This document shows positions 1 to 64,000 of a stretch of 64,000 nt of DNA, piece by piece. This DNA comes from Rhizobium sp. RM (GTDB taxonomy: Bacteria > Pseudomonadota > Alphaproteobacteria > Rhizobiales > Rhizobiaceae), in NCBI RefSeq assembly GCF_013390595.1, contig NZ_JACAWV010000007.1:124001-188000 (forward strand). The letters are read 5' to 3'. Both the position numbers and the translations under genes were made by a program. A model generated the notes under the pieces. That model had not been told where the DNA came from. It saw nothing but the letters and a program-made list of their open reading frames with translations, and did no database searches. Within the stretch, counting starts at the first letter, position 1; every line of letters starts with the position of its first letter.

Positions 1-103
1 CAACCGCACCAAGCACCGCATCAAAAAAAACGAGCGCTCTACCCAACGTGGTGGCAATCGAAAAATGTTTCGGTGTTGTAGTGCTCACTGGCGTTGCCGT
101 CAT
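1..103 (-). CDS. ABC transporter permease, SsuC-like (N-terminal fragment, runs off window)
   Basis: An open frame starts with ATG at 103 on the minus strand and continues for 34 codons to the window edge (MTATPVSTTTPKH...). The last visible residues (ALVFFDAVLGAV) look like the beginning of a membrane helix. It starts 30 bases after the stop of the SsuD-like gene. Gene order binding protein, monooxygenase, permease is the A-D-C order of the E. coli ssuEADCB operon, so a sulfonate permease is the natural call. The product identity is inferred from position, because too little protein is visible to recognise a family. Confidence 0.5.
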   Translation of the reverse strand, partial: MTATPVSTTTPKHFSIATTLGRALVFFDAVLGAV

Positions 104-133
104 GATTGGACTTCCGGTTTAGCAATCTCTGTT

Positions 134-1264
134 TCACGATGCTTTTGTCGCAGTAAGGTCACGATCAAACAGGGTCGACCAGGTAAACTGTTTTGCAGCA
201 GATATCTCTCGCGAAACGTCAAGTCGCGGTAAAACCTTTTCGCCGAAGCGAAACGCTTCCTCAAGCAGCGGCATCCCGGACAGGATGAAGGTCTCCACGC
301 CCGCCTTGCGATAGGCCTCAAGTGTGCGGATAACTGTGTCAGGTGATCCAACAATGGCTGTCCCAGGACCTGGTCTCACAAGGCCGATACCTGCCCAGAG
401 GTTTGGCGCGATTTCCAGATCGCGGAGATCCTGTGGCTTGTTGCCACCGTGAAGCGCAGTCATACGCTGCTGGCCAACAGAATCCGTTTTCCCAACAAAG
501 CGCTGATTGGCGGCAATCGCAGTTGCGTCCATCCTTTTATAAAGGTCGGCAGCCGCTTCCCATGCTTCTTCGTCCGTATCACGCACGATAACATAAAGGC
601 GTATACCGTATTCCAGGTTACGCCCGAGTTTTTCGGCGCGTGCCTTTACGATCTCGATTTTCGCTCCGATCTGTTCCGGCGTCTCGCCCCAGGAAAGATA
701 GGTTTCAACGTGTTTTGCAGCAACCTCGATCGCCTTGTCGGACGATCCGCCGAACCACAATGGCGGTGGCTCAATTCCCTGTCCAACCGGCAGTGCAAGC
801 TTTGCTCCCTCGGTTTTGAAATACTTTCCGTCGAAATTCACCGTATCGCCAGAAAACAGCCGATGCCAAATCTGCAGGTATTCGTCGGCCATGTCGTAGC
901 GCTCGTCATGCGGCATCGTCATCCCGTAGGCGCCAAGCATTTTCGCATCGCCTGAGACGACGTTAATCAACAACCGCCCGCGTGAAAACTCCTGCAAAGT
1001 CGCCGCCATTTTACCAAGCAGTGTCGGTGCGACGAGCCCGGGATGGATCGCGACCAGGAGCTTCAACCGCTCCGTATAGGACAGGAGTGCGCCGGCCAGG
1101 ACCCAGACATCATGGGCCCCAGTCGCAAACAAGGCGCCGGTGTAACCGAGTTGGTCATAAGCAAGCGCCAACTGCTTGTAGTAACCGAGATCAACCTTGC
1201 GGGAACCTTCTGGCTGCCAGGGATAGGCACCATCTGGAGCGCACATGTACCAGAAAACGTTCAC
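134..1264 (-). CDS. FMNH2-dependent alkanesulfonate monooxygenase family protein (SsuD-like, divergent active site)
   Basis: A 376-residue cytoplasmic luciferase-like monooxygenase, close in length to E. coli SsuD (381). Collinear SsuD motifs include WFGGSSDKA (170-178), TDSVGQQRM (260-268), APNLWAGIGLVR (286-297) and LSGMPLLEEA (328-337). SsuD cleaves alkanesulfonates to aldehyde and sulfite using FMNH2 from a partner reductase; no reductase gene lies beside this copy. Compared from memory with E. coli SsuD, Arg222 and Arg297 are kept but His228 is Tyr224, Tyr331 is Met331, His333 is Leu333, and the Cys54 region is shortened. SmoC in this same window keeps the His and Tyr. Substrate is therefore uncertain; a sulfonate or sulfone is likely from the operon. 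Its start codon overlaps the stop of the upstream ssuA-like gene by 4 bases. Confidence 0.85.
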   Translation of the reverse strand: MNVFWYMCAPDGAYPWQPEGSRKVDLGYYKQLALAYDQLGYTGALFATGAHDVWVLAGALLSYTERLKLLVAIHPGLVAPTLLGKMAATLQEFSRGRLLINVVSGDAKMLGAYGMTMPHDERYDMADEYLQIWHRLFSGDTVNFDGKYFKTEGAKLALPVGQGIEPPPLWFGGSSDKAIEVAAKHVETYLSWGETPEQIGAKIEIVKARAEKLGRNLEYGIRLYVIVRDTDEEAWEAAADLYKRMDATAIAANQRFVGKTDSVGQQRMTALHGGNKPQDLRDLEIAPNLWAGIGLVRPGPGTAIVGSPDTVIRTLEAYRKAGVETFILSGMPLLEEAFRFGEKVLPRLDVSREISAAKQFTWSTLFDRDLTATKAS

Positions 1265-2115
1265 TTTTTCACTCCAAGGCGTTCGAGCGACACCCCGGTT
1301 TGCACCGGTGATTTGAAATGTCCATGCCGGTAAAGCGTTTCGGCTTCCTCCTGCTGTTCAGCAAGGATTTCCGGCGTTGCCTGTCCAACAGAGAGATCTC
1401 GGGAGAGAAGCACTTTTTCCCAGAATTGCGCATCCCCTTCGCTGCCTGGTTGGCTGGCAAGAAGGACAGCCGCTCCTTTTATATCCGCCATGACCAACTG
1501 ACCAATGCGATCAAGTTCAAAGGCAACGGCCGCGATCTTTTCGGCAGAAAATCCGTGATGCCCAAGCGTCCAGAACAGGGAACGGTTCGGAATTGTGGAG
1601 CCGCAACGAACAAGGACGTGCAAAGCCTCGTGACCAAGTGCCGTCTCAAGCCGTGGAGACATGGTAACCCATGCATCGACCCGCCCGTCTACGAGATCTC
1701 GCAGTGAATCGCTGTCACCGCTTTCGATCCTTGTTACGTCGGATAAGCCCAGTCCTTCGCCTTCGAGACTTCGAGCAAGAAGGTAAGTATGGAACGAACC
1801 GTCAATCAGTGAAATATCCCGCCCCACAAGATCGGTAACAGAGCGGATTTGGCTGTCCTTGCGGACAAGTATCGCACCGTTGGCAGGCCTTGGCGCGGAT
1901 GCAGCGATATAGGCTACTCCAAGCCCTCGGGCATCGGCCTCGATTGGTGGGGTCGATCCGGTTCCACCGAAGTGGATATCACCCTTTTCAAGCAAGGACG
2001 CTGTATCCCGTCCTTCCTTGTAAAGTACGAACTCAGGATCGAACGACTTGAACGCATCCGGCCAAAGCCGGGCGAGCCGCAAATGGAGATTGTTGGGATG
2101 CACCCCGATTTTCAT
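1261..2115 (-). CDS. SsuA/NMT1-family sulfonate-type substrate-binding protein lacking a signal peptide
   Basis: A 284-residue periplasmic-binding-protein-like fold of the aliphatic sulfonate/nitrate/taurine type: strand-initial MKIGVHPNN, a ligand loop around GDIHFGGTGSTPP (46-58), and SVTDLVGRDIS (92-102) as in SsuA. SsuA proteins usually begin with a secretion signal. Here the mature domain starts at residue 1, and an in-frame TGA lies 7-9 bases upstream of the ATG, so no N-terminal extension is possible. The start has a good ribosome site (GAGGTGG). First gene of the minus-strand operon with the SsuD-like monooxygenase and a permease. It either works without export, has lost its signal, or is now a cytoplasmic sulfonate-binding protein. 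Confidence 0.8.
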   Translation of the reverse strand: MKIGVHPNNLHLRLARLWPDAFKSFDPEFVLYKEGRDTASLLEKGDIHFGGTGSTPPIEADARGLGVAYIAASAPRPANGAILVRKDSQIRSVTDLVGRDISLIDGSFHTYLLARSLEGEGLGLSDVTRIESGDSDSLRDLVDGRVDAWVTMSPRLETALGHEALHVLVRCGSTIPNRSLFWTLGHHGFSAEKIAAVAFELDRIGQLVMADIKGAAVLLASQPGSEGDAQFWEKVLLSRDLSVGQATPEILAEQQEEAETLYRHGHFKSPVQTGVSLERLGVKK

Positions 2116-2136
2116 GACGCCACCTCATTTCCAGAT

Positions 2137-2153
2137 CAATCTACTTTTTTATA
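2137..2153 (+). promoter_or_regulatory. Repeat copy 1 of a putative ArsR operator, over the ssu-like -10
   Basis: CAATCTACTTTTTTATA; the second copy at 2286-2302 matches 15 of 17 bases in the same orientation. Read on the minus strand it contains TATAAA about 35 bases before the ssuA-like start, a plausible -10 box. It also forms the inverted repeat ATCTA-N8-TAGAT (2139-2156). ArsR repressors bind such AT-rich dyads over core promoters; the link to the adjacent regulator is inference. Confidence 0.5.
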
Positions 2154-2285
2154 GATCGTTTGCGAGGAACATTTTCGCGGGAAGTGAGCAACAAAGGAAA
2201 GAGAAATCCATATTCTTTATCGATTTTAAAAAATCTCCTGCCCCTGATCTAAACGGAAATCAGCACGTTGAAATTTAAGGAAAAA

Positions 2286-2302
2286 CAATCTATGTTTTTA
2301 TA
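2286..2302 (+). promoter_or_regulatory. Repeat copy 2 of a putative ArsR operator, over the arsR -10
   Basis: CAATCTATGTTTTTATA, 15 of 17 identical to the copy at 2137-2153. It overlaps a perfect TATAAT at 2299-2304, about 20 bases upstream of the ArsR start codon. A regulator whose own -10 and the divergent operon's -10 lie in copies of one element is a usual arrangement for ArsR autoregulation. No clear -35 was found at 17-bp spacing. Confidence 0.5.
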
Positions 2303-2323
2303 ATGTGAAAAGCGGCTATTCAA

Positions 2324-2689
2324 ATGACAAAACCGATCTCAAATCGCATTTGTCGCAGCGTCGGCGAAGCGAGCGACCTTTTGAAATTGATTGCCAATGC
2401 CAACCGCTTGGCGATCGTCTGTTATCTGATGGAACGGGAGGCTTCTGTTTCAGCTCTTGAGTTCGAACTCGGGATACAACAACCGACCTTGTCACAGCAG
2501 CTATCGGAATTGCGAGCAGCAGGCGTAATAGACGGGACGCGTGAGGGTAAAGCAGTGATTTACCGGGTGACCGACCCCCGTATTGTCGAGCTGGTATCGA
2601 CATTGCGCGGTTTCTACAACGACTTATCCGATGTGACCGGAAAGAAGTCGTTGCGGGATTTCCGGATGGACGAACCGATGTTCGACTGA
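2324..2689 (+). CDS. ArsR-family winged-helix transcriptional regulator
   Basis: A 121-residue protein with the ArsR wHTH: NANRLAIVCYLMEREASVS (helix 2-3), then the recognition segment QQPTLSQQLSELRAAGVID (50-68) and the wing TREGKAVIYRV. The only cysteines are Cys10 and Cys33; there is no partner cysteine in the C-terminal helix, so a BigR/SqrR-type persulfide switch, which uses a pair, is not supported. No metal-site CVC motif is present either. It is divergent from the sulfonate-type operon and 3 bases from a GST gene, and paired repeats lie at both promoters. A role in controlling the two flanking operons is inferred; the inducer is unknown. Confidence 0.85.
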   Translation: MTKPISNRICRSVGEASDLLKLIANANRLAIVCYLMEREASVSALEFELGIQQPTLSQQLSELRAAGVIDGTREGKAVIYRVTDPRIVELVSTLRGFYNDLSDVTGKKSLRDFRMDEPMFD

Positions 2690-2692
2690 GCC

Positions 2693-3322
2693 ATGATCGA
2701 TTTCTACACCTGGATCACCCCTAACGGACTGAAGATATCAATTGCGTTGGAGGAACTCGGCCTTCCTTACCGCGTACATGCGATTGATATTGAAAAAGGA
2801 GAGCAATTTTCGCCTGATTATCTGAGGATCAATCCTGGCGCCAAGATCCCGGTGATCGTCGATCATGACAACGGAACCGTTCTCACGGAATCGAATGCAA
2901 TTCTGCTTTACCTTGCCGAGAAAACTGGTCGCCTCTTGCCACGCGACGACACATTGCGGCTTTCCGTCATAGAATGGCTGATGTGGCAGTCCTCAAATTT
3001 TGGACCGACTCTTGGCTACGCCCATTATTTCTTGACGTATAACGCTGGAAGCGCCCCATTCGCGGAAGACCGTTTCGCGCTCGACACACGCCGGCTCTAT
3101 GCAACCTTGAACGACAGACTGGCGGGCTTTGATTTCGTTGCCGGCGATTATTCCATCGCCGATATCGCGCTGTGGCCATGGGTGTCCCGCTTCGCACGTC
3201 ACAAGATCGAACTCTCAGAGTTTCCCCATGTTCTACGATGGTACCGAAACATTGCCGAAAACGAGGGTGTGCGGCGAGGTTATAAAGTACCTTTCGTAAC
3301 GTCAGCTATTCCCGGCATGTAA
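2693..3322 (+). CDS. Glutathione S-transferase family protein (YfcG/Nu-class-like)
   Basis: A 209-residue cytosolic GST. The N-terminal thioredoxin fold opens with IDFYTWITPNGLKISIALEE; the TPNG..K motif is that of YfcG/YghU-type enzymes, which act as disulfide-bond reductases with glutathione. NPGAKIPVI with the cis-Pro and ESNAILLYLAEKTG with the glutathione-binding Glu-Ser follow at about residues 45-80, and the all-helical domain contains FVAGDYSIADIALWPWV (140-156), the N-capping box. Located 3 bases after arsR, so co-transcribed. In this setting it might deal with thiols or sulfur species arising from sulfonate breakdown, but that is inference. Confidence 0.85.
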   Translation: MIDFYTWITPNGLKISIALEELGLPYRVHAIDIEKGEQFSPDYLRINPGAKIPVIVDHDNGTVLTESNAILLYLAEKTGRLLPRDDTLRLSVIEWLMWQSSNFGPTLGYAHYFLTYNAGSAPFAEDRFALDTRRLYATLNDRLAGFDFVAGDYSIADIALWPWVSRFARHKIELSEFPHVLRWYRNIAENEGVRRGYKVPFVTSAIPGM

Positions 3323-3666
3323 TGCCGAGAGTGGTGACGTTTTTCACTTGGCACCTCAATCCACCTCTGAAATTTCAGCAAAGACTTATAAACAGCCCCG
3401 CAAAAGCTTATACTTGACGAGCGGTATCTTGCCGGGAAATAAGGGGGAGCCAAGTTTTCGCAACTGCGAACAAAGCGCACCAAGGAGCAAGACAACTACA
3501 TTTCCGAATACAGTCACTTTTTAAATTTTTTTTTAGTATTACAATTCGGCTTTCAGCACATTTTTTATTTCAGTCGCGAAAGACGACAACGACCCAAATA
3601 ACCGCCAAGTATTTTTTACGCGACAGCGGGAAATCTATTTTTATTACGCCTAGATTTGAGGACATT
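3323..3666. other. AT-rich intergenic region before the polysaccharide genes
   Basis: 344 bases with no supported gene. The right half (3520-3660) is strongly AT-rich with several T tracts and must hold the promoter of the glycosyltransferase gene; TTTGAGGACATT at 3655-3666 supplies its ribosome site. No convincing terminator was recognised after the GST gene. Confidence 0.5.
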
Positions 3667-4791
3667 ATGAAGACGGCAATCGTGCACGACTGGCTCACCG
3701 ACCGTGGCGGGGCAGAAAAGGTCCTTCACAACCTTCTTGAGATATATCCTCATGCGGATCTCTACTGCCTGGTAGACTTCATGAACGAACGCGATCGCGG
3801 TTTTCTTGGCGGTCGAAAGGTCCACACGTCGTTTATTCAGAAGCTTCCTTTTGCAAAAAAAAGGTACCGCTCTTACCTGCCCCTGATGCCTCTGGCTATC
3901 GAGCAGTTCGATCTCAGCCAATACGACCTGGTCATTTCATCGAGCTACGCCGTGGCAAAAGGCGTAATTACCGGTCCGGGACAATTTCATGTGTCTTACA
4001 TTCACAGCCCCATCCGTTATGCCTGGGATCTGCAGCACCAGTATCTCAAGGAAACGAAGCTAAACACCGGGCCGAAGTCCTGGCTTGCCCGGGCAATACT
4101 CCATTACATCCGCATGTGGGATATCCGTACCGCAAACGGCGTCGACCTTATGACGGTCAACTCCAAGTTCATCCGTAACCGCGTGCGAAAATGCTACGGT
4201 CGTGACTCGACAGTAATCTATCCACCCGTGGACACCTCCCACCTCGCACCGTCCGAGGCGAAAGGTGACTATTTCGTCACCGCGTCACGCCTTGTTCCGT
4301 ATAAGAAAGTGCCTTTGATCGTCGAGGCATTCACGAAGATGCCCGACAAACGTCTGATCGTTATTGGTGACGGACCGGAAATGCGACGCATCAAGGAAAT
4401 CGCCACACCCAACATTGAGATACTCGGTTTTGTCGGCAATGACGAGTTACACAAATACATGGCCGAGGCGAAAGCTTTCGTATTTGCCGCTGAAGACGAT
4501 TTCGGCATCGTACCGGTCGAATCCCAAGCGCTCGGAACACCGGTCATCGCTTATGGCAAGGGTGGCGTTCTGGAAACCGTGGTTCCTCTCGGTGCGTCCA
4601 ACCAGCCAACCGGCCTGTATTTCAAGGAGCAGACGCCTGACGCGATTTGCGCTGCGGTGCAGGAATTCGTCGACAACTCTGAGCGCTTCGACAAGAACGC
4701 TTGCATCGACAACGCGGCACGCTTCTCACGTGAACGTTTCCTGCGAGAATTCGCCGACACCGTCAATTTTGCATTGGCGGAACGAGCATAG
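3667..4791 (+). CDS. Glycosyltransferase family 4 (GT-B fold)
   Basis: A 374-residue GT-B glycosyltransferase for surface polysaccharide. The N-terminal domain starts KTAIVHDWLTDRGGAEKVL, the glycine-rich acceptor loop. The C-terminal nucleotide-sugar domain begins near residue 200 (GDYFVTASRLVPYKKVPLIVE), with IGDGPEMRRIKE (about 238-249) and the donor-binding EDDFGIVPVESQALGTPVI (278-296), matching the E-x7-E pattern of GT4 enzymes. No membrane segment, so peripheral or cytosolic. It stands with an acyltransferase and a Wza-like export lipoprotein but is separated from them by about 270 and 600 bases of AT-rich DNA, so each may have its own promoter. Sugar specificity cannot be read from sequence. 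Confidence 0.9.
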   Translation: MKTAIVHDWLTDRGGAEKVLHNLLEIYPHADLYCLVDFMNERDRGFLGGRKVHTSFIQKLPFAKKRYRSYLPLMPLAIEQFDLSQYDLVISSSYAVAKGVITGPGQFHVSYIHSPIRYAWDLQHQYLKETKLNTGPKSWLARAILHYIRMWDIRTANGVDLMTVNSKFIRNRVRKCYGRDSTVIYPPVDTSHLAPSEAKGDYFVTASRLVPYKKVPLIVEAFTKMPDKRLIVIGDGPEMRRIKEIATPNIEILGFVGNDELHKYMAEAKAFVFAAEDDFGIVPVESQALGTPVIAYGKGGVLETVVPLGASNQPTGLYFKEQTPDAICAAVQEFVDNSERFDKNACIDNAARFSRERFLREFADTVNFALAERA

Positions 4792-5060
4792 AAGCGGATT
4801 GGGCATAGCTACACACTCAAGAACGCGACTAAGTGTCAATCTGACGGCGAAGCAGTACGGAATGGACAATTCGTCTTTTTCCATGTTGAATACGAACAGT
4901 CGGCAATAGATGACGCGTAGATCGTCATCGCGCGACTTAAGATTTAATTTTATTTTTTAAATTCATTCACTTACGAGAAACGCTACATCCGCACGTACGG
5001 ATGCATCAGAAACCAAGCCTTAAACGCCAATTTCAGTTCCGTTTGAAACGACATATTATT

Positions 5061-6119
5061 ATGCCGCCCAAATATATTGCGAACATTCAGATCTTGCGTT
5101 TCTTCGCCGCGCTTTTGGTAACATTCGCGCATATGGGCGTGGCAATCGAGGATCGCGACGCAGGTTTTCGAATGATCTATCCGCTCGACTGGGGACTGGG
5201 CGTCGATATCTTTTTCGTTATCAGCGGCTTCATCATGTATTACCTGATGCACAACCGCTTTCAGGAGCCTGGCGTTTCGCGCGATTTCCTGAAACGCCGC
5301 GTCCTTCGGATTGCCCCCCTTTATTGGCTTTGCACGACGCTGATGGTGGCCTCAATCGTCGCTGCAGGCGCTCTCGTCAACAACAACGCCATTGACCTTC
5401 AACACATCGCAGCATCGTATCTGTTCCTGCCGTGGCAACGCACCGACGGACAGACGTTTCCCGTGCTTTCGCTGGGCTGGACGCTGAATTACGAAATGCT
5501 GTTCTACCTGCTTTTTGCCGTTGTCCTGTCGATGTCGAGGAAGACCGGTCTAATGGTCCTTGCCGGTGCATTTTCCGCGCTGATGGTCGCTGCAGCATTG
5601 GCTCCGCCATCCATGTGGCTTCTTCGCTTCTGGGGCAATTCAATCATCGGCGAGTTTCTTCTGGGCATTTTGCTGGCGATGATATTCATGCGCCCGGCGC
5701 GCCTTACCTTTTTTACATCATTGGCGCTGATGGTCGCCGGTGTCACCTCCGCTGTCTGTGTCTATCAGACGGAGAGCTATCTTTATTTGCCACGTCTCTT
5801 GACTGGCGGCATTCCAGCTTTGCTCATTACCAGCGCCATCATTCTGGGGCCGAACGCCCCTGCAAGCGCCCCATGCAAATGGTTGGCACGCGCAGGAGAC
5901 GCATCCTATGCGCTTTACCTGACGCACCCCTTCGCCACCAAACTTGTAGCAATTGTGGGCATAAAACTGGGCTTGCCCACGATCCTGGTATTCGTCGCTG
6001 GTATCTTTTGCAGCATTGTCGTAGCAGCCACAGTCTATGTGCTTTTTGAAAAACCATTTACAAAACAAGCAATTGGTTTCTTCAGCAAACCTACAATGAA
6101 AGAAACTGCCGGGGCGTGA
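5061..6119 (+). CDS. Membrane acyltransferase family 3 (ExoZ/OafA-like)
   Basis: A 352-residue integral membrane O-acyltransferase with about ten hydrophobic segments. Family marks are IQILRFFAALLVTFAHMG near the N-terminus (the catalytic-type His in the first helix), GVDIFFVISGFIMYYL, and FLKRRVLRIAPLYWLCTT, the R-x10-R region of acyl_transf_3 proteins. The ATG at 5061 is chosen because the frame fits the family N-terminus; an in-frame ATG at 5001 would add 20 basic, hydrophilic residues. Rhizobial ExoZ acetylates succinoglycan; this homologue more likely decorates the polymer made by the neighbouring glycosyltransferase. Confidence 0.88.
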   Translation: MPPKYIANIQILRFFAALLVTFAHMGVAIEDRDAGFRMIYPLDWGLGVDIFFVISGFIMYYLMHNRFQEPGVSRDFLKRRVLRIAPLYWLCTTLMVASIVAAGALVNNNAIDLQHIAASYLFLPWQRTDGQTFPVLSLGWTLNYEMLFYLLFAVVLSMSRKTGLMVLAGAFSALMVAAALAPPSMWLLRFWGNSIIGEFLLGILLAMIFMRPARLTFFTSLALMVAGVTSAVCVYQTESYLYLPRLLTGGIPALLITSAIILGPNAPASAPCKWLARAGDASYALYLTHPFATKLVAIVGIKLGLPTILVFVAGIFCSIVVAATVYVLFEKPFTKQAIGFFSKPTMKETAGA

Positions 6120-6450
6120 CAAAACTGCACTAGCGAAATGCAATATTCTGAAGAGAATATCAGAAAATACTTTAGTAACTATCGACTGCCATATGCATAC
6201 AACGTGGAGAATAATTCGACGGTGAAGTGACAAGAACCGGAGCTCTTTACCGAACAATAAACTTGAAGATGCCGATGAAATTGGGCATAGGCGCTTCGAG
6301 GGGTAATTATTTCGGGGGCGATTCCGTTAATTTTAAAGAACAACGGTTATATTTATTGTCGGCTTCATTTGGATAATTTCTTTTTCACGCACTTATACGA
6401 TGTCTGGAACACGTCTGTTTTATCTGGGCAAAAAAATTTTTGAGGACCAA
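6120..6450. other. AT-rich intergenic region with a small hairpin
   Basis: 331 bases without a supported gene. ATATTCT (6143-6149) and AGAATAT (6154-6160) form a perfect 7-bp stem with a GAAG loop 24 bases after the acyltransferase stop; it lacks a T tract, so termination is only possible. The rest is AT-rich and probably carries the promoter of the export lipoprotein gene. Confidence 0.4.
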
Positions 6451-7647
6451 ATGCGTTTTTTGAATGTTTCGTTTCTGCTTGCAACGGCAGCTCTTTCTGG
6501 CTGCACGGCAACCTCGGCTTCCGGCCCTGATGCGGCGACAATCGAATCCAACGCTTCTGTAAAGTTCACGACGCAGGACAAGAAGAAAACCGCTGGCGTT
6601 GACTACGCGCTGATTGACATCAATAGCGCCGTTCTGAACTATGTCAGTGACACGACCACCACAACCTTGCTCGGCAGTTTCGGTGGCGGCAAGGGCGGCG
6701 TACCCGCTCTGCCAATGGGTGTTGGGGATGTGGTTCAGGTCGCAATCTTCGAAAGTCAGGCTGGCGGCCTTTTCATTCCGAGCGATGCCGGCAGCCGTCC
6801 AGGCAACTTCATCAGCCTGCCGCAACAGACGGTTGATCGCGAAGGCAATATCAGCGTTCCCTATGCCGGTAAAATCCGTGCGACAGGTCGCAACGTCGAA
6901 GACGTCCAGCAGGAAATTGAAGAACGTCTCGCCAATCGCGCCATCGAGCCCCAGGCTCTGATCACCAAGGTTTCCAGTCGCTCGGCGCAGGCTGCCGTGA
7001 TCGGCGACGTCAAAGAACCCATGAAGGTTCAACTCACTGAAGCGGGCGACCGTATTCTGGACGTGATTTCGCAAGCGGGCGGCCTGAGCGCACCGAATAT
7101 AGAATCCTACGTGACGCTTATCCGTCGCGGCAAAACGGCCCGTATCAATTACAATCACCTTATCTCTACGCCAGCCGAAAACATTTATGTTGTGCCGGGC
7201 GACACGGTAACGGTCGAACGTGAACGACGCACCTATCTGGCCTTTGGTGCATCTGGCCTGAACGGCCGATTTGAGTTCGAAGATGCCGACCTCAAGTTGT
7301 CGGACGCACTTGGCAAGGCAGGAGGCCTGCTCGACTCGCGCGCGGACCCAGCCCAAGTGTATATCTATCGTATCGTCAGCCGCGAACTTCTCGTGAAACT
7401 GGGCGTCAACACGTCCAAGTTCCCAGGCGAGGAAGTGCCCGTCATCTTCCGCGCCAATCTGCGCGACCCGGCCACCTTCTTCGCGTCAACGAAGTTCCCG
7501 ATGCAGGACCGCGACATCATCTACGTCACGAACTCGCAGGCCACCGAACTCTACAAGTTCCTGGATCTCGTTGGCTCTGTCCCGGCGACCGCCTCGAACG
7601 TATCGGGCGATGCACTGTCGACACGCAACAACATCCGCGCGTTCTGA
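6451..7647 (+). CDS. Polysaccharide export outer-membrane lipoprotein (Wza/Poly_export-SLBB)
   Basis: A 398-residue lipoprotein. With the ATG at 6451, preceded by TTTGAGGACCAA, it begins MRFLNVSFLLATAALSGC, a signal peptide ending in a lipobox LSGC; the ATG at 6400 would put 17 charged residues in front and spoil it. The Poly_export domain follows (GVGDVVQVAIFE, then DREGNISVPYAGKIRATGRN), with SLBB-type repeats around AQAAVIGDVKEPMKV and RTYLAFGASGLNGRFEF. Such proteins form the outer-membrane exit pore for capsule or exopolysaccharide. A terminator follows 28 bases after the stop. No Wzc-type co-polymerase gene is present in the window. Confidence 0.92.
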   Translation: MRFLNVSFLLATAALSGCTATSASGPDAATIESNASVKFTTQDKKKTAGVDYALIDINSAVLNYVSDTTTTTLLGSFGGGKGGVPALPMGVGDVVQVAIFESQAGGLFIPSDAGSRPGNFISLPQQTVDREGNISVPYAGKIRATGRNVEDVQQEIEERLANRAIEPQALITKVSSRSAQAAVIGDVKEPMKVQLTEAGDRILDVISQAGGLSAPNIESYVTLIRRGKTARINYNHLISTPAENIYVVPGDTVTVERERRTYLAFGASGLNGRFEFEDADLKLSDALGKAGGLLDSRADPAQVYIYRIVSRELLVKLGVNTSKFPGEEVPVIFRANLRDPATFFASTKFPMQDRDIIYVTNSQATELYKFLDLVGSVPATASNVSGDALSTRNNIRAF

Positions 7648-7674
7648 TCGGACGTCTGAAACCTGTCAAAGAAC

Positions 7675-7700
7675 AACCGCCCGGAAACGGGCGGTTTTTT
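7675..7700 (+). terminator. Rho-independent terminator after the export lipoprotein
   Basis: AACCGCCCG pairs with CGGGCGGTT around a GAAA tetraloop and runs into six T residues (7695-7700). Confidence 0.93.
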
Positions 7701-7858
7701 ACTGCGCCACAAGGCTGGATCGCCCATTGGCATCCGCGCCATTACAAAAGTTTAAGGTGATTTCGGGGGCCTTTGGGTGTCTTGTGCAACAAAGCCGACA
7801 CAAAGGCTTGCCGCGCATGTTCGGGAAGCATGACCTGCTGATTTAGCGGAATTGCCAG

Positions 7859-9160
7859 ATGAAACGTTTCTGGACCACTGTTTGCGTTGTTGCTGTTGTG
7901 GCGACAGGCGCATGGACCTACAGGGATCGGTTACCTCTTGACGAGATCCCCTACCTCAAGAATTTTGCCACACCAGCCTCTCACCAACAGGTACCTGATA
8001 CGGATCACACCGTTCCTGGAACAAGTCAGCAGGCGGCAACGACGGAAAGTGGACACCAGCAAGGCGGTCAAAGGCAGGGCGCAGGCCGCCGCAACGGCGG
8101 TCCACCGACCGTCAGCACCATCGCAGCCGGCAAAGACACACTGCCCATGGACGTGTCAGCAACAGGCTGGGCGGTGGCAGCAGACATAACCAACATTGCG
8201 CCGCTTCAGGCAGGATTGGTAACGCAGATCTCTGCGAATGATGGGCAGCACATCAAGGCAGGTGACCTCATCCTTAAAATGGATGATCGCATCGCGAGCG
8301 CAGCAGTCGAAAAAGACAAGGCGAATATCGCAGCCGACCAGGCGACACTTGAACAGACGGAGGCAGCATTCCAACGCGCTGCCAACCTCGTCAAACAAAG
8401 CGCGGAATCACAGCAGGCCCTCGACCAGGCTCGGGCAGCGCGTGACTCGGCGAACGCAAAGATTGATGCTGATCGCGCTACACTTGCCGCCGATCAGGTG
8501 TCCCTTGAGCACATGGAAATTCGCGCACCTTTCGACGGAAGGCTCGGCGATATCAGTGTCAGTCCCGGAGCCTATCTAAGTGCCGGGGTCAGCGTTGTGA
8601 CAATCACCAAATACGATCCCATCTCGGTAAGTTACCGGCTCTCTCAGCGTTATCTTCCAGAACTTAGAGAAGGTCTTCAGAAGGATACGGTCGTCGATGT
8701 TGATCCTGCAGCGACCGGCGGCGAAGCTCTGCACGGCACTCTGCGCTTCTATGACAACACGGTCGACCAGACATCAGGCACAGTTCTCGCCAAGGCCGAA
8801 TTCAAGAACGATCGCGGTCTTTTGTGGCCCGGCCAGTCTGTCAACGTTACCACCCACTTCACGTCAAACAAGGAGATGATCGTCTTGCCGACGGTCGCGG
8901 TGCGCCCGGGACCGAAAGGTGATTTCGTCTATACAGTTGATGAAAGCCATCATGTTCACATGAACGAAGTGAAGGTAGCCCGCTCGAACGCTGACCTCAC
9001 CGCAATCGCAAGCGGCCTTGACGGTGGCGAACATGTCATCGTCGAAGGCCAGTCAGAACTGACAGACGGACAATTCGTCAATGAGCAGTTCTCTGGCAAG
9101 GCGGGTGATCACAACACGCTTGCCGACAATCTCTCCCGGAAAACGGCTGGTGACCAATGA
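7859..9160 (+). CDS. RND efflux periplasmic adaptor (membrane fusion protein)
   Basis: A 433-residue HlyD/AcrA-type adaptor with an N-terminal anchor (FWTTVCVVAVVATGAW). A Gly/Gln-rich linker (residues 40-75) leads to the barrel-sandwich and lipoyl half-motifs (APLQAGLVTQISANDGQHIKAG and IRAPFDGRLGDISVSPGAYL), a coiled-coil hairpin between them (about 145-215), then the beta-barrel domain. It links the inner-membrane pump to an outer-membrane channel, which is not encoded here. Its stop overlaps the pump start by 4 bases (ATGA), so the two are translationally coupled. Confidence 0.93.
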   Translation: MKRFWTTVCVVAVVATGAWTYRDRLPLDEIPYLKNFATPASHQQVPDTDHTVPGTSQQAATTESGHQQGGQRQGAGRRNGGPPTVSTIAAGKDTLPMDVSATGWAVAADITNIAPLQAGLVTQISANDGQHIKAGDLILKMDDRIASAAVEKDKANIAADQATLEQTEAAFQRAANLVKQSAESQQALDQARAARDSANAKIDADRATLAADQVSLEHMEIRAPFDGRLGDISVSPGAYLSAGVSVVTITKYDPISVSYRLSQRYLPELREGLQKDTVVDVDPAATGGEALHGTLRFYDNTVDQTSGTVLAKAEFKNDRGLLWPGQSVNVTTHFTSNKEMIVLPTVAVRPGPKGDFVYTVDESHHVHMNEVKVARSNADLTAIASGLDGGEHVIVEGQSELTDGQFVNEQFSGKAGDHNTLADNLSRKTAGDQ

Positions 9161-12100
9161 TACCCAGCTTTTGCATCAATCGCCCTGTTGCGACGACCTT
9201 GCTTGCCATCGGGCTCATTCTGGCCGGCCTTGCCGGTTTCCGACTTCTGCCTGTTGCGGCACTGCCTAAGGTCGATTTTCCGACAATCAGTGTTTCGTCA
9301 TCGTTGACCGGTGCGTCGCCGCAGACGATGGCAACGTCGGTGACAACACCTCTGGTGAAGCAGTTCGAGACCATTCCCGGCGTGAGTGAAATCAGCGCAA
9401 CCAATACACTTGGCAACAGTTCCATCGTGCTGCAGTTCGATCTGAACCGCGACATCGATGCTGCCGCGGCCGACGTTCAGGCAGCCATTTCTCGCGCGCA
9501 ACGGCAATTGCCGAGCAACATGACAACGACGCCGAGTTACCGCAAAACGAACCCTGCGGATGCTCCAGTTTTGTTGTTGGCAGTCAACAGCAAGGAGATG
9601 CCGACGAGCAAGGTGGACGAGATCGCCGAAGATATCATCTCGCCACTTCTGTCCACAATTTCGGGTGTCGCGCAGGTTTCAATCTACGGCGCACAAACCT
9701 ACGCGGTGCGCGTTGGGCTCGACCCAGCAGAGCTCCAGGCGCGTGGGCTTGGTGTCGATACGGTGACGACGGCAATCGCACAGGCAAACAATCAGGCCCC
9801 GGTCGGAGCATTGCAAAACGATGCTCAGCGACTGACGATACAGGCAGACACACAGCGCACCGACGCCGACGCCTTCCGTTCACTGGTAATTGCAACTCAT
9901 AATGACGCTCCGATCCATCTTGGCGACGTCGCAAAAGTAACAGACAGCATCGCCAACACCGACGCCGGAAGCTGGTTCGACGGCGAACAGGCCATCATTC
10001 TCGCCGTGCAACGCCAACCGGATGCCAACACGGTAGACGTTGTGGACGCGATCAAAGCGAAGCTCCCCTCGCTTCGTCAACAATTGCCACCGTCCGTCAA
10101 TATCAACGTGATGAACGACGCCTCGACTGCGATCAAAGACGCCATTTCGGACGTTCAATTCACGCTCTTCTTGACCATCGGCCTTGTCGTGGCTGTCATT
10201 TATCTTTTCACAGGCCATCTGACTGCGACGATCATTCCCGGCCTCGCCGTACCATTGTCGTTGATTACCGCTTTTGGGGCCATGTATGTCCTCGGCTACA
10301 GTATCGACAACATCTCTCTGCTCGGGTTGACATTATCGGTAGGTCTGGTCGTGGATGATGCGATCGTAATGCTCGAAAATATCCTGCGCCTCCATGAAGA
10401 GGGTTTACCTATGCGTGAGGCAGCGCTGCAGGGCGCCGCCGAAGTGAGCGGCACAATCCTTTCCATGTCCGTCTCTCTTGTTGCCGTCTTCATCCCCATC
10501 CTCCTCATGGGTGGAGTTATCGGCCGATTGTTCAACGAGTTCGGCATGGTCGTCACTCTCGCGATCATGGCATCCGCACTCGTCTCACTGACTGTGACAC
10601 CGATGCTGGCCTCCCGACTTTCTGGCCATTCATCCAAGCCACCAGCTATCATCCGATGGTTCGATCAGGGATTTGAACGTACCTTACGTCTTTACGGCAA
10701 AGCCGTTGGCTGGTGCCTGTCTCACCGCGTGGTCGTCCTTTCTTCTTTTCTGGCTTCAATCGCCGCCTCAGCCCTACTGTTTCAAACCCTGCCCTCAAGT
10801 TTCTTCCCCCAAGAAGATATCGGGCGTCTCTCTGTCTCGACGCAGGGACGCGAAGACATTTCCTATAGTGCAATGCGTGATCTGCAGGCACAGGTCGCAG
10901 ATGCGATCCGCACGAATCCTGCTGTCGTGCATGTGACCTCAATTGTCGGCGGCAACTCACGCAATCCGCTGAACAACGGCTCGATGTTCGTCGAACTGAA
11001 ACCGAAGGAGGAGCGCGCGCCTCTGTCACAGATACTTGCCGAACTTGGTCAAGCAACTTCCAAAATTGCCGGTATCCGGACCTACATCAACCCGCAGCAA
11101 AGTCTGCGTTTTGGCGGCCGCAGTTCAGCCAGCCAGTACCAGTTGGTCGTACAAGGGCTGAACGCGGATACCACGAACGAGTGGTCAGGCAAGCTCATGG
11201 AAGCGATGCGCCGCGACCACACATTCACAGCCGTAACATCGGACGCCCAGAATGGCGCTATCGCGGCAACAATCACGGTCGACCCGGAAAAGGCTGCCGC
11301 ATTCGGCATTACCAATGACCAGTTGCGCAAGACCCTTGAAATGTCCTTCGGCGGCTACACAGCCGCACAGATCCAATCGACCGGCGACAGCTACGATGTG
11401 ATCGTCGAATTCGACAGTTCCAAACCTTGGAATGACGATTTCCTGAGCGACATAAACATTCTTTCCGCAAAATCGGGAGCGCTGGTTCCCCTTTCCAATT
11501 TCGCGATGTTGACCCGAACTCAGGCACCGGTGACCATCAACCAAACAGGCCAGCTCGTTTCCACCACAATCTCGTTTAACCTGCCGGACGGTACAGCACT
11601 GTCTGACGCGACCAAGCGTATCGATGAGATCAAGGCAACCATTGGACTACCGCAGGACGTGTTCACCAGTTACGGCGGAACAGCAGCAATTTTTCAGCAA
11701 AGCCAAGGCAATACCGGGATACTTATCCTTGCTGCAGTTCTGACGATCTATGTCGTACTCGGGGTACTCTACGAAAGCTTCATTCACCCCCTGACCATCC
11801 TGTCGGGCTTACCGGCAGCGGCATTTGGCGCGTTGATAGCGCTGAAGGTCATGGGGATGGACTTCTCGATTATCGCGTTGATTGGGCTACTGATGCTGAT
11901 CGGCATTGTGAAGAAGAATGCGATCATGATGATCGATGTTGCCGTTGAACTGATGCGCAACAAAGGTGAACCGGCGCCCCGTGCAATCCACGAAGCCTGT
12001 GTAAGGCGTTTCCGTCCGATCATGATGACAACGTTTTGTGCCCTGCTCGGAGCGTTGCCTATCGCGCTGGGGTCAGGCGCAAGCTCCGAATTGCGCCAGC

Positions 12101-12297
12101 CGCTCGGGATTGCAGTCGTCGGCGGACTTATCGTCTCACAACTGCTGACACTCTTTATCACGCCTGTGATTTTCGTGGAGATGGACCGCTTTGGCGGATT
12201 CCTGAAGCGGAAGTTTTCCAGGAAGAAAGCACAAGAGCAGCATGCTGCGCCCGAAAAACCGGATCTTCCCGAGCGACCGGAAACGGTCGCCGCCTGA
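9157..12297 (+). CDS. RND multidrug efflux transporter, inner-membrane pump (AcrB/MdtBC-like)
   Basis: A 1046-residue proton-driven RND pump of normal family length. It has the N-terminal FCINRPVATTLLAIGLILAG helix, two large periplasmic loops, and the TM4 proton-relay helix LSVGLVVDDAIVMLENILR (about 393-411) with the Asp pair. TM10-11 follow the second loop (IGIVKKNAIMMIDVAVE with the Lys). It follows its adaptor with a 4-base overlap. The order adaptor then pump, without a TolC gene, is common in rhizobia, where a shared outer-membrane channel serves. Substrate unknown. It is convergent with the sulfoquinovose operon but there is no sequence reason to link the two functionally. Confidence 0.94.
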   Translation: MIPSFCINRPVATTLLAIGLILAGLAGFRLLPVAALPKVDFPTISVSSSLTGASPQTMATSVTTPLVKQFETIPGVSEISATNTLGNSSIVLQFDLNRDIDAAAADVQAAISRAQRQLPSNMTTTPSYRKTNPADAPVLLLAVNSKEMPTSKVDEIAEDIISPLLSTISGVAQVSIYGAQTYAVRVGLDPAELQARGLGVDTVTTAIAQANNQAPVGALQNDAQRLTIQADTQRTDADAFRSLVIATHNDAPIHLGDVAKVTDSIANTDAGSWFDGEQAIILAVQRQPDANTVDVVDAIKAKLPSLRQQLPPSVNINVMNDASTAIKDAISDVQFTLFLTIGLVVAVIYLFTGHLTATIIPGLAVPLSLITAFGAMYVLGYSIDNISLLGLTLSVGLVVDDAIVMLENILRLHEEGLPMREAALQGAAEVSGTILSMSVSLVAVFIPILLMGGVIGRLFNEFGMVVTLAIMASALVSLTVTPMLASRLSGHSSKPPAIIRWFDQGFERTLRLYGKAVGWCLSHRVVVLSSFLASIAASALLFQTLPSSFFPQEDIGRLSVSTQGREDISYSAMRDLQAQVADAIRTNPAVVHVTSIVGGNSRNPLNNGSMFVELKPKEERAPLSQILAELGQATSKIAGIRTYINPQQSLRFGGRSSASQYQLVVQGLNADTTNEWSGKLMEAMRRDHTFTAVTSDAQNGAIAATITVDPEKAAAFGITNDQLRKTLEMSFGGYTAAQIQSTGDSYDVIVEFDSSKPWNDDFLSDINILSAKSGALVPLSNFAMLTRTQAPVTINQTGQLVSTTISFNLPDGTALSDATKRIDEIKATIGLPQDVFTSYGGTAAIFQQSQGNTGILILAAVLTIYVVLGVLYESFIHPLTILSGLPAAAFGALIALKVMGMDFSIIALIGLLMLIGIVKKNAIMMIDVAVELMRNKGEPAPRAIHEACVRRFRPIMMTTFCALLGALPIALGSGASSELRQPLGIAVVGGLIVSQLLTLFITPVIFVEMDRFGGFLKRKFSRKKAQEQHAAPEKPDLPERPETVAA
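12273..12290. terminator. Stem-loop at the RND/smoA convergent junction (possible bidirectional terminator)
   Basis: GCGACCG pairs with CGGTCGC around a GAAA tetraloop, inside the last codons of the RND gene and 50-70 bases past the smoA stop. There is no T tract on either strand, so the termination role is tentative. Confidence 0.3.
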
Positions 12298-12339
12298 CCC
12301 AGGGGTCAAGAAAGCGGCGGCCGTAAGCAATGCCCAATA

Positions 12340-12867
12340 TTACTGCTTCGAAAACCGGCCGAACGTACCACCGGAGAAACACAACGGGTCGCCATCTCGA
12401 TGTGCGGCTCGCAGCACCTCGCCAATGATGATCGTGTGGTCACCCGCATCATGCGCCACCGAGCGACGGCACTCGAACCGAGCAAGAGTCCCCGGTATGA
12501 CCGGAACACCTTCCGCATTCGTTTCCCACGCCAGATCGTCGAAAGCCCGACCGCTTTTGACGAAACGCATCGACAGAGAATCCTGATCGGCGCTTAGCAC
12601 ATGGATGGCGAAATGCGTTGCGTCGTTAAAGGCGGTATGGCGCGAAGAACTCTTGGCTGGCGACCAGAGAACCAAAGGCGGATCGAGGGACACCGACGCA
12701 AAGCTGTTTACGGTGATACCAATCGGTCCATCCGCCGTCGTGGCAGTCACAACTGTGACACCCGTCGTGAATGCGCCAAGCGCATTGCGGAAACTGCGAC
12801 TATTTTCACCACCCGGAACAAAAACATGTTCGTTGGGCATGCTGACTGCTTCAACCATTGTCATCAC
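12340..12867 (-). CDS. smoA: SmoA, NADH-dependent FMN reductase of the sulfoquinovose monooxygenase
   Basis: A 175-residue flavin reductase of the HpaC/RutF split-barrel family. Motifs seen: FRNALGAFTTGVTVVTATT (about 26-44), the flavin-binding GITVNSFASVSLDPPLVL (49-66), and HTIIIGEVLRA near the C-terminus. In the oxidative sulfoquinovose pathway it makes FMNH2 for SmoC. It is the third gene of the minus-strand unit smoC-smoB-smoA; its ATG overlaps the smoB stop by 4 bases. Near the N-terminus there are alternative Met codons (residues 1, 2, 4 and 10), and the exact start is uncertain by up to nine codons. Confidence 0.95.
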   Translation of the reverse strand: MMTMVEAVSMPNEHVFVPGGENSRSFRNALGAFTTGVTVVTATTADGPIGITVNSFASVSLDPPLVLWSPAKSSSRHTAFNDATHFAIHVLSADQDSLSMRFVKSGRAFDDLAWETNAEGVPVIPGTLARFECRRSVAHDAGDHTIIIGEVLRAAHRDGDPLCFSGGTFGRFSKQ

Positions 12868-13757
12868 GGCACCTCACGTCCGGTTGCAAGTGTGTAGAGT
12901 TCAAACCACGTTTGACGATCGAGCTTTACGCGCGTTGCATCAGATGCTGCAGCAATTCGCGCCAGATTGTTGGTTCCCAGCACCGGTATGATCCTGGCCG
13001 GGTGACGTAGAAGCCATGCGACGGCGACTGCAGTGGCATCTACACCCTGCTCATTGCCAATCCGTTCCAAAGCGGCAAGCAGCTCTCCCCGATCGGCACT
13101 GAAGAGCGAACCTCCGCCAAGCGGCGACCATGCCATCGGGAAAACCCGCTTTTCCTGCACGAAGGCAAGATCACCATTGGTGAAGGCTTCCGTAGCGACG
13201 AGGCTCAACTCTATCTGGTTCGTTACCAAGCGATTGCTCATTGCCGATTGCAGCAATGAAAAGTCATAAGGGCGGAAGTTCGAAACACCGACAGCTTTCA
13301 CCTTGCCGCTGGCAACGAGTGCATCGAGCGCCTTGCCTGTTTCTTCCGGATCGATCAAAGGATCTGGCCGATGGATCAGGAGGAGATCGACGTGATCTGT
13401 TCCTATGTCCTTTAGCGATGCATCAACGGAGGCGTTTATGTGACCGGCTGTCGTGTCATAGTGCTTCACGCGAGCTGCGGCGTGACGACCGACGGGAGCT
13501 ACAATTCCACATTTCGTGACGATCTCGATCTTATCGCGCAGCGAAGGTGATGCCTTCAATCCGGCGCCAAGGATCGCTTCGGCGGTATAGCCGCCGTAAA
13601 TGTCGGCCTGATCCATGGTCGTAATGCCTTGAGAAAGGCAAGCTTCGATCTTGGCCTGAACATGGGCCGGAGAGGTATCCGCATCATCACCGATGCGCCA
13701 CATGCCATAAACGATGCGGCTGAGTTCAAGTGTTTCAGAAAGAGCGATGCGTTCCAT
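12864..13757 (-). CDS. smoB: SmoB, aldo-keto reductase: 6-oxo-glucose to glucose
   Basis: A 297-residue aldo-keto reductase with the TIM-barrel AKR tetrad visible: Asp in TMDQADIYGGY (catalytic Tyr next to it), Lys in IVTKCGI, and His in LLLIHRPDP. The C-terminal region AWLLRHPARIIPVLGTNN is the NADPH-binding segment. In the SMO pathway it reduces 6-oxo-glucose (6-dehydroglucose), the product of SmoC, to glucose with NADPH. Its start shares one base with the smoC stop and its stop overlaps smoA, so the three are a tightly coupled operon. Confidence 0.95.
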   Translation of the reverse strand: MERIALSETLELSRIVYGMWRIGDDADTSPAHVQAKIEACLSQGITTMDQADIYGGYTAEAILGAGLKASPSLRDKIEIVTKCGIVAPVGRHAAARVKHYDTTAGHINASVDASLKDIGTDHVDLLLIHRPDPLIDPEETGKALDALVASGKVKAVGVSNFRPYDFSLLQSAMSNRLVTNQIELSLVATEAFTNGDLAFVQEKRVFPMAWSPLGGGSLFSADRGELLAALERIGNEQGVDATAVAVAWLLRHPARIIPVLGTNNLARIAAASDATRVKLDRQTWFELYTLATGREVP

Positions 13758-14914
13758 CAGTGGCGTTCCCCGTTGCCGAGCGGCGTGGCAGGCGTTTCAG
13801 TGGGCACCCGGCCATAGGCATGAGGCAGGGAGCAGGTTTTCATTTGCGGGAGAACCTTGGTGCCGAAATGTTCGGCTTCGTCAAGATGCGGATAACCGGA
13901 AAGGATGAAGGCTCGGATGCCCATCTTCTGGTAATCCTCCAGCGCCGAAAGCACCTGATCGGTGGATCCTACGAGTGCAGCACCGCAACCGGAACGGGCG
14001 CGTCCGATGCCAGTCCACAGATTGGGTTCGACGTAACCAAACTTGTCTGCAAGTTCGCGGGCGCGCGCCTGATGCGAGACACCGAGCGATCCGCTGTCGT
14101 GTGCGCGATTGCGAATAAGCTGCCCGTACTCGTCATCGAGTTTAGAGACGAGGTGATCGGCGTATTCCCGCGCTTCTTTTTCGGTGTCACGTACGACCAT
14201 GTGGACACGAAGCCCGTAGTCCAAAGTACGCCCGTGCGCGGCAGCGTGCGCATTGGCAGCGCGCATGCGATCGGCTAGCTGGTCCTTCGTTTCCGGCCAC
14301 ATCAGATAGACATCACATTGCGCGCCGCAAAGCTCCAGAGCATCAGGCGAATAACCGCCGAAATAGAGAAGCGGACCACCATTCTGCTGATAGGGTCGCG
14401 CCGGGTCAGTCGATATCCCCTTGAACTGGTAGATCTCGCCATCGTGATCAATCGTATCGCGTGTCCAGGCCTGTCGCAGGATTTGTACAACCTCGTGGCT
14501 GCGTTTGTAGCGATAGGCGCTATCGGCCACTTCACCAGGGAAATCTGAGCTGATTACGTTGAGCGTCAGCCGGCCCTTCAGCATGTGATCGAGTGTCGCG
14601 ACGGTACGCGCCAGCATGATAGGCTGCATCTCACCGCAACGGATCGCGGCAAGAAAATTGATACGATCACTGATCGGGGCACAGCCCGCAACAAAACTCA
14701 AAGTGTCCTGCCCAACCTGATAGGATGAAGGGCAAAGGATATTGCGGAATCCGAGTTCCTCCGCCTTTTTGACGATGTCCGAGCAATGCTCCCAGCTCGA
14801 CCGCAGGCTGCCATCCGGTACGCCGAGATAGGCATAGTCATCGGAACACAGCGCCGAGAACCAGGAGACCTCGGCAGCGTCGATGTCAGCGGATGTTACG
14901 GGTACGACGGTCAT
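13757..14914 (-). CDS. smoC: SmoC, FMNH2-dependent sulfoquinovose monooxygenase
   Basis: A 385-residue SsuD-type flavin monooxygenase. It converts sulfoquinovose, O2 and FMNH2 to 6-oxo-glucose and sulfite, the carbon-sulfur cleavage of the oxidative SQ pathway. Residues equivalent to the SsuD active site are kept: Arg236 and His238 in YGLRVHMVVR, Arg307 in GIGRARSGCG, Tyr341 and His343 in LSGYPHLDEA. The start has a good ribosome site (GAGGAGGAA), and a putative -35/-10 pair (14971-14976, 14948-14953) lies upstream with the 19-bp candidate SmoD operator over the -35. First gene of smoCBA. The family call is secure; SQ as substrate follows from the neighbouring sulfoquinovosidase and the exact match to the known gene order. 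Confidence 0.96.
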   Translation of the reverse strand: MTVVPVTSADIDAAEVSWFSALCSDDYAYLGVPDGSLRSSWEHCSDIVKKAEELGFRNILCPSSYQVGQDTLSFVAGCAPISDRINFLAAIRCGEMQPIMLARTVATLDHMLKGRLTLNVISSDFPGEVADSAYRYKRSHEVVQILRQAWTRDTIDHDGEIYQFKGISTDPARPYQQNGGPLLYFGGYSPDALELCGAQCDVYLMWPETKDQLADRMRAANAHAAAHGRTLDYGLRVHMVVRDTEKEAREYADHLVSKLDDEYGQLIRNRAHDSGSLGVSHQARARELADKFGYVEPNLWTGIGRARSGCGAALVGSTDQVLSALEDYQKMGIRAFILSGYPHLDEAEHFGTKVLPQMKTCSLPHAYGRVPTETPATPLGNGERH

Positions 14915-14970
14915 TCATTTCCTCCTCAATGCCGCTCTCGTTTTTCTTGCATAACATCAAGAAATATGTA

Positions 14971-14989
14971 AATCAATGATGTATCAATT
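14971..14989 (-). promoter_or_regulatory. Putative SmoD operator, copy 1 (smoC-smoD intergenic)
   Basis: On the minus strand AATTGATACATCATTGATT. It contains two direct ATTGAT units 11 bp apart, one helical turn. The copy upstream of smoE (15851-15869) differs only at two central bases. The second ATTGATT supplies a -35 (TTGATT) with a 17-bp spacer to TATGCA, so a bound repressor would block smoC. Being 27-45 bases from the smoD start it could also control smoD. Confidence 0.7.
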
Positions 14990-15015
14990 TTTGTTTAGCG
15001 GGAGGCGTGGCAAAC

Positions 15016-15720
15016 ATGAAGAACACGGGTGGAAGTCTGCCGATGTATCTGCAGATTGCAGAAATGCTGGTGAGAGAGGTCGCTGCAGGCCGGTTGATTG
15101 ATGGCGAAAAGCTCGCTCCGGAACGGGACATGGCGGCAGATTTGGGTATCGCGGTTGGCACGTTGCGTAAATCACTCGCCGAACTCCAGGAACGCGGTTT
15201 GCTGGAGCGCATTCAAGGGTCCGGCAACTACATCCGCGCTGTCAGCGATCCCCAGAGCGTCTATGCGTTTTTCCGACTGGAACTGATCAATGGCGGCGGT
15301 TTGCCCACGGCGGAGGTTCTGGACGTGCAGAGACTTGCAAAACCCGCTGATCTTCCGGATTTCGGCGCCTCAAGCGAAGGCCACCGGATCAGGCGCCTGC
15401 GCCGAATTTCTGGAAAACCGGCAGCAATCGAGGAAATCTGGCTGGACGGCTCGTATGTTGACCAGATCACTCTCGATAACCTTTCCGAGTCTCTCTACCT
15501 CTATTACCGCACACGGCTTAACCTCTGGATCTCGAAGGCCGAGGATCGGATCGATCTCGGCAAGACGCCGGACTGGACGCCGGAAATTTTCGGACAAAAC
15601 GCCGGCTCTCTTGTGCCACGCGTCCTACGCCTCAGCCAGGCACAGGACGGAACAGTCGCCGAAGTTTCATGGACATGGTTTGACCATAGCGTTGCGCGTT
15701 ACGTGTCCCGTATGCGCTGA
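15016..15720 (+). CDS. smoD: SmoD, GntR-family (HutC/UTRA) transcriptional regulator
   Basis: A 234-residue regulator: N-terminal GntR wHTH (MYLQIAEMLVREVAAG, then LAPERDMAADLGIAVGTLRKS, about 10-50) and a C-terminal UTRA ligand-binding domain (RIRRLRRISGKPAAIEEIWLDG, then SLYLYYRTRLNLWISKAEDRI). The ATG at 15016 is preferred: the GGAGG at 15001-15005 is 10 bases away, whereas the alternative GTG at 15007 is only one base from it. It is divergent from smoCBA and lies before smoEFGHI. HutC-type repressors usually bind a sugar or sugar acid as inducer; SQ or SQ-glycerol is the obvious guess. Confidence 0.93.
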   Translation: MKNTGGSLPMYLQIAEMLVREVAAGRLIDGEKLAPERDMAADLGIAVGTLRKSLAELQERGLLERIQGSGNYIRAVSDPQSVYAFFRLELINGGGLPTAEVLDVQRLAKPADLPDFGASSEGHRIRRLRRISGKPAAIEEIWLDGSYVDQITLDNLSESLYLYYRTRLNLWISKAEDRIDLGKTPDWTPEIFGQNAGSLVPRVLRLSQAQDGTVAEVSWTWFDHSVARYVSRMR

Positions 15721-16043
15721 ATTTTGCAGCACAGAGCAATATAGAAATTTGACTGCCGGCAAGGGAAGGAGCGCCCCCAATGCGACATAATTTCGGGATA
15801 TATTTCTATAATTCAACAGCTTGCAAGTTTTTGATTTCTGTCAGAAATAAAATTGATACACTATTGATTTCCTATTAACGAACGGTAATATCACTAACCA
15901 AGGGAGATTGGCGTTTCGCCGCCCCACGGCATCATCCCGGCGACGGGTCAGATTCCGACCGGGAACGATGCGCCGTTATTGGAGGCTTGAATTGACCGCA
16001 GCGTCGTCGTGACGTCGGACATTCAGGTCATGAGGAGGAAAAC
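15721..16043 (+). promoter_or_regulatory. smoE promoter and structured 5' leader
   Basis: 323 bases between smoD and smoE. A candidate promoter has TTGATT at 15864-15869 and TAATAT at 15886-15891 (16-bp spacer), overlapped by the second operator copy. The transcript would have a leader of about 145 bases with several possible stems: GGCG/CGCC at 15910-15920, TCCCGG (15935-15940) with CCGGGA (15959-15964), and CGGCG (15938-15942) with CGCCG (15971-15975), some mutually exclusive. A 14-codon ORF starts at 15968. It matches no riboswitch class I know. A strong GAGGAGG precedes the smoE ATG. Confidence 0.5.
15851..15869 (+). promoter_or_regulatory. Putative SmoD operator, copy 2 (upstream of smoE)
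   Basis: AATTGATACACTATTGATT, 17 of 19 identical to copy 1 at 14971-14989 (read on the other strand). Both lie in the same orientation relative to the promoter they cover, with the right-hand TTGATT serving as the -35. This shared placement is the main reason for calling it an operator and not a chance repeat. Confidence 0.7.
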
Positions 16044-17120
16044 ATGGCTTCGGTCAGCCTGCGAAAGCTGGACAAGAGTTACGGCGCGCTGCGCATCGTA
16101 AAAGGTATCGACCTCGAAATTGCCGACGGCGAATTTGTGGTATTCGTCGGCCCGTCCGGCTGCGGGAAATCAACGACATTGCGCATGGTCGCTGGCCTTG
16201 AGGGCATCACCGGCGGTGACGTTCTGATCGGTGACCGGGTCGTGAACAAACTGCCGCCACGTGAGCGAGACATCGCCATGGTATTTCAGGACTATGCGCT
16301 TTACCCGCACAAAACAGTCCGCGAGAACATGGGTTTCAGCCTCAAAGTACGTGGCGTAAACGCATCGCAGGCGAATGCCAGCATTGACGAGGCTGCAAAG
16401 ATGCTCGGGATCGAGCACCTTCTCGATCGTCGACCAGGGCAACTTTCCGGCGGCCAGCGTCAACGTGTGGCCATGGGTCGCGCGATCGTAAGGCGCCCAC
16501 AGGTGTTCCTGTTTGACGAGCCGCTATCCAACCTTGATGCGAAGCTTCGCGGACAGGTCCGAACCGAAATCAAGCGACTGCACCAGCAACTCGGCACGAC
16601 GATCATCTATGTCACCCACGACCAGGTCGAGGCGATGACATTGGCCGATCGCATCGTCATTTTGCGGGGCGGCGATATCGAGCAGGTTGGCACGCCGGAC
16701 GAAGTTTACAACAATCCGCAAAGTGTGTTTGTCGGCGGTTTCGTCGGCGCCCCTGCAATGAACTTTGCAAAAGCCAGGGTTACCGGTGACACCCTGTCCT
16801 TCAGTGACGGAAATCGGCTACCCTTGGCAGCTGTCCGCAAGACGCGTGAAACAGCACTTGAGGGTCGCGATGTCATCGTGGGCATCCGTCCTGAGCACTT
16901 TGGGCCGGCGGAGGCTTTTCCCAGCCAGCTTTCAGTCACCGTACAGGTGGTTGAACCGCTCGGTTCAGACACACTGGTCCATTTCACCCTCGGCGACGCC
17001 GCACTGACGGCAAGAATGCCGCCACAGGAGCGGCCCATACCCGGGCAAATCATGAATATCGGTGTAGACCCCTCCAAGGTGCATCTCTTCGACGCACAGA
17101 CGGAACGGTCGATCCATTAA
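16044..17120 (+). CDS. smoE: SmoE, ABC transporter ATPase for SQ-glycerol import
   Basis: A 358-residue MalK/UgpC-type ATPase. Walker A GPSGCGKST (36-44), Q-loop FQDYALYPHKTV, signature LSGGQRQR (134-141), Walker B VFLFDEP (154-160) and switch His192 (YVTHDQ) are all intact; the C-terminal third is the OB-fold TOBE region (IGIRPEHFGP). It energises SmoFGH import. First gene of the plus-strand operon smoE-F-G-H-I, with 52 bases to smoF. It is preceded by GAGGAGGAAAAC, a very good ribosome site. Confidence 0.95.
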   Translation: MASVSLRKLDKSYGALRIVKGIDLEIADGEFVVFVGPSGCGKSTTLRMVAGLEGITGGDVLIGDRVVNKLPPRERDIAMVFQDYALYPHKTVRENMGFSLKVRGVNASQANASIDEAAKMLGIEHLLDRRPGQLSGGQRQRVAMGRAIVRRPQVFLFDEPLSNLDAKLRGQVRTEIKRLHQQLGTTIIYVTHDQVEAMTLADRIVILRGGDIEQVGTPDEVYNNPQSVFVGGFVGAPAMNFAKARVTGDTLSFSDGNRLPLAAVRKTRETALEGRDVIVGIRPEHFGPAEAFPSQLSVTVQVVEPLGSDTLVHFTLGDAALTARMPPQERPIPGQIMNIGVDPSKVHLFDAQTERSIH

Positions 17121-17151
17121 TACTGATACGGCTGTGTCCGTTGTCGCATAA

Positions 17152-18408
<1,257 letters not shown>

Positions 18409-18417
18409 TAAAAACCC

Positions 18418-18455
18418 GGCCGGAAAGCGCGCTGATAAACCGCATCTTTCCGGCC
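18418..18455 (+). other. smoF-smoG intercistronic stem-loop
   Basis: GGCCGGAAAG (18418-18427) and CTTTCCGGCC (18446-18455) form a perfect 10-bp stem with an 18-base loop, right after smoF. There is no T tract, so it probably protects the upstream mRNA 3' end, or partly terminates, as in malE-malF. A second hairpin, CGGACC (18497-18502) with GGTCCG (18515-18520), lies just before the smoG ribosome site. Confidence 0.6.
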
Positions 18456-18537
18456 CACTTTCTCAAGCAGACAACCGCCCGACAGACGCGGTAAAACGGA
18501 CCAGACGACATGTCGGTCCGATCGGGAGACGACTGAC

Positions 18538-19497
18538 GTGAATCCAGTTGCAGGAGTGGCAGACGTGACGATGCCAGAAAGAACCATGGTCAGGATCGAC
18601 GAGAAAAAGCCACCCCGGTGGGTCCGATTGCTCGATCTCGGCGATGGTCCTCTCGCGGTGATGCTTCTGGCTCCCGCAGCAATCCTTTTGACGCTTATCA
18701 TTGTCTATCCTGTAGGGCGACTGGTCTACACGAGCTTCTTCAGCCTTTCTCTGACCTCAGGTTTGCCTGCGGAATTCATCGGCTTTGAAAACTATGTCGC
18801 GATGTTCGATGATCCGGTATTTTGGGAAACCACCTGGAACACGGTCTTGATCACGCTGATTACTGTGCCGGGAGCGCTTTTCGTTGGTCTCGGGTTGGCG
18901 CTGCTTGCCAACCTGCCCTTCACGATGCAGTGGCCGATGCGGCTGTCGCTACTTATTCCATGGGCGCTGCCACTATCATTCGCCGGTCTGATTTTCGCGT
19001 GGTTCTTCCATTATGAATATGGCGTCGTCAACGATGTCTTGAACCGACTGGGTTTTGAAGGCGTTATCTGGTTCAATTCGCCTAACTGGGCGTTTGCTGC
19101 AATTTGCCTGACGATCATCTGGAAAACATCATCCTTCATGGCATTGATGATCCTGGCCGGCCTGCAAACCATCCCCAAGTCGCTCTACGAGGCAGCAGAC
19201 GTTGATGGCGCGGGTAAAGTCAGACAATTCTTCGAAATCACCCTGCCCCTCCTGAAGCCTTCCATCGTCGTGGCTCTTATCTTCCGTACGATTACGGCGC
19301 TTCAGACATTCGATATTCCTTTCATGATGACGGGTGGCGGTCCAGGGACATCAACCACGACATTGGCCATGTACATCCACCAGAACACGGTATCGTTCCT
19401 TGATCTCGGTTACGGTTCGGCGCTTGCGGTGATGATGTTCGCGCTGTCGATGTGTGTGACGGCCGTCTATCTCCGCATTATCCGGGCCAAGGAGTAA
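18538..19497 (+). CDS. smoG: SmoG, ABC permease subunit (MalF/UgpA type)
   Basis: A 319-residue inner-membrane permease with six predicted helices, the first being AVMLLAPAAILLTLIIVYPV. The cytoplasmic EAA loop that docks on the ATPase is EAADVDGAGKVRQFFEITLPLLKP (about 221-244; only its start EAADVDGAGK is diagnostic). The GTG at 18538 has GGGAG 9 bases upstream. A second GTG at 18565 (AGGAG 8 bases upstream) and ATG at 18571 are possible alternatives and would remove 9-11 residues. Works with SmoH, SmoE and SmoF. Confidence 0.93.
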   Translation: MNPVAGVADVTMPERTMVRIDEKKPPRWVRLLDLGDGPLAVMLLAPAAILLTLIIVYPVGRLVYTSFFSLSLTSGLPAEFIGFENYVAMFDDPVFWETTWNTVLITLITVPGALFVGLGLALLANLPFTMQWPMRLSLLIPWALPLSFAGLIFAWFFHYEYGVVNDVLNRLGFEGVIWFNSPNWAFAAICLTIIWKTSSFMALMILAGLQTIPKSLYEAADVDGAGKVRQFFEITLPLLKPSIVVALIFRTITALQTFDIPFMMTGGGPGTSTTTLAMYIHQNTVSFLDLGYGSALAVMMFALSMCVTAVYLRIIRAKE

Positions 19498-19502
19498 TTA
19501 TC

Positions 19503-20357
19503 ATGAGCACCGTCGCCACCTCCGGCCTCGCGTCATTCTTTTCCGGCAAGCCGCTACGTTTTATTGCCGCCTCCATCCTTCTGGTAAACGGCCTGTTTCC
19601 TGCGATCTGGATTCTGTTCACATCGCTCAAGACAGAGGCAGAACTCACGGCAAAACCGATCACCTGGCTCCCCCATGTGCCGACGCTTGCCAATTACATG
19701 CAGGCATTCTCCGACCAACCGCTGCACCAGTTTCTTTTCAACAGTTTCATGGTAGCGTTGCTTTCAACTGCATTGACGATCCTGATTTCGGTATTGGCGG
19801 CCTATGCCTTAGCGCGTCTCAACCTGAAATACCGGGCGTTGATTCTTTCGCTTATCATCGCAGTATCGACGTTTCCGCTGGTCACCCTGCTGGTTCCACT
19901 GTTTGAAATTATGCGCGCGCTCAACTTGCTCAACAGCTGGACGGCACTCATATTGCCTTACACGGTGCTTTCACTTCCAGTGTGTACACTGATGCTGGTT
20001 TCATTCTTCGAGAGTATTCCGCGCGACCTAGAAAATGCCGCCATGATCGACGGGTGCACCCGCATCGGCGCATTGTTCAAGGTAGTCGTACCGCTCTGTG
20101 CACCTGGCGTTTTCACGGCCGGCATTCTTGCCTTCGTCAACGCCTGGGATGAATTTCTCCTTGCACTTTCATTCAACTCGAACCCGGCTCTTCGCACCCT
20201 TCCGGTGGGCATTCAGCTCTACCAGGGCGAGTTCGCTTTCCCCTGGCCTGTCATTTCGGCAGCACTGGTGGTCGGCATTGTGCCTGTCGCAATTCTGATC
20301 GTCATTTTCCAGGAGCGGGTTGTTTCCGGGCTCACCGCAGGCGGTCTAAAAGGTTAA
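19503..20357 (+). CDS. smoH: SmoH, ABC permease subunit (MalG/UgpE type)
   Basis: A 284-residue permease with six helices (LRFIAASILLVNGLFPAIWI first). The EAA-type loop is ENAAMIDGCTRIGALFKVV, near residues 178-196. The ATG at 19503 is chosen because AAGGAG lies 8 bases upstream; the frame is open further back to 19452 but that would overlap smoG. It starts 5 bases after the smoG stop and ends 3 bases before smoI. Confidence 0.94.
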   Translation: MSTVATSGLASFFSGKPLRFIAASILLVNGLFPAIWILFTSLKTEAELTAKPITWLPHVPTLANYMQAFSDQPLHQFLFNSFMVALLSTALTILISVLAAYALARLNLKYRALILSLIIAVSTFPLVTLLVPLFEIMRALNLLNSWTALILPYTVLSLPVCTLMLVSFFESIPRDLENAAMIDGCTRIGALFKVVVPLCAPGVFTAGILAFVNAWDEFLLALSFNSNPALRTLPVGIQLYQGEFAFPWPVISAALVVGIVPVAILIVIFQERVVSGLTAGGLKG

Positions 20358-20360
20358 GTC

Positions 20361-22352
20361 ATGTTACTTGAAAAGACTGATGAAGGATTCACGTTGTCGA
20401 TCGACGGACGCGTGATCCTGACCCATACCCCAAAAAAACCCGCATTCTTTGCCGGTTTCGGTCAGGAGCGGATGGATATGTATCGCGGCAACTTCGATAT
20501 CGAAGACTATGTCGTCGAACGTTCGCCGCTTCATCACGCTGATGTCGATCGCAATACCATCTCGCTGGCATCTGCGGCGGGACAGCCGCCGCGATTGCAA
20601 CTGACGCTGGACGGCAACATCCTTCGCTTCACGACACTTGACGAAAGCATCAATCGCCTCTGGCTGCGGACTGTTGCGGAGCCTGACGAGCATGTCTGGG
20701 GTGGCGGCGAGCAAATGTCCTACTTCGACATGCGTGGCCGGCGTTTTCCGCTCTGGACCTCCGAACCGGGCGTCGGTCGCGACAAGACGACAGAGATCAC
20801 ATTCAAGTCTGACGTCAGTGGCAAGGCAGGGGGTGACTATTACAACACCAATTACCCCCAACCGACCTACCTCTCGTCTCGCAGATACGCCCTCCACATA
20901 GAGACCAGCGCATATTCCGCCTTCGATTTCCGGAGCGATGATTTTCACGAGCTGGAGATCTGGGCAATTCCGGAAAAGATCGAGTTTTTCTCAGCCGATA
21001 GCTTTGCCGATATCGTCTCGATGCTCTCTTTGCGTTTCGGTCGCCAGCCCGAACTGCCGGAGTGGGTTTATAACGGCGCGATCATTGGTTTGAAGGACGG
21101 CGTGAATTCCTTTGCGCGGCTGGAAAAAATCATGGCTGCTGGCACCAAGGTTTCCGGCCTATGGTGCGAAGATTGGGTTGGCCTTCGTCAGACCTCGTTC
21201 GGTGCGCGCCTGTTCTGGGACTGGCAGGCAAATGAGACACGCTATCCGCATCTGCGCCAGAAGATCGCCGAACTTGCCGATCAAGGCATTCGTTTCCTCG
21301 GCTACGTCAACCCCTACCTTTGCGTTGATGGCCCGCTGTTTCCGATTGCTGAAAAAGCTGGTTACTTCGCAACCGACAATGACGGAAAGACTGCACTGGT
21401 CGATTTTGGGGAGTTCGACTGCGGCGTTGTCGATTTCACCAATGCAGATGCAGCAACCTGGTTTGCCGAAGAAATCATCGGCAAGAATATGCTCGACTTC
21501 GGTCTGTCCGGCTGGATGGCGGATTTCGGCGAATACCTGCCGATCAACATTCACCTGGCCAACGGCGTGGATGCAAAACTGATGCATAATGCCTGGCCAA
21601 CTCTCTGGGCCGAGGTTAATGCCAGAGCTGTTGAAAGTCGCGGCAAGACCGGTGAGACACTGTTTTTTATGCGAGCAGGCTTCACCGGGGTTCAGGCACA
21701 CTGCCCGCTTCTGTGGGGCGGAGATCAATCGGTCGATTTTTCCCGACACGACGGCCTTGTCACGGTCATGTCAGGGGCGCTTTCCTCCGGCCTGCTTGGC
21801 AACGCCTATCACCATTCCGACATTGGTGGCTACACCAGTCTGTTCGGCAATGTGAGGACACCGGAGCTGCTCATGCGCTGGGCGGAAATGGCTGCTTTTA
21901 CGTCCGTCATGAGAACCCATGAAGGCAACAGACCCCGTGACAACATTCAAATTGACCAGGACGACGAGGTCCTGGAGCACTTTGCAAGGATGACGGCGAT
22001 CTACGTTGCACTTGCACCGTATTTGAAATCCCTTTCGTCGGAGGCAGCACAGACCGGCCTGCCAGTTCAGCGTCCGCTTTTCCTGCACTTTGAGAGCGAT
22101 CGACAAACCTATGCCATCCAGGACAGCTATCTCTATGGTGCAGACCTGCTCGTCGCTCCGGTATGGAAAGCAGGTGAAAATGACCGGTCGTTATACCTGC
22201 CAGGCAATATTGACTGGGTTCACGTTTGGAGCGGTGAGCGTTATGCGGGCGGCCAGAATGTCACAGTAGATGCCCCACTCGGCAAGCCAGCAGTATTCTA
22301 TCGCGCCGGAAGTGCATTCAGCTCAATTTTCGAAGCCGTACAGACGATCTGA
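20361..22352 (+). CDS. smoI: SmoI, sulfoquinovosidase (GH31)
   Basis: A 663-residue GH31 alpha-glycosidase without a signal peptide, so cytoplasmic. It releases sulfoquinovose from SQ-glycerol after import. The catalytic nucleophile is Asp388 in GWMADFGEYLP and the acid/base is Asp455 in LWGGDQS. The sulfonate-binding trio that separates sulfoquinovosidases from ordinary GH31 alpha-glucosidases is present: Arg283 and Trp286 (GARLFWDW) and Tyr491 (DIGGYTS). These numbers agree with those known for the A. tumefaciens enzyme, so function is assigned with high confidence. Last gene of smoEFGHI; a TPP riboswitch for the next operon begins 24 bases after its stop. Confidence 0.97.
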   Translation: MLLEKTDEGFTLSIDGRVILTHTPKKPAFFAGFGQERMDMYRGNFDIEDYVVERSPLHHADVDRNTISLASAAGQPPRLQLTLDGNILRFTTLDESINRLWLRTVAEPDEHVWGGGEQMSYFDMRGRRFPLWTSEPGVGRDKTTEITFKSDVSGKAGGDYYNTNYPQPTYLSSRRYALHIETSAYSAFDFRSDDFHELEIWAIPEKIEFFSADSFADIVSMLSLRFGRQPELPEWVYNGAIIGLKDGVNSFARLEKIMAAGTKVSGLWCEDWVGLRQTSFGARLFWDWQANETRYPHLRQKIAELADQGIRFLGYVNPYLCVDGPLFPIAEKAGYFATDNDGKTALVDFGEFDCGVVDFTNADAATWFAEEIIGKNMLDFGLSGWMADFGEYLPINIHLANGVDAKLMHNAWPTLWAEVNARAVESRGKTGETLFFMRAGFTGVQAHCPLLWGGDQSVDFSRHDGLVTVMSGALSSGLLGNAYHHSDIGGYTSLFGNVRTPELLMRWAEMAAFTSVMRTHEGNRPRDNIQIDQDDEVLEHFARMTAIYVALAPYLKSLSSEAAQTGLPVQRPLFLHFESDRQTYAIQDSYLYGADLLVAPVWKAGENDRSLYLPGNIDWVHVWSGERYAGGQNVTVDAPLGKPAVFYRAGSAFSSIFEAVQTI

Positions 22353-22375
22353 GCCGTTGACAGAAAGCTAAAAAA

Positions 22376-22487
22376 GCGACAGTTTCCGACCCATTCCGAG
22401 GGGAGCACCGTACGGTGCTGAGATGGCGATGAGCCGGACCCTTGAACCTGATCCGGGTCATACCGGCGTAGGAACGGAAACTGTCGC
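22376..22487 (+). ncRNA. TPP (THI-box) riboswitch
   Basis: The THI-box core is complete: GGGGAGC...GCTGAGATGG (22400-22426), CCCTTGAACCTGATCCGGGTCATACCGGCG split across 22439-22468, and GTAGGAACGGAAA. The closing P1 helix is a perfect 13-bp pairing of 22376-22388 with 22475-22487. It controls the thiX-Y-M-E-D operon in response to thiamine pyrophosphate. No T-tract terminator is visible downstream, so control at translation or by Rho is more likely than intrinsic termination. Confidence 0.97.
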
Positions 22488-22560
22488 CTTACAATGGGAC
22501 ACTCTTTCTCTTCTCCGCTCTGCCTGGGTCTCCGTGATTGTCATGTCTGGAGATCGATTG

Positions 22561-22617
22561 ATGATGTTGCATTACCGTTTGATTGTCACGCGACACCTCA
22601 GATCCGTTTGCCGCTAG
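22561..22617 (+). CDS. Possible 18-codon leader peptide before thiX
   Basis: ATG at 22561 with TCTGGAG ending 8 bases upstream opens an 18-codon frame (MMLHYRLIVTRHLRSVCR) whose TAG ends 4 bases before the likely thiX ATG at 22622. That ATG has no ribosome site of its own, so coupling to this peptide would explain its translation. The frame stays open further upstream to an ATG at 22423 inside the riboswitch, so the peptide could also be chance. Confidence 0.3.
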   Translation: MMLHYRLIVTRHLRSVCR

Positions 22618-22621
22618 TCAC

Positions 22622-23407
22622 ATGCGAGCCGCTCATGCGTTGCACGGCGTGCTGGTCCTGCTGATTGTATGGCAGACAGGCACATGGTTGCTCTCGCCTC
22701 CCCGCTACATATTGCCGACGCCATTCGACGTCTTCAGCGTTTTCATGCGCCAATCCGGCTTCCTATTCAGTCAGGCCGCCGTGACCTTGGCGGAGATGGC
22801 TATTGGCCTTGCATTGGGCATTGCCAGCGGGATTGCCGTGGCATTCTTCATCGCCGCCATGCCACGTTTGGGACGCCTTGTGTGGCCAATGGTGATTGTC
22901 CTTCAAGCGTTTCCGGTATTCGTCCTTGCTCCGATCCTTGTCCTCTGGTTCGGCTTCGGCATGGCCTCGAAAGTTGCCATGACCGCGATGATCATCTTCT
23001 TTCCTGTCGCATCCGCATTCAGCGACGGTCTCAGCAGAACCGATCGCGACATCCTGGATGCTGCCTCCCTGACCCAGGCAAGCGATTGGCAGATCCTCAC
23101 CATGTTGAGGGTACCCTTGGCTTTTCCATCGCTCGTTTCCGGGTTGCGCGTTGCTGCGCCACTTGCTCCGCTTGGCGCGATCATCGGCGAGTGGGTCGGA
23201 GCGTCGTCTGGCCTTGGCTTCGTCATGATCCAGTCAAACGCCCGGATGCAAACAGACGTCATGTTTGCCGCGATGGCAATTCTGGCAGCGATGGCGGTGC
23301 TGCTTCGTCTGATTGTCGACCAAGCCACCAAGGGCTTCGCTCCCTGGGCGCACGAAGTCAAAAAACCTATTTATTCTAGAAACTTGCGGAGGAAATCCGA
23401 ACCATGA
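22622..23407 (+). CDS. thiX: ThiX-like ABC permease for a thiamine pyrimidine precursor
   Basis: A 261-residue SsuC/TauC-type permease with six helices; the first is ALHGVLVLLIVWQTGTWLL. The ATPase-contacting loop is near residues 150-165 (DAASLTQASDWQILTMLRVP). Position behind a TPP riboswitch and before an NMT1/THI5-type binding protein identifies it as the membrane subunit for a hydroxymethylpyrimidine precursor. Start uncertain: ATG at 22622 fits the family N-terminus, an in-frame TTG at 22583 would add 13 residues, and neither has a clear ribosome site. The expected ATPase gene (thiZ) is not in this operon. Confidence 0.85.
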   Translation: MRAAHALHGVLVLLIVWQTGTWLLSPPRYILPTPFDVFSVFMRQSGFLFSQAAVTLAEMAIGLALGIASGIAVAFFIAAMPRLGRLVWPMVIVLQAFPVFVLAPILVLWFGFGMASKVAMTAMIIFFPVASAFSDGLSRTDRDILDAASLTQASDWQILTMLRVPLAFPSLVSGLRVAAPLAPLGAIIGEWVGASSGLGFVMIQSNARMQTDVMFAAMAILAAMAVLLRLIVDQATKGFAPWAHEVKKPIYSRNLRRKSEP

Positions 23408-24348
23408 AAAGAATTTTTTTGCCACTCCTTTTTGCCGCAGCAAGTTTGCTTGTGCCAGCCCAGTCGCAAGCGGCTGACAAGCTGACGGTTCTCCTTGAGT
23501 GGTTCGTAAATCCCGATCACGCTCCCATGGTAATCGCGAGGGAACGCGGACTATTTGCAGATGCAGGGCTTGATGTTGAACTGATCCCGCCTGCCGACCC
23601 ATCTGCCGTACCGCGTCTCGTTTCGGCAAAACAAGCGGATATCGGTGTTCATTACCAACCGAACCTTTATCTCGATCATGACGCAGGGCTGCCCATTGTC
23701 CGCTTTGGAACGCTCGTCGAAACACCGCTGAACACGATCACGGTGCTGGCCGATGGGCCGATCAAGAGCCTGAAGGATCTGAAGGGCAAAAAGGTCGGCT
23801 TCTCGGTCTCTGGCTTCGAAGATGCTATGCTGAAGCGAATGCTGGAGAAAGACGGACTGAAAAAAGACGACGTTGAACTCATTAATGTGAATTTCTCGCT
23901 CTCCCCGTCCCTGATTGCTGGCAAGGTCGACGCAACGCTTGGCGGTTTCCGCAACTTCGAGCTGACCCAAATGAAGCTTGAAGGCCATGAGGGCCGTTCG
24001 TTTTTCCCGGAGGAACACGGTGTTCCAGCTTACGACGAACTGATTTTCGTCGCACACCGTGAGACCGCCTCAGATAGCCGCCTGCCACGTTTCCTCGACG
24101 CAGTTGAGCAGGCTTCCATCTTCATCACCAACCACCCGCAGGAATCGTGGCAAAATTTCATCAAGGCCTATCCGAACCTTGATGACGAACTGAACAAGTC
24201 CGCATTTTTCGATACATTGCCGCGTTTTGCCAAACGCCCGGCCGCGCTCGACACCAAACGTTACGCCAAATTTGGCGCATTCATGCAGGAGATGCAGCTG
24301 ATCAAAAAGGCACCTGCAGTCAGTGACATCGCAGTGGAACTGGAATGA
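23404..24348 (+). CDS. thiY: ThiY-like periplasmic binding protein (NMT1/THI5 family)
   Basis: A 314-residue exported protein: signal peptide IFLPLLFAAASLLVPAQSQA then ADKLTVLLEWFVNPDHAP, the NMT1/THI5 opening with the ligand-facing Trp and His. VSAKQADIGVHYQPNLY and SLKDLKGKKVGFSVSGFEDA are typical of the pyrimidine-precursor (formylaminopyrimidine) binders. It overlaps thiX by 4 bases and thiM by 4 bases. It would deliver precursor to ThiX for use by ThiD/ThiE. Confidence 0.9.
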   Translation: MKRIFLPLLFAAASLLVPAQSQAADKLTVLLEWFVNPDHAPMVIARERGLFADAGLDVELIPPADPSAVPRLVSAKQADIGVHYQPNLYLDHDAGLPIVRFGTLVETPLNTITVLADGPIKSLKDLKGKKVGFSVSGFEDAMLKRMLEKDGLKKDDVELINVNFSLSPSLIAGKVDATLGGFRNFELTQMKLEGHEGRSFFPEEHGVPAYDELIFVAHRETASDSRLPRFLDAVEQASIFITNHPQESWQNFIKAYPNLDDELNKSAFFDTLPRFAKRPAALDTKRYAKFGAFMQEMQLIKKAPAVSDIAVELE

Positions 24349-25100
24349 TGACGACATCCGTGGCAGAAACAATACCGAGAGCCGCGAAAGCGGCCGAGGT
24401 TCTCGAAACCGTCAGGCAGATGCGCCCCCGTGTGCATTGCCTGATGAATACGGTGGTTCAGAAATTCACGGCGGATGGCATCACAGTCGTCGGCGGAATT
24501 CCATCGATGACCACGTCGCTCGAGGAGATCGAGAGCTTCGTTATCAAGGCGGATGCCTTAACGATCAATCTCGGTACTCTCGATGCGGAGCGCCGTAAAG
24601 TTATCAGACTGGCCGTCGATATAGCCAATGCTGAAGGAAAGCCGTGGATCATCGATCCCGTTCATTGCGACTACTCCCCCTCCAGATTGGCCTTCGCCCA
24701 CGAACTTATTGCACTCGGGCCGACCATCGTGCGTGGCAATCACGCCGAAATGAGCCTTATCGGCGATCTACCTGGCATAGTCAGCATCGAAACTGGGCCA
24801 GTCGACCGCCTGAAAACCAAAGATCGGGCCGTAAAGATCGTAAACGGCCACCCATGGATGGCAAAGGTGACCGGAACCGGCTGCCTTTCCGGTGGCGTCA
24901 TCGCTGCATTCATGGCGGTTGAAAAAGATCCGCTCGCCGCAGCCAGCGCAGCCCTTAGCGTGACGGGCGTTTCCGCTGAGCTTGCAGCACAATATTCCAA
25001 TGGGCCGGGCAGCTTTGAGCCGGCATTTCTGGACGCGCTTTCAGCTCTTTCCGGCAACGACATTCTAATGCACGCGAGGATCGAACATGACCCAAGTTGA
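24345..25100 (+). CDS. thiM: ThiM, hydroxyethylthiazole kinase
   Basis: A 251-residue ribokinase-fold enzyme that phosphorylates 5-(2-hydroxyethyl)-4-methylthiazole with ATP for thiamine salvage. Diagnostic segments: CLMNTVVQKFTADG near residue 30, LTINLGTLDAERRK, PWIIDPVHCDYSPSR, IVRGNHAEMSLI, and VTGTGCLSGGVIAAF, the anion hole with the catalytic Cys. Length is normal for the family. Overlaps thiY by 4 bases and thiE by 14 bases. Confidence 0.96.
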   Translation: MMTTSVAETIPRAAKAAEVLETVRQMRPRVHCLMNTVVQKFTADGITVVGGIPSMTTSLEEIESFVIKADALTINLGTLDAERRKVIRLAVDIANAEGKPWIIDPVHCDYSPSRLAFAHELIALGPTIVRGNHAEMSLIGDLPGIVSIETGPVDRLKTKDRAVKIVNGHPWMAKVTGTGCLSGGVIAAFMAVEKDPLAAASAALSVTGVSAELAAQYSNGPGSFEPAFLDALSALSGNDILMHARIEHDPS

Positions 25101-25749
25101 TTACCGCCTTAACGCGCTGGTCGACGCCAGTCTTTCTGACATTGCCCCGCTATCGGAACTTGCCCTTTGTGCAGCGCTCAACGGCGCAACCATCCTGCAA
25201 TATCGCGATAAAACCAGTTCCACCCGTGCCATGATCGAAAATGCACGGGCGATCCGCGAAGCTATTATTGGCACGGGTGTTCCCCTGGTTATCAACGATC
25301 GCGTGGATGTAGCACTCGCCTCGGGAGCAGACGGTGTACACCTTGGTGTTGACGACATGGACGCAAAGACTGCACGACAAATTCTAGGTCGTAGCGCCAT
25401 CATCGGTCTCACGGTCAAGAACATGGCGGATGCGGTTCGGGCTGCTGCTATGCCGGCCGACTACGCTTGCATTGGAGGCGTTTTTGAAACCGTCTCGAAG
25501 GTCAATCCCGATGTGCCCGTCGGCATTGAGGGTCTCTCAACACTCCGAGCCTATTTGCGCGAGCAAAGGCCGGACATGCCGGTAGGCGCAATTGCGGGCA
25601 TTGATCTTGGACGCGTTCCAGCCGTAATTGCCGCAGGCGCCGACGGCGTCGCGGTCATATCGGCGATATTCCGCGCCACCGACATCTCCAAGGCTGCCGG
25701 TGACTTCCGTGCCCTGATCGACAATTCGCTAAAAGAGAGGGCGTCATGA
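25087..25749 (+). CDS. thiE: ThiE, thiamine phosphate synthase
   Basis: A 220-residue TIM-barrel enzyme joining HMP-PP and thiazole phosphate to thiamine phosphate. Seen in order: [14 protein letters not shown] (pyrophosphate-binding Gln-Arg-Lys), [33 protein letters not shown] (Mg-binding Asp), and [20 protein letters not shown] with phosphate loop VAVISAIF. Overlaps thiM by 14 bases and thiD by 4. Confidence 0.96.
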
Positions 25750-26543
25750 CCGCCATTGCCTTGACAATTGCAGGCTCGGACAGCGGTGGCGGCGCTGGTA
25801 TCCAGGCGGATATCAAAACCTTCTCGGCGCTCGGTGTCTATGCCGCCAGTGTCATCACTGCAATCACAGCCCAGAATACGAAGGGCGTAACGGCCGTCGA
25901 GGATATATCCGTTAGTACCATCAGCGCCCAAATGGATGCGGTCTTTTCGGATCTGAAGGTCGATGCGGTCAAGATCGGCATGGTATCGCGCATTGAAACC
26001 ATCGAAGCGATCGCCGCACGGCTTCGCGTGCAGCCCCAGCCCGTGGTGCTCGATCCTGTGATGGTGGCAACCTCAGGTGACAGGCTGCTGCACCAGGATG
26101 CAATTCAAACGCTTCGCCAGCAACTGTTGCCAATCGCCACCATTGTCACACCGAACCTGCCAGAAGCCGCCCTTTTGACAGGAAGGCCGCTCGCCGCGTC
26201 AAAACATGAGATCATCGAGCAGGCTGAAGCCATATTGAAGGTTGGTGCAAAAGCCGTCCTCATCAAGGGAGGACACAGCACCGGCGAGGAAAGCACGGAC
26301 TATCTTTTCACCGATGGAGCGATGCACGCCCTCTCAGCAGCACGTCTTGAAACGAAAAACGACCACGGCACCGGTTGCACACTCGCCGCTGCAATCACCG
26401 CGTATCTGGCGCTAGGTCATCAGTTGCACGACGCAGTCGGCCTGGCGAAAGACTATCTGCACGGCGCGCTTGAAGCCGGACGAGATCTTGCTGTTGGGCA
26501 AGGACGAGGTCCGGTGCATCACTTCTATCGCATGTGGAGGTGA
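25746..26543 (+). CDS. thiD: ThiD, hydroxymethylpyrimidine/phosphomethylpyrimidine kinase
   Basis: A 265-residue ribokinase-fold kinase catalysing two phosphorylations of HMP. Family marks: [18 protein letters not shown] (8-25), [36 protein letters not shown], and [14 protein letters not shown] with the catalytic Cys and anion hole (about 207-220). Last gene of the riboswitch-controlled operon; convergent with the Lrp-type gene 37 bases on. With ThiM and ThiE it forms a salvage route; ThiC and ThiG, for new synthesis, are not here. Confidence 0.96.
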
Positions 26544-26580
26544 AACGGGATCGTCGAGCCGCTCCGGCCTCCGATGATCG

Positions 26581-27039
26581 TCATCTTGGCTTCGGTGTTG
26601 CGAGCACGTTGCGAATGGCAAAGCTTGAATGAATGCGCGAAACGCCCGGCAACTTCGAGAGGATTTCCTTGTGAATCCGTTCGAAGTCACCGGCGCTTTC
26701 CGCCTCGCAGCGCAAAAAATAGTCAGATCCGCCGGTCATCAGATAACATTCACGTATTTCCGGATAGCGGCGCACGGCATGTTCAAAACGGTTGAGATAG
26801 TCCTCGGTCTGACGATCGAGGGTAATCTGAACGATAACCGAGATGACCTCGCCTCCCGCAAGCCCGCTCGTCAGTGCGGTATAGCCACGAATGATGCCTT
26901 CGCGTTCGAGAATATCGACGCGACGCAGGCAGGCTGAAGCGGAGAGCCCAACCTCTGATGCGAGCTTGGCGTTGCTGATACGGGCATTCAGCCGAAGCAG
27001 ACGAATGATGTGGCGATCGGTAGCATCGAGTACGGGCAT
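26581..27039 (-). CDS. Lrp/AsnC-family regulator, probable DadR
   Basis: A 152-residue Lrp-type protein. The HTH is near residues 8-55 (DATDRHIIRLLRLNARIS, LASEVGLSASACLRRVDIL) and the C-terminal RAM ligand domain contains IRECYLMTGGSDYFLRCEAE. The ATG at 27039 has GGAAGGA 6 bases upstream; a TTG at 27051 would be the longer alternative. It is divergent from alanine racemase and D-amino-acid dehydrogenase, the position of DadR, an alanine-responsive activator of dad genes in other proteobacteria. The regulatory link is inferred. Confidence 0.88.
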   Translation of the reverse strand: MPVLDATDRHIIRLLRLNARISNAKLASEVGLSASACLRRVDILEREGIIRGYTALTSGLAGGEVISVIVQITLDRQTEDYLNRFEHAVRRYPEIRECYLMTGGSDYFLRCEAESAGDFERIHKEILSKLPGVSRIHSSFAIRNVLATPKPR

Positions 27040-27166
27040 AGATCCTTCCAATTCTTAGACGAAAATTGCGCATAATTATCATCATTCGCACTTTATTCTG
27101 ACAATTACCAAGATATTCGACAATCGTTGCAATACCCTCTTCCTATAATAATGAGGGTGAACAACC
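27040..27166. promoter_or_regulatory. dadR-dadX divergent promoter region
   Basis: 127 AT-rich bases between the divergent starts. A perfect TATAAT at 27144-27149 lies 17 bases before the dadX ATG, rather close for a -10, with no good -35 at 17 bp. The middle part (27060-27115) is AT-rich, as expected for Lrp-type binding, but no clear dyad was recognised. Confidence 0.4.
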
Positions 27167-28333
27167 ATGGACATGCAGATCAGCCGCCAACAGGCTGCCG
27201 GTGGAGCGAGTGGGTATCTGACGATCGACCTCGGCGCCGTACAGGATAATTATCTGGCACTTTGCGCGATGGCGCCCGAGGCACTTACTGCAGCCGTTGT
27301 GAAGGCCGATGCTTATGGGCTCGGGGCCGATACCGTTTCAGGCGTGCTCTATGATGCCGGATGCCGAAACTTCTTCACCGCCCACATTGATGAGGCACTT
27401 TCCCTTCGATTGCGCATTCCTTCGGACGCTCGAATATTCGTCCTGAATGGCCTTCAGCCCGGAAACGAGGTGTCCTGTGTCGAAATGGATGTCATCCCCG
27501 TGCTCAATTCGCTTGAGCAAGTCACGCAATGGTCGAAGCTTGCAGAAAAGCAGGGTGTCACCCTTCCCGCGGCATTGCAGATCGATACGGGCATGAGCCG
27601 GCTCGGCCTGTCGGCCGATGAACTCGCATTCCTCCTGTCAAATCCAAAGCTGCTGGAGAAAATCGAAATCCAGTTTGTGATGAGCCATCTCGCCTGTGCC
27701 GACGAGCCGGAACATCAGGCAAACGTCGCACAACTTGCCGTGCTGCACGAAGCCTCAGCCTCGTTCCCGCACGCGCCCATCTGCTTTTCGAACTCGGGTG
27801 GCATCTTTCTGGGCGCCGGTTACCACCATCAGATTATGCGGCCTGGTATCGCTCTATATGGCGGAGCCCCGTCCACGACCCGACCCAACCCGATGAAACC
27901 AGTCGTAAAACTGGACATCGCAGTCATCCAGACCCGAACAGTATCCGCAGGCTCGCTGGTCGGTTATGGCGGCTCATACCGCGTCGAGACGCAAAAGCGC
28001 CTCGCGACGATTGCGGCCGGCTATGCCGATGGCCTTCCCCGTTCGCTCAGCAACAGCGGCGCGGTATGGTTCAACGGCGTCCGCCTGCCCATTATCGGCC
28101 GTGTATCGATGGACAGCATCATTGTCGACATTTCTGCTCTGCCCGAAGGAACATTGACGCAAGGCAGTCTGGTGCAGATGATTGGCCCTGACCAGACGCT
28201 TGAAGACATTGCCGAGGCTGCGGGCACCATCGCCTACGAAATCCTGACCGGCCTCGGACGCCGCTACCGCCGACATTATATTCAACCGCGCTCGAGCGCA
28301 GCCTCTGCTTCAACGACAACAAAAGACAAGTGA
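27167..28333 (+). CDS. dadX: Alanine racemase, catabolic type (DadX)
   Basis: A 388-residue PLP fold-type III racemase. The PLP lysine is Lys46 in [12 protein letters not shown], followed by [21 protein letters not shown], and the C-terminal domain [24 protein letters not shown] with the catalytic Tyr, then [13 protein letters not shown]. It supplies D-alanine to the dehydrogenase 8 bases downstream. Pairing with dadA and an Lrp gene indicates a role in L-alanine catabolism and not only cell-wall supply. Confidence 0.95.
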
Positions 28334-28340
28334 GACGATC

Positions 28341-29597
28341 ATGAACGTCACAATTCTGGGAGCCGGCGTTGTCGGCGTGACCTCCGCCTGGTACCTGGCA
28401 AAGGCGGGCCACAAGGTAACGGTAATCGATCGCCAGCCGGCGGCAGCACTGGAGACAAGCTTCGCAAATGCAGGCGAGGTTTCCCCGGGCTATTCTTCTC
28501 CCTGGGCAGCACCTGGCATTCCGGTCAAGGCGATGAAGTGGCTGTTCATGAAACATGCCCCCCTTATCATTCGCCCGACAACAGACCCTGCCGCATGGCG
28601 CTGGATGACCCAGATGCTGCGGAACTGCACATCAGCACGATATGCAATCAACAAGAGCCGGATGGTCCGCATTGCGGAATATAGCCGCGATTGCCTGATG
28701 GCATTGCGTGACGAGACGGGCATTCAGTACGACCAGCGCATGCAGGGAACACTGGAGGTTTTCCGCACCCAGAAGCAATTCGATGCTATCGGAAAGGATG
28801 TCGATGTTCTTACAGCTGGCGGCGTGCCTTTCGAAATTCTCGACCGGGATGGCTGCGCTGCGATCGAGCCCGGACTTTCGCCTGCAAAGGACAAGATTGT
28901 CGGTGGATTGCGCTTGCCCGGCGATGAAACCGGCGACTGCTTCATGTTCACGACAGAACTTGCCCGAATGGCTGAAGATGCTGGCGTCACCTTCATCTAC
29001 GATACAGGTGTCATGCGCCCCATCGTTGAAGCAAACCGCATAAAGGCAGTGGAGACCACAAAAGGCCTGATCGAGGCCGATGTCTTCGTCGCAGCGCTTG
29101 GCAGCTATTCACCGCAGTTCGTTCGCCAGCTTGGGCTCGACCTGCCAGTCTATCCGGTGAAAGGCTATTCCATCACCGTGCCGGTCGTGAAAGAGGAACG
29201 GGCCCCGGTTTCGACCGTCATGGATGAAACATTCAAGGTTGCCATTACACGCCTCGGCTCACGCATCCGTGTCGGCGGGATGGCGGAGATTGCCGGGTTC
29301 AGCAAGGATCTGCCGGCCGTCCGGAAAGAAACGCTAACTCATTCTGTTGAGGACCTTTTTGGTGGCGCAGGCGATCAGTCACAAGCAAAATTCTGGTGTG
29401 GACTTCGCCCGATGACACCTGATGGTACGCCCGTTATCGGAGCGACGCGCTACGACAACCTCTATCTCAACACCGGTCACGGCACGCTCGGCTGGACAAT
29501 GTCGTGCGGTTCCGCCCGGGTATTGTCCGATCTCATCAGCGGCGAGAAGCCGGAAATCGACACGCACGATCTTGCGATCAGTCGCTATGCGGCATGA
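28341..29597 (+). CDS. dadA: D-amino-acid dehydrogenase small subunit (DadA)
   Basis: A 418-residue FAD-dependent DAO-family dehydrogenase that oxidises D-alanine to pyruvate and ammonia, passing electrons to quinone. N-terminal dinucleotide motif [17 protein letters not shown] (8-24) with VTVIDRQP, DadA signatures [20 protein letters not shown] and KGYSITVPV, and C-terminal [14 protein letters not shown] and [15 protein letters not shown]. Second gene of dadXA. A separate DadA-like paralogue lies at 51642-52895. Confidence 0.95.
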
Positions 29598-29622
29598 TTG
29601 AGCGTTACGCCAGACCTTGTGG

Positions 29623-29647
29623 CATCCTCGGGTTCATTCCGAGGATG
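29623..29647. terminator. Hairpin between dadA and the GntR gene (possible bidirectional terminator)
   Basis: CATCCTCGG and CCGAGGATG form a perfect 9-bp stem with a 7-base loop in the 58-base convergent gap. Neither strand has a T tract. Confidence 0.45.
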
Positions 29648-29655
29648 ACATCAGT

Positions 29656-30366
29656 CTAGAGCGCCAGCGCATCCTTGAGTGCGAGACCCTCCTTCATGCG
29701 GAGGTCGAGATCTGCCTCGATGTGGTCGATATGATGCAGCATCAATGAGCGGGCTTTTTCCACATCGCCTGTTTCAAGTGCGTCAAGTAGATCAGCATGG
29801 TCATTGTGTCCGCAGCTCGAAACGCCTGATCGGCCGTAAAGCGCAATGACAAGAGACGAGCGTGCAACCAGCTCGTCCATGAATTTCGCAAGGATCGCGT
29901 TGCCGGAAATTTCAGCCAGCATCAGATGAAAATCGCCGGACGCCTTGATTTCCGCTCGTCTGGCGCTTGGCCCGCGCTCGTGCTGATGCCGCGTTTCTTC
30001 CATCAGGTGATCTTTGAGCCGCTTGACCGCGGCAGGCGTCAACCGCTCGATGGCAGCATCGACAATTCCCGGCTCGATTAGTCTGCGCGCCGCAAAAACC
30101 TGCCTTGCCTCGTCGGGTGTTGGATTGGATACGAATGCACCACGGTTGCGCTCAGCGCGAACCAGGCCCTCGAAGGCGAGCATCTGGAGGGCTGCACGCA
30201 CCACCGTTCGACTGACGTCGAACAGCGTTCCGACTTCTGACTCAGACAATTTTGTTCCAGGCGCGAGCCGCCGATCAACGATGGCATCACGCAAAGTGTC
30301 GCGGATGGCCTGTGCACGGTCTTCCTGCGTCGGATCGGATGGTGGGGCAATCTGGGCGAGGCTCAT
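29656..30366 (-). CDS. GntR-family regulator, FadR/FCD subfamily
   Basis: A 236-residue regulator with an N-terminal wHTH (IRDTLRDAIVDRRLAPGTKL, LFDVSRTVVRAALQML) and an FCD domain. FCD metal-binding His residues are visible in DFHLMLAEISGN, in CGHNDHADLLDALETGD and in the C-terminal SLMLHHIDHI. The ATG at 30366 (AGGA 8 bases upstream) is preferred; the frame runs open to 30534 across the promoter palindrome, which argues against the longer form. It is divergent from the polyamine-type ABC operon and probably represses it. Confidence 0.9.
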   Translation of the reverse strand: MSLAQIAPPSDPTQEDRAQAIRDTLRDAIVDRRLAPGTKLSESEVGTLFDVSRTVVRAALQMLAFEGLVRAERNRGAFVSNPTPDEARQVFAARRLIEPGIVDAAIERLTPAAVKRLKDHLMEETRHQHERGPSARRAEIKASGDFHLMLAEISGNAILAKFMDELVARSSLVIALYGRSGVSSCGHNDHADLLDALETGDVEKARSLMLHHIDHIEADLDLRMKEGLALKDALAL

Positions 30367-30445
30367 TGGTTCGTCCTGTTTCCCCTCTGTTCTAACGCGA
30401 AGCGTGCGCGGCGCAAACAGGAATCGTCCAGTCATCGTGGAATTT

Positions 30446-30457
30446 ATTGTATACAAT
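30446..30457. promoter_or_regulatory. Putative FCD-GntR operator
   Basis: ATTGTATACAAT, a perfect 12-bp palindrome 80 bases before the GntR start and 170 bases before the ABC operon. TTGTATACAA is a classic FadR-subfamily operator form. Confidence 0.6.
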
Positions 30458-30626
30458 TTTGTGCACTCATGAAAACGAAAGCGCGTTTTTTGTGCATGCA
30501 ACCCTCCATGAGAATGCGCCCTCTGTTTCCGCAAAAATTAAGTCTTGGAATTCCATGGCCTTAGCGCGCGGAAAGCGAACTGGCACGACTTATGCAACGC
30601 ATGAGCCGATCAAAAGAGGGAAATGC

Positions 30627-31712
30627 ATGAGCAAGGCCGCTGAAATCGACATCGCTTCCGTTTCCAAGATCTATGGCACAACGACTGCGGTCCATGCCAT
30701 CAGCCTTAAGATACCGGCGGGTAGTTATTGCTGCCTGCTTGGTCCGTCGGGATGTGGCAAGACCTCCACGCTACGGATGATTGCCGGCCATGAGAGCATA
30801 TCCAGTGGCGATGTCAGGCTCGGCAATACGGTGGTTACGGACCTGCCTCCTGCCAAACGCGGCACCGCGATGATGTTCCAGTCCTATGCGCTCTTCCCGC
30901 ACCTTGATCTCGTCGACAACGTCGCCTTCAGCCTCAAGATGAAGGGGATGGATAAGGAAACGCGTCGCAGCAAGGCACTCGACATGCTCAAACTGATGCA
31001 GTTGGAGCCCTATGCAAGTCGCCGGCCCGCCCAACTGTCAGGCGGACAGCAGCAGCGTGTGGCATTGGCACGTGCTTTGATCACCGATCCGGAAGCGCTG
31101 TTGCTGGACGAGCCACTCTCGGCACTCGATCCGTTTCTGAAAATCCGCATGCGGGCCGAACTCAAGAAGCTGCAAACGTCGCTCGGCATCACCTTCGTTC
31201 ACGTCACCCACAGCCAGGAAGAAGCTATGGCGCTGGCCGATATCATCGTTGTCATGAACGACGGTCGTATTGAACAGGCTGCTACACCACGCGAGGTTTT
31301 CGAGCGACCGGCGACAGCGTTTGTTGCCCGTTTCATGGGCGACCACAACGTCATTTCCGGCCGTCTTAAGAACAACGATGGCGAGCTCGTGACGATGGAG
31401 GTTGCGGGCGGAGGAACCTTCGTCGGTAATGGCCTTGTCCCGAATGGTGACCGCATGGATATCGCCGTCAGGACTGACCGTGTGCGTGTCGGCGAACCCG
31501 AAAAACCTGGCCTCGGCTTCACCGGCATCGTGTCCAACGTCGAGTATCGCGGCGGTAGCGTCAGGATTGCGGTGACCGGCGCAGGTATTGAAGACTTCAA
31601 CGTCATTTTGAGCGATGTCGCCTTTTTCGAGGCGCCGGTGAAGGTCGGCGACGCGATCCCGCTCTCATGGAATACGACCGATGCCATTGTGCTCGGCCGC
31701 GTAGAGAAGTGA
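30627..31712 (+). CDS. ABC transporter ATPase (PotA-like)
   Basis: A 361-residue ATPase of the polyamine/iron-type family. Walker A GPSGCGKTS at about 38-46, Q-loop FQSYALFPHLDL, signature LSGGQQQR, Walker B LLLDEPLSALDP and HVTHSQEE are intact, with a C-terminal TOBE domain. The ATG at 30627 has AGAGGG 6 bases upstream; the open frame back to 30447 overlaps the promoter palindrome and reads as non-coding. First gene of ATPase, binding protein, permease, permease, racemase. Confidence 0.92.
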   Translation: MSKAAEIDIASVSKIYGTTTAVHAISLKIPAGSYCCLLGPSGCGKTSTLRMIAGHESISSGDVRLGNTVVTDLPPAKRGTAMMFQSYALFPHLDLVDNVAFSLKMKGMDKETRRSKALDMLKLMQLEPYASRRPAQLSGGQQQRVALARALITDPEALLLDEPLSALDPFLKIRMRAELKKLQTSLGITFVHVTHSQEEAMALADIIVVMNDGRIEQAATPREVFERPATAFVARFMGDHNVISGRLKNNDGELVTMEVAGGGTFVGNGLVPNGDRMDIAVRTDRVRVGEPEKPGLGFTGIVSNVEYRGGSVRIAVTGAGIEDFNVILSDVAFFEAPVKVGDAIPLSWNTTDAIVLGRVEK

Positions 31713-31743
31713 CCCGAAAAAATAACCAGAGGAGAACTTTGAA

Positions 31744-33033
31744 ATGACCGACACTTCCAAAACCAAGGGCGGACTTTCCCGCCGCGGATTGCTTAAAGCG
31801 GGTGCTGCCGCAACCGGCGCAGCGATCGGTTCCGGCCTGATCACCGGCTTCCCGACCATCTGGGCGCAAAACCCGATCACGCTTCGCCAGTTCGGTACCG
31901 GCGTATCGAACCTCAATGCCATTGCAGAAAAGTGCAAGGCCGACCTTGGCATTACGCTTGAAATGACCGCGACGGATTCGGACGCAGCCGCTCAGCGCGC
32001 TGTCACCCAGCCAAATTCCTATGACATCGCCGATATCGAATACTGGATTTTGAAGAAGGTCTATCCGGCAGGCGTTATCCAGCCGATGGAAATCAAGAAG
32101 CTGAAATACTACGACAAGATCGTGCCGCTGTTTAAAACCGGCAAGCTGAAGCCCGACAGCGTCGTTGCGCAGGGCACGGCGCCGCACACGGTCGGGTTTG
32201 TCGAAAAGCCTGGCGACAAGTCTTTCGCGAAGGGCGAGACAGACTACTTCACCATGGTCCCAACGATCTATAATGCCGACACTCTCGGCATCCGCCCGGA
32301 TCTTGTCGGCCGCGACATCACGAGCTGGGCCGATATCATGGACCCGAAGTTCAAGGGCAAGACGTCCATTCTGAACATCCCATCGATCGGCATCATGGAC
32401 GCGGCGATGATCATGGAAGCCATGGGCAACATCAAATATGCCGACAAGGGCAACATGACGAAGGAAGAGATCGACAAGACGATCGATTTCCTCATCAAGG
32501 CCAAGAAGGATGGACAGTTCCGCGCCTTCTGGAAGAGCTTCGACGAAAGCGTCAATCTCATGTCGTCGGGCGAAGTCATCATCCAGTCCATGTGGTCGCC
32601 GGCTGTTGCAGCCGTTCGTTCCAAGGGCATCGCCTGCAAATACCAGCCACTGAAGGAGGGATATCGGTCCTGGGGTGGTGGCCTCGGTCTTGCCAAGCAC
32701 CTCTCAGGCGCAAAGCTCGATGCAGCCTATGAATACATCAACTGGTACACATCCGGTTGGGTCGGTGCCTACCTCAACCGCCAAGGCTATTATTCCGCAG
32801 CCATGGAGACCGCTAAGGAGCACATGTCTGCTGACGAATGGGGCTACTGGGTCGAAGGAAAGCCCGCTCAGGGCGACATCGTTGCGCCCGACGGCAAGGT
32901 CATGGAAAAGGCCGGTGCGGTTCGCGATGGCGGCTCCTTCGAGGAGCGCATGGGCAAGGTGGCATGCTGGAACTCAGTCATGGACGAAGACCGCTACATG
33001 GTCCGCCGCTGGAATGAGTTCATCGCAGCCTGA
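31744..33033 (+). CDS. Tat-exported substrate-binding protein (PotD/spermidine-putrescine type)
   Basis: A 429-residue binding protein. The N-terminus has a twin-arginine motif SRRGLLKAGAAATG, so export of a folded protein is expected. The mature part has PotD-like segments: ITLRQFGTGVSNLNAIAEKC, SYDIADIEYWILKK, VGRDITSWADIMDPKFKGK, and GEVIIQSMWSPAVAAVRSKG. It is longer than PotD (348). The ligand is not evident; polyamine is only the family default, and the racemase at the end of the operon points to an amino acid or hydantoin-like compound. Confidence 0.88.
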   Translation: MTDTSKTKGGLSRRGLLKAGAAATGAAIGSGLITGFPTIWAQNPITLRQFGTGVSNLNAIAEKCKADLGITLEMTATDSDAAAQRAVTQPNSYDIADIEYWILKKVYPAGVIQPMEIKKLKYYDKIVPLFKTGKLKPDSVVAQGTAPHTVGFVEKPGDKSFAKGETDYFTMVPTIYNADTLGIRPDLVGRDITSWADIMDPKFKGKTSILNIPSIGIMDAAMIMEAMGNIKYADKGNMTKEEIDKTIDFLIKAKKDGQFRAFWKSFDESVNLMSSGEVIIQSMWSPAVAAVRSKGIACKYQPLKEGYRSWGGGLGLAKHLSGAKLDAAYEYINWYTSGWVGAYLNRQGYYSAAMETAKEHMSADEWGYWVEGKPAQGDIVAPDGKVMEKAGAVRDGGSFEERMGKVACWNSVMDEDRYMVRRWNEFIAA

Positions 33034-33117
33034 TCATAAAGGTTAGCAAGAAAACGGATGCGCGGCGAACTTACGCCGCGTATCTGGCCCAACCGGCCCT
33101 ATTGCGGGAGATAAACC

Positions 33118-34029
33118 TTGGTGACAGTCAGATTCATCGGTGTGAGTGAAAAGAAGGATAGACCGGAGCGCGCTTTCGTGCTGCCGCAAAAACTGGTCTC
33201 CTATATTCAGGCGACACCGCTCTTCCTGATCCTCGGCTTTTTCCTGCTTCTGCCGATCATCATGATCGCTGTCGTCAGCTTCTGGGATTATGACTTCGCC
33301 CAGATGTATCCTGATTTCGTAACGTTCAATTACACGGAAACCATGGGGTCGTGGGTCACCTGGCAGACCTACATCAACACGCTCAAATTCGCTGCCATCG
33401 TTTGGGCAATCACGCTTTTTTGCGGTTTCTGGGTTGCCTATTTCCTTGCCTTCCATATTCGAACCACCACCATGCAGATGGTCCTGTTCCTGATCTGCAC
33501 CGTCCCCTTTTTGACATCCAACATCATCCGGATGATCTCATGGATACCCGTGCTTGGCCGAAACGGGCTCGTAAACAGCGCGCTCGTCGGCACCGGCATC
33601 GTGCCAGCACCCATCGAATGGTTGCTCTATTCGGATTTCGCTGTCGTACTTGCGATGGTCCACCTTTATACGTTGTTCATGGTGACCCCGATTTTCAATA
33701 CGCTGATGCGTATCGACAAATCGTTGATAGAGGCCGCACGGGACGCAGGCGCAAGCAGTTGGCAGATCCTGTCCAACGTCATCATTCCACTCGCCAAACC
33801 CGGAATGGCAATTGGGACCATTTTCGTGGTGACGCTCGTCATGGCGGATTTCTCAACCGTTCAGGTGATGTCCGGGGGACAAAGTGCGTCTGTAGCACTG
33901 ATGATGAAGAACCAGATGTCTCTGCTGCAGTATCCTGCTGCGGCAGCCAATGCTGTCATTTTGCTTATCCTTGTTCTCCTGATGGTCGCTGGCATCCTGC
34001 GTATCGTCGACATCCGCAAGGAGCTCTGA
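33118..34029 (+). CDS. ABC permease (PotB-like)
   Basis: A 303-residue permease with six helices, the first LFLILGFFLLLPIIMIAVVS. The EAA loop is EAARDAGASSWQILSNVIIP (about 203-222). The start is TTG at 33118 or the next codon GTG at 33121, with GGGAG 7-10 bases upstream. Overlaps nothing; the partner permease starts 3 bases after its stop. Confidence 0.92.
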   Translation: MVTVRFIGVSEKKDRPERAFVLPQKLVSYIQATPLFLILGFFLLLPIIMIAVVSFWDYDFAQMYPDFVTFNYTETMGSWVTWQTYINTLKFAAIVWAITLFCGFWVAYFLAFHIRTTTMQMVLFLICTVPFLTSNIIRMISWIPVLGRNGLVNSALVGTGIVPAPIEWLLYSDFAVVLAMVHLYTLFMVTPIFNTLMRIDKSLIEAARDAGASSWQILSNVIIPLAKPGMAIGTIFVVTLVMADFSTVQVMSGGQSASVALMMKNQMSLLQYPAAAANAVILLILVLLMVAGILRIVDIRKEL

Positions 34030-34032
34030 TCT

Positions 34033-34851
34033 ATGCACTCCGAAAAACGTGGCCGCGAATTCTATATCCTGTCCTTCTTCTTCATTCTCTTTGTGCTGTT
34101 TCTCTACGGTCCACTCTCCGCCATCTTGATCCTCGCGTTTCAGGGACCGAACGGGGGCCTCACTTTCCCGCTCAACGGTGTTTCACTGCATTGGTTCGGC
34201 AACCTGTTTGAGCAGCAGGCCGTCGGTGATTTCGGCGGCTCCTTCCGTCGCTCGTTCGGGCTGGGCTTGATGGTTATGGTCGTAACTGTGCTTGTCTCGC
34301 TTCTCGCGGGCCTTGCCTTTCGTCGCAAGTTCATAGGCGCAACACCGCTCTTTTACCTCTCGGTCGCCAGCCTTGTCGTCCCGTCAATCATCATCTCTCT
34401 CGGCATTGGCGTGCTTTTCCAGCAACTTGGACTGGAACCGTCCTGGTATACATCAGCATTCGGCGCTCATCTCACCTGGACGTTGCCTTTCGGGGTCCTG
34501 ATCATGCTTGCCGTATTCAACCGCTTTTCGCCCTCTTATGAAGAAGCTGCGCGCGACCTTGGAGCGTCTTCCTGGCAGACATTCGCGCATGTTGTCTTGC
34601 CAATGATTGCGCCCAGCTTGATCGGTGTGGGACTATTCGGCTTTACCCTCTCCTACGACGAGTTTGCCCGAACATTGATGACATCTGGCACTTACAACAC
34701 CCTTCCGCTCGAGATCTATGGCATGACGACAAACGTCACCACGCCAGTGCTTTATGCCCTTGGCGCGGTCACCACACTGTTTTCCTTCATCGTGATTGCC
34801 GCTACGCTCGGCCTTATCGTCTACATGAACCGCCGCCATTCACGCGGCTAA
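34033..34851 (+). CDS. ABC permease (PotC-like)
   Basis: A 272-residue permease with six helices (FILFVLFLYGPLSAILILAF first). The EAA loop is EAARDLGASSWQTFAHVVLP (about 174-193), followed by LIGVGLFGFTLSYDEFART, the conserved PotC-type segment. It follows its partner closely and is 11 bases before the racemase gene. Confidence 0.92.
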   Translation: MHSEKRGREFYILSFFFILFVLFLYGPLSAILILAFQGPNGGLTFPLNGVSLHWFGNLFEQQAVGDFGGSFRRSFGLGLMVMVVTVLVSLLAGLAFRRKFIGATPLFYLSVASLVVPSIIISLGIGVLFQQLGLEPSWYTSAFGAHLTWTLPFGVLIMLAVFNRFSPSYEEAARDLGASSWQTFAHVVLPMIAPSLIGVGLFGFTLSYDEFARTLMTSGTYNTLPLEIYGMTTNVTTPVLYALGAVTTLFSFIVIAATLGLIVYMNRRHSRG

Positions 34852-34862
34852 AGAAACGAAAC

Positions 34863-35546
34863 ATGCGCATTCTCGTCATCAATCCCAATACCACGCAATC
34901 CATGACGGCAACGATTGCCGATGCTGCGACGCGCGCGGCAAGCAACGACACCGAAATCCTGGCAGTAACCTCCACCATGGGGCCGGTCTCCATTGAGGGT
35001 TATTACGACGAGGTTTTCGCCATACCAGGCATGCTCATCGAAGTTGCAAAAGCCGAAAAGCTCGGGGCGAAAGCAGCTGTCATCGCGTGTTTCGACGACA
35101 CAGGGCTCGATGCCGCACGCGCGCTAGCCACCATCCCGGTGATCGGGATCTGTGAAGCGGCCGTTGCAACAGCAGCGTTCATTGCCCAACGTTTTACCGT
35201 CGTTACAACCATGGAACGCTCAAGGCTTCCCGTTGAGCATCTCGTTCATCGCTACGGCATGGGAACGCGCGCCAAGGTCCGTGCAGCCGATATCCCGGTC
35301 CTTTCGCTCGAAGACCCCTCCTCCGACGCGATGCCTCGCCTGCGGGCCGAGATCGCAGCAGCGCTGTTGGAAGACAAGGCCGAAGCGATCGTGCTGGGTT
35401 GTGCTGGCATGGCCGATCTTGCTGCGAACCTCTCCAGAGAGTTTGGCGTGCCTGTGATCGATGGCGTTTCTGCAGCCGTCAGGCATGCAGAAACGCTTGT
35501 TTCGCTCGGCCTCTCCACCGCCAAACGCGGTGCATACGCCACTTGA
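34863..35546 (+). CDS. Aspartate/glutamate/hydantoin racemase family protein, possibly truncated at the C-terminus
   Basis: A 227-residue Asp/Glu racemase-superfamily enzyme. It opens MRILVINPNTTQSMT. The two catalytic cysteines are present: AAVIACFDDTGLDAAR (Cys75 by my count) and AIVLGCAGMADLAAN. These features are closest to hydantoin racemase. The final residues KRGAYAT are followed at once by a stop, where related proteins as I remember them carry some further residues. The stop lies at the point where the opposite-strand glucose dehydrogenase loses its homology, so a few residues may have been lost in the same event. Last gene of the ABC operon. Confidence 0.85.
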   Translation: MRILVINPNTTQSMTATIADAATRAASNDTEILAVTSTMGPVSIEGYYDEVFAIPGMLIEVAKAEKLGAKAAVIACFDDTGLDAARALATIPVIGICEAAVATAAFIAQRFTVVTTMERSRLPVEHLVHRYGMGTRAKVRAADIPVLSLEDPSSDAMPRLRAEIAAALLEDKAEAIVLGCAGMADLAANLSREFGVPVIDGVSAAVRHAETLVSLGLSTAKRGAYAT

Positions 35547-37635
35547 TCTTCTGCGTTTTCATGTCGATGGCAGTCATCGTACCATACGGTGGAGCCTGGC
35601 ATGGGATTCCGAGCGCCGAGAGGAACCGGTTCTTGTCAACCGCGTAAGGCGTACCCTTCATTGGCACAAGGCCCATGCCGGTATTGACGCTTTCGCCGCC
35701 ACTTGCAGTGACGTTGCTCGGTGCGGCTTCCTTCATCTGAATCCAAAGACCAAGGCGCATATCGTTCACGAAGATCGTATTCGTGGTCGGGTCAGTCGAA
35801 AGTCCGCCCCAGTTCATACCGCCGAGCGAACCCGGGAAGCTGAGCGACACATCGGTGCCTGGAGCCGTATAGAGCCCTTCGTAGCGCATGCCCTTGAAGG
35901 CAATGCGGCAAAGAAGCTGATCGAACGGCGTAGCGCCCCACATATCGGCTTCAGTGAGTGTCTGCGCACCAATTTGCGGCATACCGACGGAACGCGGCTG
36001 GGTCGGCGAATAAGGCTCATTGGGGATGTTTGCCGCCTTGACCGGCACATTATCGACTTGGGTCAAAGGTTGACCCGTAGCGCGGTCGAGCACGTAGAGC
36101 TGACCCGCCTTCGTCCCGAAGACAAGAGCCGGAACCGCGGTCCCGTCTGCCTTGGGAAAATCGATGAAGCTCGGCTGCATCGGAACATCGAAGTCCCAGA
36201 GATCATTATGAACCGTCTGGTAGACCCATTTTTCACGGCCGGTGGTGGCATCAAGTGCCAGCATGGACGCACCATATTTGTGGTCGAGCGGGGTGCGCGT
36301 CGCGCCGTAAAGATCGACGGATGGGCTGCCGACCGGCATGTAGACAGTGTTCATGTCCGGATCGTAGGACATCGCTGCCCAGACGTTTGGAGTGGAACGC
36401 GTGTATGTCTGGCCGGGAGGCGGCAGAAGCGTGATATCAGGATTGCCTGGATCGAAAGCCCAGCGCAACTGCCCGGTTATGACATCGAACCCGCGCATGA
36501 CACCACCAGGCATATCCACCTGAACGTTGTCGGCGATACGCCCGCCGACGACGACCGTTGTGCCGGCAAGCGTTGGAGCCGACGTCAACACATATTGCGG
36601 ATCGGGCGCATCACCAAGACCAATCGTCAGATCAACACGGCCATTCGTACCGAAATCGGGGCAATATGCACCCGTGTCGGCATCCAGCGCGATCAGTTCG
36701 GCATTGATGGTGTTCATCAAGATGCGGCGCTGGCAAAGCGCACCGTCGGCAACGACAGCAGGTGTAACAGGCGTAGAGCCTGGCGCAGTTGGCTGCTTGA
36801 GCGGCTGTGTGGCATCGAAATAGGCAAGGCCGCGGCAACGCATCCAGACGGATGATTTCGCATTGATTTCGGTCTTCCACTTTTCAGTGCCGGTGTCTGC
36901 GTCGAGAGCGATGACATTGTTATGCGGAGTGCACAGGAACACCGTGTCGCCCACCTGCAGCGGGGTCTGCTGATCTTCTGCTCCGTTCGCACCGGGGCTG
37001 ATCGGTGTGTCACCGGTGTGATAGGTCCAGGCAACCTCCAGATTCTTGATATTGTCGCGCGTGATGTCATCAAGCGCCACGAACCGGCTACCACCTGCAG
37101 TATTACCGTAATGCTCCCAGTTCTTCTGCTCTGTCGCAGGCGAGACCGGCGTCAGCGCGGCGGCTTCACCGCTGAAACTGACGGTCGGGTGAGCGACAAA
37201 CATACCGGCGAAACCCGCACCTGAGACAAGTGCCATGACCACGGCCACCGCAAACGAAATACCGTAGGCCGGTGTTTTTCCGACCGCACGACGCAGTAGC
37301 GGATAGGATGCCGCAACAACAGCCGCTCCGACGCCAATCGCCAGAAGGCGAGAGATCAGAGGCCAGAAATCGAGACCGACTTCCCAGATTGCCCAGATGA
37401 CCGTCAGAACGACGGTAAGACCAAACAGTAACGCTCCAGCAGGCTTGCGCAGGATCACGAGCAGGCCGGAAATGACGAGCGCAACGCCCGCGATGACGAA
37501 GTAGAGGCTGCCGCCGAGAGTGGCAAGCTTGCCTCCTCCGACAGCAAAGAACAGGCCCGCCAGAAGAATGACGGCCCCGAGCACAAACAGCCACAATCTG
37601 GCTGGAAGTGACGTGGAGACTTGTGGATGGCTCAT
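35479..37635 (-). pseudogene. gcd: PQQ-dependent membrane glucose dehydrogenase (Gcd), C-terminally truncated
   Basis: 718 codons; intact family members have about 770-800. Five membrane helices (residues 12-150) precede the PQQ beta-propeller, with NWEHYGNTAGGSRF, TPLQVGDTVFLCTPHNNVIALD, PNVWAAMSYDPDMNTVYMP and YGASMLALDATTGREKWVYQ. Homology stops at PYGTMTAIDMKTQKIKW. The last blade normally contains a GTQDYYLRAF-like strand and is missing; instead the frame continues for 24 codons as antisense of the racemase 3' end. It oxidises glucose to gluconolactone in the periplasm when whole. Loss of the closing blade probably inactivates it, though expression may persist. Confidence 0.85.
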
Positions 37636-38029
37636 TGATTTAATGTCCAGTTTTTGAGAGCTGCCTGTAAGGCGACGCCCGATAATCGTTCAATGTCCCG
37701 CACAACAGGGACAGTCGGCCCCGATGGGACGACAAAGACGGCATAATGGCGGTATTGCTGAACGCGGAGGTTTGGGTAGGAGGAAATCCGTAGTGAACTT
37801 CATGGTTGACCATTCAATGCAAAACCCCACGACGACCCTGGCGGGCAGCCGCAAGCGCTAGAACAAATCCTCCCGGTTTCAATCGCGGTGCAGCCCCGAT
37901 GGGCAAGTGCGATCAAAACTCTGGTCGCGGTATAACGTCGCGTGCGACACTATGACAATGCACGATGCAAGCAAGTTTGATAAGCTAACCTTATATCATA
38001 ATATCAAAAAATACGTAGGCTTTTCAGCA
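37636..38029. other. gcd-lysR divergent intergenic region
   Basis: 394 bases. A 22-codon GTG-started frame at 37793 (MNFMVDHSMQNPTTTLAGSR...) has AGGAGG 9 bases upstream and ends at 37861; it resembles no known peptide. The right end (37975-38020) is AT-rich and likely holds the lysR promoter. Confidence 0.35.
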
Positions 38030-38914
38030 ATGGATACGCGTCAACTCACGATTTTCGTGGAAGCCGCCCGGACACGGAATTTCCGGGCAGCCGCCGCCCA
38101 GCTTGGTATCGCGCAGCCCGCCGTCACCCAAAGGATCAGGCAACTCGAAGAAAGCCTGGGTTTCCCGCTGTTTCGCCGGATCAATCGCGGCGTCGAACTG
38201 ACACCTGCTGGGCAAGTCATGCTCGTCGAGGCGGAAGAAATACTCACCCGCACCAAAGTGGCTCAAGAGAAGGCGGACCAGATCAGACGCGGTGAGTTCG
38301 GAATTGTGCGGATCGGTTTCGGCACCAGCGTCATGGCCGATCAGAAACTGCCTGCTTTAATCGCAAAATTCATCGGTGCGAACGCGAGCATCAGGCTGGA
38401 ACTCATGCCGGGCACCACCATGGATCAACTCATCAAGGATGTCGCGACCCGCCAGACAGACGTCGCATTTGTGAGGGCACCATTACCGCAGCTACCGCAG
38501 ACCTTGCGCGCAGTTGCGTTCGATGGATCAAGGCTTTGTGTGGCACTCAGCGAACGGCATGAACTGGCATCCCGTCGTACCTTGTCGATCGAGGAAATCT
38601 GTCAGGAAAAACTTCTGTTACCTGTCGATGAGACAGGTGTCGGTCTCAGCCACAGTGCGCTTTCGCTGTTCATTGACAGGGGGCTAGAACCAGATATCGG
38701 CATGCGGATTGCAAATGTGAACACCATTCTTTCGCTCGTTGAAGCGGGAGCTGGCATCGCCATCCTCCCGGAAAAGACCGTCCGCGCCACAGGGGGCGTG
38801 ACAGGTGTTCCGTTCACCAATCTGGACACTGTTTCTGAAAGCGTCATTCTCGTCAGGCGTGGCGTTCCGGGAAAGCACTTGCAATCTTTTCTCAGCATGG
38901 CGCGGGATATGTGA
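38030..38914 (+). CDS. LysR-family transcriptional regulator
   Basis: A 294-residue LTTR. The N-terminal wHTH is MDTRQLTIFVEAARTRNF with AAAQLGIAQPAVTQRIRQLE (about 18-37). The effector domain begins near residue 90 (FGIVRIGFGTSVMADQKLP), with GAGIAILPEKTV near the C-terminus. The ATG at 38030 is chosen as the usual LysR N-terminus; the frame is open to 37907 but upstream codons look non-coding. It lies between gcd and malic enzyme; neither target is proven. Confidence 0.9.
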   Translation: MDTRQLTIFVEAARTRNFRAAAAQLGIAQPAVTQRIRQLEESLGFPLFRRINRGVELTPAGQVMLVEAEEILTRTKVAQEKADQIRRGEFGIVRIGFGTSVMADQKLPALIAKFIGANASIRLELMPGTTMDQLIKDVATRQTDVAFVRAPLPQLPQTLRAVAFDGSRLCVALSERHELASRRTLSIEEICQEKLLLPVDETGVGLSHSALSLFIDRGLEPDIGMRIANVNTILSLVEAGAGIAILPEKTVRATGGVTGVPFTNLDTVSESVILVRRGVPGKHLQSFLSMARDM

Positions 38915-39070
38915 ATTGCCAACTTGACGACTTAATCGATTGAATCGCACGGAAAAATCGTCCTCGACACTTTTGCTGCAGTGAACAACATTCAAGACTT
39001 GGCAGGCGTGCAAAAAATACAATAACAACTGCAAACATTTTGAACGATTGACAGAAAGCAAGCACCTCTC

Positions 39071-41359
39071 ATGTCCGACACGACGAAGCCAGCAAGCAAC
39101 AGAACATCGGTCACCGATCAGGAAGCACTGGATTTCCATGCAATCGGCAGACCGGGCAAACTGGAGATCACTCCCACCAAGCCAATGGCAACCCAGCGTG
39201 ACCTTTCGTTGGCCTATTCGCCTGGTGTTGCCGTCCCCGTCAAAGCGATCGCCGAAAACCCCGCAACCGCCTATGACTATACGACGCGCGGCAACATGGT
39301 TGCAGTGATTTCAAACGGCACGGCCATCCTCGGTCTCGGCAACCTCGGTGCATTGGCTTCCAAGCCTGTCATGGAGGGCAAATCCGTTCTGTTCAAACGC
39401 TTCGCCGATGTCGATTCCATCGACCTTGAGGTCGACACCGAAAACGCCGACGAATTCATCAACTGTGTGCGTTATCTCGGCCCTTCCTTTGGCGGCATCA
39501 ACCTAGAAGATATCAAGGCACCGGAATGTTTCATCATTGAAAGCCGTCTGCGCGAGCTGATGGACATTCCCGTTTTCCATGACGACCAGCACGGTACCGC
39601 CATCATCGCCGCAGCCGGTCTGATCAATGCCATTGAACTGACAGGCCGCGACTTCAAGACAACAAAGCTCGTCTGCAACGGGGCGGGCGCTGCCGCCATT
39701 GCCTGTATGGACCTCATCAAGGCCATGGGCTTCAACCCCGAAAACATCACGCTTTGCGACACCAAGGGCGTGATCTACCAGGGCCGCACGGAAGGCATGA
39801 ACCAGTGGAAGTCAGCCCATGCGGTCAAGACTGACAAGCGCACGCTGGCGGAGGCCATGAAGGGTGCCGACGTCGTGTTCGGGCTTTCGCAAAAGGGCGC
39901 CTTCACTGAAGAGATGATCCGTTCGATGGCACCGAAGCCGATCATTTTCGCCATGGCCAACCCAGATCCGGAAATTACGCCGGAAGAGGTTTCCCGCATT
40001 CGCGACGACGCGATCATGGCGACCGGTCGTTCCGACTATCCGAACCAGGTCAACAACGTTCTTGGTTTCCCTTACATCTTCCGTGGCGCACTCGATGTTC
40101 GCGCCAGCCAGATCAACGACGCAATGAAGATCGCAGCCGCGCAGGCACTTGCCGATCTCGCACGTGAAGACGTGCCCGACGACGTGGCAGCAGCCTATCA
40201 GGGCAACCGCCCGCGTTTCGGCTCGCAATACATCATCCCGGTTCCGTTCGATCCGCGGCTGATCTCGGCCATCCCAGTCGCCGTCGCAAAGGCCGCGATT
40301 GAAACAGGTGTGGCGCGCCGCGAATTACCGGACCTCGACGCTTATGCGCGTGAGCTGTCCGCCCGCCGCGACCCAATGGCATCTACAACCCAACGGCTCT
40401 ACGAGCGCGTACGCCGTTCGCCAAAGCGCGTGGTTTTCGCAGAGGCGGAAGAAGAACAGGTCATGCGCGCGGCGATTTCATTTACCGCGCAGGGACTTGG
40501 TACGGCCATTCTTCTCGGTCGTGACGACATCATTAAAGCAAATGCCGAGAAGGCGGGCATCGACCTTGATCGTGCCAATATCGAGATCACCAATGCGCGC
40601 CTTTCCACGCGCGTTGATGCCTACATCGACTATCTCTATGCCCGTCTGCAACGCGGCGGCTTCCTCTTGCGAGACGTACAGCGCCTCATTCACAACGACC
40701 GCAACCATTTCGCGGCCTGCATGGTCGCGATGGGCGATGCGGACGCAGTTGTGACAGGTGTCACCCGCAATTACTCGACGGCACTGGAAGACATCCGTCG
40801 CTGCATCAACACCAAGCCCGGTCACCGCGTCATCGGCGTTTCACTCGTCGTGTCGCGCAACCGCACGGTCTTCGTAGCCGACACGGCTGTCCACGACATG
40901 CCGTCAGCCGAAGACCTCGCCGATATTGCCGAAGAAGCAGCCGGTCTCGCTCGTCGGTTCGGTTACGAGCCACGTGTGGCGATGCTTGCCTACTCCACCT
41001 TTGGCCAGCCGACTGGTGAACGCTCCGACAAGGTCCGCGAAGCGGTGAAGATCCTCGACAAGCGCAACGTGAACTTCGAGGTGGACGGTGAAATGTCCGC
41101 TGATGTGGCGCTGAACCACCATCGCATGCAAAGCCAGTACCCCTTCGCCCGCCTTTCCGGCGCCGCCAACGTTCTGGTCATGCCTGCCATTCACTCCGCA
41201 TCGATCTCCACCAAGATGCTGCAGGAGTTGGGTGGCGCAACGGTCATCGGGCCGCTTCTCGTTGGCCTAGACAAGTCCGTCCAGATCACAGCCATGGGCG
41301 CGAAGGACAGCGATATCGTCAACATGGCGGCAATTGCTGCGTACAACGCCGGTCGCTAA
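39071..41359 (+). CDS. maeB: NADP-dependent malic enzyme with C-terminal phosphotransacetylase-like domain
   Basis: A 762-residue fusion typical of rhizobial TME/MaeB. The malic N-domain includes LAYSPGVAVPVKAIAENP (catalytic Tyr), the metal and substrate region FHDDQHGTAIIAAAGL, and the NAD(P) motif LVCNGAGAAAIACMDL. From about residue 430 a Pta-like domain follows, ending MPAIHSASISTKMLQELGG. It makes pyruvate from malate with NADP reduction; the Pta-like part is regarded as regulatory in rhizobial enzymes. It starts 156 bases after lysR. Confidence 0.95.
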   Translation: MSDTTKPASNRTSVTDQEALDFHAIGRPGKLEITPTKPMATQRDLSLAYSPGVAVPVKAIAENPATAYDYTTRGNMVAVISNGTAILGLGNLGALASKPVMEGKSVLFKRFADVDSIDLEVDTENADEFINCVRYLGPSFGGINLEDIKAPECFIIESRLRELMDIPVFHDDQHGTAIIAAAGLINAIELTGRDFKTTKLVCNGAGAAAIACMDLIKAMGFNPENITLCDTKGVIYQGRTEGMNQWKSAHAVKTDKRTLAEAMKGADVVFGLSQKGAFTEEMIRSMAPKPIIFAMANPDPEITPEEVSRIRDDAIMATGRSDYPNQVNNVLGFPYIFRGALDVRASQINDAMKIAAAQALADLAREDVPDDVAAAYQGNRPRFGSQYIIPVPFDPRLISAIPVAVAKAAIETGVARRELPDLDAYARELSARRDPMASTTQRLYERVRRSPKRVVFAEAEEEQVMRAAISFTAQGLGTAILLGRDDIIKANAEKAGIDLDRANIEITNARLSTRVDAYIDYLYARLQRGGFLLRDVQRLIHNDRNHFAACMVAMGDADAVVTGVTRNYSTALEDIRRCINTKPGHRVIGVSLVVSRNRTVFVADTAVHDMPSAEDLADIAEEAAGLARRFGYEPRVAMLAYSTFGQPTGERSDKVREAVKILDKRNVNFEVDGEMSADVALNHHRMQSQYPFARLSGAANVLVMPAIHSASISTKMLQELGGATVIGPLLVGLDKSVQITAMGAKDSDIVNMAAIAAYNAGR

Positions 41360-41674
41360 AACAGCCAGAAAGGTGCGGTCACTGGAAGGTCGACCGCGCC
41401 TTACCTCCATCCGGAATTTCAGACATGCCGCCCTTGCCTGCTGGCTTGGTCAGAGATCATAGCTGATCCACGACGCATTTTGGCTTCCTGCAAGAGCAGG
41501 CTCATCTCCAAATTGAAGAACAAGATTCTACGATTTACAAAAATTAGGATATTTTTTCGGTCCAAGAATTTTATTGGAACGTAATTTTATCCCGGTCATT
41601 TTTTGCGCAATGCCAATTCTCGCTCTCGCAGGGACTGTCATGTAGTTTCCAACGACACGCAAAAGGAAATACCC
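41360..41674. other. Intergenic region after maeB, with a terminator-like stem
   Basis: 315 bases. AAGGTGCGGTC (41370-41380) pairs with GACCGCGCCTT (41392-41402), one wobble, as a probable end of the maeB transcript, though there is no T tract. The right half is AT-rich and should contain the ABC operon promoter. No gene seen. Confidence 0.4.
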
Positions 41675-42514
41675 ATGGCCTTCACTTTCTCCAAATTTGC
41701 CGCGCAACTCGTCGCTGGTGGCGTCATTATCGCTTCCATGGCCACCGCCGCCCACGCTGATGCGACGCTTGACCGCATCAAGGGACGCGGTAAGCTGACC
41801 GTCGGTGTGATCCTGTCCGGCGCTCCCTTCGGTTTCATTGATCCGAAAACCCAGGAGCAAAAAGGCCTCAACATCGATGTCGCCAAGGCGCTTGCGGCCG
41901 GTCTCGGTGTCGAGCTTGTCACTGAGACTGTAACCCCGCCCAACCGCGTGCAGTTTCTGCAGCAGGGCAAGGTCGATATCCTCATTGCAAACATGCAGTA
42001 CACGGAAGAACGCGCCAAGACACTCGACTATGTACCAACACCTTACGACCGTCAGGGTGGCGCAGCGATCGGGCGCAAGGATTCCGGCATCAAGGACTGG
42101 TCTGACCTGAAGGGCAAGATCGCTTGCGTATCGCAGGGCTCCAACTACACCCAGCCGCTCATCGAAGAATACGGCGCAGAGGTCAAGGCACTACCGAGCC
42201 AGCCTGAATCGCTCCTAGCATTGAAGGGTGGCAACTGCGATGTCTCCGTTCACGTCAATGGCACGATCAGCCTGATGCTTCAGGACCGCGCTGACGAGTG
42301 GAAGGACTACGGGATTCTGATCCCCACCGACCTTATCCCGTCAGATTCGGTTATCTGGCTGCGCAAGGGCGAAAGCGACACACAGGCGGCACTCGACAAG
42401 ATCGTCAAGGACTTGCATGCTTCCGGGAAGATGATCGAATTCGCGAAGTCGAACCGACTTCCGAGTATTGGCTACATGGAAGAACAGCAGAAGAAACTTT
42501 CTGCCGCTCAGTAA
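41675..42514 (+). CDS. Polar-amino-acid-type ABC substrate-binding protein
   Basis: A 279-residue SBP_bac_3 protein. The signal peptide (AAQLVAGGVIIASMATAAHA) is followed by DATLDRIKGRGKLTVGVI, the classic family opening. Ligand-site segments: FGFIDPKTQEQKGLNIDVAK, ILIANMQYTEERAKTLDYVP and KIACVSQGSNYTQPLIEEYG. The ATG at 41675 has AAAAGGAAA upstream; a longer frame from 41603 would place 24 residues ahead of the signal. First gene of an importer operon ending in two metabolic enzymes. Confidence 0.9.
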   Translation: MAFTFSKFAAQLVAGGVIIASMATAAHADATLDRIKGRGKLTVGVILSGAPFGFIDPKTQEQKGLNIDVAKALAAGLGVELVTETVTPPNRVQFLQQGKVDILIANMQYTEERAKTLDYVPTPYDRQGGAAIGRKDSGIKDWSDLKGKIACVSQGSNYTQPLIEEYGAEVKALPSQPESLLALKGGNCDVSVHVNGTISLMLQDRADEWKDYGILIPTDLIPSDSVIWLRKGESDTQAALDKIVKDLHASGKMIEFAKSNRLPSIGYMEEQQKKLSAAQ

Positions 42515-42597
42515 GCGAGCAGTACTCCTCCTTCCCATCCCTCGGCATGCAGCCAGGAGATGTCAGCAGGAAAGTGTGATGTTTTATCTTCAACGTG

Positions 42598-42626
42598 ACG
42601 AACGGCAGGTTTCCCCGGCCGTTCGT
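42598..42626 (+). other. Intercistronic stem-loop between binding protein and permeases
   Basis: ACGAACGGC (42598-42606) pairs with GCCGTTCGT (42618-42626), 9 bp with an 11-base loop. It would cover the region just before the ATG at 42629, which favours the ATG at 42671 for the permease and may stabilise the upstream mRNA. Confidence 0.5.
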
Positions 42627-42670
42627 TTATGCTTTGTAGCGGCAACCGCGACAACATCATTGGATTTGCG

Positions 42671-43414
42671 ATGCAGGACGCCTTTATTGCGCGCTTCATA
42701 GAATTGGCGGCCAAGATCGGCCTCAACTACGATTTTCTGAACAGTGGTTACGAGCTTCAGATTTGGCTCAACGGCATGAAGATGACGTTGATCCTTGTCG
42801 CAGTCACATTGCCACTCAGTCTTGTTTTCGGCTTCATTTTCGCAGCGATGCTGACTTCCGGCAGGCCATGGCTTGCCGCGCCAGTTCGCGCCTATGTGGA
42901 ACTGACACGAAACACGCCCACGCTCGTACAACTGATGTGTGGCTTTCTCGTCTTGAACATGCTGATTTCCAACGCGCTTGGAGGTGCCCAAAACAACCCT
43001 CTGACGCCATTCTTCTGGGTCGTCGCCATAACGGGTCTTCACATCGCGGCCTTCCACGCGGAAGCTTTGCGTGGCGGTATCGAAGCTGTTCCAGCCACCA
43101 CCATCGAGGCAGCGCGAGCCATCGGCTTCAGTTCGCTGGAGATCCTGCGCTACGTTGAGTTTCCTCTGGCAATCCGCACGGCATTGCCATCGATCATCAA
43201 CAACCTGGTCAATCTGGTGAAGTTGACCACGGTCGGCTCGGCAATTGCCGTTGGTGAAATCACCTACGCGTCTATTCTGATCTGGACCCAGCGGGACAAC
43301 GTCGTCGAGTTGATGTTGGTCATTCTGATCTTCTTCAGCGTTATCAATCTGATCGTCGCTAGAGCTGGCCTATGGCTTGAACGTCGCCTTGCAGTTCCGG
43401 GATTTGGCCAATGA
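42671..43414 (+). CDS. Amino-acid-type ABC permease (HisM/GltK type)
   Basis: A 247-residue permease with the HEQRO-type signature ELTRNTPTLVQLMCGFLVL and EAL-type loop FHAEALRGGIEAVPATTIEAARA split over two helices. The ATG at 42671 is preferred; ATG at 42629 would add 14 residues but sits at the foot of a hairpin. Overlaps the next permease by 4 bases. Confidence 0.9.
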   Translation: MQDAFIARFIELAAKIGLNYDFLNSGYELQIWLNGMKMTLILVAVTLPLSLVFGFIFAAMLTSGRPWLAAPVRAYVELTRNTPTLVQLMCGFLVLNMLISNALGGAQNNPLTPFFWVVAITGLHIAAFHAEALRGGIEAVPATTIEAARAIGFSSLEILRYVEFPLAIRTALPSIINNLVNLVKLTTVGSAIAVGEITYASILIWTQRDNVVELMLVILIFFSVINLIVARAGLWLERRLAVPGFGQ

Positions 43415-44193
43415 GCGCAGTCGTCTCACAACATCCAGGCAGTAAAAAGCTGCCGTTCGGGACGCTGCTGGTATCCGGCGTCATCATCGCTGTCGTCCTG
43501 TGGCTGATCCTCGACCCCTCGCTCGGACAGGTGCTGCTGCAGTGGCTCCCCTATCTAGCCACCGGCTTCATGATGAACGTGCTGATCAGTGTTCTTGCGA
43601 TCGCGATTGGCACATTTATCGGTGTGATGCTCGGCATCATGGAGCTTGCACCCTACAAGATCGTACGGGCACCAGCGCTCACCTATGTGCAGATCTTCCG
43701 TAACGCGCCGCATCTGGTGTTGATCTTCGCGGCAACCTACATCTTCCCTTTCGAACTGGTCATTTTCGGCGACTACATTCCCTTCCCCGACTGGATCAAG
43801 GCGGTGGTTGGTCTTGCGATCCCGGCAAGTGCCCACATTGCCGAAATCACCCGCGGTGCGATTCAATCCATCCCGACCGCTCAATGGGAAGCTGCGCAAG
43901 GTCTTGGTTTTTCCCGTAACCAGACACTTCGTTGGATCATCCTACCGCAATGCGTGAAACGCTCTTTGCCGCCGTGGATGAATCTTTACGCGTCGATCAC
44001 CATGGGCACCGCGCTCGCGTCCCTGGTTGGCGTGCACGAACTACTTCATGCTGCGACGGATGCAAGCACCGCCGTACAGCGCAATGACTTCACCGTGGTC
44101 GTCTACCTCACCGTCCTGATGGCATTCTTCCTGTTCTGCTATCCGGTGTCCCGTTTCACGCAGCGTCTTGAACGACGCTTCGCTTCCCGCTGA
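43411..44193 (+). CDS. Amino-acid-type ABC permease (HisQ/GltJ type)
   Basis: A 260-residue permease: first helix LLVSGVIIAVVLWLIL, family signature TYVQIFRNAPHLVLIFAATY, and the ATPase-docking loop with AEITRGAIQSIPTAQWEAAQ then GLGFSRNQTLRWIILPQ. Translationally coupled to the previous permease (ATGA) and followed by the ATPase gene. Confidence 0.92.
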   Translation: MSAVVSQHPGSKKLPFGTLLVSGVIIAVVLWLILDPSLGQVLLQWLPYLATGFMMNVLISVLAIAIGTFIGVMLGIMELAPYKIVRAPALTYVQIFRNAPHLVLIFAATYIFPFELVIFGDYIPFPDWIKAVVGLAIPASAHIAEITRGAIQSIPTAQWEAAQGLGFSRNQTLRWIILPQCVKRSLPPWMNLYASITMGTALASLVGVHELLHAATDASTAVQRNDFTVVVYLTVLMAFFLFCYPVSRFTQRLERRFASR

Positions 44194-44205
44194 TTGGAAA
44201 TTGCC

Positions 44206-45021
44206 ATGTCCGCATCCGTAACAGAAACCAACGCCCTCGCCTCCGGGACAAGCGCACTTGTTGAACTTGAAGGTGTACACCTGTCCTTCGGTGACAATCA
44301 GGTCCTGAAAGGCATCGATCTTTCGGTGAACAAGGGCGATGCCGTATCGATCATCGGACCATCGGGCTCGGGCAAATCAACGATTTTGCGCTGCATCAAC
44401 GGATTATTGATCCCGCAGTCGGGCAAGATCAGCGTCGGCGGCACCCGTGTCGATCTTTTGAAAACCGAAGCCGAGCGTATCGCTTTGCGCAAGCGTATCG
44501 GCATCGTATTCCAGCAGTTCAATCTGTTTCCGCACCTGACGGTAATGGAAAACATTACGATCGCGCCGATCAAAATTCTCGGAACTCCGAAAGCAGACGC
44601 AGAGCGTCACGCCCGCGAGTTGCTGGAAAAAGTACGGTTGTCGCAGAAGGTTGACGCCTACCCCGGCCAGCTTTCCGGTGGCCAGCAGCAGCGTGTGGCG
44701 ATCGCCCGCGCCCTGGCCATGCGGCCCGAACTCGTACTCTTCGATGAAGTCACCTCGGCGCTTGATCCTGAAACAGTGGGGGAAGTTCTCTCGGTCATTC
44801 GCGACCTCGTCAACGATGGCATGACCAGCATTCTTGTCACCCACGAGATGCGCTTCGCCGAAGAAATCAGCGACAAGATCGTCTTCACCGAAAATGGGCT
44901 CATCGTCGATCAGGGTACACCGGAGCACATCTTCTACAAGTCGACCAATCCACGCATCAACGCTTTCGTAAAGGGTCTGGGCGGACAGATCGCGAGGGTC
45001 AGCGACGGCGAAGGGATCTGA
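44206..45021 (+). CDS. Amino-acid-type ABC ATPase (GlnQ/HisP type)
   Basis: A 271-residue ATPase: Walker [10 protein letters not shown] (about 47-55), Q-loop [12 protein letters not shown], signature [19 protein letters not shown], Walker [15 protein letters not shown], switch [10 protein letters not shown]. The ATG at 44206 is preferred over a TTG at 44194. It completes the importer; the next gene starts 4 bases on. Confidence 0.92.
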
Positions 45022-45025
45022 TGCC

Positions 45026-46381
45026 ATGGCCGACCTGGAAAAACTGACGCTCCGTCTTGCGCAAACGATTGTCGCTTCCGATCCACAGAAGGAACCGCAG
45101 GCGATTGAGATTGCACGCACCGCGCTCATCGATTTTTTTGCTTGTGTCCTGGGTGGCGCAGCAGACAGAAGCACTCAAATCCTGATTGACACCTTTACAC
45201 CTGGCACTTCGGGCTCGTCGGCTATTATCGGCAGCAATCTCCGTACAGATGCCTTTACCGCTGCCCTTATTAACGGCCATTCTGGCCACGTTCTTGATTA
45301 TGATGATGTGCATGGCAGTGTGCGCGGCCATCCCACCGTTGCGATCATCCCTGCCCTGCTTGCTGTCGCAATTGAGGAAGAAGCAAGCGCGGATGCCTTT
45401 ATTGCCGCCTACATTGTCGGGCTGGAAGCGATGGCGCGGCTCGGACTGTCACTTGGCACAAAACACTATGAAAACGGCTTCCATGCTACTGCCACGCTCG
45501 GCACCATCGGCACAGCAGCAGCCATCGCCCATCTCCTTAAATTCGACACATCAACCACCGCAACCGCACTCGGTCTCGCGGCCACGCAATCGGCTGGGTT
45601 ACGCCTGCAATTCGGGTTTGACGCCAAGCCGCTCCATGCCGGGTTAGCGTCACGGGCTGGTCTGACCGCAGCACGGCTTGCCAGAGCAGGATTTCAGGGC
45701 GCACCGGATTTCCTGGAAAATCCAATCGGCTTTTATTCGGCCTTTGCATTTGGTGCTGAGCAGCCCGATCGTGTACTGCAAGGCTGGGGCGCCCCTTGGC
45801 AAATCATAACACCAGGCCTGACGCTCAAAGCGTTTCCCTGCTGCACGGCAAGCCACCCGGTCGCGGTTGGTGCGCTCTTGCTTCGTAACGAAAGCGGTCT
45901 GGCGCCCGAAGAGGTCAAAGCCGTCAACATTACCTTCCCTCCAGGCGGCGATGCGGCGCTAATTGGTTCCGCTATCCCATCGACCGGCATTGATGCCCGC
46001 TTCAGCGCTGAATATGTATTTGCAGCAGCAGTAATCGACGGTGCACTTCTGATCAGCCATTTTGACGAACGCCCAGTAAGGAGCGATCTCGTTGATCTCT
46101 CCGCGAAGGTCAGCCGCAGTCACGATGATACCGCTCGTCGCCTTTCACCTGATCCGACAACCCGTTTTGTGGTCATCGACGTGACTAGAACAGACGGAAC
46201 GGTGCTTTCTCGACGTATCGACGGTCTGCCGAGCATTTCAGACCCGACCGACAAATTCATCGACGCGACCGGTGGAAGCGCGAAATTTGCAAAAATACCG
46301 GCGCTGATCAGATCCATGAGCACCGCTGCGGATCTACGGGCGCTTGAAGCGCTTCTCGCCCAGACAACACAATCGAAATGA
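45026..46381 (+). CDS. MmgE/PrpD family protein
   Basis: A 451-residue member of the MmgE/PrpD fold (2-methylcitrate dehydratase, cis-aconitate decarboxylase, iminodisuccinate epimerase). Typical segments: IARTALIDFFACVLGG, ALINGHSGHVLDYDDVHGSVRGHPT (active-site HxxDxDD-like stretch, about residues 80-104), ENGFHATATLGTIGTAAAIA, and KAFPCCTASHPVAVGA. PrpD itself is unlikely because no other methylcitrate genes are near. Position after an amino-acid-type importer and before a flavin monooxygenase suggests it isomerises, dehydrates or decarboxylates an imported carboxylate; the true substrate is unknown. Confidence 0.85.
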   Translation: MADLEKLTLRLAQTIVASDPQKEPQAIEIARTALIDFFACVLGGAADRSTQILIDTFTPGTSGSSAIIGSNLRTDAFTAALINGHSGHVLDYDDVHGSVRGHPTVAIIPALLAVAIEEEASADAFIAAYIVGLEAMARLGLSLGTKHYENGFHATATLGTIGTAAAIAHLLKFDTSTTATALGLAATQSAGLRLQFGFDAKPLHAGLASRAGLTAARLARAGFQGAPDFLENPIGFYSAFAFGAEQPDRVLQGWGAPWQIITPGLTLKAFPCCTASHPVAVGALLLRNESGLAPEEVKAVNITFPPGGDAALIGSAIPSTGIDARFSAEYVFAAAVIDGALLISHFDERPVRSDLVDLSAKVSRSHDDTARRLSPDPTTRFVVIDVTRTDGTVLSRRIDGLPSISDPTDKFIDATGGSAKFAKIPALIRSMSTAADLRALEALLAQTTQSK

Positions 46382-46393
46382 AGGCATGATTCC

Positions 46394-47704
46394 ATGACCA
46401 ACGCGTCCCGTAAAAGACAGATGCACCTCGGCCTATTTTTGCAAGGTGCAGGGCACCATGTTTCCGGCTGGCGTCATCCGGATGCAGAAGCTGGCAGCGA
46501 GAATTTCGACCTGCTCGGTCGCGTCACACGGATGGCCGAGGCAGCAAAATTCGACATGGTGTTTCTGGCGGATGGCCTCACCAGTGGCGTTGACGCTCAC
46601 CCATCCATGATAGCCCGTTTCGAACCACTGACACTCCTTGCAGCGCTTTCGATGGTCACGGACAAGATTGGTCTTGCAGCGACCGCGTCCACCACCTACG
46701 GCGAGCCATATCATCTCGCCCGCGCTTTCGCTTCGATTGATCATTTGAGCCACGGCCGCGCCGCATGGAACATCGTCACCACGTCTTACGCCCGCACAGC
46801 GGCGAACTTTTCCAAAGGTCATCCGGAGCATGACGAGCGTTACGCCGTCGCTGAAGAGTTCGTGAATGTGGTCCGCGGTCTCTGGGACAGCTGGGACGAT
46901 GACGCCTTCATCAAGGACAAAGAGAGCGGTCGTTATGTCGATCCCGACAAGGTCCATGTGCTCAACCACGAGGGTAAATACTTCACGGTCAAGGGACCAT
47001 TGAATATTCCGCGCTCACCACAAGGGCACCCCGTCCTCATTCAGGCCGGCTCCTCCGGCCCGGGACAGGATCTTGCTGCCCGCACTGCCGACATCGTCTT
47101 CACTGCACAGCAGGCGCTTTCTGAAGCGCAGGCATTTTACACCAGCCTGAAGGGACGGGTCGAGAAGTTCGGCCGCGATCCATCAAGCGTCGCGGTCATG
47201 CCGGGCTTCATGCCGATCATTGGCAGAACGTTCGAAGAGGCGGCCGACAAGCTCAAGGAACTCAATCGCTGGACGGACATCAAGAGCGCGATGCCGCTGC
47301 TTGAGGAACGTATCGGTCACAGTTTGACCGAGTATGATCTTGACGGCCCTCTACCGGACCTGCCGCTTTCCGATCAGCTTCGCAGTCGCGCCGAACTTCT
47401 GACCGAACTTGCCAAGCGCGAGAAATTGACGATCAGGGAACTCGCCTTGCGTGTTGCCGCAGGCCGAGGCCACCACATCGTCATGGGCACGGCCAAAGAT
47501 GTTGCAGACCGTATGCAGGAGTGGTTTGAGAACGGTGCAGCCGACGGCTTCAACGTCATGCCGCCCTATTTCCCTGCAGGCCTGGAGGAGTTCAACAGCC
47601 AGGTCGTGCCATTGCTGCAGGAACGTGGCCTGTTCCGCACGGAATATGAAGGCTCGACGCTGCGCGACCATCTTGGTATCACACGCCCGTCATTGGAAGC
47701 TTAG
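46394..47704 (+). CDS. FMNH2-dependent monooxygenase, NtaA/SnaA/DszA family
   Basis: A 436-residue luciferase-like flavin monooxygenase. Family marks: RKRQMHLGLFLQGAGHHVSGW at the start (first 20 residues diagnostic), VFLADGLTSG, STTYGEPYHLARAFASIDHL, GRAAWNIVTTSYARTAANF and HPVLIQAGSSGPGQDLAARTADIVF. Relatives oxidise nitrilotriacetate, EDTA, dibenzothiophene sulfone or pristinamycin precursors. It needs an external flavin reductase, none of which lies next to it. It is the last gene of the importer operon; a strong terminator follows. Confidence 0.9.
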   Translation: MTNASRKRQMHLGLFLQGAGHHVSGWRHPDAEAGSENFDLLGRVTRMAEAAKFDMVFLADGLTSGVDAHPSMIARFEPLTLLAALSMVTDKIGLAATASTTYGEPYHLARAFASIDHLSHGRAAWNIVTTSYARTAANFSKGHPEHDERYAVAEEFVNVVRGLWDSWDDDAFIKDKESGRYVDPDKVHVLNHEGKYFTVKGPLNIPRSPQGHPVLIQAGSSGPGQDLAARTADIVFTAQQALSEAQAFYTSLKGRVEKFGRDPSSVAVMPGFMPIIGRTFEEAADKLKELNRWTDIKSAMPLLEERIGHSLTEYDLDGPLPDLPLSDQLRSRAELLTELAKREKLTIRELALRVAAGRGHHIVMGTAKDVADRMQEWFENGAADGFNVMPPYFPAGLEEFNSQVVPLLQERGLFRTEYEGSTLRDHLGITRPSLEA

Positions 47705-47720
47705 GCTTACCGCACGCTCT

Positions 47721-47749
47721 AAAAGGCCGCACTCTGACTGCGGCCTTTT
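47721..47749 (+). terminator. Rho-independent terminator after the NtaA-type gene
   Basis: AAAAGGCCGCA pairs with TGCGGCCTTTT around a 7-base loop; the T run is part of the descending stem. Confidence 0.9.
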
Positions 47750-47966
47750 AACACGTCGTCGGTAGCGCTCCGCAATCGGTAGCGCTGCTTGCAATTTTCA
47801 CGTCTCGCAGCCGTTGAAAACAGCGGGTACCCAATCGAGGTACCGTTCGAGAAATAACAACTTCCCGCTGATATTTCAGGATGACAACCGTCTCAATACA
47901 CGTCAACTTCCATGGGTGAGGTTTGCTGCATTGCAGGGCAAACCGCCACCAGATGGAGCGCTTTTG

Positions 47967-49172
47967 ATGACGACGTTCGAGACGCCGGGTTTCCTGACCT
48001 TCACCATTGCGATCGTCGTCTTTTTCATGGGGTCAGGTCTTAACGCGATCATTGCGCCCCTCAATCGCTGGAACATCCCGGAAGCTGTCTCCGGGGGGCT
48101 GGTTGCTGCACTCTCCACACTGATCGCTTACCGGTTCTTCAATATCGAAATCATTTTCGACCTCGATGCGCGAGATATGCTGCTGCTCTATTTTTTTACC
48201 GGCATTGGCCTGAACGCACGTCTCGCCGACTTGAAGGCCGGTGGCCGCCCACTGGTCGTGCTGCTTATCCTGACTTTATGCTATCTGGTCATTCAGAATG
48301 CCGTCTCTCTTGGCAGCTCGGCGTTGCTTGGCTTACCGGACGGAATTGCACCATTACTTGGATCAGTGTCGTTGATCGGTGGGCACGGGACAACGATTGC
48401 CTGGGCACCCCTGATTACAAACCGTTTCGGCCTGGGCAACGCACTCGAGATCGGCATTGCATCCGCGACGCTCGGCCTTGTCATTGCAAGTCTGGTTGGC
48501 GGTCCTGTCGCCCGTATCCTGATAAACCGCTATCAGTTGAAGGGGGAGACCGCCGAACTGCCAAGCATCGGATTGCCCTCTTCTCCGGCCACTGAACAGG
48601 CGTCGACCATCAACTATGTCAATCTTTTGCGAACAGTTCTGATCCTCAACGTCGCGATCCTCTTGGGCACCGCACTTGACGAGGTACTTTCGGAAACCGC
48701 TGTGAAATTGCCGCTTTTCGTGGTCTGCCTTCTCGTCGGTATTATCATGACAAACACAGTGCCGCGACTGCTTCCGCAGATGTACTGGCCCGCCCGTTCG
48801 CGGTCACTGGCTTTGATTTCAGATCTCTCGCTGAGTGTTTTTCTCGCAATGTCATTGATGAGCATGCAGTTGTGGACGCTTGGAGGCCTGGGACTGGCGC
48901 TGATCATCGTCCTCGGCATCCAGACGATTGTGGCGGTGCTCTATATGATCTTCATCGTGTTTCGTTTTATGGGCCGAGACTATCAGGCGGCCGTGCTGTC
49001 GGCTGGCTTCAGTGGTATCAGCCTCGGCGCGACCCCGACAGCAATCGCCAACATGACCGCAGTGACGAAAGCCTATGGCCCGGCACCAACGGCCTTTATC
49101 ATTCTCCCGCTTGTCTCGGCATTTTTCATCGACATCGCCAATGCCCTGATGATCGGCTTTATGATGCGCTGA
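47967..49172 (+). CDS. gltS: Sodium/glutamate symporter (GltS)
   Basis: A 401-residue inner-membrane carrier with about ten helices. It begins TTFETPGFLTFTIAIVVFF. The two inverted halves each have a Gly-rich discriminating loop, ISLIGGHGTTIAWAP (GltS motif GGHGT) and AGFSGISLGATPTAIANM. Na+-driven glutamate uptake is the family function. The ATG at 47967 gives the normal length; the frame is open to 47814. No operon partner on the same strand. Confidence 0.92.
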   Translation: MTTFETPGFLTFTIAIVVFFMGSGLNAIIAPLNRWNIPEAVSGGLVAALSTLIAYRFFNIEIIFDLDARDMLLLYFFTGIGLNARLADLKAGGRPLVVLLILTLCYLVIQNAVSLGSSALLGLPDGIAPLLGSVSLIGGHGTTIAWAPLITNRFGLGNALEIGIASATLGLVIASLVGGPVARILINRYQLKGETAELPSIGLPSSPATEQASTINYVNLLRTVLILNVAILLGTALDEVLSETAVKLPLFVVCLLVGIIMTNTVPRLLPQMYWPARSRSLALISDLSLSVFLAMSLMSMQLWTLGGLGLALIIVLGIQTIVAVLYMIFIVFRFMGRDYQAAVLSAGFSGISLGATPTAIANMTAVTKAYGPAPTAFIILPLVSAFFIDIANALMIGFMMR

Positions 49173-49199
49173 CGCGCCCCACGAAGCCTCGGAAAAGCG

Positions 49200-49580
49200 C
49201 TATATCCAGAGATCATTTTGTGCCGTGCGATCACCGCCTGCGTGGCCCGTATTCAGCACCCCACGGGGCTCGATCAGGAGGAGTTGCACTTCGTTTTCAG
49301 CATAGGGCTTGCGCTCGACGCCCCGAGGTACGACGAACATTTCGCCGGGGCCAACGGTTACCGCACCATCGCGAAAATCGATCCTCAGACACCCTTGCAA
49401 GACGATAAAAGTCTCATCCGTTTCGGGATGATCGTGCCAGATGAAGTCGCCTTCGATACGAACAACTTTAAACTGGTAGTCGTTCATCTCGGCGATAACG
49501 CGCGGCTGCCAATACTCTTTGAGTTTGGCAGTCTTGTCAGCGAAATTGATTGCGCTGTGTGTCTGTCCAGTAGCCTGCAT
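49200..49580 (-). CDS. Cupin-domain protein
   Basis: A 126-residue single-cupin protein. Motif 1 FIWHDHPETDETFIVLQG (about 43-60) has His and Glu ligands spaced as in metal-binding cupins; motif 2 is VGPGEMFVVPRGVERKP, with Pro and Arg but only a weak His equivalent. The start has GGAG 12 bases upstream of ATG 49580. It lies 95 bases downstream of the chemoreceptor on the same strand; no function can be named. Confidence 0.85.
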   Translation of the reverse strand: MQATGQTHSAINFADKTAKLKEYWQPRVIAEMNDYQFKVVRIEGDFIWHDHPETDETFIVLQGCLRIDFRDGAVTVGPGEMFVVPRGVERKPYAENEVQLLLIEPRGVLNTGHAGGDRTAQNDLWI

Positions 49581-49675
49581 GTCGTTGTTGCTCCTCGGTT
49601 GAAGCAACAACGTAACGGGTGACATGTTCGCACTCTTGAATGTTCGTGCAGGCAAGAGGCAGTAAAAGGACCCTG

Positions 49676-51406
49676 TTACGCCGCAGTCCGGTCAATCTTG
49701 GTCGCTGCAGCGTGCGAAAATTTGCTTGGAATAGACGAGCCGTCATCGCGCTGAACAGCGCGGCGATTAAGCTTGAAGAGGCTGACGAGCTGGGAGAGTG
49801 CTTCTGCACCCTGGGCAAGCGTATTGCTGATGAGAGTCGTTCGCGCGCTCATGGCTGCGTTTTCCTGGGTCATACGATCGAGGCGATCGACCGCTTTGCC
49901 AATATCGCCGATGCCGAGGGTTTGCTCATCAGCAGCCTTGGCGATCTTGTCGACATTGCCGTCGATCTGTCGCACCAGCGCATCGATCTCCTTCAATGCC
50001 TCGCCGGTAGCACCCACCAGTCTCACCCCTTCAAGCACTTCCGTGCCGGAATTGTTGATGAGCACCTTGATTTCCTTGGCGGCGGTAGCAGACCGTTGTG
50101 CCAGTTCGCGCACCTCCTGTGCGACGACAGCAAACCCCTTGCCTGCCTCACCCGCTCGTGCAGCCTCCACCCCGGCATTAAGTGCGAGCAGATTGGTCTG
50201 GAACGCAATCTCGTCGATCACTCCGATGATCTGACTGATCTCGCGCGATGCCGTCTCGATCCGCTGCATGGCATTCACGGTCTGTCCGACAACCTCAGTA
50301 GATGTTGCTGTCGATGCACGCGCGCTTTGCACGAGTTTACGTGTTTCTCTGGTATTCTCGGTCGAAGTGCGGACGCTTGAGGTGATTTCGCCGAGCGCCG
50401 CAGAGGTCTCTTCCAATGCCAAAGCTTGCTCGCGGGAACGTGCCGCAAGGTTTTCAGAAGCCTCGCGCACTTCCTGGCTGCTCTTGCTGAGATCACCGGT
50501 CTGACCCAGAACGTTCACCAGCGTCTTCTGAAATTCACCGATCGACTTGTTGAAGTTGCGTCGCAGTGTTTCGAACTCACCAACAAAAGGATTGTCCAAG
50601 GTCACACGGATGTTGCACTCCGAAAGGCGGGCCAATGCCGCACCAAGCTCTTCGACTGCTTGCATACGATCCGTCACATCCAGCGCAAACTTCACGACCT
50701 TGAACACCCTGCCCCTGTCGTCGAAGATCGGATTGTAGGACGCCTGGATAAAGATGCGTCTGTTGCCCTTTGCAAGCCGCATGAATTGCCCGGTCGAAAA
50801 TTTTCCGCCACGAAGCTCTTCCCAGAATGCGCGATAGTCAGGCGAACGAGCATAATCCTGCTCACAGAACATCGCGTGATGCTTGCCGACAATCTCATCG
50901 GCCGTATAGCCGAGAGCTGCGAGGAAATTCTCGTTTGCACCAAGGATTGTGCCGTCGGGCGTAAATTCGATCATGGCCTGCGCCCGTGAAAGAGCAGCAA
51001 GCTTGCCGCCATCCTCAGCGCTTCTGCGCTTGATTGCGGTAATGTCGGTGGCAATTTTCACAACCTTGTATGGCTTTCCGAAACGAAAAACCGGGTTGTA
51101 GGACGCCTCGATCCAGATTTCCTCTCCGCCCTTTGTTCGGCGGCAATACTGGCCCTGGTCGTACTCACCACGTGAAAGCTTTGCCCAGAAGGCCTTGTAG
51201 GCGGGAGACGATGCCTCTTCCGGCAGCACGAACAGGCTATGATGACGACCGATAATATCTTCGCGTCGATATCCCACCGCTTTGCAGAAATTTTCGTTCG
51301 CCGTCAGAATGTTTCCACTGAGATCGAACTCGATGATCGCCTGCGACCGGCTAAGGGCTTCGAGTACCGACGAAGCGTCCAGACCGAATTTGGAAAAGCG
51401 TGTCAT
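49676..51406 (-). CDS. Soluble methyl-accepting chemotaxis protein with two PAS domains
   Basis: A 576-residue receptor with no membrane segment. Two PAS/PAC units are in tandem (about 10-125 and 130-250): [20 protein letters not shown] and [21 protein letters not shown] are near-duplicates, each followed by an F..R.KGG/KGNR...YNP PAC strand. A HAMP-like linker precedes the MCP signalling domain with the hairpin tip [20 protein letters not shown]. It is thus an Aer-like or cytoplasmic energy/redox sensor that couples to CheA/CheW. The ATG at 51406 is preferred to 51436. No C-terminal CheR-binding pentapeptide is seen. Confidence 0.93.
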
Positions 51407-51641
51407 AATCTTTGGGTCCCCAACCAGAAGAGGCATTCGAACGCGTGGTCGTGCCTTGGCGAAACACTATTGAGACACCGTTAAATAGCTATTAAACATA
51501 AGCTTTACATCTCGAGGTACATACCTTCGCTTATTTGCCACAGTGCTGATATTTCTGCCTTTGCAACAAGATGTCACCTTCCAATAGGGCAGCATTCGTT
51601 GTTATGGCGCTCTTGAAAGATTTTGTCTTGCAGGAGCATCG

Positions 51642-52895
51642 ATGGCCAAAACCCTCAAATGCGACGTGCTGGTGGTCGGCACCGGCATCGTTGGTTCGAT
51701 GTCGGCGCTTTATTTGCAAAACGCCGGACGGCAGATCGTCTTCCTCGAGCGTGGTGAGATCGCTGGCGGCGCGAGTGCAGGCAATGCGGGTATTCTCGCA
51801 TTCCCGGAAATCATTCCCATCCCTGCCCCCGGAATCATGAAAAAGGCACCGCGATGGCTGATTGATCCGCTCGGTCCTTTAAGCGTGCCGCCTGCCTACG
51901 CTCACCGGATTGCTCCGTGGTTGTGGCGATTCTGGCGTGCCAGTTCCGAGCCAGCATTTCGCCATGGTCTGAGAACGCTGCGCGACATCAATCTGCTTGC
52001 CGCGGCTGAAATGGCGCATGTTGCAGCCATGCCCGAGCTTGCCGCCTTCATTGCAAAGACCGGAACACTCGATCTCTATGACAGCGAGACAAGCTTTAAT
52101 GCTGCCAGCAAGGATTGGGACGAGAAGCACAAGGCCGGCTTTGACTTTCAGCGGGTCGGTCGAGACGAAATCGAGACGCTGCAACCGGGTATTGCTCCCC
52201 AATTCCGGCATGCGATGTTCTCGCCGGATGGCCTTCAGGTCTCCGATCCCCGAGATTTTACTCGGGCAATATACGATCTTGTCGTCAGCCGTGGCGCCAC
52301 GCTGCGCAAGGGCGAGGCAAAACGCATTGATGCGGTCGGGGAAAGCACCATCGTAACACTCGATAACGGCGACAAGATCGACGCCGACAAGGTTGTCATC
52401 GCGGGTGGCGCGTGGTCGCGCCCGCTGGCTGCGACACTTGGCAATGTCGTACCGCTCGAAACCGAGCGCGGTTACAATACCACTCTGCCTGCAGGATCGT
52501 TCAACCTTACCCGCCAGCTCTATTTCAACGATCACGGGTTTGTCGTGACCCCGCTCTCCTCCGGCATTCGCGTCGGCGGTGCTGTGGAACTTGGCGGCCT
52601 CGAGTTGAGGCCAAATTTCAAACGTTCGGAAGCGATGCTGAAAAAGGCAGGCCGGTTCCTGCCGGGTCTGAAAACGGAAGGTGGCAAACAATGGATGGGC
52701 TTCCGCCCGTCTTTGCCGGACTGTCTGCCCGTCATCGGTCCGGCACGGAATGCGCCCTCAGTCATCTATGCGTTCGGTCATGGCCATCTGGGGCTGACGC
52801 AATCGGCGGCAACCGCCCGCCTTGTCACGCAGATTGCCAACGGCGAGGAACCGTCGATTTCCATCGATCCCTTCCGCGCAGGTCGCTTCTCGTGA
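51642..52895 (+). CDS. FAD-dependent D-amino-acid dehydrogenase-like oxidoreductase
   Basis: A 417-residue DAO-family flavoprotein. N-terminal VVGTGIVGSMSALYLQNAG then IVFLERGEIAGGASAGNAGIL, as in DadA; C-terminal WMGFRPSLPDCLPVIGPA and YAFGHGHLGLTQSAATARLV. It is a distant paralogue of the dadA at 28341 and lacks that protein's [17 protein letters not shown] stretch. A ribosome site (AGGAG) lies just before the ATG. Substrate unknown; likely a D-amino acid or amino-acid derivative. Confidence 0.88.
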   Translation: MAKTLKCDVLVVGTGIVGSMSALYLQNAGRQIVFLERGEIAGGASAGNAGILAFPEIIPIPAPGIMKKAPRWLIDPLGPLSVPPAYAHRIAPWLWRFWRASSEPAFRHGLRTLRDINLLAAAEMAHVAAMPELAAFIAKTGTLDLYDSETSFNAASKDWDEKHKAGFDFQRVGRDEIETLQPGIAPQFRHAMFSPDGLQVSDPRDFTRAIYDLVVSRGATLRKGEAKRIDAVGESTIVTLDNGDKIDADKVVIAGGAWSRPLAATLGNVVPLETERGYNTTLPAGSFNLTRQLYFNDHGFVVTPLSSGIRVGGAVELGGLELRPNFKRSEAMLKKAGRFLPGLKTEGGKQWMGFRPSLPDCLPVIGPARNAPSVIYAFGHGHLGLTQSAATARLVTQIANGEEPSISIDPFRAGRFS

Positions 52896-52924
52896 AGACG
52901 TAACCCCGGAGAGGATATCGGGGT

Positions 52925-52943
52925 CCACGCGTCATTCGCGTGG
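52925..52943. terminator. Hairpin between convergent oxidoreductase and exported-protein genes
   Basis: CCACGCG pairs with CGCGTGG around TCATT. No T tract, so only a possible bidirectional terminator. Confidence 0.4.
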
Positions 52944-52949
52944 GCCGAT

Positions 52950-53483
52950 TTACTTCACGGGCTCTACGGACCCTTCGGGAAATTGGACACTTGCAAAAGC
53001 TGGATAAACCTTGCGTAAAATTGCCACCTGCTGTTGATCGGTGACGCGCAACAGATACCAGTTGCCGTCGTCGATCAGGGCGAGTGTGTGTGACTTCGCC
53101 TCGATTTTCTGCCCGTCCGTTTCCATCAGTGTTCTTGTCGGGATCAATGCATAAGGCGTTCCGTCCGTTGTCTGCTCAAAACGAGCAGTCCCGGTGTCCA
53201 TGTCAAACTCAACGAGTTTGACAGATGCGAGCGTCATCTGCATTTGCGTTTTCAGGGCACCACGAAGCGTCGGAACGGTTACACCTGCACCCGACGCGAT
53301 GGATTCCAGGATTTTCGGCGGTATCGTCTCGCCGACCGTGTCGAAGTCATTCCCCTTCAGCGCGGCCTCAAAACGGGAGACCCGGTCTTTCAGAGCTGAA
53401 CGCTCCCCCTCAGAGAAATCACGGGCATGTACGGCTTGGGCCAAAATTGCGAGCAAGGCCACGAGAAACACAACCAATCGCAT
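52950..53483 (-). CDS. Small exported protein of unknown function
   Basis: A 177-residue protein with signal peptide RLVVFLVALLAILAQAVHA followed by RDFSEGERSAL. The ATG at 53483 has GGAGG 8 bases upstream; the upstream Met codons would spoil the signal. The mature part is alpha/beta with two short repeats of charged helix and strand but no motif I recognise. It is upstream of nothing on its strand and downstream of the oxidase-subunit gene. Confidence 0.75.
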   Translation of the reverse strand: MRLVVFLVALLAILAQAVHARDFSEGERSALKDRVSRFEAALKGNDFDTVGETIPPKILESIASGAGVTVPTLRGALKTQMQMTLASVKLVEFDMDTGTARFEQTTDGTPYALIPTRTLMETDGQKIEAKSHTLALIDDGNWYLLRVTDQQQVAILRKVYPAFASVQFPEGSVEPVK

Positions 53484-53562
53484 GAAACAGCCTCCAGACC
53501 TGCGCATGGAAGACATCGCGCCGTCTACTAAGAGGCGCGCACGTCACGGTCGCGACTGGCTA

Positions 53563-53787
53563 TCAACGCAGCAGAAAGAAGCCCGCGACAGAAAGCACGA
53601 GAAAGACCACCAGACCACCGAGGAAACCTGCGGTGGTGAAGAAACCCGCCACCATGGCAAGCATCAGGACACACAAAAGCATCGTGCCGTACTTCGTCAG
53701 CGCGAGAAAACCGGAATAGGTCTTTTCGTGCTGCGCGTAATCCATTGGCGCGCCAACTTCGACAGGACCCGTATGGTGTTCGCTCAT
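53563..53787 (-). CDS. aa3-type cytochrome c oxidase subunit IV-like protein
   Basis: 74 residues: a soluble N-terminal segment with MDYAQHEKTYSGF, the mark of the alphaproteobacterial COX4_pro_2 family, and two closely packed hydrophobic stretches forming a hairpin or one long helix (TMLLCVLMLAMVAGFF, LGGLVVFLVLSVAGFFLL). It is a small accessory subunit of aa3 oxidase. Placed apart from the main oxidase genes, as is common. The ATG at 53787 is chosen over an in-frame codon at 53832 because the family begins there. Confidence 0.88.
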   Translation of the reverse strand: MSEHHTGPVEVGAPMDYAQHEKTYSGFLALTKYGTMLLCVLMLAMVAGFFTTAGFLGGLVVFLVLSVAGFFLLR

Positions 53788-54188
53788 GTGCTTCTTTCCC
53801 TCTACCATTTCCCTCGATAACGCCTTCTCCAACGGATAACGACGCTCCCTCCCGGCGATCCCCGATCAGCCGAATTCTCCGGCACCAGAGGTAACATGAA
53901 GGCCCGCAAAAACGCAATGCGTGTGTCGTCAGCAATGGGCTCGATCTGCCTGCGACAAAAACAAACCGTGCAGCAAGGCAACAATCTTTCGCAAACAGAT
54001 GGAAAGGGTATTCTTTCGTCCAATTCCGCCGCGGTTTCGGTTGCTTTTCCGAAAGGCTACACATACACGGGATTTTGTGGAGAGGAATTCCGGGAGCTTT
54101 TTTGAGGGGGCATGCCCGCATCTGCGGCAACCGGAATTGTACCCATCAGAAGCCCGAAAAGGGCCTGGTAAGGGAAGAGGGGAAAGTC
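53788..54188. other. Intergenic region between oxidase subunit and TRAP genes
   Basis: 401 bases carrying two divergent promoters that I cannot place with confidence. A 69-codon open frame at 53896-54105 lacks any recognisable protein feature and is not annotated. GAGGGGAAAGTC at the right end is the dctQ ribosome site. Confidence 0.4.
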
Positions 54189-54728
54189 ATGAAATCTCTT
54201 TTAAAAATAAGCGTGCTCATCGACATGGTGAGCGAATCCCTGGGTAAGCTTGCCGGTTACCTGGTACTGATCTGCTGCCTCGTCAGCGCCGGCAATGCGA
54301 TGGTCCGCTACGCCTTCAACTACAGCTCGAACGGCTGGCTTGAAATCCAGTGGTACATGTTTGCCTTTATTGTTCTGATCGGTGCTTCCTACACGCTGCG
54401 AATGAACGAGCATGTACGGGTTGATATCATCTACGGCGCGATTGCGCCGCGTACCCGTCTCTGGGTCGACATCATCGGCATCGTAATGTTCCTGCTCCCT
54501 GCCTGCTTCTACCTTGCATGGCTTTGCTGGCCGATGTTCACCCTTTCGTGGCATCAGAACGAAGTATCCTCCAACGCGGGCGGTCTTATTCGCTGGCCGG
54601 TCAAGCTCATTATCTTTGCAGGTTTTGCGCTGCTGGTTTTCCAAGGAATTTCGGAACTCATCAAGCGCGTTGGCGCCCTCAAAGGGCTTTATGCGCTCGA
54701 CACGAAGTACGAAAAACCTCTTCAGTGA
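54189..54728 (+). CDS. TRAP transporter small membrane subunit (DctQ)
   Basis: A 179-residue protein with four hydrophobic helices, typical for DctQ: AGYLVLICCLVSAGNAMV (H1), WYMFAFIVLIGASYTLRMNEHVRVD (H2 with the conserved R-MNEHVRVD stretch), VDIIGIVMFLLPACFYLAW (H3), and IIFAGFALLVFQGISE (H4). The ATG at 54189 with a strong ribosome site is preferred to 54075. Partner of DctM 30 bases on. Confidence 0.93.
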   Translation: MKSLLKISVLIDMVSESLGKLAGYLVLICCLVSAGNAMVRYAFNYSSNGWLEIQWYMFAFIVLIGASYTLRMNEHVRVDIIYGAIAPRTRLWVDIIGIVMFLLPACFYLAWLCWPMFTLSWHQNEVSSNAGGLIRWPVKLIIFAGFALLVFQGISELIKRVGALKGLYALDTKYEKPLQ

Positions 54729-54758
54729 TCCCGCGGACAGAACTCTAGGATATTTCAC

Positions 54759-56216
54759 ATGTTCGAATACGGCATTCTTCCGCCACTGATGTTCCTCGGC
54801 ATGATCATTTTCATGCTCTATGGATTTCCGGTGGCTTTCTCACTTGCCACGGTAGGCCTGGTCTTCGGTATCATTGGCATTTTCACCGAACACTTCTCAC
54901 CGGCGTTTCTCCAGGCACTGCCACTGCGCATCTTCGGCATCATGTCGAACGACCTGCTGCTTGCCATTCCATTTTTTACCTTCATGGGCGCGATACTGGA
55001 ACGATGCGGATTGGCGGAAGATCTGCTTGAAGGAACCGGAAAGCTTTTCGGCGCCATTCCCGGCGGCCTCGCCTACGCCGTCATTATCGTTGGCGCTATT
55101 CTAGGTGCGATCACCGGTACAGTTGCGGCCTCAGTCATTACCATGGGCGTAATTTCACTGCCGATCATGCTGAAATACGGCTACAATCCGCGACTGGCCA
55201 CCGGGGTCATCGCCGCGTCTGGTACGATCACGCAGGTCATCCCGCCATCTCTGGTTCTGATCGTCCTTGCAGATCAGCTCGGCAAATCGGTTGGCGACAT
55301 GTATCTCGGCGCCATTGGCCCTTCGATCCTGCAGGTCGCCATATTCATGCTCTTCATCCTCGCTCTGTCCATCTTCAGACCGAAGGATGTTCCCGCACTT
55401 CCGCCGGAAGCCCGTGGAGAGTTGAATCGTGCCCTGGTTCTTAAAGTCCTAGGCGGCATGATCCCCTCGATCGTGCTTATCTTCCTCGTACTCGGCACGA
55501 TCTTCCTTGGCCTGGCGACACCGACCGAAGCAGGCGCGCTTGGCGTCGTTGGCGCGATGGCGCTTGCTGCCGCCCATCGGCGTCTGAGCTGGGATCTGGT
55601 CAAGCAAGGCATGCACTCCACCATGCACATCACCTCGATGGTGGTGTTCATTCTGGTGGGCGCCACCTGCTTCAGCCTGGTATTTCAGGGCATGGACGGC
55701 TCATTGTGGATCGAACACATGCTCTCGGGCATTCCCGGGGGTCCGATCGGTTTCCTCATATTCGTCAACATCTTCATTTTCTTCCTCGCGTTCTTCCTCG
55801 ACTTCTTCGAGATCGCCTTCATCGTAATCCCGATGCTGGCGCCGATCGCGCAGTCGCTTGGCATCGACCTGATCTGGTTCGGTGTGCTGATCTGCATCAA
55901 CATGCAGACCAGCTTCATGCATCCACCCTTCGGGTTTGCACTTTTCTACCTGCGCTCCATCGCGCCGCGCACAGTCAAGACGTCGGACATCTATATGGGC
56001 GCCATTCCGTGGCTTGGCATGCAGTTGATCCTCGTTGCGATTGTTATCTTCTGGCCCGAGTCCGTTACCTACTGGCTGGACAAGGGACCTGAAATCGATC
56101 TCAACAACGTCAAGATCGAGGTGCCGGCTTTCGGTAATCAAGGCGGCAACACCATGCCTAATTTTGGCTTACCAGGCGCTCCCAATCTTGGCGAACCGCC
56201 AAAGATCGGGCCGTAA
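54759..56216 (+). CDS. TRAP transporter large membrane subunit (DctM)
   Basis: A 485-residue carrier subunit with about twelve helices; includes PFFTFMGAILERCGLAEDLL, VIIVGAILGAITGTVAASVIT and GTITQVIPPSLVLIVLADQLG, the two Gly/Pro-rich scoop motifs. The C-terminal tail after the last helix (about 50 residues, Gly/Pro/Asn-rich) is hydrophilic. It is a Na+-coupled importer subunit; the binding protein is encoded on the opposite strand just downstream. Confidence 0.94.
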   Translation: MFEYGILPPLMFLGMIIFMLYGFPVAFSLATVGLVFGIIGIFTEHFSPAFLQALPLRIFGIMSNDLLLAIPFFTFMGAILERCGLAEDLLEGTGKLFGAIPGGLAYAVIIVGAILGAITGTVAASVITMGVISLPIMLKYGYNPRLATGVIAASGTITQVIPPSLVLIVLADQLGKSVGDMYLGAIGPSILQVAIFMLFILALSIFRPKDVPALPPEARGELNRALVLKVLGGMIPSIVLIFLVLGTIFLGLATPTEAGALGVVGAMALAAAHRRLSWDLVKQGMHSTMHITSMVVFILVGATCFSLVFQGMDGSLWIEHMLSGIPGGPIGFLIFVNIFIFFLAFFLDFFEIAFIVIPMLAPIAQSLGIDLIWFGVLICINMQTSFMHPPFGFALFYLRSIAPRTVKTSDIYMGAIPWLGMQLILVAIVIFWPESVTYWLDKGPEIDLNNVKIEVPAFGNQGGNTMPNFGLPGAPNLGEPPKIGP

Positions 56217-56246
56217 GCATTGGGCAAGCGATGCATGGAACAGGCA

Positions 56247-56273
56247 AAAACGGCGGGGATTCCCCGCCGTTTT
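56247..56273 (+). terminator. Rho-independent terminator after dctM
   Basis: A 12-bp stem, AAAACGGCGGGG with CCCCGCCGTTTT, around a 3-base loop. It would also function in the other direction. Confidence 0.92.
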
Positions 56274-56318
56274 CATTAAAGCCCAAAAGCACGCAACCAT
56301 CGGCAAAATGCCGACAAC

Positions 56319-56347
56319 AAAAACCCCGAAGACCTTGATCTCCGGGG
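56319..56347 (-). terminator. Terminator of the TRAP binding-protein gene
   Basis: On the minus strand CCCCG...CGGGG followed by TTTTTG, 30 bases after the stop of the binding-protein gene. Confidence 0.8.
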
Positions 56348-56376
56348 CTCTTGCTCGGTCCGCCGTTACCGAAGAC

Positions 56377-57471
<1,095 letters not shown>

Positions 57472-57772
57472 CTATATCCTCCCAGATACGAACCCTGCCG
57501 GCAGTTTAAATCCCCTCGCTGCTTCGGCATTAGGTTGATGGTACACGCTGCCGCATGGCTGACAAGCGGTGTCGCGGGGAATAAATCGTAGAAAAACCGC
57601 GCTTTTTGAAGAAATATCCGGCAGACAACGTCACAATTTATGTGCAACGAAAATATTGGCCACAACCCTTATACTTTAGGCCAATAGACCTTAACCGTGT
57701 AGGCTGTCGGGCAGCTTGACTTGGCTCTTCGCCAGTCGCACAAGACAAGAATATTTCCCTCCCGGAGCCATC
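57472..57772. promoter_or_regulatory. Divergent promoter region with an operator-like inverted repeat
   Basis: 301 bases between the TRAP binding protein and the amidotransferase-like gene. ATTGGCC (57655-57661) and GGCCAAT (57679-57685) form a perfect 7-bp inverted repeat with a 17-bp spacer that contains TATACT at 57670-57675. A dyad enclosing a -10-like box suggests a regulator site, otherwise nothing was recognised. Confidence 0.45.
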
Positions 57773-58528
57773 ATGTCGAAACCCATTATCGCTGTTCCTG
57801 CCGATATCCGACACTTCACCGGAGCCGACTGGCATGCGGCGCAGAACCAGTACGTCTCTGCCGCACTCAAGGTGGCAGGCGTCATGTCTTTCATCATTCC
57901 GGCCTTCGAGGACGGCAACGATGTCGACGCCATTCTCGATCGCGTCGATGGATTGCTGGTTTCCGGCTCGGCCACCAACGTTCATCCGTCGCTTTACGGC
58001 AAGGATGCAACGGAGGGTGATGGCCCGTTCGACCCGGCCCGCGATGCTACCAGTCTGCCGCTTATTCAGCGCGCTATCGAACGCGGCATACCAATGCTTG
58101 CCATCTGTCGCGGAATACAGGAATTGAACGTCGCACTCGGTGGCACGCTTGCCTCAGAGATCCAGGAACAGCCTGGCGTCTGGGATCACCGCAAACCCGA
58201 GCACGAAGACCGCGATGTCTCTTTCGCCATCCGTCAGCCGGTTCATGTTCGTGAGGGCTCCTGCATTGCGCAGCATCTCGGCATGTCGGGTGAAATCCAG
58301 ATCAACTCACTGCATCGCCAGGCAATCGCTGAGACCGCGCCGCGCCTCCAGGTGGAAGCAACGGCAGAGGACGGTACTATCGAGGCCGTTTCCGTGATCG
58401 ATGCGCGAGGCTTTGCTGTTGGCGTGCAGTGGCATCCGGAATATTGGGCTGAAACGGACGCCCCGTCTCGTGCGCTGTTCGAGGCATTTGGCACGGCGGT
58501 ACGCGCGTACCAAGCCAGCAAGGCCTGA
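57773..58528 (+). CDS. Class I glutamine amidotransferase-like hydrolase (PuuD/gamma-glutamyl-GABA hydrolase family)
   Basis: A 251-residue peptidase C26 fold. The nucleophile is Cys112 in AICRGIQELNVALGGTL, and the His-Glu pair is in GVQWHPEYW. ATG 57773 with CGGAG is preferred over the upstream in-frame ATG at 57716. PuuD cleaves gamma-glutamyl-GABA in putrescine breakdown; no other puu genes are adjacent, so the substrate is left open to other gamma-glutamyl compounds. Confidence 0.9.
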   Translation: MSKPIIAVPADIRHFTGADWHAAQNQYVSAALKVAGVMSFIIPAFEDGNDVDAILDRVDGLLVSGSATNVHPSLYGKDATEGDGPFDPARDATSLPLIQRAIERGIPMLAICRGIQELNVALGGTLASEIQEQPGVWDHRKPEHEDRDVSFAIRQPVHVREGSCIAQHLGMSGEIQINSLHRQAIAETAPRLQVEATAEDGTIEAVSVIDARGFAVGVQWHPEYWAETDAPSRALFEAFGTAVRAYQASKA

Positions 58529-58621
58529 TTTCAGTCGACTGGCAAGCCAAACCAGCGTCAGTCTCACGGCACGCGCGTAAAGTGAGAGCATCCGGTCTGC
58601 TCAAGCTCACATGATTGCAAC

Positions 58622-58646
58622 GCACCCCGACTCCATGCCGGGGTGC
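58622..58646. terminator. Hairpin between convergent genes (possible bidirectional terminator)
   Basis: GCACCCCG pairs with CGGGGTGC around a 9-base loop, in the 137-base gap between two convergent genes. No T tract. Confidence 0.45.
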
Positions 58647-58665
58647 AAGGCTTCTGGCACAAACC

Positions 58666-59628
58666 TCAGGCTTTGACAGGCGTTTCCGGCACCGGCGTCA
58701 GCACTTTGCCATCCTTGAACCAGCCGAGAATGTTGTCGACCACAAGATCGGCCATTGCGTTGCGCGTTGGGATCGACGCCGAAGCAACATGTGGCAGAAG
58801 TGAAACATTCGGCAGCGACAGGAATGCGTCCGGCACCTTTGGCTCTGCGTAAAACACATCCAGACCTGCAGCACCAAGCGTCCCGTCCTGCAACGCCTTC
58901 AATAGCGCATCCTCATCGACGCTGGAGCCGCGTCCAACGTTCACGAAGACACCCTGTGGGCCGAGAGCCTTCAGAATATCGGCATTGATTGCCTTATGGG
59001 TTTCAGGCGTGCCCGGCACGATGCAGATCAGAATATCGACCGTTTCGGCCATTTCCTTCAGCGAACCATAATAGGTGTAGGAAAGGCCATCACGTTTGCT
59101 GCGTGTGTGATACCCGATCTCCACCTTGAAGGGCTCAAGGCGCTTGGCGATTTCCTGACCGATGCGCCCCATGCCAAACAAGCCAACCTTGCGACCTCTC
59201 AGCGAGAAGGGTGACAGCGCAAATGGCCCCTCACCAACCCACTTTCCATCGCGCAGCCAGGTTTCAGCCTGATAGAGACGACGCACAGTATTGATCAGCA
59301 ACGCAATCGTCGTATCCGCTACCTCATCGTTCAACACATCGGGCGTGTTGGTTACGACAATGCCTCGCTTGGCCGCGTGTTTGGCGTCAACGCCATCGTA
59401 ACCGACCCCGAAATTGGCGATAATCTCAAGCTTCGGCAGAGCATCGATCCATTTTGCATTGACCACACCCGAAACCGCAACTGCGTTCACGCGGTCGGCC
59501 GCACCCTCCGGCAACACCGGATCAGCCCCCGCAGGCACGGCAATAATCTCGACATTGCCGTTCAGGCGCTCAAGAACGCGCGGATTGATCTTGCCCGGAA
59601 CGAGAACGACGGCCTTCTTTTCTGACAT
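58666..59628 (-). CDS. D-isomer 2-hydroxyacid dehydrogenase (glyoxylate/hydroxypyruvate reductase-like)
   Basis: A 320-residue NAD(P)-dependent dehydrogenase. The Rossmann motif is GLFGMGRIGQEIAKRL (about 150-165); the catalytic Arg is in VNVGRGSSVDEDALL, the Glu in VFYAEPKVPD, and the His in SLLPHVASAS. HTRSKRDGL after the second strand suggests NADPH preference. Convergent with the amidotransferase-like gene; downstream of LacI on its own strand with a 153-base gap, so it may be a LacI target. Confidence 0.9.
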   Translation of the reverse strand: MSEKKAVVLVPGKINPRVLERLNGNVEIIAVPAGADPVLPEGAADRVNAVAVSGVVNAKWIDALPKLEIIANFGVGYDGVDAKHAAKRGIVVTNTPDVLNDEVADTTIALLINTVRRLYQAETWLRDGKWVGEGPFALSPFSLRGRKVGLFGMGRIGQEIAKRLEPFKVEIGYHTRSKRDGLSYTYYGSLKEMAETVDILICIVPGTPETHKAINADILKALGPQGVFVNVGRGSSVDEDALLKALQDGTLGAAGLDVFYAEPKVPDAFLSLPNVSLLPHVASASIPTRNAMADLVVDNILGWFKDGKVLTPVPETPVKA

Positions 59629-59781
59629 GTCCTGATATTCCTCCTGATTCCAACGATATCGTCAGTGATCTTTTCAAAGCTTGGCGGCAATGAAAAGGTC
59701 CATACGAAAATCCAATGGGTTAAACAGCGTTTTTCACGCCATTTGGCATCAACGAGAAAGACAGATAGCCGAGATGTGGTT

Positions 59782-60804
59782 TCACATGCGCGGGCGAACC
59801 GGCCCTGTGGACTGACGAATGCGCATCTCAGGCTTGATGAGATGGACACCATCGGGCTCGTGGCTGCCTGCCAGCCTGTCGAGCAATGCACGCGCTGCAA
59901 GGCGCCCCACTTCGGCCTGACCGTTGGAAACGGTGGTCAATGCCGGCGTCGCAATGGCCGCCTCCTCAAGGTCGTCGTACCCCGTAACCGATACGTCGAC
60001 ACCGGGCACAAGTCCGGCACGGGAAATACCGTTCATGAGACCAATCGCGACCAGATCGTTCCAGCAAACGGCAGCCGTCGGCTTCTGCGGCAGCGACAGA
60101 AAGTTGAGCGCCGCCTCAAACCCGCCCTGCTTGGAGCGCGGACCCGGAATACGAAGGTTCGGATCGACCTCTATGCCTGCCTTGCGCAACGCATTGACAT
60201 AACCCTGATAACGATCGCGACCGGTGGAGGTCTGATCGGTACCACCGACCATGGCTATAACGCGATGGCCAAGGCTGATCAGGTGGTTGGTGGCCAACGA
60301 GATACCGTAGCTGTCGTCACCGCGGTAGGTCGGCATGTCTACGCCTTCCATAGAACGAGCGACGAGGATGGCCGGCATGCCGTTCTCCTCGGCCAGCGTC
60401 ATATCCTCGATTGGCGTGCCAATAGCAGGCGACATGATGATGCCGTCAGAGCCAAGCTGTAGCAGCGTCTCAATGAATGTCCGCTGCTTTTCGACCGAGT
60501 CGTAATGATTGGAAAGAATGAAGGTCTGGCGGCTGCGATCCAGTTCGCTTTCGATGGCTTTCAGGATTTCGCCATAGAACGGGTTCATCACATCATGGAA
60601 GACGACACCAACGATACCGGACCGCGATGTCCGGAGGCTGGCGGCGCGCCGGTTATAGATATATCCGAGCGCCCTCGCCTGTTCCTTGATCTTTTCCCGC
60701 GTATCGGAGGCGACCAGCGGACTGTCGCGGAGCGCAAGAGAAATGGTTGCAGTCGAAAGACCAAGACTTTCGGCAATCGTCGACAGTTTGACCTTTTGGG
60801 CCAC
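59782..60804 (-). CDS. LacI-family transcriptional regulator
   Basis: A 340-residue regulator: HTH at the N-terminus (KLSTIAESLGLSTATISLAL) with hinge GYIYNRRAASLRTSRSG, then a periplasmic-binding-like effector domain (GVVFHDVMNPFYGEILKAIE, VARSMEGVDMPTYRGDDS, RPRM end). Alpha-helix hinge and sugar-domain spacing are typical. The neighbouring dehydrogenase and MarR gene give no clear sugar; effector unknown. Confidence 0.92.
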   Translation of the reverse strand: MAQKVKLSTIAESLGLSTATISLALRDSPLVASDTREKIKEQARALGYIYNRRAASLRTSRSGIVGVVFHDVMNPFYGEILKAIESELDRSRQTFILSNHYDSVEKQRTFIETLLQLGSDGIIMSPAIGTPIEDMTLAEENGMPAILVARSMEGVDMPTYRGDDSYGISLATNHLISLGHRVIAMVGGTDQTSTGRDRYQGYVNALRKAGIEVDPNLRIPGPRSKQGGFEAALNFLSLPQKPTAAVCWNDLVAIGLMNGISRAGLVPGVDVSVTGYDDLEEAAIATPALTTVSNGQAEVGRLAARALLDRLAGSHEPDGVHLIKPEMRIRQSTGPVRPRM

Positions 60805-60841
60805 GGCATCCCTCCCATCAGACGTCGGCTACGGATGTTAC

Positions 60842-60853
60842 CGATTTAAATCG
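60842..60853. promoter_or_regulatory. Palindrome upstream of lacI-type gene (possible operator)
   Basis: CGATTTAAATCG, a perfect 12-bp palindrome 38 bases before the LacI start, in a region rich in TTTAA words. Possible autoregulatory site. Confidence 0.4.
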
Positions 60854-60928
60854 TGATTAAACAATTTAAACAAAAGCCGCAACCTGTTTAAGAAAAAAGC
60901 CGCCAGCAAATAATTGTAATTTAAAATT

Positions 60929-61465
60929 TCAATCGCGAGACTTTGCTTCGTCAGCGGTCTGGAGATTGGCATCGATGGTCCGCATGAGCTTGACGATGGC
61001 TTTAATTTCCTTGCCAGAAAGCCCCTCGACTGCCTTTGCACCACACAACGCAATGGACGCGTTGATATGCTCGACGCTTTTAAGACCGTTTTCCGTCAGC
61101 TTCACCAAAGTTACGCGGCCGTCACCGTCGTCGCCACTGCGCTCGACAAAGCCCTGCGCCTCCATGCGGCCAATCGTGCGTGTCATGGTCGGAGCCTTCA
61201 CACCAAGCTTCTGCGCAATCTGTCCCGGAGTTAGGCTCCCTTCCTGAGCAAGCGCGAGAATCACGCCGTCCTGTCCCGCATAGAGACCGCTTTCGGAAAG
61301 GCTATGGCTCAATGCCGTGCGCATGGAGCGCGCCGCTTGCGTAATGGATTGCGCGAGTTCTTCCGGATTGAAGTGTTCGTCTTTCTTTTTGCCATCACGA
61401 GACTTTTTGCTGCCCTTGTCCTTCTTGGCGCTCTTGTCTTTCTGGCCGCTTTTGTCCTTGCTCAT
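60929..61465 (-). CDS. MarR-family transcriptional regulator with a lysine-rich N-terminal tail
   Basis: A 178-residue MarR protein. The first 35 residues are an unusual charged tail (SKDKSGQKDKSAKKDKGSKK and on). The core follows: AGQDGVILALAQEGSLTPGQ, IAQKLGVKAPTMTRTIGRME (recognition helix), ERSGDDGDGRVTLVKLTENG (wing). The ATG at 61465 is chosen since the upstream in-frame codons to 61807 overlap the divergent creatininase gene and read as antisense. Cys residue near the C-terminal helix (SIALCGAKAVEG) is single. Ligand unknown. Confidence 0.88.
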   Translation of the reverse strand: MSKDKSGQKDKSAKKDKGSKKSRDGKKKDEHFNPEELAQSITQAARSMRTALSHSLSESGLYAGQDGVILALAQEGSLTPGQIAQKLGVKAPTMTRTIGRMEAQGFVERSGDDGDGRVTLVKLTENGLKSVEHINASIALCGAKAVEGLSGKEIKAIVKLMRTIDANLQTADEAKSRD

Positions 61466-61545
61466 GCCGGAGATGCCTTTTGTCGAATGGCGGAACCGAT
61501 ATATGTTGCTGGAAATCCTTAACGAATGCACGCGCGGATCGCCAG

Positions 61546-62346
61546 ATGCCAAACTCATACACGCAATATCACGACGAAAACGTAACAGACCGGCCTCTTC
61601 CCGCAACATCAGCGATATCAGTTCTTCCACTCGGCGCGCACGAGCAGCACGGTCCGCATCTGCCGTTTGAAACAGACACCCTGATTGCCGAAGGTATTGT
61701 TGCGCGCCTGAAAGCAAACTTGCCCCTAAATTTCCCGGCCTCGTTTCTGCCGGCGGAACCGGTGGGCTATTCCGTGGAACACATGGACGTTCCGGGTACA
61801 AAAACACTGCGTTATGACGAGGCAGTCGAGCGCTGGCTCACGATTGTCAAATCGGAATACGACAACGGTGTTCGCAAGTTCGTCATGCTGAATGCCCATG
61901 GTGGTAACTCGCCGCTCATGACCATCGTGGCAACAGAAGCTCGCGTGCGTTTCGGCATGTTGGCCGTGGCAACAAGCTGGACGCGCTTCGGTGTGCCGCC
62001 GGATACCATCACACCTGAAGACAAGCCGTTCGACATTCATGGCGGCGACATCGAAACCTCCGTAATGCTGGCGCTCCACCCCGACAAAGTGGACATGTCG
62101 AAGGCCCGCGCCTTCGCATCTCGCCAGGCGGACTTTTCGAGAGATTTCAAGCATCTTCGCGCCTACGGGCCGCACGCGTTTGGCTGGATGATGCGGGACC
62201 TGAACGACGACGGCGTCGCGGGAAACGCCGCAGCAGCCACCGCACAAAAAGGGGAAAGCCTGATTTCCCATGCTGTCGGAGGACTTACTGCGCTCCTCGA
62301 AGACGTCCGCGCTTTTGATATAACGTTATTTCATAACAGGATTTGA
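61546..62346 (+). CDS. Creatininase-family amidohydrolase
   Basis: A 266-residue metal-dependent hydrolase. Metal ligands: VLPLGAHEQHGPHLPFETDT (Glu/His), NAHGGNSPLM, DIHGGDIETSVML (His-Gly-Gly-Asp and Glu). Relatives include creatininase, 3-dehydro-scyllo-inosose hydrolase and MftE; no mycofactocin or creatine genes are near. The ATG at 61546 gives the normal length; an in-frame ATG at 61480 would add 22 residues. Divergent from the MarR gene by 80 bases. The final bases carry a Zur-like palindrome. Confidence 0.88.
   Translation: MPNSYTQYHDENVTDRPLPATSAISVLPLGAHEQHGPHLPFETDTLIAEGIVARLKANLPLNFPASFLPAEPVGYSVEHMDVPGTKTLRYDEAVERWLTIVKSEYDNGVRKFVMLNAHGGNSPLMTIVATEARVRFGMLAVATSWTRFGVPPDTITPEDKPFDIHGGDIETSVMLALHPDKVDMSKARAFASRQADFSRDFKHLRAYGPHAFGWMMRDLNDDGVAGNAAAATAQKGESLISHAVGGLTALLEDVRAFDITLFHNRI
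62325..62337. promoter_or_regulatory. Zur-like palindrome upstream of the COG0523 gene
   Basis: GTTATTTCATAAC, a perfect GTTAT-N3-ATAAC dyad, the core spacing of known Zur boxes (GTTAT-AWT-ATAAC in E. coli). An overlapping perfect ATAACGTTAT is at 62320-62329. It lies in the last codons of the creatininase gene and 113 bases before the metallochaperone start. Confidence 0.5.
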
Positions 62347-62449
62347 AAAACTTCATCAGAATCTCTTTGAACTGCTCCGATGACGCGCCTATATGGACGG
62401 CAACACTTTCCGCCCGGCAGCGCCGGGCCTGTTTTGACGCGAGGTTTCC

Positions 62450-63550
62450 ATGACCGAAACAGCAACAGCCAAGCCCATTCCAGTTACAGTGCTGACGGGA
62501 TATCTCGGCGCAGGCAAGACGACACTTCTCAACCGCATCCTCTCCGAAAACCACGGAAAGAAATATGCTGTTATCGTCAATGAGTTCGGCGAGATCGGCA
62601 TCGACAACGACCTGATCGTTGAGTCCGATGAAGAAATTTATGAAATGAACAACGGTTGCGTCTGCTGCACGGTCCGTGGCGACTTGATCCGTGTTGTAGA
62701 GGGCCTGATGCGCCGTCCCGGCCGTTTTGACGGCATCATCGTGGAAACAACCGGGCTTGCCGATCCGGTTCCCGTTGCGCAGACCTTCTTCATGGATGAC
62801 GATGTGCGGGCCAAGACAGAACTGGACGCTGTTGTCGCGCTGGTGGACGCAAAGCACTTGCCACTGCGTCTGAAGGATAGTCGCGAAGCAGAGGATCAGA
62901 TTGCCTTTGCCGATGTGGTTGTCATCAACAAGACCGACCTCGTAACGCCAGAAGAGATTGCTCGCATCGAGGATATCGTGCGCGCCATCAATCCGTCAGC
63001 CCGCATTTACAAGACCACGCGCTCCGGCGTTGATCTTGCCCGCGTTCTGAACCAGGGCGCCTTTAATCTGGAACGTGCGCTCGAAAACGACCCGCATTTC
63101 CTCGAACATGGCCATGACGATCATGTCTGCGGTCCGGACTGCGACCATCATCACGATCACGACCATGATCATCACCATCATGACCACGGTCACGATCATG
63201 GGCATGATCACCACCATCATCACCATGGTGCGGTCTCGCCAATCCATGACGTCACGGTGCAGTCCATCTCGCTGCGAGGCGGCGAGATGAATCCAGAACG
63301 CTTTTTCCCCTGGATTCAAAAAGTGACCCAAACCGATGGTCCGAACATCCTGCGCCTGAAGGGCATTATTGCTTTCAAGGGTGATGCCGAACGCTACGTC
63401 GTGCAGGGTGTTCATATGATCATCGAAGGTGACCATCAGCGCCCATGGAAGGAAGGCGAAAAGCGTGAGACGCGGCTTGTCTTTATTGGACGCAATCTCG
63501 ATCGCGAAAAGCTGGAAAAGAGCTTCCGCGCCTGCGAAGTGACGGCCTAA
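62450..63550 (+). CDS. COG0523 (CobW/YciC-type) GTPase with a His-rich segment, probable zinc metallochaperone
   Basis: A 366-residue G3E P-loop GTPase: Walker [15 protein letters not shown] (about 10-23), the metal motif GCVCC (in [13 protein letters not shown], about 68-80), [13 protein letters not shown], and [11 protein letters not shown] linker at about residues 220-265 carries around twenty His and several Asp (e.g. [19 protein letters not shown]), a metal reservoir, before the C-terminal CobW_C domain. Absence of cobalamin genes and the Zur-like site upstream favour zinc over cobalt. Start has GAGG 5 bases upstream. Confidence 0.92.
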
Positions 63551-63758
63551 TTCTACCTTTGCTGCCCCTCGCTTGTGCCTGGGGCGGCATCGTCAACGCC
63601 TGCTTTTCTCCAAAAATGTTTTCAGTCATTTATTTGATTTCATTGGGTCCAAACTCAACACAGAAATGATCGAAGACATTAAACGGGTCGACTGCAAGCG
63701 CTAACCGACATAGAACTGTGCCAGCAATCCCGGGGCCGCGGAGGCCTCCACTTAACAC

Positions 63759-64000
63759 ATGAAAGACCGATCATCGATGCCGACTGTTGCCCCGCTTGAT
63801 ATCGAAGGCCATGTGGTCTCGACCCATTTTCTCGGCGACATTCCTCTCTTCGCCACCGCTGCAGGGACCATCCACCGGTTGGATGGCGGCGAAAAGGTTA
63901 CGGAGGCACATCAGGGTCTTCTGACATGCATTCGCGATCCCTACAGTGCCACCCTGCTTTCAGGCGGTGAAGATGGACGCGTTCTGCGTATCGGCCACGA
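63759..64000 (+). CDS. WD40-repeat protein (N-terminal fragment, runs off window)
   Basis: An open frame from ATG at 63759 runs to the window end for 80 codons. It reads as beta-propeller repeats: HFLGDIPLFATAAGTIHRLD, then HQGLLTCIRDPYSATLLSGG and EDGRVLRI, the SGGEDGRV segment being typical of WD repeats. An in-frame ATG at 63777 is the alternative start. It lies 208 bases after the COG0523 gene and may be cotranscribed with it; the spacer contains no strong terminator. Confidence 0.75.
   Translation, partial: MKDRSSMPTVAPLDIEGHVVSTHFLGDIPLFATAAGTIHRLDGGEKVTEAHQGLLTCIRDPYSATLLSGGEDGRVLRIGH

Follow-up and report, generated by a model that had tools for sequence, protein, structure and literature searches.

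The sulfo-SMO pathway, also termed sulfo-ASMO, has been described in two reviews (PMC9594981 and PMC12890257) and in a 2026 study (PMC13372026); in all three sources, A. tumefaciens or Agrobacterium is named for it. PMC13372026 adds that sulfo-SMO is common among rhizobia and that the Agrobacterium genomes carrying it are mostly plant-associated, and it gives co-location, with SmoB plus SmoC, as the criterion for the pathway. Since the pathway is already described in these three papers, the locus reported here is an orthologue of a known system. The initial annotation of this DNA had likewise regarded the pathway as not new, and the published system has proved to be near-identical.

The locus lies in a stretch of 64,000 nucleotides from Rhizobium sp. 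RM, the whole of which is referred to as the window (C19:124001-188000). The primary paper on sulfo-SMO reportedly appeared in PNAS in 2022. The A. tumefaciens smo genes, presumably those with locus tags Atu3277-Atu3285, are taken to have the same order as the genes described below. With the present locus, one further strain joins the soil and plant bacteria that recycle plant sulfolipid carbon and sulfur by a known and widespread route. What is new is limited to a conserved 19-base site, through which SmoD probably switches the smo genes on and off.

A nine-gene sulfo-SMO locus and its relatives

The nine genes occupy positions 12340-22352 of the window, smoCBA on the minus strand and smoD with smoEFGHI on the plus strand. 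smoC and smoD are divergent, with 92 bases between them, and the smoD-smoE gap measures 323 bases. On the minus strand, smoC (13757-14914) is assigned to an FMNH2-dependent sulfoquinovose monooxygenase, smoB (12864-13757) to an aldo-keto reductase acting from 6-dehydroglucose to glucose, and smoA (12340-12867), which starts with GTG and shares 4 bases with the end of smoB, to a FerA-like flavin reductase. On the plus strand, smoD (15007-15720) would encode a HutC-type regulator of the GntR superfamily, smoE (16044-17120) an ABC importer ATPase of UgpC/MalK type, smoF (17173-18408) a sulfoquinovosyl glycerol-binding protein, smoG (18538-19497, with a putative start codon) and smoH (19503-20357) ABC permeases, and smoI (20361-22352) a GH31 sulfoquinovosidase. 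For smoH, the ATG at 19503 is a more likely start than the GTG at 19452 in the open reading frame listing, because AAGGAG stands just upstream of the ATG. Thus all nine adjacent functions that had been claimed are found as open reading frames at these coordinates, and their assignments hold at the level of sequence. smoA, smoB and smoC are co-located, the feature on which the published criterion for the pathway is built.

The proteins were compared with the sequences of solved structures and were also scanned with NCBIfam models and their cut-offs. SmoC aligns with 7olf over its whole length (residues 1-385) at 866.6 bits, with 13 differences in 385 residues as counted by eye, and scores 779.8 bits with 7oh2. 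SmoB matches 7bby/7bbz (567 bits, residues 1-296), whilst SmoF matches the SQGro-binding protein 7nbz (797 bits, residues 25-411), a sequence carried by six entries. SmoI matches 5ohy and 5ohs at 1337.6 and 1335.4 bits, over residues 3-663 and without shift, and lies above the cut-off of NCBIfam NF007746 (960 bits against 553). The E-values of SmoB, SmoC, SmoF and SmoI against these sequences are 1e-169 or lower, and chance is therefore ruled out as a concern. The solved chains matched by these four proteins are presumably from A. tumefaciens. An alignment of SmoI and SmoC with characterised proteins, which had been suggested as a check, thus yields near end-to-end matches (5ohs/5ohy and 7olf, respectively). 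The five SmoI residues singled out beforehand are all present in the sequence: R283, W286 and Y491, which are taken to bind the sulfonate, and D388 and D455, which are taken to be catalytic.

The remaining proteins are placed in broader families. Homology places SmoA among the flavin reductases (1.1e-49 against 4xhy); as its score with the nearest NCBIfam model, FerA, is under the cut-off (223.7 bits against 260), its assignment depends on gene position and fold family. SmoE passes the cut-off of the UgpC model NF008653 (498 bits against 432). SmoE, SmoG and SmoH are placed as importer parts by general family, and SmoF by its match to 7nbz. SmoD resembles YvoA (3.5e-15) and, more weakly, DasR, and it matches GntR-family NCBIfam models, each under its cut-off; the HutC-type regulator predicted at this position is therefore upheld as a GntR/HutC-like protein.

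The substrates and reactions are read across from characterised relatives. On this basis, SmoEFGH would import sulfoquinovosyl glycerol, which SmoI would hydrolyse to sulfoquinovose. SmoC, with O2 and flavin reduced by SmoA, would then cleave the C-S bond to give 6-dehydroglucose and sulfite, and SmoB would convert 6-dehydroglucose to glucose. Judged by its sequences, the locus is almost certainly the sulfo-SMO locus of an Agrobacterium-type bacterium. The alternative, that it is an ssu-type sulfur-scavenging cluster in which SmoC acts on simple sulfonates, could draw on the homology of SmoC to SsuD and on a separate SsuD-like gene that lies with an SsuA-like gene at window positions 134-2115. 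The homology is distant, however: SmoC scores 206.7 bits with SsuD (1nqk) against 866.6 with 7olf, it is far under both NCBIfam alkanesulfonate monooxygenase cut-offs (246 bits against 518.2, and 239.4 against 510), and its linked genes include those for the GH31 sulfoquinovosidase SmoI and the SQGro-binding protein SmoF. An ordinary alkanesulfonate cluster is thus extremely improbable. Within its own genome, smoC is the sole gene at its level, the second-best homologue sharing 35% identity.

Related loci were taken as the best 80 of at least 580 confirmed relatives, a set that is nearest to the query and no random sample. Onto these, the nine smo proteins and four neighbour proteins were mapped. 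Ten of these best 80 of at least 580 loci (L009-L018, titled Agrobacterium or Rhizobium) have the whole gene order together with the neighbouring RND pump, and 23 have a SmoF of more than 70% identity. Among the same best 80, the GH31 protein SmoI is found in 33 loci and a GFO/IDH/MocA-type gene without SmoI in 44; the two are together in none, and neither is found in L022, L062 and L088, all of which are short (8.4-11.7 kb). The Pfam domains in a single representative, together with PMC10755693, make the GFO/IDH/MocA-type gene a probable GH188 sulfoquinovosidase. That paper describes GH31 and NAD-dependent GH188 sulfoquinovosidases as complementary in their distribution, and the split in the best 80 of at least 580 loci agrees with it.

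The fate of sulfite

The initial annotation held that no gene for a sulfite exporter or sulfite dehydrogenase is in the window and that the genes deciding the fate of sulfite lie elsewhere. A family search of the genome gave no TauE-family (PF01925) or Oxidored_molyb (PF00174) match inside the window, so the former statement stands for these two families. The latter can be narrowed: a CysI-like reductase and seven TauE-family proteins are indeed encoded elsewhere, and family searches of the genome gave no evident sulfite dehydrogenase.

The seven TauE-family proteins, all outside the window, are the candidates returned by the exporter search that had been recommended. Used as tblastn queries at E 1e-3 (four as open reading frames, three as the matched part), they gave no match in the best 80 of at least 580 loci that would indicate an exporter co-located with the smo genes of relatives. 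Ten proteins scanned from the TauE gene neighbourhoods, a partial annotation, included one TauE and two without a family. PF01077 has three matches at two places in the genome. One is a 592-aa CysI-like protein outside the window, with two sulfite-reductase repeats and a CysG-like gene nearby; the other is on C19, the contig of the window, and adjoins a nitrate-reductase-like gene, a position from which the protein is probably NirB.

Candidates for sulfite oxidation were rejected. The sole PF00174 protein is MsrP (466 bits, cut-off 207) and not a SorA-type sulfite dehydrogenase. Six proteins carry PF00384, and none is an evident SoeA in the NCBIfam scan. One NuoG and two FdhF/YdeP proteins are over their cut-offs, whilst one formate dehydrogenase/nitrate reductase-like and one BisC/TorA-like protein are under theirs. 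The gene of the sixth, which has no family call, is flanked by NUDIX and RlmJ genes and therefore has no SoeB or SoeC directly beside it, and SoeABC was set aside. These family searches suggest that sulfite is probably exported or assimilated and not oxidised by a known dehydrogenase. Export by a TauE-type protein or reduction by the CysI-like sulfite reductase is most likely, and the genes for both lie outside the locus; the choice of an export route among the seven TauE candidates would be a guess.

A candidate SmoD operator

Candidate operator 1, AATCAATGATGTATCAATT, lies at 14971-14989 on the plus strand within a conserved core at 14968-14990, and overlaps the -35 region of the inferred smoC promoter. 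Candidate operator 2, AATCAATAGTGTATCAATT, is a minus-strand site at 15851-15869, between smoD and smoE, and has the same orientation to transcription as operator 1. The two are nearly identical over 19 bases, differing at two variable middle positions, and in the direction of transcription both read ATTGATACAnnATTGATT. After the second TTGATT of this sequence, a weak -10 can be made out by eye at 17 (smoC) or 16 (smoE) bases. The promoters so drawn are at 14948-14976 on the minus strand for smoC (TTGATT 14976-14971, TATGCA 14953-14948) and at 15864-15891 on the plus strand for smoE (TTGATT 15864-15869, TAATAT 15886-15891); neither is among the results of a consensus promoter scan. In the literature search, records of which were consulted, no published SmoD operator was found.

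The window contains two exact sites, while shuffled windows, with up to 3 mismatches allowed, had a mean of 0.25 matches and reached two in 4 of 100 cases. The whole 5.59-Mb genome has exactly two exact copies of the pattern RATCAATNNTGTATCAATT, one before smoC and one before smoE, and no further copies with 1 or 2 mismatches; with 3 mismatches it occurs at eight places, against two for the reversed pattern. A remote sulfite gene under SmoD control is thus unsupported, no extra site at up to 2 mismatches being present genome-wide.

A pattern of the same site, RATCAATNNTRTATCAATT, was scanned with up to 2 mismatches over the best 80 of at least 580 loci (1.60 Mb). It occurs 63-173 bases before the smoC start in 79 of these best 80, and a second copy is found 846-979 bases before smoC in 23 of them, the same 23 in which SmoF exceeds 70% identity; the reversed pattern gave no match in this set. 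The smoC-smoD gap of the window was aligned with those of 77 of the best 80 of at least 580 loci, L078, L085 and L088 being left out because no adjacent smoC and smoD were found in them. In these 78 gaps the 19 bases hold a mean of 1.77 bits of information per column, compared with 0.65 in the columns outside 14968-14993. The inferred smoC -10 falls in another conserved block, at 14947-14958.

The test was extended to 199 genomes of the family, drawn from a larger group. SmoC, at E up to 1e-150, and SmoD, at E up to 1e-60, are each encoded in 30 of them, and the two sets coincide. Exact copies of the pattern number 24, in 21 genomes, all of which are among the 30; the other 169 genomes have none, nor has any of the 199 a copy of the reversed pattern. 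The Fisher p of about 1e-21 for site against SmoC/SmoD is not a strict probability, the genomes being related. Twenty-two of the 24 exact sites are within 1 kb upstream of smoC; in one case, in G115, this smoC is the second copy of its genome. Two sites remain, in the genomes G012 and G185 of a single genus. Each precedes by 32 bases a stand-alone SmoA homologue (56% identity), and none of the other eight smo genes was detected in the 11.0 and 7.7 kb read; in both genomes the smoC-smoD gap, too, carries a variant of the site, with 1 mismatch. All nine genomes that encode SmoC and SmoD but have no exact copy show variants in the smoC-smoD gap, with 1 mismatch in two, 2 in two and 3 in five. The five share one variant, and their SmoD proteins have only 45-48% identity. 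The distribution is consistent with an operator and its regulator evolving together, yet G115, with a SmoD of 48% and a 1-mismatch variant, runs counter to a simple trend.

The conserved 19-base site is likely to be a SmoD operator. A competing explanation is that the block is a -35 or promoter element, or the site of another regulator, as it overlaps the inferred -35 in both gaps. Operators of the GntR family are usually palindromes. The block is instead a head-to-tail repeat, with ATCAAT twice, 11 bases apart; a palindromic GntR-type site was rejected, the best palindrome pairing 6 of 10 positions in operator 1 and 4 of 8 in operator 2. GTnTAnAC, a HutC-type motif, is absent from both gaps here and from all 78 smoC-smoD gaps. 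The weak palindrome and the absence of this motif make the operator somewhat less probable and its competitor more so. Common descent of the smoC loci also inflates conservation, and L088 has the site without a SmoD match in its 8.7 kb. Against this, the block is far longer than a -35, it has no other copy in the genome at up to 2 mismatches, and its exact copies are confined to genomes with both SmoC and SmoD (21 of 21). In two related genomes it precedes a SmoA homologue with no other smo gene detected in the stretch read, and L078, the sole locus of the best 80 of at least 580 without the site, is also without a SmoD match. A mere promoter element or a site for another regulator is unlikely, though by no means negligible.

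It is reasonably probable that the regulon of SmoD is small and closed and that SmoD acts on it through a head-to-tail operator, [A/G]ATCAATnnT[G/A]TATCAATT, which overlaps the -35 regions of the target genes. SmoD would act as a repressor on the same 19-base site at the -35 regions of smoCBA and smoEFGHI, and would be released in the presence of the sugar or one of its breakdown products. If so, the SmoD regulon here would consist of smoCBA and smoEFGHI only, and sulfite disposal would therefore not be co-regulated. The same operator would stand before smoC in relatives, whichever sulfoquinovosidase they have, and would mark an unlinked flavin reductase in two genomes, so that a genome-wide search for the site could reveal unlinked SQ genes. 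The candidate operator thus offers a simple, testable handle on the switching of the pathway and a way to its unlinked genes.

Relation to known systems

The SsuD/SsuE alkanesulfonate monooxygenase system has two-component flavin chemistry in common with the present locus, as PMC9594981 describes. It differs in substrate and partner genes, SmoC being a distant homologue of SsuD. Sulfo-SMO loci with the GFO/IDH/MocA-type gene share the smoC core and, in 43 of 44 cases among the best 80 of at least 580 loci, the candidate operator at up to 2 mismatches; they differ in having that gene instead of SmoI. Closest is the A. tumefaciens sulfo-SMO locus, smoA-smoI, which has the same functions and to which the solved SmoC, SmoB, SmoF and SmoI chains, near-identical to the proteins here, presumably belong. 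Judged from these solved chains, no material difference between the two was found.

Copies of smoC and of the candidate operator

Genome G115 carries two copies of smoC, the sulfoquinovose monooxygenase gene, on contig 1. The copy at 1249512-1250666 is preceded by an exact candidate smo operator, the conserved 19-base site, and that at 1898434-1899585, which is adjoined by smoD, by a variant with one mismatch. Lone SmoA-like flavin reductases are encoded in genomes G012 (L127:5822-6352) and G185 (L129:4102-4608), L127 and L129 being the stretches read from them; in both genomes the neighbouring genes are unrelated, and an exact copy of the candidate operator lies 32 bases ahead of the reductase.

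Other genes of the window

Immediately 3′ of smoI, within 22583-26543 (+), are genes for an ABC permease, a solute-binding-like protein that has no match in NCBIfam, and the hydroxyethylthiazole kinase ThiM. ThiE- and ThiD-like frames, identified by eye, follow ThiM, and together these genes probably constitute a thiamine salvage cluster.

A 718-residue frame at 35479-37635 (-) matches the model for membrane-bound PQQ-dependent glucose/quinate/shikimate dehydrogenases. It covers just positions 2-676 of 783 and looks truncated; inspection by eye of the three frames immediately downstream revealed no C-terminal part.

An NtaA/DmoA-family flavin monooxygenase is encoded at 46394-47704 (+). Ahead of it lie an ABC transporter of the amino-acid type and a frame resembling MmgE/PrpD, both named by eye. 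The genes of this region may form another sulfur or amine utilisation cluster.

A further sulfonate gene pair

Some 10 kb away from smo, at 134-2115 (-) of the window, lies a second pair of sulfonate genes, encoding an SsuA-like binding protein (96 bits, under the model cut-off) and an SsuD-like monooxygenase. The latter scores 425.5 bits against PRK00719, under the cut-off of 510, and shares 35% identity with SmoC.
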